DNA from: Candidatus Sumerlaeota bacterium
GTDB taxonomy: Bacteria; Sumerlaeota; Sumerlaeia; JAFGJS01
Reading direction: 5' to 3'
Length of the DNA stretch: 25,508 bases
Assembly (NCBI GenBank): GCA_016928995.1
Contig: JAFGJS010000028.1
Coordinates: forward strand, 1-25,508
In this document: piece by piece, positions 1 through 25,508 of the stretch
How positions within the stretch are numbered: position 1 is the stretch's first letter
Layout: the number at the start of each line of letters is the position of its first letter
Notes under the pieces: model-generated
Seen by the model: the letters and a program-made list of their open reading frames with translations, nothing else
Database searches by the model: none
What the model was told of the DNA's origin: nothing
Translations under genes and position numbers: made by a program

Positions 1-271
1 AAATCTCAAAAGCTAGTGAACTTTTTGGTTTGTTTCAAACTTGTGGTGGGGGGGCGTCTGCTGCGTAGCTGAAGAGAGTTGCGCCCGCGGTTTTGAGCCT
101 GAGAATAGGCCGTTGAGGAGCGCGCCGGTTGAATGGACATCTTCGAGCGTGATTGGCCCGGCCTTCTCACCACGGTGAATGAAATTGTAATTGTATCGTG
201 CTTGAAACCGAATATTCTTGCTCTTGCTTTTGCACTCACTCAAAAAAAAACAGTGTGTGGTCGGGCAGGAA

Positions 272-296
272 GAGCAAGAGCACGAGCAAGAGCAAG
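272..296. repeat. Hexanucleotide tandem repeat, four GAGCAM units
   Basis: Four consecutive hexamers read GAGCAA, GAGCAC, GAGCAA, GAGCAA, followed by a G. A reverse-complement copy of the core, CTTGCTCTTGC, lies about 55 bases upstream, so the two could pair as the arms of an imperfect hairpin. The repeat lies outside any gene I can support. Its short unit makes copy-number change between strains possible. Confidence 0.6.
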
Positions 297-303
297 TGTG
301 ACA

Positions 304-341
304 ATTTCTCACAGTCATAAATATGCTGAGTGGTGAGAAAT
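304..341. repeat. Inverted repeat with 9-bp arms, 20-bp spacer
   Basis: ATTTCTCAC at 304-312 is the exact reverse complement of GTGAGAAAT at 333-341. The spacer of 20 bases is AT-rich. It may be an operator or a leader hairpin for the gene starting at 499, but no promoter hexamers around it are convincing. Confidence 0.4.
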
Positions 342-353
342 GCGGGTTAAAAG

Positions 354-373
354 ATCTTTCACGCGCGAAAGAT
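354..373. repeat. Inverted repeat, 7-bp arms around ACGCGC
   Basis: ATCTTTC at 354-360 is the reverse complement of GAAAGAT at 367-373, with the six-base loop ACGCGC. There is no T-run after it on either strand, so it is not a typical intrinsic terminator. It is a possible leader hairpin upstream of the gene at 499. Confidence 0.35.
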
Positions 374-498
374 GCGTGTGTTTTGATTCTGGGCTTGACC
401 TTTTGCGCGCGTTTCAAAGAATGGACGGCATCTGGCGTTTGGCGCACGGGATAATTTGCGCCGCGCCGATTCGCAAATTTTCAACGATTGGCGGAAGC

Positions 499-1515
499 AT
501 GATGCGCGCATGGATGATGATCTTGCTGTTGCTTTTAGCGGCGGCGCGTCCGGCGGCGGGGCAGTCGGGCGACGCGAATGACGATCAGCGGATTGACGAG
601 CAGGATGTGTCGGCGATCATCGATCATGCCCTGGAACGCAGGAAGGCGCCGGGCCAGCCGGATACAGACGCCGACACGGTGGTCGGCGTGACGGATGCAG
701 TGCGGATCGGGCGCACGCTGGCGGCGCCGGATCGAATGAAAGTATTGCTGCCGGGCGGAGCAGCGCTGGAACTCGTGCGGATCCCGGCCGGACGGTTTAC
801 AATGGGTTCGGCGGGCGACGAGGGCTGGGACATCGGCGTGGAAGGGCCGGAGCATCAAGTGACCTTTAGCGTGGATTCGGCGTTTTATCTGGGCAAGTAC
901 GAAATCACGCAGGCGCAATGGGAGGCGTTGATGGGAGAATGGCCGGGCGATAAGCCGATCAAGAACTTCGGCGCCGGACCGGATTATCCGGCGTACAATA
1001 TATCATGGAACGACGCGCAGAAATTCATCGCAGCGTTGAACGCGCATATACAGCGGACGAATCAGGCGGCGGCGGGATTCCGGCTGCCCAGCGAGGCGGA
1101 GTGGGAATACGCCTGCCGGGCAGGCTCGCGTGAGCGCTTCTGCTTCGGGGATTCGAAACTGGAGCCGACAGCGTCGGATGCCGCCGGCGATCTGGGCGAG
1201 CACGCCTGGTTTGCGGGAAACAATAAATCGCAGAACGGAGCAAAGCCCGTCGGAGCGCGCCGTCCGAATGCATTCGGACTGTATGACATGCACGGGAATG
1301 TGTTTGAGTGGTGCCAGGACACGTTTCAGCCGAATTATGATGAAGCGCCGGCGGATGGATCGGCCTGGGAAGTTGCGGACGCGGAAACGCGAGTGCTGCG
1401 CGGCGGCGCCTGGGCTTCGACGCCAATGCAATGCCGGAGCGTGGTGCGCATCGACTATCCGGCAGACAGCCGTTTGCCATCAGTTGGTTTTCGAGTGGCG
1501 TATGCCGCGAAATGA
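499..1515 (+). CDS. Secreted protein with dockerin-like EF-hand pair and SUMF1/FGE-like domain
   Basis: The 338-residue product begins with a signal peptide: M-M-R-A-W followed by a leucine-rich core and A-A-G near residue 21. I chose 499 because the hydrophobic segment starts there and GGAAG lies just upstream; 502 is equally possible, and the open frame back to 340 shows nothing protein-like. Residues 25-36 fit a dockerin calcium loop (D25, N27, D29, D33, D36). Residues 55-66 give a second, weaker loop (D55, D57, D59, D66). Residues about 85-337 are a SUMF1/formylglycine-generating-enzyme fold, with the hallmarks FTMGS, RLPSEAEWEYACRAG, LYDMHGNVFEWC and RVLRGGAW. The region equivalent to the FGE cysteine pair has Ser307 in place of the first cysteine and keeps Cys312. 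A true sulfatase-activating role is therefore unlikely and the activity is unknown. The next gene encodes cohesin-like domains, a possible partner. Confidence 0.88.
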   Translation: MMRAWMMILLLLLAAARPAAGQSGDANDDQRIDEQDVSAIIDHALERRKAPGQPDTDADTVVGVTDAVRIGRTLAAPDRMKVLLPGGAALELVRIPAGRFTMGSAGDEGWDIGVEGPEHQVTFSVDSAFYLGKYEITQAQWEALMGEWPGDKPIKNFGAGPDYPAYNISWNDAQKFIAALNAHIQRTNQAAAGFRLPSEAEWEYACRAGSRERFCFGDSKLEPTASDAAGDLGEHAWFAGNNKSQNGAKPVGARRPNAFGLYDMHGNVFEWCQDTFQPNYDEAPADGSAWEVADAETRVLRGGAWASTPMQCRSVVRIDYPADSRLPSVGFRVAYAAK

Positions 1516-1604
1516 TAATGAATTGCGAATAGCGAGTGAAATAGGGTTTGAGTACTGTTTGATGCTTGAAATTTCCCCTCATGTCATTTGAGAAACGAGC
1601 GGCG

Positions 1605-3830
1605 ATGAAGCGAATACGACAGAGTTGGAATCTAGTGATGGCGTTGACGCTGGGATGGATCGCGTTGGCGAGCTTCCCGGCTGCTGCGGCGAAGCTGTCG
1701 CTCGGCGAGGATTCCTCCAATCCCGGCGGCGTGATCACGTTGCCGGTGGAATTGCAGATGGACGGGGCGTCTGGCGCAGTCGCCGCGCTATTGCGGTTGG
1801 AATACGATAATGAGGCGCTGGAGTTCGAGTCGGTGCGACCCGGACCGATGATGGCCAGGGCGCATACGCTGGAGGCGAATTGTCCGACCACCGGGCGATT
1901 GAACATTGTCGCGCTTGATCCGTTCGGCGTTACGCCGTTTCAGGGCACGCAAGGGCGTTTGCTCGATGTCCGGTTTCGCGTGCGCGCGGATGCCCAGCAG
2001 GGCGAATATGCCGTGAAATTCACACGGCGCAACATGCTGAGCATTCCGGCGGCTGAATTGACTTCGGTGAATGGAGCGCGCATCACACCGGCTGCGTCGC
2101 CGGGACGCGCGATCGTGCCGATGATTCCGCCGCGAATCACTATCGGCAAGCAGGATGGATTGCGTGGCAAGACGGTCACCTTGCCGGTGGAGTTGAGCGG
2201 AACCAAGGATTTCACGGCGGCGTTGCTGCGGTTTCAGTTTGACGCTGCGGCGTTTGAGAATCCACGCGTGGTCCCAGGGAAACTGATGACTTCGTCGCAT
2301 CTGGCGGACTTTCATGCTCCAGCGCCGGGGCGGCTGAATGCGGCGCTTTATCCGCCCAAGGGCGCGCCGGTGTTCAACGCGCAAAACGGCGTGTTGTGCT
2401 ATTTGAGTCTGGATGTCAAACAGCGCAAATTCTCCGATGGAGAGCTTTTTCCGGTTGGGTTTTACCGCGACGATCCGCGGCAGCGTCCCTTCGCGGAATT
2501 GACCTTGCCCACGGCGGAGCGGTTGTCGCCCAAGGTTGTCGAGGGACAAGTGCGGATTCTGATGCCAGAGGTTGAGTTCGACAAGGAGACGCCGCAGCTG
2601 ACTTTTGGCGGGCGCGACATTGACCAAGGGGCCGGCGCGTCGCTTCCGGTGGTTTTGCGCAACGCGGGATTGGCGCCGGTGGAATTCGCCAGCGTCAAGA
2701 TCGAAGGCGCATCGGCGAAGGATTTTGGCTTCGAAGGCAAAATAGACACGTCGCCGATGGATACGGGCAGCACGCGTTCGTTTGCGGTGACGTTCAATCC
2801 GAAGCGGCGCGGCAAGCGCAATGCAAGGCTGCTGATCGTGACGAACGATGATGATGAAACGACGCTGACCATCCCGCTGAGCGGCGAGGGCTGGGTCGCT
2901 CCGAAAATCGCATTAACCACGGGCAGCCTTGAGCTCAAGGCCGGCGGAGCGCCGAAACGCAGCGCGGTCGGGACAGTCTCGGATACGGAAGACTCCTCGC
3001 CGGCGTTGCGGCTGGCCGTGACAGGACTTCCCGATGGGCTGCGCGCGCAGGCGGAAAATCACGGCGGAACGGCGTATGTCCAGCTCGAGGCGGAAGGCCG
3101 CACCCCGCGCGGAGAACATAAAGCTCGCATTAAAGTAATCGACAGGGACGGGCTGGAATCCTCGGCAAAATTCAACATTCGCGTTTATGGCACGCCGCCG
3201 TCGGTGGATGTCGTGAGCGAGGTGAGCGTTGTCGCGGACGGCACAACGCGTGTGGTGACGCTGGCGCGCGTGTCGGATTTGCAGACTCCGGCGGGGCGCT
3301 TGAAGGCGCGGCTGTCATCATCGCCGAAACCGCTGACGGTCGAGCTCAGCAATGAGAACGGCGAGCTTCGCGCCGTACTGGGCGCGCCGGAAGGAATGCC
3401 AGCGCAAACCTGGGTTGTGAATTTGGAAGTCGAGGATGAAGACGGCGAGACAGCGCGTGCGATTTTGGGTGTGGATGTGAAGAGTCCATCGGCAAAAAAG
3501 ACGCCAGCCGTTTCAAAGAGACCGGCGCAGCAGACCGTTTCGGAGAAAAAACCAACACCGAAGAAAAACGTGGCTCCGGTTCCAACGCCGAAGCCCAAGC
3601 CAGTGGAAAAAAACACGGACGTCTCCACAGCAAAGACGAATCAAGCAACAAAAGAAACGGCAGAGCAGAAAGAAACGGCAAAGCAGAAAGAATCAGTGAA
3701 GCCGGAAAAGGCCGTGAAACCTCAAGTAGCGGATGATAAGAATAAGACCAAGGCTGTGGAAAAGCCTGAACCAACGAAGAAAGAGGATCCGCCGACGACG
3801 AGCGGACGGACATTGCAGGAATCGGATTAA
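1605..3830 (+). CDS. Secreted multidomain protein with two cohesin-like domains, ASH-type domain and Lys/Pro/Thr-rich tail
   Basis: The product is 741 residues from ATG 1605. That start puts K-R-I-R directly before a hydrophobic core ending in A-A-A-A-K near residue 30, a good signal peptide. The frame is open upstream to a TTG at 1566 and an ATG at 1581, neither with a good ribosome site. Residues about 31-160 and 178-318 are two cohesin-like beta-sandwiches. Each has a start like 'GGVITLPVEL', then 'LRLEYDNEALEFESV', and a late 'GRLLDVRFRV' strand. Residues about 322-428 resemble a choice-of-anchor-D/ASH domain (LRNAGLAPVEFASVKI ... TFNPKRRGKRNARL). Residues 430-626 look like two cadherin- or Ig-like modules. 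The last 115 residues (627-741) are a disordered tail rich in K, P, T and E. No sortase motif, membrane helix or other anchor was seen. The stop overlaps the next start. Confidence 0.85.
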   Translation: MKRIRQSWNLVMALTLGWIALASFPAAAAKLSLGEDSSNPGGVITLPVELQMDGASGAVAALLRLEYDNEALEFESVRPGPMMARAHTLEANCPTTGRLNIVALDPFGVTPFQGTQGRLLDVRFRVRADAQQGEYAVKFTRRNMLSIPAAELTSVNGARITPAASPGRAIVPMIPPRITIGKQDGLRGKTVTLPVELSGTKDFTAALLRFQFDAAAFENPRVVPGKLMTSSHLADFHAPAPGRLNAALYPPKGAPVFNAQNGVLCYLSLDVKQRKFSDGELFPVGFYRDDPRQRPFAELTLPTAERLSPKVVEGQVRILMPEVEFDKETPQLTFGGRDIDQGAGASLPVVLRNAGLAPVEFASVKIEGASAKDFGFEGKIDTSPMDTGSTRSFAVTFNPKRRGKRNARLLIVTNDDDETTLTIPLSGEGWVAPKIALTTGSLELKAGGAPKRSAVGTVSDTEDSSPALRLAVTGLPDGLRAQAENHGGTAYVQLEAEGRTPRGEHKARIKVIDRDGLESSAKFNIRVYGTPPSVDVVSEVSVVADGTTRVVTLARVSDLQTPAGRLKARLSSSPKPLTVELSNENGELRAVLGAPEGMPAQTWVVNLEVEDEDGETARAILGVDVKSPSAKKTPAVSKRPAQQTVSEKKPTPKKNVAPVPTPKPKPVEKNTDVSTAKTNQATKETAEQKETAKQKESVKPEKAVKPQVADDKNKTKAVEKPEPTKKEDPPTTSGRTLQESD

Positions 3831-4417
3831 TGGAGCGAATTCAACCGGAACAAATCAAGCTCTCTCGCTGCATGGCTTTGCTGGCGCTGGCGGCGTGCCT
3901 GTGCGGCTGCGCCCAGCCGAACCTGGCGTTGCTCGACGCCGCGCGCACAAGCAACCTGACCGGGATCATGCGGCAATTGGAGCGCGGCGCGAATGTCAAT
4001 TACCGCGAATTGGGCTCCGGCGCGACGGCGCTGCATATGACAGCGTATGGCGGGTACAACCGGGAAACGGATTATTTGATTAAGCACGGCGCGGATGTGA
4101 ACGCGCTGGATACGGATCGCTGGACTCCCTTGCATGCCGCGGCGTATCAAGGGCATGAAGCGGCGGTGCGGATGTTGATTCAAGCCGGGGCCGTTGTGGA
4201 TGCGAGAGCGGAGTCCGGCCACACTCCGCTGCATCTCGCCGCGCAGATGGGACATCTGGACGTGGCGATGCTGCTTATCGGGAGCGGCGCGAACCTGCAG
4301 GCGAAAAATTCGAAGAACTGCACTCCGCTGGATTTGGCGCGGATGGCCGGCCAGCGGGAGATGGTGCGATTGCTGCTCAAGCATGGAGCGCGCAGCGGTG
4401 CGGAGAAACAGGATTAA
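3830..4417 (+). CDS. Ankyrin-repeat lipoprotein
   Basis: The product has 195 residues. After a short basic N-terminus there is a hydrophobic stretch (CMALLALAACLCGC) ending in a lipobox, with Cys27 as the predicted lipidated residue, so the protein should be membrane-anchored on the outer or periplasmic side. The rest is about five ankyrin repeats. Clear units are 'TALHMTAYGGYN', 'TPLHAAAYQGHEAAVRMLI', 'TPLHLAAQMGHLDVAMLL' and 'TPLDLARMAGQREMVRLLL', most preceded by a G-A-(D/N/V) turn. Ankyrin repeats bind proteins, so it is a partner-binding lipoprotein with no catalytic site visible. Its ATG overlaps the TAA of the cohesin-like gene by one base (TAATG), which implies translational coupling. 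An AGGA lies about nine bases upstream, inside the preceding gene. Confidence 0.88.
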   Translation: MERIQPEQIKLSRCMALLALAACLCGCAQPNLALLDAARTSNLTGIMRQLERGANVNYRELGSGATALHMTAYGGYNRETDYLIKHGADVNALDTDRWTPLHAAAYQGHEAAVRMLIQAGAVVDARAESGHTPLHLAAQMGHLDVAMLLIGSGANLQAKNSKNCTPLDLARMAGQREMVRLLLKHGARSGAEKQD

Positions 4418-4425
4418 ACGCCGCT

Positions 4426-4431
4426 TATAAT
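4426..4431 (+). promoter_or_regulatory. Candidate -10 element TATAAT upstream of rpe
   Basis: A perfect TATAAT lies 30 bases upstream of the rpe start, just after the ankyrin gene ends. At 16-18 bases upstream of it there is no good -35 hexamer (GAGAAA at best). The call rests on the -10 match and its position alone. Confidence 0.3.
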
Positions 4432-4461
4432 TTAAATGACAACATTTGGCAAGGCAGGGGC

Positions 4462-5190
4462 ATGGCAAAGACATTAGCACAATTGACGCGAAAGAAACGC
4501 GATGGACGCCGCGAACCGATCATCGCGCCGTCGTTGCTGGCGGCGGATTTTTCCGATTTGAAGCGGGAGATGCGGCTGATCCGGCGGGCGGGATTGCATT
4601 GGCTGCACCTGGATATTATGGACGGCCATTTCGTGCCGAACATCACTTTCGGACCGCCGCTTGTGGCGTCGTTGCGCAAGGCATGCAAGACGCTTTACTT
4701 CGATTGCCACCTGATGGTGTCGAGTCCGCAGGATTTCTGGAAGCCATTCGTGCAGGCTGGTGCGCAGATGATCACGATTCATGAAGAGGCGCATGAAAAC
4801 CTGCCTGTAGCCATCCGCGCACTGAAACGGCTGGGGGTGAACGTGGGCATGTCGATCCGCCCGAAGACCCGTGTGGCCGCGCTGGAGCCGGTTTTGCATA
4901 TGCTGGATCTGGTGCTGGTGATGACTGTGGAGCCGGGTTACGGCGGACAGCAGCTGATCCCGAATACACTGAACAAGGCGCGCCAGTTGAAGCTCTTGCG
5001 GGAAAAAGACCCGAAGCGATACAAGTATCTGATTCAGGTGGACGGCGGGATCAACATCAAGACGGCGTCTTTGGCCGTGGCGGCGGGCGCGGACGTGCTC
5101 GTGGCCGGCTCATCCGTGTTTCGATTGAACAACGGCGACATCATGGCCAATGCTGCGCAGCTGAAGGCGAGCATCGACTCCCAGAAATGA
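4462..5190 (+). CDS. rpe: Ribulose-phosphate 3-epimerase
   Basis: The product interconverts D-ribulose 5-phosphate and D-xylulose 5-phosphate in the non-oxidative pentose phosphate pathway, in the cytoplasm. It is 242 residues long, slightly longer than the usual 220-230 because of a basic N-terminal extension of about 18 residues. The TIM-barrel hallmarks are all present: IAPSLLAADF (21-30), HLDIMDGHFVPN (49-60), DCHLMV (81-86), VEPGYGGQ (156-163), QVDGGI (192-197) and LVAGSSVF near the end. Compared with characterised family members, the metal ligands are expected to be His49, Asp51, His83 and Asp194. GGCAGGGG lies immediately upstream of the ATG as a ribosome site. The start lies 44 bases after the ankyrin lipoprotein. 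Confidence 0.97.
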   Translation: MAKTLAQLTRKKRDGRREPIIAPSLLAADFSDLKREMRLIRRAGLHWLHLDIMDGHFVPNITFGPPLVASLRKACKTLYFDCHLMVSSPQDFWKPFVQAGAQMITIHEEAHENLPVAIRALKRLGVNVGMSIRPKTRVAALEPVLHMLDLVLVMTVEPGYGGQQLIPNTLNKARQLKLLREKDPKRYKYLIQVDGGINIKTASLAVAAGADVLVAGSSVFRLNNGDIMANAAQLKASIDSQK

Positions 5191-5377
5191 TGCGCCGGCC
5201 CATTGCAGGAATCGCGCCGGCCACGCGTTATTTCCAGGCTGCAAGTTTGCCAATCAGTCAAATCGTCGAAAACGTGACCTTAATATCGTATTAGCTGTGA
5301 TTTTTTTCACTGGGCATCAGTGCTGGCAACGTGTTCCCCGGCGCCTTTGAAATATGATTGACTCAAAGTAAAACCTC

Positions 5378-6307
5378 ATGGTAATATTATCGAATCAAGT
5401 GGAAGTGCGCGCTTTTGCGAAGATCAACTTGCTGCTGCGCGTGACTGCAAAACGGCCGGATGGCTTTCATGAAGTCCAGACCGTATTGCATGGCATTAAT
5501 CTAGCAGATGAGCTGTTCTTTGAGGCTTTACCGCCGGATGTCGCATCGCGATTGACGCTGCTGAGGGGAGCGGCGCCGGAGTTTGAGCGCAATCTGATCG
5601 GCCGTGCATGGCGATTACTGCACGAGGAATTCCCTCATGCCGTGCATCCGGTGAATGTGCGGCTGGCCAAGGCGATTCCCAGCGGCGCGGGTTTGGGCGG
5701 CGGCAGCGCGGACGCCGCGGCGACGCTCGTTGCGCTGAACCGGCTGTTTGATCTGCAACTGGATGCGGATGCGCTGGAGCGACGGGCGGCCCAGCTTGGC
5801 TCCGATGTTCCGTTTTTCATTCGCGGCGGCTGCCAGTTTGGCGCCGGTCGCGGAGAGTTGCTGGAGCGCCTGGAGCCATTGGAGCATTTACACGGCGTCG
5901 TGGCGCGGCCCGATGTGGAAATTTCCACGGCGCAGGCTTATGGCGCTTTTACGGCCGGGACGCTGGATCAGCCGCTGAGCAAATGGGAACTCGCCGGACG
6001 CATTGCGGCGATGCGGCGCGGGCTCTACGCCGGAGCAATGGAGAATTCCTTTGAGCGGGCGCTGGGGTTTGACCGCACCGAAGGGCCGTATGCCGCGGTG
6101 CGACGGGTGCGCGCGGAGTTGATCGAAGCGGGATGCGTCCACGCGATGCTCACGGGCAGTGGTTCGGCGGTCTTTGGCGTCGCGCCGGACGCGAACCGGG
6201 CGCAAGAGATTGCGGAACGTATGCGCGAAAGCCAGCCGTTCAGCCAGGCTGTGCGCGGCGTCCGTCAAGGATGGAGGTGGATCGAGGAGGATCCGCAGGT
6301 TAGATGA
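5378..6307 (+). CDS. ispE: 4-diphosphocytidyl-2-C-methyl-D-erythritol kinase
   Basis: IspE phosphorylates CDP-methylerythritol with ATP in the MEP pathway of isoprenoid synthesis. The 309-residue protein has the GHMP-kinase plan. It shows VRAFAKINLLLRV (10-22, catalytic Lys15), the ATP-binding glycine loop PSGAGLGGGSADAAA (101-115), LGSDVPFF (140-147, catalytic Asp143) and the C-terminal LTGSGSAVFG motif. Its length is typical of IspE. No Shine-Dalgarno sequence precedes the ATG; a GTG at 5399 is an alternative but is no better supported. A 187-base gap separates it from rpe, so it may have its own promoter. spoVG follows about 140 bases downstream. The ispE-spoVG neighbourhood is also known from Bacillus, where purR and yabJ lie between them. 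Confidence 0.97.
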   Translation: MVILSNQVEVRAFAKINLLLRVTAKRPDGFHEVQTVLHGINLADELFFEALPPDVASRLTLLRGAAPEFERNLIGRAWRLLHEEFPHAVHPVNVRLAKAIPSGAGLGGGSADAAATLVALNRLFDLQLDADALERRAAQLGSDVPFFIRGGCQFGAGRGELLERLEPLEHLHGVVARPDVEISTAQAYGAFTAGTLDQPLSKWELAGRIAAMRRGLYAGAMENSFERALGFDRTEGPYAAVRRVRAELIEAGCVHAMLTGSGSAVFGVAPDANRAQEIAERMRESQPFSQAVRGVRQGWRWIEEDPQVR

Positions 6308-6431
6308 GCGCCGTACGGCTGCTGAGGAAGAGGATTCAGGGCGGGCGGAGCCGGTCGGCGTGGGAGACGCCGGATTCGGCGATGAGTATCGAGCGAGCGA
6401 TGGAGTCCGCCTGCACACACGAATACATCAA

Positions 6432-6437
6432 GGGAGG
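6432..6437 (+). promoter_or_regulatory. Ribosome binding site fixing the spoVG start
   Basis: GGGAGG ends nine bases before the ATG at 6447. The in-frame ATG at 6438 directly abuts the site and could not use it, so 6447 is preferred. Confidence 0.7.
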
Positions 6438-6446
6438 ATGGATGCA

Positions 6447-6893
6447 ATGCCACCGTTGGAAATCAGCGATGTTCGAGTTCGTCCTTATAATAAAGCGGAT
6501 GACAAATTAAAAGCGTTCGCCACCATCACCTTCAACGACTGTTTCGTGGTTTCGGATTTGAAAGTGATTGAGGGGAACAATGGCTTGTTTGTGGCCATGC
6601 CCAGCCGCAAACGTAAAGACGGCAAGTTTCGCGACGTGGCTCATCCGTTGAACAGCGAAACGCGCCAGATGATCGAGGATGAGGTGCTGGCGCTGTACCG
6701 TCAGGAAATCGAGCGGATGGAAAAGGAAGGCTTGACGCCGTCCTCCGCCGATGATTTCGACGACGAGGACAGCGGCGGGGAGAGCAGTTACTCCGCCAGC
6801 ATGGATGAGTTTGCGCCGATTCAACCTCCTCAGCCGAAATATGACGCGAGTCACGGCAGTGAGAGCGATGATATCGAGAATGAATTGATTTGA
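6447..6893 (+). CDS. spoVG: SpoVG family RNA/DNA-binding regulator with acidic C-terminal extension
   Basis: SpoVG is a small nucleic-acid-binding regulator, first described in sporulating Bacillus but found in many non-sporulating bacteria. Residues 1-85 carry the full family core: EISDVRVRPY, KLKAFATITFNDCFVVSDLKVIEG, LFVAMPSRKRKDGKFRDVAHPLN and the following helix that starts ETRQMIEDEVL. The core alone is about the size of the Bacillus protein. This one adds about 55 residues that are acidic and rich in D, S and E, ending in 'DDIENELI', with no recognisable fold. The start was set by the GGGAGG site at 6432. It lies downstream of ispE in the same direction and ends before a strong terminator, so it is the last gene of that unit. 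Confidence 0.95.
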   Translation: MPPLEISDVRVRPYNKADDKLKAFATITFNDCFVVSDLKVIEGNNGLFVAMPSRKRKDGKFRDVAHPLNSETRQMIEDEVLALYRQEIERMEKEGLTPSSADDFDDEDSGGESSYSASMDEFAPIQPPQPKYDASHGSESDDIENELI

Positions 6894-7203
6894 TCTTAAG
6901 CGGAGCGCGGGGACTGGCCAGAGCGCTTCAATGAACGCCGGTCTCCCTGGAACGTTTGGCGCATAAAACGAAAACGGCCCGGATCCAATGGATCCGGGCC
7001 GTCTTCGTTTGCGGAATGGACGGGCGCGGGAGGTCTGGCGCAAAGCCGTCTCAGCGGGAGGCAGTGCGCAAATCAGAAAGCCTTGCGTCAAACCCCTGTC
7101 GCGCCGCGTCAGGCATCAGACACGGTTTACGTAAGAAAGTTGCAAAAAAAATCCTGAACTTGCCGGTCCTCAGGTGAGGTTTGCGGTTTTCCGCAGTGCG
7201 TTG
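6894..7203. other. Convergent intergenic gap between spoVG and the cytidylate-kinase-like gene
   Basis: I see no gene in these 310 bases. The gap holds the long bidirectional terminator at 6966-7010 and a small hairpin at 7182-7195 (TGCGG, TTTT, CCGCA) that lies just beyond the stop of the minus-strand gene. The remaining sequence, about 7011-7181, shows no motif that I can support. Confidence 0.6.
6966..7010. terminator. Long bidirectional intrinsic terminator
   Basis: ACGGCCCGGATCC (6974-6986) pairs perfectly with GGATCCGGGCCGT (6990-7002) across the loop AAT. After one A-C mismatch, AAACGAA (6966-6972) pairs with TTCGTTT (7004-7010), giving about 20 pairs. The plus strand ends in TTCGTTT. 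The minus strand ends in GTTTTCGTTTTATG, a better U-tract, so it can end both spoVG and the facing minus-strand gene. Confidence 0.9.
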
Positions 7204-7980
7204 TCAGCCTTCGAGCTCTTTGCGGAAGGGATCGAGGCGATGGGTCCACGGCTCGCCTGCTTCGAATTTTTTCAGTTTTGATGCGACGATTGCTAACATC
7301 GCTTCCGCGATTTCATCGGTGGTGAGGTCGTCTTTGCTGAAAACAGCGTCGTAGAGCAAGGGATCGTTGATGTTGCGTTTGAAATGGCGGCGAACCAGTT
7401 GCTCCTGCTCGGATTCGCGCCTTGTCATCTCTGCTTCCGCTTCACGTTCATTCATGTTCAGAAATCGCTGCATATTGTAGAGGCGTTTTCGACGGGAGGC
7501 CAGGATGCGGAAATGAATGCCGTAAGGGAAACTTTGCGTCAGGCAGGCGCCGCCGCGTCCAACGAGGACTACCCGGCCGGCGGCAGCGAAATCCAGCATG
7601 ATTTTAAAGACACGGTTGACCACCAGGTCCTGATGTGTGTGGCCGGTGATGATCTCGCTCATCAGATCGTCGAGGACGGAGCTGTAATTTTCATTGAGCA
7701 GTTCTTCAATGGAGACTTTTAACTTGGGATCTTCGGTCACCCTGCGGCAAAGTTCTTTGTCGCACCATTGCCAGCCGCTCAGCATGGATTTGGGGTTTGG
7801 CGCGCGTTCGTTGAGGAGCTCAACCAGTTTCTGGGCGACGCGGCGGCCTCCAGAGCCGGCCATGCGCGAAATTGTGACGAATGGCATGCGTCCGGATAGC
7901 TGGTGCGAGGTTTCCATGGCGGCTTTTTTATAGCTGAGTGATTTGACCAGCGCCGCAACATTGATACCATGTTGATGCAT
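7204..7980 (-). CDS. Cytidylate kinase-like family protein
   Basis: The 258-residue product belongs to the cytidylate-kinase-like P-loop group, related to but distinct from Cmk. The glycine-rich nucleotide-binding segment is VTISRMAGSGGRRVAQKL (35-52), matching the family pattern ISR-x-x-GSGG-R. Later hallmarks are VVLVGRGGACL, HFRILASRRKR and NEREAEAEMTRRESEQEQLVRRHF, the last resembling the lid segment of these kinases. The C-terminal 'LLYDAVFSKDDLTTDEIAEAML' is also typical. The substrate of the family is unproven; a nucleotide or small-molecule phosphotransfer is likely. About 30 residues precede the P-loop segment. The start is well supported: AGGAGG at 7988-7993 (read on the minus strand) lies seven bases before the ATG. 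The gene is divergent from prfA, with about 240 bases between them. Confidence 0.88.
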   Translation of the reverse strand: MHQHGINVAALVKSLSYKKAAMETSHQLSGRMPFVTISRMAGSGGRRVAQKLVELLNERAPNPKSMLSGWQWCDKELCRRVTEDPKLKVSIEELLNENYSSVLDDLMSEIITGHTHQDLVVNRVFKIMLDFAAAGRVVLVGRGGACLTQSFPYGIHFRILASRRKRLYNMQRFLNMNEREAEAEMTRRESEQEQLVRRHFKRNINDPLLYDAVFSKDDLTTDEIAEAMLAIVASKLKKFEAGEPWTHRLDPFRKELEG

Positions 7981-8045
7981 AACAGCACCTCCTGCGGCGA
8001 TCGTCTGTCATGGAAAGGCGATCCGATGGTTTTCGATCGCAGGCT

Positions 8046-8057
8046 AATAGCGCTATT
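8046..8057. promoter_or_regulatory. 12-bp perfect palindrome AATAGCGCTATT
   Basis: A perfect 12-base palindrome lies in the divergent region, 66 bases upstream of the minus-strand kinase-like start and beside an AT-rich segment (8067-8085) that could hold its -10. The position would suit a dimeric repressor site for that gene. No regulator is encoded nearby. Confidence 0.3.
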
Positions 8058-8120
8058 CGCAATCTTTCCTATTCTATATATAAAATCGGCAAAATGAGCA
8101 AGAAAATTAATTAAAATTGA

Positions 8121-8145
8121 TTCAAGCGGCTTCAAGCATTCAAGC
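8121..8145. repeat. Three TTCAAGC heptamers in the prfA upstream region
   Basis: TTCAAGC occurs at 8121-8127, 8131-8137 and 8139-8145, with an inverted core GCTTGA at 8149-8154. The repeats lie about 20 bases upstream of the candidate prfA -35. They could be binding sites for a regulator, or local slippage in a short AT-rich stretch. Confidence 0.45.
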
Positions 8146-8164
8146 GCAGCTTGATATTTCCTCA

Positions 8165-8193
8165 TTGACCGTTGTCGAGTTTCACATGATGAT
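8165..8193 (+). promoter_or_regulatory. Candidate sigma-70-type promoter for prfA
   Basis: TTGACC (8165-8170) and GATGAT (8188-8193) are separated by 17 bases, matching the consensus hexamers at five and four positions. The predicted transcript would start near 8200, shortly before the GGAGG at 8210-8214. Confidence 0.35.
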
Positions 8194-8222
8194 TGCTTTC
8201 TTTTTATGCGGAGGCGCGGCGC

Positions 8223-9299
8223 GTGAGTGATTTATTGTTGAAATTAAAGGACGTTGAATCCAGCTTCCGGGAAGTTGAGCAGCGGCTCAGCCTGCCGGAG
8301 GTGCTCTCTGATCAGGCGGAGTATCGCAAGGTGGTGAAACGTCACGCCGAGATGGAGCCGGTGGTCAAGGCCTATGCGGAGCTCAGGCAGGCTTACGCCC
8401 AGCGGGACGAGGCGAAGTCGATGCTGGATGACAGCGATTCGGAAGTGGCGGAGATGGCGCGAAGCGAGCTGGAATCGGCCGCGGAAGCCATTGAGCGGCT
8501 GGAGGGGAAGATCCGTCTGATGCTCGTTCCGCTGGATCCCAATGATGACAAGAACATCATCGTGGAGATTCGCGCCGGCACGGGCGGCGATGAAGCCGGA
8601 TTGTTCGCCGGTGATTTGCTGCGGATGTACACTCGCTATGCCGAGTTGCGCGGCTGGAAGTTCGAACTGCTGGGCGAAAATCGCACCGGCGTCGGGGGCT
8701 TCAAGGAGGTTTCGTTGAGCGTATCCGGCGGCATGGTCTACAGCCAGCTGAAGTATGAGAGCGGCACGCATCGTGTGCAGCGAGTGCCGGAGACCGAGGC
8801 GCAGGGCCGCATCCACACGTCGGCCGTGACGGTGGCCGTGCTTCCCGAAGCCGAGGAAGTGGACGTTGCGATCCGCCCGGACGATCTGCGCATCGACACG
8901 TATTGCTCCAGCGGCCCTGGCGGCCAGAGCGTGAACACGACCTATTCCGCGGTGCGCATCACGCATCTGCCGACGAACACCGTGGTTTCAATTCAGGATG
9001 AAAAGTCGCAGATCAAGAACCGCGAGAAGGCGATGAAGGTGCTGCGGGCGCGGCTGTATGAAATGGAGCAGGCCAAGCAGAACGCGGCGATCGCCGCGAC
9101 GCGCAAGGCGATGGTGGGCACCGGCGATCGCAGCCAGCGCATCCGCACGTATAACTTTCCGCAGAACCGCCTGACCGACCATCGCATCGGCTTGACGCTG
9201 CACAGTCTGGATCGCGTGATGGAAGGTGAATTGGGCGATGTGATCGAGGCGCTGGTGCTGCATGATCGCACGGAGCGGCTGCGAGCGTTAGATCTGTAA
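8223..9299 (+). CDS. prfA: Peptide chain release factor 1
   Basis: RF1 reads UAA and UAG stop codons in the ribosomal A site and triggers peptide release. The GTG start at 8223 gives 358 residues, the normal RF1 length, and sits eight bases after GGAGG at 8210-8214. The frame extends to a TTG at 8193, which lacks a site and adds ten atypical residues. The stop-codon recognition tripeptide is P-E-T (residues 189-191, in [19 protein letters not shown]), of the RF1 PxT type rather than the RF2 SPF type. The catalytic GGQ is at 233-235 ([13 protein letters not shown]). The usual partner prmC, which methylates the GGQ glutamine, does not follow; a glycosyltransferase starts 23 bases downstream, probably on the same transcript. 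Confidence 0.97.
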
Positions 9300-9322
9300 C
9301 TCGTTCACAGGGACAACGAGCG

Positions 9323-10288
9323 ATGTATGCAGAGCACAAGATTGGCGTGGTGATTCCTTGTTACAGCGCGGCGGGGACGATTCGCGATGTGATCGCGGGA
9401 TTGCCGGACTATGTGGATGTGATCGTGGCGGTGGATGACGCGAGTCCGGACGGCACGCTGGACGTGTTGCAGTCGATTGATGATTCGCGGCTGATCGTGG
9501 AGCGGCTGAAACGCAATCAGGGCGTGGGCGGAGCGATGGCGGCAGGCTTCCGGCGGATCTTGCAGGAAGACGCGGACATTATCGTGAAGATCGACAGCGA
9601 CGGCCAGATGGATCCTGCGATGATGCTTGATCTCATCGAGCCGGTCGCCGCGGACGCCTGCGAATACGCCAAGGGGAACCGGTTTCGGCATTTCACGGAG
9701 TTGCAGCGCATGCCGTCGGCGCGAAAGCTGGGCAACATCGTGCTGACCTTCTGGACCAAGTTGGCCAGCGGCTATTGGCATGTGTTCGATCCGCAGAACG
9801 GCTATGTGGCGATCCGTTCGGACGTGTTGCGGCGCTTGAATCTGGAGCGGTTGGCGCAACGGCGCTACTTCTTCGAAAATGAAATGCTGATCCAGTTGTA
9901 TTATGAATCAGCGCGGGTGCTGGATTGTCCGATGCCGGCGATATATGAGGGGCAGCTTTCCTCGCTGCACATCCATCAGGTCGTGCGGTATTTCCCGCCT
10001 TTGCTGATCAAAGGTTTTTTCGCGCGGATGTTTTATTGCCATGTGCTGAAGGATTTCTCCGCGATCATTCCGCTTTTTTTGCTGGGCGCGCTGCTGTTTT
10101 GCTGGGGATTCTGCTTTGGCGCCTGGACATGGATTCGTTCATGGCGGACCGGCGTGGTGTCCACGACCGGCACGGTGATGCTTTCCGTGCTGCCGCTGAT
10201 TCTGGGCGTGCAGATGCTGCTGCAGGCGCTGCTGCTTGACGTGATGAACGCGCCGCGGGTGGAATGGCGCAAGCAGCGAAGGCGGTGA
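9323..10288 (+). CDS. Membrane-associated family 2 glycosyltransferase
   Basis: The 321-residue protein has an N-terminal GT-A domain of the GT2 family: VVIPCYSAAGTIRDVI (9-24), VAVDDASPDGTLDVL (35-49) and the D-x-D region VKIDSDGQMDP (88-98), which binds the metal and nucleotide sugar. The layout resembles dolichol-/polyprenyl-phosphate mannose synthases. Two predicted membrane helices close the protein, at about 247-270 and 284-307. It therefore probably moves a sugar onto a polyprenyl phosphate or another lipid-linked acceptor at the cytoplasmic face; donor and acceptor are unknown. It starts 23 bases after prfA. It ends one base from the stop of the facing methyltransferase gene, leaving no room for a terminator between them. 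Confidence 0.9.
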   Translation: MYAEHKIGVVIPCYSAAGTIRDVIAGLPDYVDVIVAVDDASPDGTLDVLQSIDDSRLIVERLKRNQGVGGAMAAGFRRILQEDADIIVKIDSDGQMDPAMMLDLIEPVAADACEYAKGNRFRHFTELQRMPSARKLGNIVLTFWTKLASGYWHVFDPQNGYVAIRSDVLRRLNLERLAQRRYFFENEMLIQLYYESARVLDCPMPAIYEGQLSSLHIHQVVRYFPPLLIKGFFARMFYCHVLKDFSAIIPLFLLGALLFCWGFCFGAWTWIRSWRTGVVSTTGTVMLSVLPLILGVQMLLQALLLDVMNAPRVEWRKQRRR

Positions 10289-10289
10289 T

Positions 10290-11189
10290 TTACGGTTTGC
10301 GCGCGAATTGGATCAGGATGTCGCGTTCGGTGCGGAGCTGATCCAGCAAGGCGCAGAGCGAAAGTCCGGCTCGATACACCGGCGCGGCGAACGCTGAACC
10401 CGAGCTGCCAGTGGCGCGGATGTATCGGATGCGATGCGGGATCGATGCGAGCGTGACGATCGGCTCGAAGTCCGTCTGCAAATTTTCAAATCCTGCGCGT
10501 TCCAGCGCCTGCCGCAGTTGTCGCGGCTCGAAATACCAGACATGCGGGTAGGGGAAGTCCAACTGCCATAAGCGCCACAGCGGCAGACTGGCCAGGCCGC
10601 ACGTGGCTTTGTACAGCAGCGTGGCGGCGCGATAGATGCCGCCGTTGCGGTTGGGAACTTTGAGCACTAAAAGTCCGCCGGGCCGTAAAATTTTATTAAT
10701 TTCACGCAGCGCGTCATGCCCATGCGGCAGGTGCTCCAGCACGTCCATCATCGCCACAACGTCGAATTGCTCGCCGGGGAAATGCGCCGCGGGAAATTCG
10801 CCGTGCAAGAGCTGATGCTTTCCTGCGCGCGCGGTTTCTATGGCGATTTCGGAAGGCTCGATGCCGAATGTTTGCCATCCGCGTTCGGCTGCGACGTCGA
10901 GAAACCAGCCGAAGGAACAGCCGATGTCCAGCATGCGGCCTTTATTTGTGATGTGTTTTTCGATGACATCCAGCAGGCGGCGGCTGGATTGGTGGCGGAT
11001 TTGCTCCATTGCAGCATAATAAGCCTCAAGATCGAGTCCGGCGAATTCATCTTCCGTGCGATCCACATGATGCGCGGAGGCGTCATACGCCCATAATCCG
11101 CATGTATCGCACTTCAGCAGCGTAAGTGCGCGCAGTTTTCCCGCGATGAAAAATTTTTCATCGTTGCAGGCGATGCATCGCAGGCTCAT
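10290..11189 (-). CDS. Class I SAM-dependent methyltransferase with N-terminal zinc-ribbon-like motif
   Basis: The 299-residue product is a Methyltransf_23-type enzyme. Four cysteines at 5, 8, 27 and 30 (two CxxC pairs) form a zinc-ribbon-like head. The SAM-binding motif I is MLDIGCSFGWFLDVAAERG (86-104), followed by TFGIEPSEIAIETAR and the VVAMMDVLEHLPHG segment (motif IV region). LRPGGLLVLKVPN completes the core. Such proteins often sit in surface-polysaccharide clusters and methylate sugars or lipid-linked intermediates, but the substrate here cannot be read from sequence. AAGGAG lies about eight bases before the ATG. It follows the large membrane protein by 20 bases on the same strand, indicating an operon. 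Confidence 0.9.
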   Translation of the reverse strand: MSLRCIACNDEKFFIAGKLRALTLLKCDTCGLWAYDASAHHVDRTEDEFAGLDLEAYYAAMEQIRHQSSRRLLDVIEKHITNKGRMLDIGCSFGWFLDVAAERGWQTFGIEPSEIAIETARAGKHQLLHGEFPAAHFPGEQFDVVAMMDVLEHLPHGHDALREINKILRPGGLLVLKVPNRNGGIYRAATLLYKATCGLASLPLWRLWQLDFPYPHVWYFEPRQLRQALERAGFENLQTDFEPIVTLASIPHRIRYIRATGSSGSAFAAPVYRAGLSLCALLDQLRTERDILIQFARKP

Positions 11190-11209
11190 CCGATAATCTC
11201 CTTAAGGTT

Positions 11210-13555
11210 TTATTCCATCAAAGCGAACCAATCGATGGCGATTCCCAAAATGCGATTATCGCCTGGGAAATGGTTCTTCTCCGCGGCCGGCGCATCGATG
11301 TCGATTCGATACTCCGCCGCACTTCGATCCGCCGGCAGAGGTATGGTGATTTCCGCCCACTGAGAGCTGTGGGGGAATTTCTGCGTGGTCTGTTCCCCGT
11401 TGATCGTGATGGTGTAGTCGCGCGTGGCCCAAAAGCCGATGGCGATATGATGATAGTCCGGTCCGGGATTGGGCAGGACCAGCGACGCGTGTTTGCAAGT
11501 CCAGCGATAATTGACGCTGGTGTCGCGTTCATATTGCGGAGCGTGGAAGCCTTCCGGGCGCCAGATCCCGTCTCCGTCCGAGCCGATGTCGAACGTGATG
11601 ATCTTTTGATATTCCTCAACGTTTTCCGGCGTGTACTTATAGATCGACGCGTGGTTGGAATGGAATACTCGCTCGAACCAGGGCGAAATATCGAAGGTTG
11701 TCGCGCTGATTTGTTGTGGGCGCATTGCCGCGGGCCAGGACGGTAGATAGGCGTATCGAATATTGAAGCGCTCCATGATTGCTTTGGCGCGTTCATCCAC
11801 GCCCAGCGTGATGAAATGGGAACGGAGGTAGTGATAGCCGGAGGTGAAGTCCGGCTGCGTGGAGGCATAGCCCATAAAATAATTCGAGGTCATGCAGTTC
11901 GTGTAAAACAGCAGCCAGCAGCCATTGTCGCTGTGGTAATTGGTCAGCACGGTGGAGCCTGGTGGTGCGATTGTGTTTAATGCGCGCATGCACATCAAGT
12001 CGCTGTCGGTCCAGGGAGTGTAGGCTTTGCGATATTGTCCGATTCGTTCGAGGGAGCGGGTTGAATTGAAATAAAACGCTCCTCCGGCTGCGATGAACAG
12101 CAGGATGTACGCGCTGAAGGCCGGCGCGCGGGTGATGCGCTGGAGCCAAAACGGCCCGGCGGCCGCCAGCACGGACAAGCTGATCAGCCAGAGAAAGATC
12201 AGCCGGTAGGCTGTGGGCCAGGGATGGATTTTAACCAGCAAGGGCTGCAGTGGTTCGAACGCGGTCAGGAGGATTATGTTCGTCACGATCAGATGGAAAG
12301 CCAGGAATAACCTGCATGGCTTGAACGTGAAGATGGAAAAAAAGCCCAGCACAGCGGCTGCTGGCAGGAAATAGTTAGAGTTGAAACCGAATGGATGGCT
12401 CCAGAATAGTATCGAAAAACTTTCCCATGTGCGCGGCGCCCAGTTGACGATTTCGTGCAGTTTGCTTTCCGCCGAAACATAGACGCCCGCATGGCTGATG
12501 GCGAGGATGGAGGGCGCCAGGGGGGAGATCAGCAGAAGCAGGACGACGGCGGAGGCCGTTGTCAACGCGGCCAGTTTCCATTTTGAGGAATTGAGCCAGG
12601 CGCGGAAAGTCAGCAGTATGGCGGGACCGAGCAGCATGATCGTGAGGATGTCGCTGGAGTGCATGTAGAAGGTTGCCGCGCATTGGATGCAAAATAAAAT
12701 CCAGTATCGCCATGACGCCAGACGGGACGCCATGGCCAGCGCGGTCAGGGCGCCCAGGACGAACATCTCCCCAATTGCGACACACCACCCGCCGTTGAAG
12801 AAGGTGTCGTAGGGGGAGAAATAACAACAGGCGAAAATCCCCGCCCAGAATGCGATTGCGCGATTCACGCCGCAGCTGAGCGCGAGGAAAACGATCCACA
12901 GCGGAATCAGGGAGATGTACAGCACGGCGCTCTGCATCATGACGATCGGGATCGGCGCATGCGTCAGGCGATGTTCCAGGGCGAGCATGGCGTGGAAGGA
13001 AAAAGGATAAAATGACGGGAGCTGGACGGTTTGATTTTTCACGATGTAATAGGTCCATTCCGCGTGATTAACCGCGTCATCGGTATGCGATCCGAAAAGC
13101 TGTCCGAAGACGGCGATTTCCAGCACGATCAGCATCGGCAGCGCGGCGAGCGAGAATCGCCATCCCAGGCGGCTGTGCTGATGTTCGAATTCGTGATCCG
13201 CTTCGGACTCGCTGGTTGAAACCACAGCATCCACGTCCGGTTTTTTATCCGCCGGAGTTGACGCCGCATCCCGGCGTTTTTTCGTGACGAGCATGGCGAT
13301 GCAGATGGCGGCGACAGGCGCGGACATGATCCAGTATGCAGTCAGATTGAAGGGCGCCTGAATCAAAGCCAGGGCCTGCCCGAGAAGCGAAATGAGCAGC
13401 ACGTTCAGCGGCACGGTCCACAGGCATTGTTCCAACACCGGCCGTTTGGGAAGGATGAGGCGAATGATGAAGAAGCCCGGCAGGAAATTTAGCGTGATCC
13501 AGCTGATCAGGATTTGCAATGCGATCAGGGCATGTTGAGCGTTGGTTTCGGGCAT
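11210..13555 (-). CDS. Large polytopic membrane protein, GT-C/DUF6541-like, with C-terminal beta-domain
   Basis: The product is 781 residues from the ATG at 13555, where 'MPETNAQHALIAL' leads directly into the first membrane helix. The frame continues upstream to 13642 but adds a polar, arginine-rich stretch with no ribosome site. About 12-14 hydrophobic helices fill residues 5-510. The first periplasmic loop holds 'HTDDAVNHAEW' and 'YPFSFHAMLALEHRL', which recall the acidic-loop and aromatic-H-A-L pattern of GT-C-like DUF6541 proteins. The soluble C-terminal part (about 520-781) ends in a probable beta-sandwich: YHHIAIGFWATRDYTITINGEQ, then PLPADRSAAEYRIDIDAP. A membrane glycosyltransferase using a lipid-linked sugar is the best guess, in keeping with the adjacent methyltransferase and GT2 genes. 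The exact family is uncertain. Confidence 0.75.
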   Translation of the reverse strand: MPETNAQHALIALQILISWITLNFLPGFFIIRLILPKRPVLEQCLWTVPLNVLLISLLGQALALIQAPFNLTAYWIMSAPVAAICIAMLVTKKRRDAASTPADKKPDVDAVVSTSESEADHEFEHQHSRLGWRFSLAALPMLIVLEIAVFGQLFGSHTDDAVNHAEWTYYIVKNQTVQLPSFYPFSFHAMLALEHRLTHAPIPIVMMQSAVLYISLIPLWIVFLALSCGVNRAIAFWAGIFACCYFSPYDTFFNGGWCVAIGEMFVLGALTALAMASRLASWRYWILFCIQCAATFYMHSSDILTIMLLGPAILLTFRAWLNSSKWKLAALTTASAVVLLLLISPLAPSILAISHAGVYVSAESKLHEIVNWAPRTWESFSILFWSHPFGFNSNYFLPAAAVLGFFSIFTFKPCRLFLAFHLIVTNIILLTAFEPLQPLLVKIHPWPTAYRLIFLWLISLSVLAAAGPFWLQRITRAPAFSAYILLFIAAGGAFYFNSTRSLERIGQYRKAYTPWTDSDLMCMRALNTIAPPGSTVLTNYHSDNGCWLLFYTNCMTSNYFMGYASTQPDFTSGYHYLRSHFITLGVDERAKAIMERFNIRYAYLPSWPAAMRPQQISATTFDISPWFERVFHSNHASIYKYTPENVEEYQKIITFDIGSDGDGIWRPEGFHAPQYERDTSVNYRWTCKHASLVLPNPGPDYHHIAIGFWATRDYTITINGEQTTQKFPHSSQWAEITIPLPADRSAAEYRIDIDAPAAEKNHFPGDNRILGIAIDWFALME

Positions 13556-13653
13556 GCTTGCATCGGACCTTGATGATATGGATCGTTTAAAAGCAGCGGC
13601 CGTCGCTTGCATCGCTGGCGATTGCAAGGCGCGACGCCGCATGAGCGGATTGA

Positions 13654-13683
13654 GTCATAGCAGCGCATGATTCGAACCGTCAA
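13654..13683 (-). promoter_or_regulatory. Candidate promoter for the 13555-10290 minus-strand operon
   Basis: On the minus strand TTGACG (13683-13678) and TATGAC (13659-13654) are 18 bases apart. The predicted transcript start near 13647 would give a leader of about 90 bases before the ATG at 13555 and would make the 13642 start almost leaderless, which favours 13555. Confidence 0.35.
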
Positions 13684-13731
13684 TCAAGAACAAGGGGAGC
13701 GGAATTGTCGTCGGCGTTTTTTAAACCAATG

Positions 13732-13761
13732 CGCCGGATCGGCGAGGTTTCCGATCCGGCG
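13732..13761. terminator. GC-rich hairpin downstream of the small polytopic membrane gene
   Basis: CGCCGGATCGG (13732-13742) pairs exactly with CCGATCCGGCG (13751-13761) across an eight-base loop. Outer arms AACCA and TGGTT extend it with a small internal loop. It lies 46 bases past the stop of the minus-strand gene at 13807. The T-run that follows on the minus strand is weak (GGTTTAAAAAAC), so termination efficiency is uncertain. Confidence 0.6.
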
Positions 13762-13806
13762 GCGCTGGTTGAACTGTATCGCTTTTTGTTTTAATTGTCG
13801 CGCAGT

Positions 13807-14616
13807 TTATGCATTGTCTTTCGAATCGTCCTGCTGTTCGTTTGCATCGAACATCCGCGTCTCGGCGTCGTTGATGAAGGCTTGCGGAACGTATTCCGCG
13901 GTTTTCGATTCGCCAGCGGGAGCGTCGCTGCCGGGACTTCCGCCGCCGCCATCCGGCGTGGAGCCTTCTTCGCCGATCAATCCTTCGTACATGGTGATCA
14001 TGGCGATATAAATGAAGGGAATGGTGAACAGACTCCCCACGAGGCAAACACAAAAGCCAAGGTTGCCGATCAGAGAGTTGATGCAGGAGTACAATCCCAA
14101 GTTTTGGATGTCGCGCAATAAATGATTGTAAGCGAAGGTGATCGCATCGACGCTCTGGGTTTTGCCGTCCTGGATGCCGCAAAGAGCGACGGTCATGATG
14201 AACATCATGACGCCGCCGATGACGATATTCAACGCGATGGAAACGAGGGTGCCCAGGATCGGAATGATGCTGAGGATGAAGCCGGTGATCGTCATGATCA
14301 GAATGCCGCCGAAGGTGATGATCAGACCGACAAGCAAAGTATCCACGAAATGATTGCTGAAGCCCCAGAACAAATCGCCGTATGTCGTTTCCTCGTCGCG
14401 CATTTTTTTGCGGAGGAAGTACAGAAATCCCATCAGGAGCGGTCCGGAGAGGATGCCTAACAATCCGCCGCAGGTGACGAATGTGACAGCTAAAAAAATC
14501 AATGCGGCAATGATATACTCGCCCATGTTGACTTTGAATGTTTCCATGGCCCGGTTGAGCCAACCGGAGATATCGACGTTGATCGGGGGGAAGTTTTCTG
14601 TCTCTTGTTCGGCCAT
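13807..14616 (-). CDS. Small polytopic membrane protein, DUF975/DUF4013-like
   Basis: The 269-residue product has a polar N-terminus, then a family-like 'ISGWLNRAMETFKVNMGEYIIAA' amphipathic-to-helix start. About five to six hydrophobic segments follow between residues 30 and 220, for example around IIAALIFLAVTFVTCGGLLG, LLVGLIITFGGILIMTITGF and LVSIALNIVIGGVMMFIMTV. The C-terminal 45 residues are polar, with a G-rich linker (GGGGSPGSD) and many acidic residues. This plan matches DUF975/DUF4013-type integral membrane proteins of unknown role; no catalytic residues are evident. The start is secure, since AGAGGAG lies about eight bases upstream. It follows alr by 97 bases on the same strand and may be co-transcribed with it. 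Confidence 0.8.
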   Translation of the reverse strand: MAEQETENFPPINVDISGWLNRAMETFKVNMGEYIIAALIFLAVTFVTCGGLLGILSGPLLMGFLYFLRKKMRDEETTYGDLFWGFSNHFVDTLLVGLIITFGGILIMTITGFILSIIPILGTLVSIALNIVIGGVMMFIMTVALCGIQDGKTQSVDAITFAYNHLLRDIQNLGLYSCINSLIGNLGFCVCLVGSLFTIPFIYIAMITMYEGLIGEEGSTPDGGGGSPGSDAPAGESKTAEYVPQAFINDAETRMFDANEQQDDSKDNA

Positions 14617-14713
14617 TGTAGTCTCCTCTCAGCCTGTTGATGGATCGCCGACGCTTGAAACGCTGATGTCTGAACATTCGGCGTCCAGCTAAACACCAAT
14701 CGTTCGCCGTAAG

Positions 14714-15829
14714 TTAGACTGGTTTTTCCGCTGATTGCAAGTAGTTTTTCGGATTGGCGGCGCCGGCGCTGCAGCAAAGTTCATATGAGATCGTTCCGGC
14801 TTTCGCGGCTTGCTCGGTGACGCGGACCACTGCGCCATAGGAGTCGCGGCCGAAAAGCACGACTTCGTCGCCGGGCCGGCATTGCGGAACGCCGCTGATG
14901 TCCACGGCGAATTGGTCCATGCAGACGACGCCGAGGATGGGCGCGAGGCGGCTGTGAATCAGGACTTCGGCGCGATTGGATAGCGCGCGCGGCCAGCCGT
15001 TGCCATAGCCCGCGGAGACAATCGCGATCTCCATCGGCCGCCCGGCGCGGAAGGTCCGGCCGTAGCTGATCGACGCGCCGGCCTGCACGCTTTTGCGCAG
15101 GACGACGGTGCTCTTGAAACTCATCACCGGCTCGAGTTCGGGCGCGAGCGGATCCGCGCCATACAGCGCGATCCCGACGCGCGCGGCGTCGAGGGCGTAG
15201 TCCGGCCGGCGCAGCACTCCCGAGGCGGCGATGTGGACGCGGACGCCGTTCAGGCTATTTTCCGCGAGGAATTGACGCAGGCGCTTGTATTGCAGATTGG
15301 TGTATTCCGGATCGCCGTCGCAATCGGAGAAATGGGAGAACACCTCGCTGATGCGCAAACGCGGAAGCGCGCGGATCATTCGCAGTTCGCGGGCGGCCTG
15401 TTCGCATTCGAAGCCCAGACGGCCAAGCCCGGTGTCGATTTTCAACGCCACGTTTACGTCGCGGTTCAACGCTTGGGCGGCTTCGTTGACGGCTTTTGCG
15501 TCGCGCGCACCGACGACGGTCAGAGTGATTCCAGCCTCAAGCGCCTCGCGCAATCGGCTGCTGAGCAACGGCGAGAGCGCCAGGATCGGCAGACGCGCCC
15601 CGGTTTGACGCAGAGCAAGGCCTTCCTCCACCGTGTAGACGGCCAGTTCGTCAACCGCTTCGGCGGCTTCAAGGGCTTGTGCGCAACGGATCATGCCGTG
15701 GCCGTAGGCGTCTTTTTTCACCACGGCGATCAGGCGGGCGCCGTGCAAGGCTTGGCGGATGTTGCGGGCGTTGCGAATCAACGCGCCGAGATCGATTTCC
15801 ACCCAGGTTCGCGGATCGGCTTCAGTCAT
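14714..15829 (-). CDS. alr: Alanine racemase
   Basis: Alr is a PLP enzyme that converts L-alanine to D-alanine for peptidoglycan. The 371-residue protein has an N-terminal TIM barrel with WVEIDLGALIRNARNIR (9-25) and the PLP lysine in AVVKKDAYGHG (Lys38). KIDTGLGRLGF (130-140) and FSHFSDCD (166-171 region) follow. The C-terminal beta domain has SISYGRTF with the second catalytic base Tyr256, VSAGYGNGWPR and CMDQFAVDIS (303-312). Length and residue spacing are normal for the family. No strong ribosome site precedes the ATG (only AGAGAA about 12 bases away). The gene is divergent from mcsA; the 223-base region between them carries a good mcsA promoter. Confidence 0.97.
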   Translation of the reverse strand: MTEADPRTWVEIDLGALIRNARNIRQALHGARLIAVVKKDAYGHGMIRCAQALEAAEAVDELAVYTVEEGLALRQTGARLPILALSPLLSSRLREALEAGITLTVVGARDAKAVNEAAQALNRDVNVALKIDTGLGRLGFECEQAARELRMIRALPRLRISEVFSHFSDCDGDPEYTNLQYKRLRQFLAENSLNGVRVHIAASGVLRRPDYALDAARVGIALYGADPLAPELEPVMSFKSTVVLRKSVQAGASISYGRTFRAGRPMEIAIVSAGYGNGWPRALSNRAEVLIHSRLAPILGVVCMDQFAVDISGVPQCRPGDEVVLFGRDSYGAVVRVTEQAAKAGTISYELCCSAGAANPKNYLQSAEKPV

Positions 15830-15944
15830 TCAACGTGTTCTCTTTCAGTGTTCGGGAGCGTTTCGCCGTTTCAGCTTCGCAATGTTTGTTCATCGCATCA
15901 AGCACCGGGCGTTGTTGTGAATTGAGTCTTAACAATCTTACGAT

Positions 15945-15974
15945 TTGACTTCCTGGTCTACCATGAAATATACT
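15945..15974 (+). promoter_or_regulatory. Promoter upstream of mcsA
   Basis: TTGACT (15945-15950) and TATACT (15969-15974) are separated by 18 bases; each matches the sigma-70 consensus at five of six positions. The transcript should start near 15981, about 70 bases before the mcsA ATG. It is the best-matching promoter in the window. Confidence 0.6.
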
Positions 15975-15975
15975 G

Positions 15976-15990
15976 ATTGACAGAGTCAAT
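15976..15990. promoter_or_regulatory. Candidate operator ATTGAC-AGA-GTCAAT over the mcsA transcription start
   Basis: ATTGAC and GTCAAT are perfect inverted arms around AGA, starting two bases after the -10 and covering the predicted transcription start. This is a classic repressor position. The half-site contains GTCAA, as CtsR boxes do, but CtsR sites are direct heptamer repeats, so this is not a CtsR box. Confidence 0.45.
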
Positions 15991-16052
15991 GGATGAATCG
16001 GCGGCCGGTGAAGAATCTCTCCGGTTGCCGGTGTTTTGCGAGGTGAGGGATT

Positions 16053-16592
16053 ATGATGGCGCATCGTTGCCGTGTTTGCGACAAGCAGGCGACGCATAAA
16101 TTCACACGCATCGTGAACGGCAAAATTGAAGAGCAGTATTACTGCGCGGAACACGCCGATCAATACAACGAGTACGTGAAGAAACCGGACATGCAGCAGG
16201 TTCTGAACGCAATGCTCAAGAGCCTGATGGAAAACGCGGATGATCCGGAAGCCGGCGCGTTGGTCGAGGTGGACGAGTCGAAGGCGGACGATATTGTCTG
16301 CGGCCATTGCGGCTTGACGTATTCGGAATACCGTAAAACGCTGATGCTGGGCTGCGCGCGATGTTATGAATCATTCGGCGAGCGTCTGCAAAAAGATTTG
16401 CAGCGCTATCATGGCGCGGTGGAGCATGTGGGGCGCCGCCCGGGCCGCATGGCGGATAGCCGGAATGAGCGGATCCGTTCGTTGAGCGAATTGCGGCGGC
16501 GGATGGAAGAGAGCATCCACCGCGAGGATTTCCGCGAAGCGGCGCGTCTGCGCGACGCCATCCGTGAATTGGAAAAAGTCAGCGAGAACTGA
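16053..16592 (+). CDS. mcsA: McsA-like zinc-finger / UVR-motif protein
   Basis: McsA in Firmicutes activates the arginine kinase McsB and works with CtsR and ClpC in protein quality control. This 179-residue homologue keeps the layout. A first zinc finger has C6xxC9 and C31xxH34 (the usual second CxxC is CxxH here). The segment ATHKFTRIVNGKIEEQYYC is typical. A second finger is C83xxC86 and C101xxC104 (GCARCYESFGERLQKDL), followed by the RYHGAVEHVGRRP segment. The C-terminal UVR motif, about 145-175, contains ESIHREDFREAARLRDAI. AGGTGAGGGA lies just upstream; ATG at 16053 or 16056 could be used. No mcsB follows, and tldD comes next. With mcsB not in the window, its partner cannot be named. 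Confidence 0.9.
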   Translation: MMAHRCRVCDKQATHKFTRIVNGKIEEQYYCAEHADQYNEYVKKPDMQQVLNAMLKSLMENADDPEAGALVEVDESKADDIVCGHCGLTYSEYRKTLMLGCARCYESFGERLQKDLQRYHGAVEHVGRRPGRMADSRNERIRSLSELRRRMEESIHREDFREAARLRDAIRELEKVSEN

Positions 16593-16626
16593 AGCTTAAT
16601 CTACCTGTCAGCAGCAATAAATTCAA

Positions 16627-16647
16627 CGCCGCGTCCTTGGCGCGGCG
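16627..16647. repeat. GC-rich hairpin between mcsA and tldD
   Basis: CGCCGCG (16627-16633) pairs with CGCGGCG (16641-16647) across TCCTTGG. Only a weak T-rich stretch (ATCATCTTTCC) follows, so it may attenuate rather than stop transcription into tldD, or serve as a processing structure. Confidence 0.45.
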
Positions 16648-16671
16648 ATCATCTTTCCGGAGCGTATCATC

Positions 16672-18117
16672 ATGTTGGAGCTTTGCCGGCACGCTGTGGG
16701 CGCAGCGCGCAGCCTGGGCGCGGATTATGCCGACGCGCGCGTCATGGAAATCCGCAATCAGCATCTCGCCACGGAAGATCAACGCGTTTCCGGCGTGCAT
16801 GACGCGGAGTCGATGGGGATCGGAGTGCGCGTGATCGTGGCCGGCGCATGGGGCTTCAGCGCCACGTCGCGCCTGACGCGGCCGGATGCGGAGCGCGCCG
16901 TGCGCCAGGCCGTGGAGATCGCCCGCAGCGGCGCGGCCGCGCGCGCGACCAGGGAATTGCACTGGGCCGATGAACCCCCGCATGTTGCGGAGTATCGCAC
17001 GCCGGTGCGGAAAGACCCGTTCGCCGTTCCAGTGGAGGATAAAATCGGCTTGTTGCTGGAGGTTAATAAGCGCGCGTTGGGCGTCAAGGGCGTGACCAAG
17101 TGCTATTCGCACATGCATTTCCGGCGGCAGCATCGCTGGCTGGCCACGAGCGAAGGGGCGGCCATCGAGAGCGACGTATGCACCTCCACGGCGTGCTGCA
17201 CAGCCACGGCGGTCAATGGAACGACGGCGAAACAGCGCTATCTCGAGGCCACGCCGTGCAACATCGGCTATGAGCACATCGAGCAGACGCCGTTCCTCGA
17301 AGAAGCGGAGCGCGTGGGCGCCGAGGCGGTGGAGCACCTCAGCGCGAAATCCTGCCCCAGCGGACAAAAGGATCTGATCCTGCTGCCGTCGCACCTGGCG
17401 CTGACGATGCACGAGTCCATCGGCCACGCCACGGAGCTGGACCGCGCCATCGGCATGGAGGAGAGCCTGGCCGGTTCAAGCTTCGCCACGCCGGACCAGA
17501 TCGGGAAACTCAAGTATGGTTCGCCGATGATGAATGTCGTGGCGGACAACACACTGCCGGTCGGTTGCGCTTCGATGGGCTTCGATGACGACGCGGTGGA
17601 GTGCCAGCGTTACGACCTGGTGCGCGAGGGCATGCTCGCCGGCTTTATGTGCAGCCGCGACACGGCGCACGCGATGGACGCGGCGCGAAGCAACGGCAGC
17701 TGCCGCGCCGACTCATGGGGCAGCATCCCGATTGTGCGGCAGTCGAATTTCAGCCTCGAGCCGGGCGAGGCGCCGCTGACCCTGGAGGAACTGATCGCGG
17801 ACACGAAGGACGGCATCCTGATCGACGGCATGGGCTCCTTCAGCATCGACCAGAAGCGCTACAATTTCCAGTTCGGCGGCGATTGTTTCTGGGAGATCAA
17901 GAACGGCAAGCTCGCCGGGATGCTGAAAGACGTGACCTACTGGGCGATCACAACGGATTTCTGGGGCTCGCTCGACGCGATTTGCGACCGGCGTTTCTGG
18001 GAGCCGATCGGCGTGATGAACTGCGGCAAGGGCGATCCGATGCAGATCGCGCAGATGTCACACTGCACCGCTCCGGCTCGCTTCCGCCAAATCAACGTCG
18101 GTCCGGCGAATCGCTAA
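16672..18117 (+). CDS. tldD: TldD-like zinc metalloprotease subunit
   Basis: TldD is the catalytic subunit of the TldD/TldE protease, known to trim the microcin B17 leader and to degrade unfolded peptides such as the CcdA antitoxin. The 481-residue product has the zinc motif HESIGH (His247, Glu248, His252) followed by ATELDR. Near the C-terminus, Cys451 in VMNCGKGDP is the likely third zinc ligand, and the segment SHCTAPARFRQINVG is typical. The N-terminal 'GADYADARVMEIRNQHLATEDQRVSGVHDAESMGIGVRVI' region matches the substrate-channel domain. The length is normal. GGAG lies about nine bases upstream of the ATG. pmbA/tldE follows after 43 bases, so the complex is encoded as an operon. Confidence 0.94.
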   Translation: MLELCRHAVGAARSLGADYADARVMEIRNQHLATEDQRVSGVHDAESMGIGVRVIVAGAWGFSATSRLTRPDAERAVRQAVEIARSGAAARATRELHWADEPPHVAEYRTPVRKDPFAVPVEDKIGLLLEVNKRALGVKGVTKCYSHMHFRRQHRWLATSEGAAIESDVCTSTACCTATAVNGTTAKQRYLEATPCNIGYEHIEQTPFLEEAERVGAEAVEHLSAKSCPSGQKDLILLPSHLALTMHESIGHATELDRAIGMEESLAGSSFATPDQIGKLKYGSPMMNVVADNTLPVGCASMGFDDDAVECQRYDLVREGMLAGFMCSRDTAHAMDAARSNGSCRADSWGSIPIVRQSNFSLEPGEAPLTLEELIADTKDGILIDGMGSFSIDQKRYNFQFGGDCFWEIKNGKLAGMLKDVTYWAITTDFWGSLDAICDRRFWEPIGVMNCGKGDPMQIAQMSHCTAPARFRQINVGPANR

Positions 18118-18160
18118 TTCAGCGCAGAGCCATAAATGAATGACAACTGATGGAGGAATC

Positions 18161-19450
18161 ATGGACGAGGCGCAAGCGGTTGAGATTCTGGAAAGTTTGC
18201 TGAAGCATGTGGATGCGGACGGGGCGGAGGCTTCGTTTCATTCCGGCGCGCGATTCACGGCGCGATTTGCGGATAATCGTCTGACGCAGAACGTGCAGGC
18301 GGAAAACGCGACAGTGAGTCTGGCGGTCTCGTATGGCCAGCGGCACGGCGGGGCTTCAACGAACGATCTGTCGCCGGAGTCGCTGAAGGCGCTGGCTGAG
18401 CGGGCGCAGGCCGCGGCGCGAGTCTCGCCGCCGGATCCGGAGCATATGCCGCCCGTGACGCCGGAGGAGGCGGGCGAATATTCGCAGGTGGAGGCGTGGG
18501 ACGAGGCGACGGCGGCGCTGCCGGCAGGAGAGCGGATCGAGGCGGTTTGCGCGGCAATGAAGGATGTTGAGGCCGCGGGATATCGTCTCTCCGGCGCGCA
18601 TACTTCCAGCGCCGGTCTGCACGTGTTGATGAATTCGGCGGGCGTGCGTTGCGCGCATCGCTCAACCGAATCGGAACTGCATTGCACCGCGCTGGGCGAT
18701 CATGGCAGCGGCTGGGCGCAGGCGACAAGCGTGCGGGACGCGGACATCGACACGGCCGGCGTGGCGCGCGAGGCGCTGGAGATTGCGCGGGCGGCGCAGC
18801 ATCCCACGGACATCGAGCCGGGGCGGTATACCGTGATCCTGCGGCCTGCGGCGGTTTGGGAGATGATCCCGTTTTACCTGGTCTGCGATGCGAAGGCGAC
18901 AGACGAAGGCCGCACCTGTCTGCGCGGCAAACTTGGTACGCAGATCGTGGACGAGCGGGTGACGTTACGTTCGGAGCCGGCGTTCGCGGCGTGTCCCGGC
19001 GCGCCGTTCCAGGGAGACGGCATGGCGTCGTCCGGATTATCCTGGATCGGCGGCGGTGTGCTGAAGCATCTGTGCACGTCGCGTTATTGGGCCAGGCAGT
19101 CCAAACGGCTGGCCACGGGCTGGCCATCGAACCTGATTTTCGACGGCGGCGAGGCTTCGCTGGAGGAACTGATCGCCTCGACAGAGCGCGGGATTCTAGT
19201 GACGCGATTCTGGTATATTCGCGACGTGGATCCGATGGAGTCGCTGCTCACGGGGATGACGCGCGACGGGCTGTTTCTGATCGAGGACGGCAAAATCAGC
19301 CGGCCGTTGATTCAGCTGCGCTTCAATGACAGCGTGCTGGGCTGTTTGAACCGGTTGGAAGCCATCGGGCAATGCGAACGGGTGGAGAACACGTACGTGC
19401 CCGCGTTGAAGATTCGCGATTTCAACTTCGCCAGCAAAACGAAATTTTAA
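18161..19450 (+). CDS. pmbA: TldE/PmbA-like subunit of the TldD/E protease
   Basis: The 429-residue product is the non-catalytic partner of TldD. It shares the TldD/PmbA fold: an N-terminal 'GAEASFHSGARFTARFADNRLTQNVQAE' type segment, 'ATVSLAVSYGQRHGGASTNDLSPESL', and the C-terminal LKIRDFNFASKTKF typical of the family. It has no HExxxH; the equivalent region reads 'FYLVCDAKATDE', consistent with lost zinc binding. The start at 18161 is chosen because GGAGG (18152-18156) lies four bases upstream; the ATG at 18140 has no site. It is the last gene of the mcsA-tldD-pmbA run and is followed by a palindromic repeat cluster that may end transcription. Confidence 0.92.
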   Translation: MDEAQAVEILESLLKHVDADGAEASFHSGARFTARFADNRLTQNVQAENATVSLAVSYGQRHGGASTNDLSPESLKALAERAQAAARVSPPDPEHMPPVTPEEAGEYSQVEAWDEATAALPAGERIEAVCAAMKDVEAAGYRLSGAHTSSAGLHVLMNSAGVRCAHRSTESELHCTALGDHGSGWAQATSVRDADIDTAGVAREALEIARAAQHPTDIEPGRYTVILRPAAVWEMIPFYLVCDAKATDEGRTCLRGKLGTQIVDERVTLRSEPAFAACPGAPFQGDGMASSGLSWIGGGVLKHLCTSRYWARQSKRLATGWPSNLIFDGGEASLEELIASTERGILVTRFWYIRDVDPMESLLTGMTRDGLFLIEDGKISRPLIQLRFNDSVLGCLNRLEAIGQCERVENTYVPALKIRDFNFASKTKF

Positions 19451-19459
19451 CGGATCAGT

Positions 19460-19567
19460 GTGGCACGGGCGTCTCGCCCGTGTTCCACGGAAGAAAACTT
19501 GGATTTTTCCGCGAAACTCATGGGCAAGATGCCCATGCCACGAATCACGGGCGAAACGCCCGTGCCA
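19460..19567. repeat. Three-hairpin REP-like palindromic element
   Basis: Three perfect hairpins, each with 8-bp arms and a three-base loop, lie in line. They are CACGGGCG-TCT-CGCCCGTG (19464-19482), CATGGGCA-AGA-TGCCCATG (19519-19537) and CACGGGCG-AAA-CGCCCGTG (19546-19564). The outer ends form TGGCACGGGCG (19461-19471) and its exact inverse CGCCCGTGCCA (19557-19567). The spurious peptides from this DNA read GTGVSPV and QDAHAT in one direction and GILPMSF and GRDARAT in the other, a pattern I recognise from many unrelated 'hypothetical protein' calls. It sits between convergent stops (pmbA and the DUF6785-type gene) and could also act as a terminator. Confidence 0.85.
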
Positions 19568-19594
19568 GAGCTCATTCCTTTTTGAGACTCGATC

Positions 19595-21622
19595 TTAGAA
19601 CGGCAGGATTTCGACGATCTCATACGGCAGACCGGCATATCCGCGGATGCCGGACACCAACACCCAGAACGTCATCGCCAGCACTTCGCCGATCACCAGG
19701 CCGATAAAGAACGGACTGGCGGAGCGGTAGATGCGCGAGCCGCCGTAGCGCAGGATCAACACCTTGGCGAGCCAGCCGAGAAACACGCTGACCCAGACCT
19801 GGGTGGCGTACCACGTGCCGATGAACAGCAGCGCCACCGGATGCAGCGGCCACCAGGTGAAGTTCAGGCACATGTATTGCAGAAACAGGGCGAAGAAAAA
19901 GCCGAAGAGCAGATGGCCGATTTGGTGGTAATTGCCGACGCTCATCGCGCCTTTTTGCTGTTCATAGAGCAGGGCGTTGGCGCTCCAGTTGAAGGTCTGC
20001 GTTCCCACCCAGTTATTGCCGATGGGGCTTTGCATTCCGTTGAGCGTCGCGCTGTGGTGGTATGTGAAGTAGAGATGCACGGCGCCGCAGATGACTACGG
20101 ATGCGATCACCACCAGCAGCATGATGCCGCCCATCGACATTCGTTTGGACTGTGTCGTTTCTCGGTCCAGGCCGATGGCGTGCGTGGTGAAGACGGACAG
20201 GCACAGCCGGTTGCAGGAGCCGATCAGCACCGACACGATGCCGCCAAAAAAGGCCGATGCGGCGGTGTGCGTTGCGGCCGGGATCAGCCGCAGCAGGCGC
20301 AAGGTGGCGAATGAATCCGCCGCCAGCATCGGCAAGCCGGATTCGGCGATAATGCGCGTCATCACCAGCGCCATGATGAAGGCCATCGTAGTCAGAAACA
20401 GGGCGAACGGCAGCGGAACGCGAACCCAGAGCAGCCAGGCGATCATGCCCGCCAATCCCAGCACAAAAGCCCAGCCGCTGAACAGATACGACCGGTCGTC
20501 TGAATTGGCGATGCGGCCGAACATGCACTTCATCACGTGCGCCCAGTGTGCGCGGCCCAGCCAGAGGATCACCAGCGCCGTGCTGATGAACGCGCCCGTG
20601 GAATGATCCGCCGGAGCGCCGCCGGGGAACGGCGGAAAGTAAGCCGAACCGATCATGATATACAGGCCGTAGATGATCTGAAAACTCCAAATCGATAATC
20701 CGATGCGGTTGGGCATGAAGAAAGCGATGCCGACAAAAGTGAAGAAGATGCGGCTGGTTTTGAGATGCCAGGGCAGATATGTCAGCGGCTCTTCCGAAAA
20801 GAAGCGTGTCAGGTCCCATGACAATGGAATCACCGGTGCTCGGCCCGGCATATACGCGTTGAGGCCGGTGAGCATATGCAGCGCGAACACGGAGACCATG
20901 CCGATCAGAAACGCGCGGCGGGAGAAAATCGGCGGCAAGCGCTTGCCAGGCTCCGGCGCGTCGATGAATGACTGCAACACCGGCAGCAGGGGAAAGGGCA
21001 GGCGTTCATTGTCGCGCCACTGGGGAAACACCAGCACGCCCAGCGCGGCCATCATCAGCCAGAAAGGAATTAAAAAGCCGTTCCAACTGAGCAGCGGCGG
21101 CAGCCAGGCGCGCCAGGGAATGGACTCTCCCGGATTCAATTCGCCGATGAACGGATCGGCGACCGGCGTCTCTTCGCCGTAGACCAGTTTATCGGGGAAT
21201 AATTTGGTCGGCGGATTCAAGGCCGCATAAGCGTCGGCCAGGCGTTTGTCCGATCTGGCGTTCACCGAGGCGTTGGCAAGGGAGTATGGCAGCATGCGCA
21301 GCAAACCGGAGCTGGGCGTGACCGATGCGGCGAGCAAAATGGCGAAAATCAGCGTGAGTTGCTTGAAATTCAGGGCCAGCGCCGGGCAGGCGAAGCGAAT
21401 CAGCGGATTGATCACCAGCGCGATCACCGTGATGCAAAAGATCGACGCGACCGGCAGATAGCTGTCGGAAATATACGAATTGGCGATGATGAAATTATTG
21501 TAGGGCGTGGCCACCCAGACGAACAGCGCGCCGATCAAGCCGACAATGAGCGCAACCAACCAACGTATAAATCCCGAGCCTGTCTTCGAAACGCCAGAAG
21601 CGCCAGATGAAAACGTTGCCAT
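19595..21622 (-). CDS. DUF6785-type polytopic membrane protein, probable transporter
   Basis: The 675-residue product begins at the ATG at 21622. The frame runs up to a GTG at 21679, but those 19 extra residues are polar and have no ribosome site, while AGGCTGG lies near the ATG. About 13-14 hydrophobic helices span the protein, starting at 'FIRWLVALIVGLIGALFVWV'. Conserved-looking segments include LTLIFAILLAASVTPSSGLLRMLPYSLA, the loop FPPFPGGAPADHSTGAF, and TYHHSATLNGMQSPIGNNWVGTQTFNWSANALLYEQQKG. This layout matches the DUF6784/DUF6785 membrane family, distantly related to OPT-type transporters. The substrate is unknown. It is divergent from the GH42 beta-galactosidase gene, suggesting a role in sugar uptake, which is inference. 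Confidence 0.78.
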   Translation of the reverse strand: MATFSSGASGVSKTGSGFIRWLVALIVGLIGALFVWVATPYNNFIIANSYISDSYLPVASIFCITVIALVINPLIRFACPALALNFKQLTLIFAILLAASVTPSSGLLRMLPYSLANASVNARSDKRLADAYAALNPPTKLFPDKLVYGEETPVADPFIGELNPGESIPWRAWLPPLLSWNGFLIPFWLMMAALGVLVFPQWRDNERLPFPLLPVLQSFIDAPEPGKRLPPIFSRRAFLIGMVSVFALHMLTGLNAYMPGRAPVIPLSWDLTRFFSEEPLTYLPWHLKTSRIFFTFVGIAFFMPNRIGLSIWSFQIIYGLYIMIGSAYFPPFPGGAPADHSTGAFISTALVILWLGRAHWAHVMKCMFGRIANSDDRSYLFSGWAFVLGLAGMIAWLLWVRVPLPFALFLTTMAFIMALVMTRIIAESGLPMLAADSFATLRLLRLIPAATHTAASAFFGGIVSVLIGSCNRLCLSVFTTHAIGLDRETTQSKRMSMGGIMLLVVIASVVICGAVHLYFTYHHSATLNGMQSPIGNNWVGTQTFNWSANALLYEQQKGAMSVGNYHQIGHLLFGFFFALFLQYMCLNFTWWPLHPVALLFIGTWYATQVWVSVFLGWLAKVLILRYGGSRIYRSASPFFIGLVIGEVLAMTFWVLVSGIRGYAGLPYEIVEILPF

Positions 21623-21779
21623 AAATTGCCAGCCTGAATACAAGAAGGATGAAACCAAAGATCGTCTTTTTCGATCCACGGCCGCCGTTCGATTGGTTTT
21701 CCTACCGGCTTGATTTCGAATTGGAAAGAAGAAAAACGCCTTATGGCCGGAAAAATCTACGCCGGAACGATGGAATGGC

Positions 21780-21799
21780 TTTACCGCCGGTCAGGTAAA
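21780..21799. promoter_or_regulatory. Candidate operator TTTACC-N8-GGTAAA
   Basis: TTTACC (21780-21785) and GGTAAA (21794-21799) are exact inverse arms eight bases apart. A -10-like TAAAAT overlaps the right arm. The location between divergent transporter-like and glycosidase genes suits a sugar-responsive repressor, but no regulator gene is nearby. Confidence 0.35.
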
Positions 21800-21901
21800 A
21801 TCCGTTTTCGGGATGGCTGGAGACGCGCCGAATTTTTTGAAAATAGTTTTTGAAAAAGGCAATCAAACGCGGAAGATCCTCAGTCCTATGCGGGATATAA
21901 A

Positions 21902-21925
21902 ACGGCTGCCGCAGGCGTCAGCCGT
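21902..21925 (+). promoter_or_regulatory. Leader hairpin just before the GH42 ribosome site
   Basis: ACGGCTG (21902-21908) pairs with CAGCCGT (21919-21925) around a ten-base loop. It ends about ten bases before AAAGGAGA, so it could affect translation or mRNA stability of the beta-galactosidase. Confidence 0.35.
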
Positions 21926-21946
21926 CGAGATAAAAGGAGATTTTGC

Positions 21947-24007
21947 ATGACCAAGCGTTTCCCCCCAATCAATCCGAAATGTCCGCACTTCATCCATGGA
22001 GGCGACTATAATCCCGACCAGTGGCTCCGTACTCCGGAGGTGCTGGACGAGGATATGCGGCTAATGAAGCTCTCCGGCTGCAATACGATGACCGCCGGCG
22101 TTTTCTCGTGGGCGTCCTACGAGCCGAGGGAGGGCGAGTTTCATTTCGACTGGCTCGACGCGGCGATGGACAAGATCGCGAAGAACGGCGGATATGTCGT
22201 GCTGGCCACGCCCAGCGGTTCCCGGCCGGCCTGGATGAGTGAAAAGTATCCCGAGGTCTGCCGGGTCAACGCGCGTTTCGGCATGAATCGCGAACCACAC
22301 CAGGGACGGCACAATCATTGCCGCACCTCGCCGGTGTACCGTGAGAAATGCAGGATCATCAACACCAAACTGGCTGAGCGTTACAAGGATCATCCGGCGC
22401 TGCTGGTCTGGCATGTGTCCAATGAATACAACGGCGGTCCATGCCATTGCGAACTTTGCCTGGAGGCGTTTCGTGAGTGGCTGAAGCGGCGCTATGACCA
22501 CGATCTGGACAAGCTGAATCACGCGTGGTGGACCGCCTTCTGGGGACATTCGTTCGGCGAGTGGGAGCAGATCAATCCAGTCGATTGGAGCATCCACGGC
22601 ATGATGCTGGATTGGAATCGCTTCAACACCGATCAGACCATCGACTTTTTCAAGGCGGAGTGCGAGCCGCTGCGCAGGCTGACGCCGGACATACCGATCA
22701 CCACCAATCTGATGGGCTTCAGCCCGACGCTGGACTACTTCAAAATCGCGCGCGAGATGGATGTGGTCAGCTGGGACAGCTATCCGCCGTATCATGACCG
22801 TTCGGACGACTGGAAGTATGGCGCTCATGTTTCGCTGGCGCATGACCTGAATCGCTCGCTCAAGCAAAAGCCGCACATGCAGATGGAATGCTCGCCGGGC
22901 GTGCAGAACTGGAAGCCGGTGAACAAGCTGAAACGCCCCGGTCTGCACATCGTGGAAGGGCTGCAATGCATCGCGCATGGCGGCGACAGCGTGCAGTATT
23001 TCCAGTGGCGCAAGAATCGCGGCGGCATCGAGAAGTTTCACGGCGCCGTGGTTGATCATTATCCGTCGGAAAACACGCGTGTTTTCAAAGAGGTTTCGGA
23101 ACTCGGCAAGATCCTGGCTTCGCTGGACGATGTCGTGGGAACCACGGTGAACGCCGAAGTGGCGATTCTCTATGATTGGGAAAACCGCTGGGCCATCGAT
23201 CAGATTTCCGGTCCGCGCCGGGAAAAGAAAGACTACCAGGAAACCTGCGTCGAGCATTATCGTTCGTTCTGGAGTTCGGGCGTCTCCTGCGACGTGGTGA
23301 ATGAAGACAGCGACTATTCGAAATACAAATTGCTGATCGCGCCGATGCTTTACATGGTGCGGCCGGGCTGCGCGGAGCGCATCGAGGAGTTCGTGCGCAA
23401 CGGCGGCGTGTTCGTGACGACCTATCTTTCCGGGATCGCCAATGAGAGCGATCTTTGCTTCACCAATGGCTATCCTGGACCGCTGCGCGAGCTGATGGGC
23501 GTCTGGGCCGAGGAGATCGACGCGCTATACGACGAAGAAAAAGTCGAGGTGCTGGCGGCCGAGGGCAACGAAGCCGGACTCAACGGCGCGTATGCAGCGA
23601 CGACGTTTTGCGACTTGGTTCATCTGGAAGGAGCGAAGGCGCTGGCGGCGTACAACAGCGAGTTTTACAAGGGCCGGCCCGCGGCGACGGTCAATCATCA
23701 TGGCCAAGGCCGCGCGTATTACATCGCCAGCCGCAACGACGACCGCTTCCACGCCGATTTTTACAATACATTGATCAACGATCTGAAACTGCGGCGCGCG
23801 CTGGGATGCAAACTGCCCAATGGCGTGACGGCGCAGGTCCGCACGGACGGTCAGCGGGATTTCATCTTCATTCTCGGCTTCAACCGGGAGCCGGTGCAGA
23901 TTGATTTGGGCGCGCAGAAATACCGTGACGTGGTTTCCGGCGTGGAGGTGCAGTCCACCCTCGCGCTTCCGGCTTACACGACGCGGGTTCTTGAGCCAGT
24001 GTCATAA
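21947..24007 (+). CDS. Beta-galactosidase, glycoside hydrolase family 42
   Basis: The enzyme hydrolyses terminal beta-D-galactosides with retention. The 686-residue length fits the three-domain GH42 plan: a TIM barrel (about 1-390), a flavodoxin-like trimerisation domain (395-605) and a small C-terminal beta domain (615-686). The barrel starts with FIHGGDYNPDQW. The acid/base is Glu160 in WHVSNEYNG, and the nucleophile is Glu314 in HMQMECSPGVQNW. Cys125, Cys166, Cys168 and Cys171 match the structural zinc site of family members. No signal peptide is present, so it acts in the cytoplasm on imported oligosaccharide. AAAGGAGA lies seven bases before the ATG. The divergent membrane protein is a candidate transporter. 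A strong terminator follows. Confidence 0.96.
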   Translation: MTKRFPPINPKCPHFIHGGDYNPDQWLRTPEVLDEDMRLMKLSGCNTMTAGVFSWASYEPREGEFHFDWLDAAMDKIAKNGGYVVLATPSGSRPAWMSEKYPEVCRVNARFGMNREPHQGRHNHCRTSPVYREKCRIINTKLAERYKDHPALLVWHVSNEYNGGPCHCELCLEAFREWLKRRYDHDLDKLNHAWWTAFWGHSFGEWEQINPVDWSIHGMMLDWNRFNTDQTIDFFKAECEPLRRLTPDIPITTNLMGFSPTLDYFKIAREMDVVSWDSYPPYHDRSDDWKYGAHVSLAHDLNRSLKQKPHMQMECSPGVQNWKPVNKLKRPGLHIVEGLQCIAHGGDSVQYFQWRKNRGGIEKFHGAVVDHYPSENTRVFKEVSELGKILASLDDVVGTTVNAEVAILYDWENRWAIDQISGPRREKKDYQETCVEHYRSFWSSGVSCDVVNEDSDYSKYKLLIAPMLYMVRPGCAERIEEFVRNGGVFVTTYLSGIANESDLCFTNGYPGPLRELMGVWAEEIDALYDEEKVEVLAAEGNEAGLNGAYAATTFCDLVHLEGAKALAAYNSEFYKGRPAATVNHHGQGRAYYIASRNDDRFHADFYNTLINDLKLRRALGCKLPNGVTAQVRTDGQRDFIFILGFNREPVQIDLGAQKYRDVVSGVEVQSTLALPAYTTRVLEPVS

Positions 24008-24036
24008 GGCTGGAAAATTCTACGAAGGAAAGGATT

Positions 24037-24073
24037 CGGCGCGGTTGAGCTTTCAACCGCGCCGTATTTTTTT
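24037..24073 (+). terminator. Intrinsic terminator after the beta-galactosidase gene
   Basis: CGGCGCGGTTGA (24037-24048) pairs perfectly with TCAACCGCGCCG (24053-24064) across GCTT. A run of seven T residues follows at 24067-24073. It starts 30 bases after the GH42 stop. Confidence 0.93.
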
Positions 24074-24075
24074 CA

Positions 24076-24099
24076 CTATCACGATCATATTCGTGATAG
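24076..24099. repeat. Inverted repeat CTATCACGA-N6-TCGTGATAG
   Basis: Perfect 9-bp arms (24076-24084 and 24091-24099) surround TCATAT, directly after the GH42 terminator. On the minus strand the following bases are an A-run, not a T-run, so it is not a normal terminator for the facing URO-D-like gene. It may be a protein-binding site or an mRNA 3'-end stabilising hairpin. Confidence 0.5.
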
Positions 24100-24122
24100 G
24101 TGGATGCCAAACTTTTATAGAC

Positions 24123-25163
24123 CTAACATCTTGTTTCCTTGAGAGCGTCGAGCACGACCGGCATGGATTCTTTCCAGTTTTCGGGATATTGCTCCGACAC
24201 TTCGAAGGCGAGGCGCTTGCCGTCCACGCTGCCCCGCTCCGCCAGCGAGAGCACCTTTTCGCGCAGCTGCGACGGCGGAAGGGCGTAGTCGCTGACCCGG
24301 ATATTGCACCAGAATAATTTATCCGGCCAGGCTGCGCGAGCCTCGGCCAAGGTCTGATCGCCTTCGTTCGGCTCCGTCAGCGATTCGATCAGGTCGATCG
24401 GCGCGCCGGCGATCAACTCCTTGCAGCACGCCGTTCGCCCGTCGTAATGCGTTCCCACGATCTTCCCGGCGCTGTGCAGGACCGGAAAGCACTCCTGATA
24501 AACCGGCAGCAGATATTGCGCATAGCGCTGAGGGCCGAGGGATTCGGCGGTGAAGTTTTCCAGGTTGGAGACGAAACGCCCCGGCGCTCCGGCGGCGATT
24601 TCCACGATCTTCCGGAATTGATCCAGCAACGCGTCGTAGAGTTCATGCACCTCGCTTTCGAGTTCGAAGAGATGCATGGAAAAATTTTCGATCCCGGCGT
24701 AATCCACCAGCATCGTCTGCAACGGCGTGCGGCCGATGGCGATCAGCACGATGCCATACGGCAGGACTTTTTCCTGCATTTCCGCAACGACCTCAAATTG
24801 CGGCGTCAGGTTCGTGTTGCGGACGATCTCCGTCATGATACGGTAATCTTCCGCGGTCTTCAGGAAGTACTTGTCATGCCATCCATTTTTCCAGGACTGC
24901 CAGATTTCGCCATGCGGCGTCTTTAGCGTCTGTCGTTTGATTTCGGCGCCGCCGGAGATTTGCTGCTCCGTGACGCTCTCCACATCGCGCATTTCGCTGC
25001 GGAAGGGGCTGACGTGCCAGACGACGCCCAGGCCGTTTTCAAACATCGCCTGCCACGCCGGATCGTTCTGCGTGTGACGCCATTCGTTTTGATAGATGGT
25101 GTACGGGATCTGATCCGGCCGTTCGCCGGCCCAGAATGCGGCAAGTCGTTCGTGAATATCCAT
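24123..25163 (-). CDS. Uroporphyrinogen decarboxylase-like family protein
   Basis: The 346-residue product has the URO-D superfamily barrel without being HemE. The N-terminal region reads RPDQIPYTIYQNEWR instead of the HemE arginine signature. Family features are 'IAIGRTPLQTML' (142-152), 'FTAESLGPQRYAQYLLPVYQECFPVLHSAGKIVGTHYDGR' (204-243, with His239 and Asp241) and 'DLIESLTEPNEGD' (257-269). The H-x-C zinc signature of MtaA/CmuA-type methyltransferases is absent. Such paralogues are often seen near sugar-catabolism genes in PVC-type and related genomes, and their reaction is unknown. No clear ribosome site precedes the ATG. It converges on the GH42 gene. Confidence 0.82.
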   Translation of the reverse strand: MDIHERLAAFWAGERPDQIPYTIYQNEWRHTQNDPAWQAMFENGLGVVWHVSPFRSEMRDVESVTEQQISGGAEIKRQTLKTPHGEIWQSWKNGWHDKYFLKTAEDYRIMTEIVRNTNLTPQFEVVAEMQEKVLPYGIVLIAIGRTPLQTMLVDYAGIENFSMHLFELESEVHELYDALLDQFRKIVEIAAGAPGRFVSNLENFTAESLGPQRYAQYLLPVYQECFPVLHSAGKIVGTHYDGRTACCKELIAGAPIDLIESLTEPNEGDQTLAEARAAWPDKLFWCNIRVSDYALPPSQLREKVLSLAERGSVDGKRLAFEVSEQYPENWKESMPVVLDALKETRC

Positions 25164-25395
25164 AATGCGTCACTATGTTTTGTTCCCCGATCCAAAATCA
25201 ACTAGTAAAATGACAAAATGCATGCCCCGAAGCAGCTGATTTTATTTAAGATTCCAATGTTGGATTCATTGCTTTTAGATGTGCTTAATCGAATGATCTG
25301 GATTCAGTTCCCGAATCTGGCACGAGCTTAATCTTTATTTTCGATTTGTGCTGTAAAGTCAATAATTCAAATAATTTAGTGCTGCTTGATGAGAC
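25164..25395. other. AT-rich intergenic gap upstream of the URO-D-like gene
   Basis: The base composition is clearly more AT-rich than the flanking genes. No gene, RNA or strong promoter was recognised here. On the minus strand TTGTCA and TTGATT occur about 25-65 bases before the URO-D-like start, but neither has a good -10 partner. Confidence 0.45.
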
Positions 25396-25424
25396 AAAAA
25401 AATCTACTGCACCTCAATTGTGCA
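25396..25424 (-). terminator. Intrinsic terminator for the gene ending at 25440
   Basis: On the minus strand TGCAC and GTGCA (25424-25420 and 25412-25408) form a short hairpin around AATTGAG, followed after GTAGA by seven T residues (25402-25396). It lies 15 bases beyond the predicted stop at 25440. Confidence 0.5.
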
Positions 25425-25439
25425 TCGGGCGCATCTTGA

Positions 25440-25508
25440 TCAAGCTACCAAGCGTTCGCTCCAGATTTCGTCCCAGTCGTCGTTTCTTCGCGCGAGTTCG
25501 AGCAGCAA
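25440..25508 (-). CDS. C-terminal end of an unidentified protein (partial)
   Basis: The minus strand is open from the window edge to a TGA at 25442-25440, giving 22 residues: LLLELARRNDDWDEIW then SERLVA. The composition is coding-like for this genome, GC content rises sharply relative to the adjacent gap, and a probable terminator follows at once. The fragment is too short to name. The gene continues past the window. Confidence 0.5.
   Translation of the reverse strand: MLLELARRNDDWDEIWSERLVA

Follow-up and report, generated by a model that had tools for sequence, protein, structure and literature searches.

The two neighbouring genes at 502-1515 and 1605-3830 of the window, which is an entire contig of 25,508 bases (C70) from a 4.55 Mb draft genome (G000) approximately 92% complete, probably encode a private, non-cellulosomal cohesin-dockerin pair; a probability of roughly 0.6 is attached to this reading. 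Cohesins and dockerins are the plug-and-socket system of cellulose-degrading complexes. Here, the dockerin of protein 1 would plug into protein 2, a holder in the cell envelope, and the cargo so held would be a domain with the fold of formylglycine-generating enzymes (FGE). The features of the locus are as follows.

502-1515, forward strand: gene 1, a protein of 337 amino acids with a signal peptide (by eye), an N-terminal dockerin-like module and an FGE-sulfatase domain (SUMF1-like, C-type-lectin fold), assigned by Pfam, alignment and AF2.
571-606, forward strand: dockerin calcium loop 1, DANDDQRIDEQD (loop pattern; Pfam Dockerin_1 at 15 bits; homologues above the cut-off; profile against PDB dockerins).
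661-696, forward strand: dockerin calcium loop 2, DTDADTVVGVTD (loop pattern; dockerin alignment).
769-1500, forward strand: FGE-sulfatase domain of gene 1 (Pfam, 7.7e-54; alignment to human FGE; AF2 model close to PvdO).
1605-3830, forward strand: gene 2, with a signal peptide, two cohesins, a choice-of-anchor-D/ASH-like Ig domain, more beta domains and a charged low-complexity tail (Pfam).
1674-2129, forward strand: cohesin 1, of the dockerin-linked subtype (Pfam; subtype profile; leave-out test).
2124-2567, forward strand: cohesin 2, of the same subtype and 32% identical to cohesin 1 (Pfam; subtype leave-out test).
2553-2858, forward strand: choice-of-anchor-D/ASH-HYDIN-like Ig domain of gene 2 (NF012200, 2.6e-10, 40.8 of 45 bits).
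3484-3827, forward strand: Lys/Glu/Pro-rich low-complexity C-terminal tail of gene 2 (from sequence only).
3830-4417, forward strand: ankyrin-repeat protein with a lipobox-like N-terminus, ACLCG-C (Pfam Ank, 7.4e-33; lipoprotein call by eye).

The open reading frame of gene 1 spans 340-1515, with the ATG at 502 the likely start and 499 an alternative, and its signal peptide is hydrophobic. The frame of gene 2 is already open from a TTG at 1566; its product has a signal peptide, read by eye, and no recognised anchor. Pfam relatives of its Ig-like domain score below their cut-offs, and contact with the wall or envelope is possible through the Lys/Glu/Pro tail. The stop codon of gene 2 overlaps the ATG of the ankyrin-repeat gene (TAATG at 3828-3832), which suggests translational coupling of the two. 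A ribulose-phosphate 3-epimerase gene (Pfam) comes next.

The earlier note had read two cohesin-like domains in the second protein, and these are borne out. The protein matches Pfam Cohesin (PF00963) in two stretches with an E value of 2.8e-19 and 70.1 bits, passing the cut-off, and the domains score 48.5 and 28.1 bits individually; a profile of the window cohesins and their nearest relatives finds the solved cohesins 1g1k (1.1e-12) and 2vn5 (~1e-12). The AF2 model of the double cohesin, made from the single sequence with no alignment, is uninformative (pLDDT 34.9). These domains belong to a real subtype, distinct from the other cohesins of the phylum: when each member is scored against a profile of the rest, with the two window domains omitted together, the scores are 77-126 bits, other cohesins of the phylum reach no more than 39, and the seven subtype domains form one clade in the tree (support 93/82). 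The subtype occurs at full strength in six of the 386 genomes searched (G000, G030, G016, G014, G006 and G039), all of this phylum, with G039 in a different class from the other five. A search of a genome-contig collection with the cohesin protein returned no relatives.

The two calcium loops that had been noted just after the signal peptide of the first protein are confirmed, as D24-A-N26-D-D28-Q-R-I-D32-E-Q-D35 and D54-T-D56-A-D58-T-V-V-G-V-T-D65 when numbered from 502; these are the same residues as before, which were then counted from 499. Both DANDDQRIDEQD and DTDADTVVGVTD have D or N at ligand positions 1, 3, 5 and 12. The module is nonetheless a degenerate one, with no Gly at loop position 6 and DTDADTVVGVTD as its second loop, and it scores 15 to 16.9 bits (E 0.028) against Pfam Dockerin_1 (PF00404), missing the cut-off of 22.9. 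The helices following the loops are unclear from the sequence; the AF2 model of gene 1, of low confidence in the dockerin part, has a helix at 33-47 only. The nearest FGE protein found, from G016 (48% identity), carries a canonical dockerin, GDVNGDGSVNYWD...ADANGDGKISLAD, at 48.5 bits, the dockerin-FGE protein of G030 one at 44.9 bits, and the dockerins of the homologues in G016, G030, G039, G012 and G001 all lie above the Pfam cut-off. It is because of these homologues that the window module is taken as a dockerin; 'dockerin-like, of a dockerin lineage' is the appropriate description, and on the window copy by itself the assignment would be doubtful. The fold check suggested for this region gives a match for the group: a profile of seven modules of the phylum, the window copy first, finds the PDB type I dockerins 4uyp_B (1.2e-11) and 1ohz_B (2.4e-10), in the region of 1e-11, and also 8x39, a dockerin-like serine protease fragment (6.7e-16).

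The strongest argument that the two modules are partners is that their genes recur side by side. In four of the six genomes with the cohesin subtype the adjoining gene encodes a dockerin, against 0.033 expected under a uniform placement model (p = 5e-8); the genomes are drafts, and neighbours are in places lost at contig ends, as is the whole region upstream of gene 1. The four arrangements are these.

Window: the neighbour of the cohesin gene is the dockerin-FGE gene, and the dockerin gene is first.
G030:C95: the neighbour encodes a dockerin and three FGE domains; the cohesin gene is first.
G039:C103: the cohesin gene is first, and its neighbour, a dockerin-FGE gene, follows after 18 bases.
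G006:C78: the neighbour encodes a large FG-GAP protein with a dockerin and a weak C1-peptidase match; the cohesin gene is first.

Excluding the window, which prompted the search, leaves a dockerin neighbour in three of five genomes. As for the remainder, the cohesin gene of G014 is cut short by the end of its contig, and the one subtype cohesin of G016 lies on a different contig from the dockerin-FGE gene, which is the only dockerin match of that genome at E values up to 0.01. Approached from the cargo, three of six dockerin-FGE genes have a cohesin neighbour (Fisher p = 1.8e-4; three of seven if G002:C173 is counted). None of the 82 FGE genes lacking a dockerin has one, and 80 FGE loci of other phyla showed no over-threshold dockerin in the FGE protein and no cohesin nearby. 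A further protein of G039 carries FGE and a cohesin-dockerin-cohesin unit on one chain. The excess of four in six over 0.03 expected, together with the absence of cohesin neighbours from all 82 FGE genes without a dockerin, indicates that the pairing is real and selected rather than due to chance; as the gene order varies, inheritance of a single arrangement does not by itself account for the adjacency. The proposal that proteins 1 and 2 are cohesin-dockerin partners has thereby gained strong support of an indirect kind, since the pairing recurs within the phylum, in both gene orders, in two classes and, in G006, with another cargo.

The same survey bears on an unlikely alternative, that the loops are a calcium-stabilised spacer following the signal peptide, with no cohesin partner and an incidental neighbour. 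The sub-threshold score of the window dockerin speaks for this, and the genome encodes many proteins with a single loop, or half-dockerin. G001 and G002 also have dockerin-FGE genes with cohesin matches below the cut-off only, so the FGE-linked dockerin is not always accompanied by such a partner. A spacer would leave unexplained, however, why adjacency between the subtype cohesin and a dockerin is about 100 times the expectation, across changes of order and cargo, while FGE genes without a dockerin never adjoin cohesins. On the FGE tree the dockerin label changes about four to five times (at least four), implying that dockerins have been gained and lost. A mirror-tree comparison was set aside as main evidence, because the cohesin and FGE trees agree only partly: the former makes sisters of G030 and G039 and the latter also groups them, and the window falls with G016 for its cohesins and with G012 and dockerin-less FGEs for its FGE domain.

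The claim that the pair lies outside any cellulosome context holds. Those of the dockerin-like proteins of the genome that Pfam can name are subtilase, Lcl_C, LVIVD and FG-GAP proteins, and the rest look like beta-helix proteins by eye and, where scanned, gave no family match; no dockerin-bearing glycosidase was found among them. A cellulosome would call for carbohydrate-active enzymes that bear dockerins, plus a scaffoldin containing a carbohydrate-binding module (CBM), and this combination was not found in the genome. A GH42 beta-galactosidase without a dockerin is encoded at 21947-24007, 18 kb from the pair.

Further dockerin modules, for which a genome-wide look had been advised, occur on contigs C1 (on a subtilase), C11 (on an Lcl_C protein) and C113, and there are other cohesins on C118 and, as a divergent pair, on C31, so partners could be crossed. 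It is therefore conceivable, if improbable, that the locus belongs to a small shared scaffold, in which the dockerin of protein 1 binds the C118 or C31 cohesin and the double-cohesin protein takes other dockerins, such as those of the C1 subtilase and the C11 Lcl_C protein; the second cohesin of the window could likewise take a second cargo. Against this, it is just the window subtype of cohesin that recurrently adjoins a single dockerin gene, and the C31 protein, on a long branch, is of a core type that occurs throughout the phylum.

The cargo domain is the part of protein 1 that is modelled with confidence, much of it at pLDDT above 90. Its closest match is PvdO (5hha), both in sequence (2e-32) and in fold (TM 0.81), followed by the Treponema variable protein TvpA (2y3c) and then by FGEs. 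Folds of this C-type-lectin type serve as general ligand-binding scaffolds and are sometimes enzymes (PMC5006420). The domain probably binds ligands in the manner of C-type lectins or acts as an enzyme similar to PvdO, rather than activating sulfatases; ligand binding is favoured, with the enzyme as the main alternative. That alternative takes protein 1 for a docked, PvdO-like oxidoreductase with a small molecule as its substrate, so that an enzyme and not a receptor would be tethered. It draws on PvdO being the best match, but is judged improbable, given that the binding protein TvpA has the same fold and is nearly as close, that the triplication of the domain on one chain in G030 suits a binding array as well, and that the locus has no biosynthetic neighbours.

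A true formylglycine-generating enzyme, anchored through the cohesin and activating exported sulfatases, might be expected from the Pfam FGE-sulfatase match (7.7e-54) and from the fold match to FGEs, yet is very unlikely. The two catalytic cysteines of FGE bind copper, and in the human enzyme they are Cys336 and Cys341. In the alignment to human FGE, gene 1 has Ser306 (1417-1419) at the first position and Cys311 (1432-1434) at the second, and the first cysteine is missing from all five aligned dockerin-FGE proteins. FGE client sulfatases need a CxPxR motif, and the only sulfatase detected in the approximately 92% complete genome reads DAPAR there, with Asp for Cys. The lost cysteine and the Cys-less sulfatase make a sulfatase-activating role unlikely, PvdO and TvpA are closer relatives than FGEs, and a true FGE role for protein 1 was rejected on the catalytic cysteine and sulfatase evidence. 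A further reading, held to be extremely unlikely, is that protein 1 serves as the variable protein in a diversity-generating retroelement (DGR), as TvpA does. TvpA is the second best PDB match, but window positions 1-12000 hold no direct repeat of at least 30 bases and no window protein scanned matches a reverse transcriptase family.

Under the preferred reading of a private cohesin-dockerin pair, protein 1 would be exported and its N-terminal, type I-like dockerin folded by calcium, both as predicted from its sequence. The calcium-bound dockerin would then plug into one of the cohesins of protein 2, a step to which the recurrent pairing points; as protein 2 has two cohesins, up to two molecules of protein 1 could be held per molecule. 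Protein 2 would stay in the envelope, held perhaps by its Ig-like domain, by the charged tail or by the lipoprotein encoded next to it. The cargo would be the FGE-fold domain, which probably binds a ligand as C-type lectins do; a role as an oxidising enzyme akin to PvdO is less likely. A wider interpretation, advanced tentatively and at slightly under even odds, is that a self-contained two-gene cassette, recurring in two classes of an uncultured phylum, uses a dedicated cohesin subtype to display FGE/C-type-lectin-fold or other cargo at the envelope, in one-to-one display or adhesion rather than as a degradation complex.

The pair resembles the cellulosomal type I pairs (cohesin 1g1k, dockerin 1ohz_B) in that both modules match by profile, the calcium loops are duplicated and the holder has more than one cohesin. 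It differs from them in its N-terminal dockerin, FGE-like cargo and two-gene cassette, and in that no dockerin-bearing glycosidase and no CBM were found. The occurrence of cohesins and dockerins outside cellulosomes was reportedly described by Peer et al. in 2009, as cited in later work. Non-cellulosomal systems exist in ANME archaea, Archaeoglobus and Cloacimonadota (PMC9012536, PMC8542988), and binding has been demonstrated for archaeal cohesin-dockerin pairs (PMC9012536 and the work it cites). The present pair shares with these systems the lack of a known cellulosome, a non-cellulase cargo and a proposed tethering at the surface, but they are multi-protein sets or scaffoldin-like, whereas the present locus pairs a single cohesin gene with a single dockerin gene and has an FGE-like cargo. 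In fold and sequence the cargo domain is akin to PvdO (5hha), TvpA (2y3c), GldK/PorK and human FGE, and, as in TvpA, the second catalytic cysteine is retained but not the first; unlike all of these, gene 1 carries a dockerin, and the window gives no evidence of a DGR, pyoverdine or T9SS context for it. A full-text literature search found no description of dockerins on FGE-like proteins. To have called this an 'unusual complex' was consequently fair as regards the FGE cargo, and less so for the absence of a cellulosome, such systems being already known (PMC9012536, PMC8542988). What looks new is the private two-gene cassette, the N-terminal dockerin and the docked FGE-like cargo, the modules themselves being familiar.

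Cohesins and dockerins are present in numerous microbes that have no known cellulosome. A pair reduced to one cargo and one holder, recurrent in distant relatives and easy to express and test, would reveal what these modules do outside the building of cellulosomes. It would also assign a role to some of the bacterial SUMF1-like proteins that are unable to be formylglycine-generating enzymes.

The stop codon of the window's cohesin gene overlaps the start codon of the ankyrin-repeat lipoprotein gene that follows it (3830-4417, + strand), the two being contained within a TAATG at 3828-3832. This overlap implies that the ankyrin-repeat lipoprotein and the cohesin protein may be co-produced, and the lipoprotein could act as the membrane contact of the cohesin protein.

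The cohesin subtype found in the window is also present at one locus of another genome (L085 2639-7999, G006:C78), immediately ahead of a large FG-GAP protein that contains an internal dockerin and matches C1 peptidase weakly. This is a cohesin-dockerin pair with a cargo differing from that of the window. Elsewhere, both modules occur in one chain: in nine or more of the phylum's genomes, a protein contains a cohesin-dockerin-cohesin unit with short linkers, possibly representing a self-docking module or an adaptor that forms chains.

Loci encoding cohesin-dockerin-cohesin proteins
L109 2-1132
L110 3-4163
L112 7262-11743
L114 1966-3261
L117 7962-11495
L128 5213-9169
L129 1-2409
L131 7134-10535
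L163 7525-9087

At three further loci, proteins of approximately 1800-1940 aa are multi-cohesin by Pfam or local HMM matches, and adjoin a cohesin-like protein of about 200 aa and a dockerin protein. These clusters are scaffoldin-like; cellulosomes are not known from this group of organisms.

Clusters with a large multi-cohesin protein
L145 (G032:C29)
L166 (G007:C3)
L170 (G036:C64)

The window's own genome (G000) encodes five paralogous secreted repeat proteins (L097, L098, L099, L100 and L101), which by eye appear beta-helix-like. All five have one dockerin-type loop in common, and a near-identical C-terminal stretch, RRPFPxExYRxRYGKYAEAxWKLxNTxHPGxGPIIxDLREYE.

Many proteins of the phylum, including short cohesin proteins, have a Trp tail at the C-terminus; examples are DDWILYQ, AEWMLY, ITDWPTY, GVEPWMKY and SAYWHLY (at L080, L081, L085, L109, L110, L114, L117, L142, L145, L170 and others). 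The only sulfatase-family protein found in G000 (L281, G000:C156:46618-47670), in which the modified Cys is replaced by Asp (motif DAPAR), has a C-terminus, RHWEILE, close to this tail. In a pattern count, C-terminal W-x-[LIMFVYK]-[YFLHQ] was matched by 22 of 757 ORFs, compared with ~2.3 on average at shifted pseudo-ends. The Trp tail is a candidate C-terminal sorting signal.
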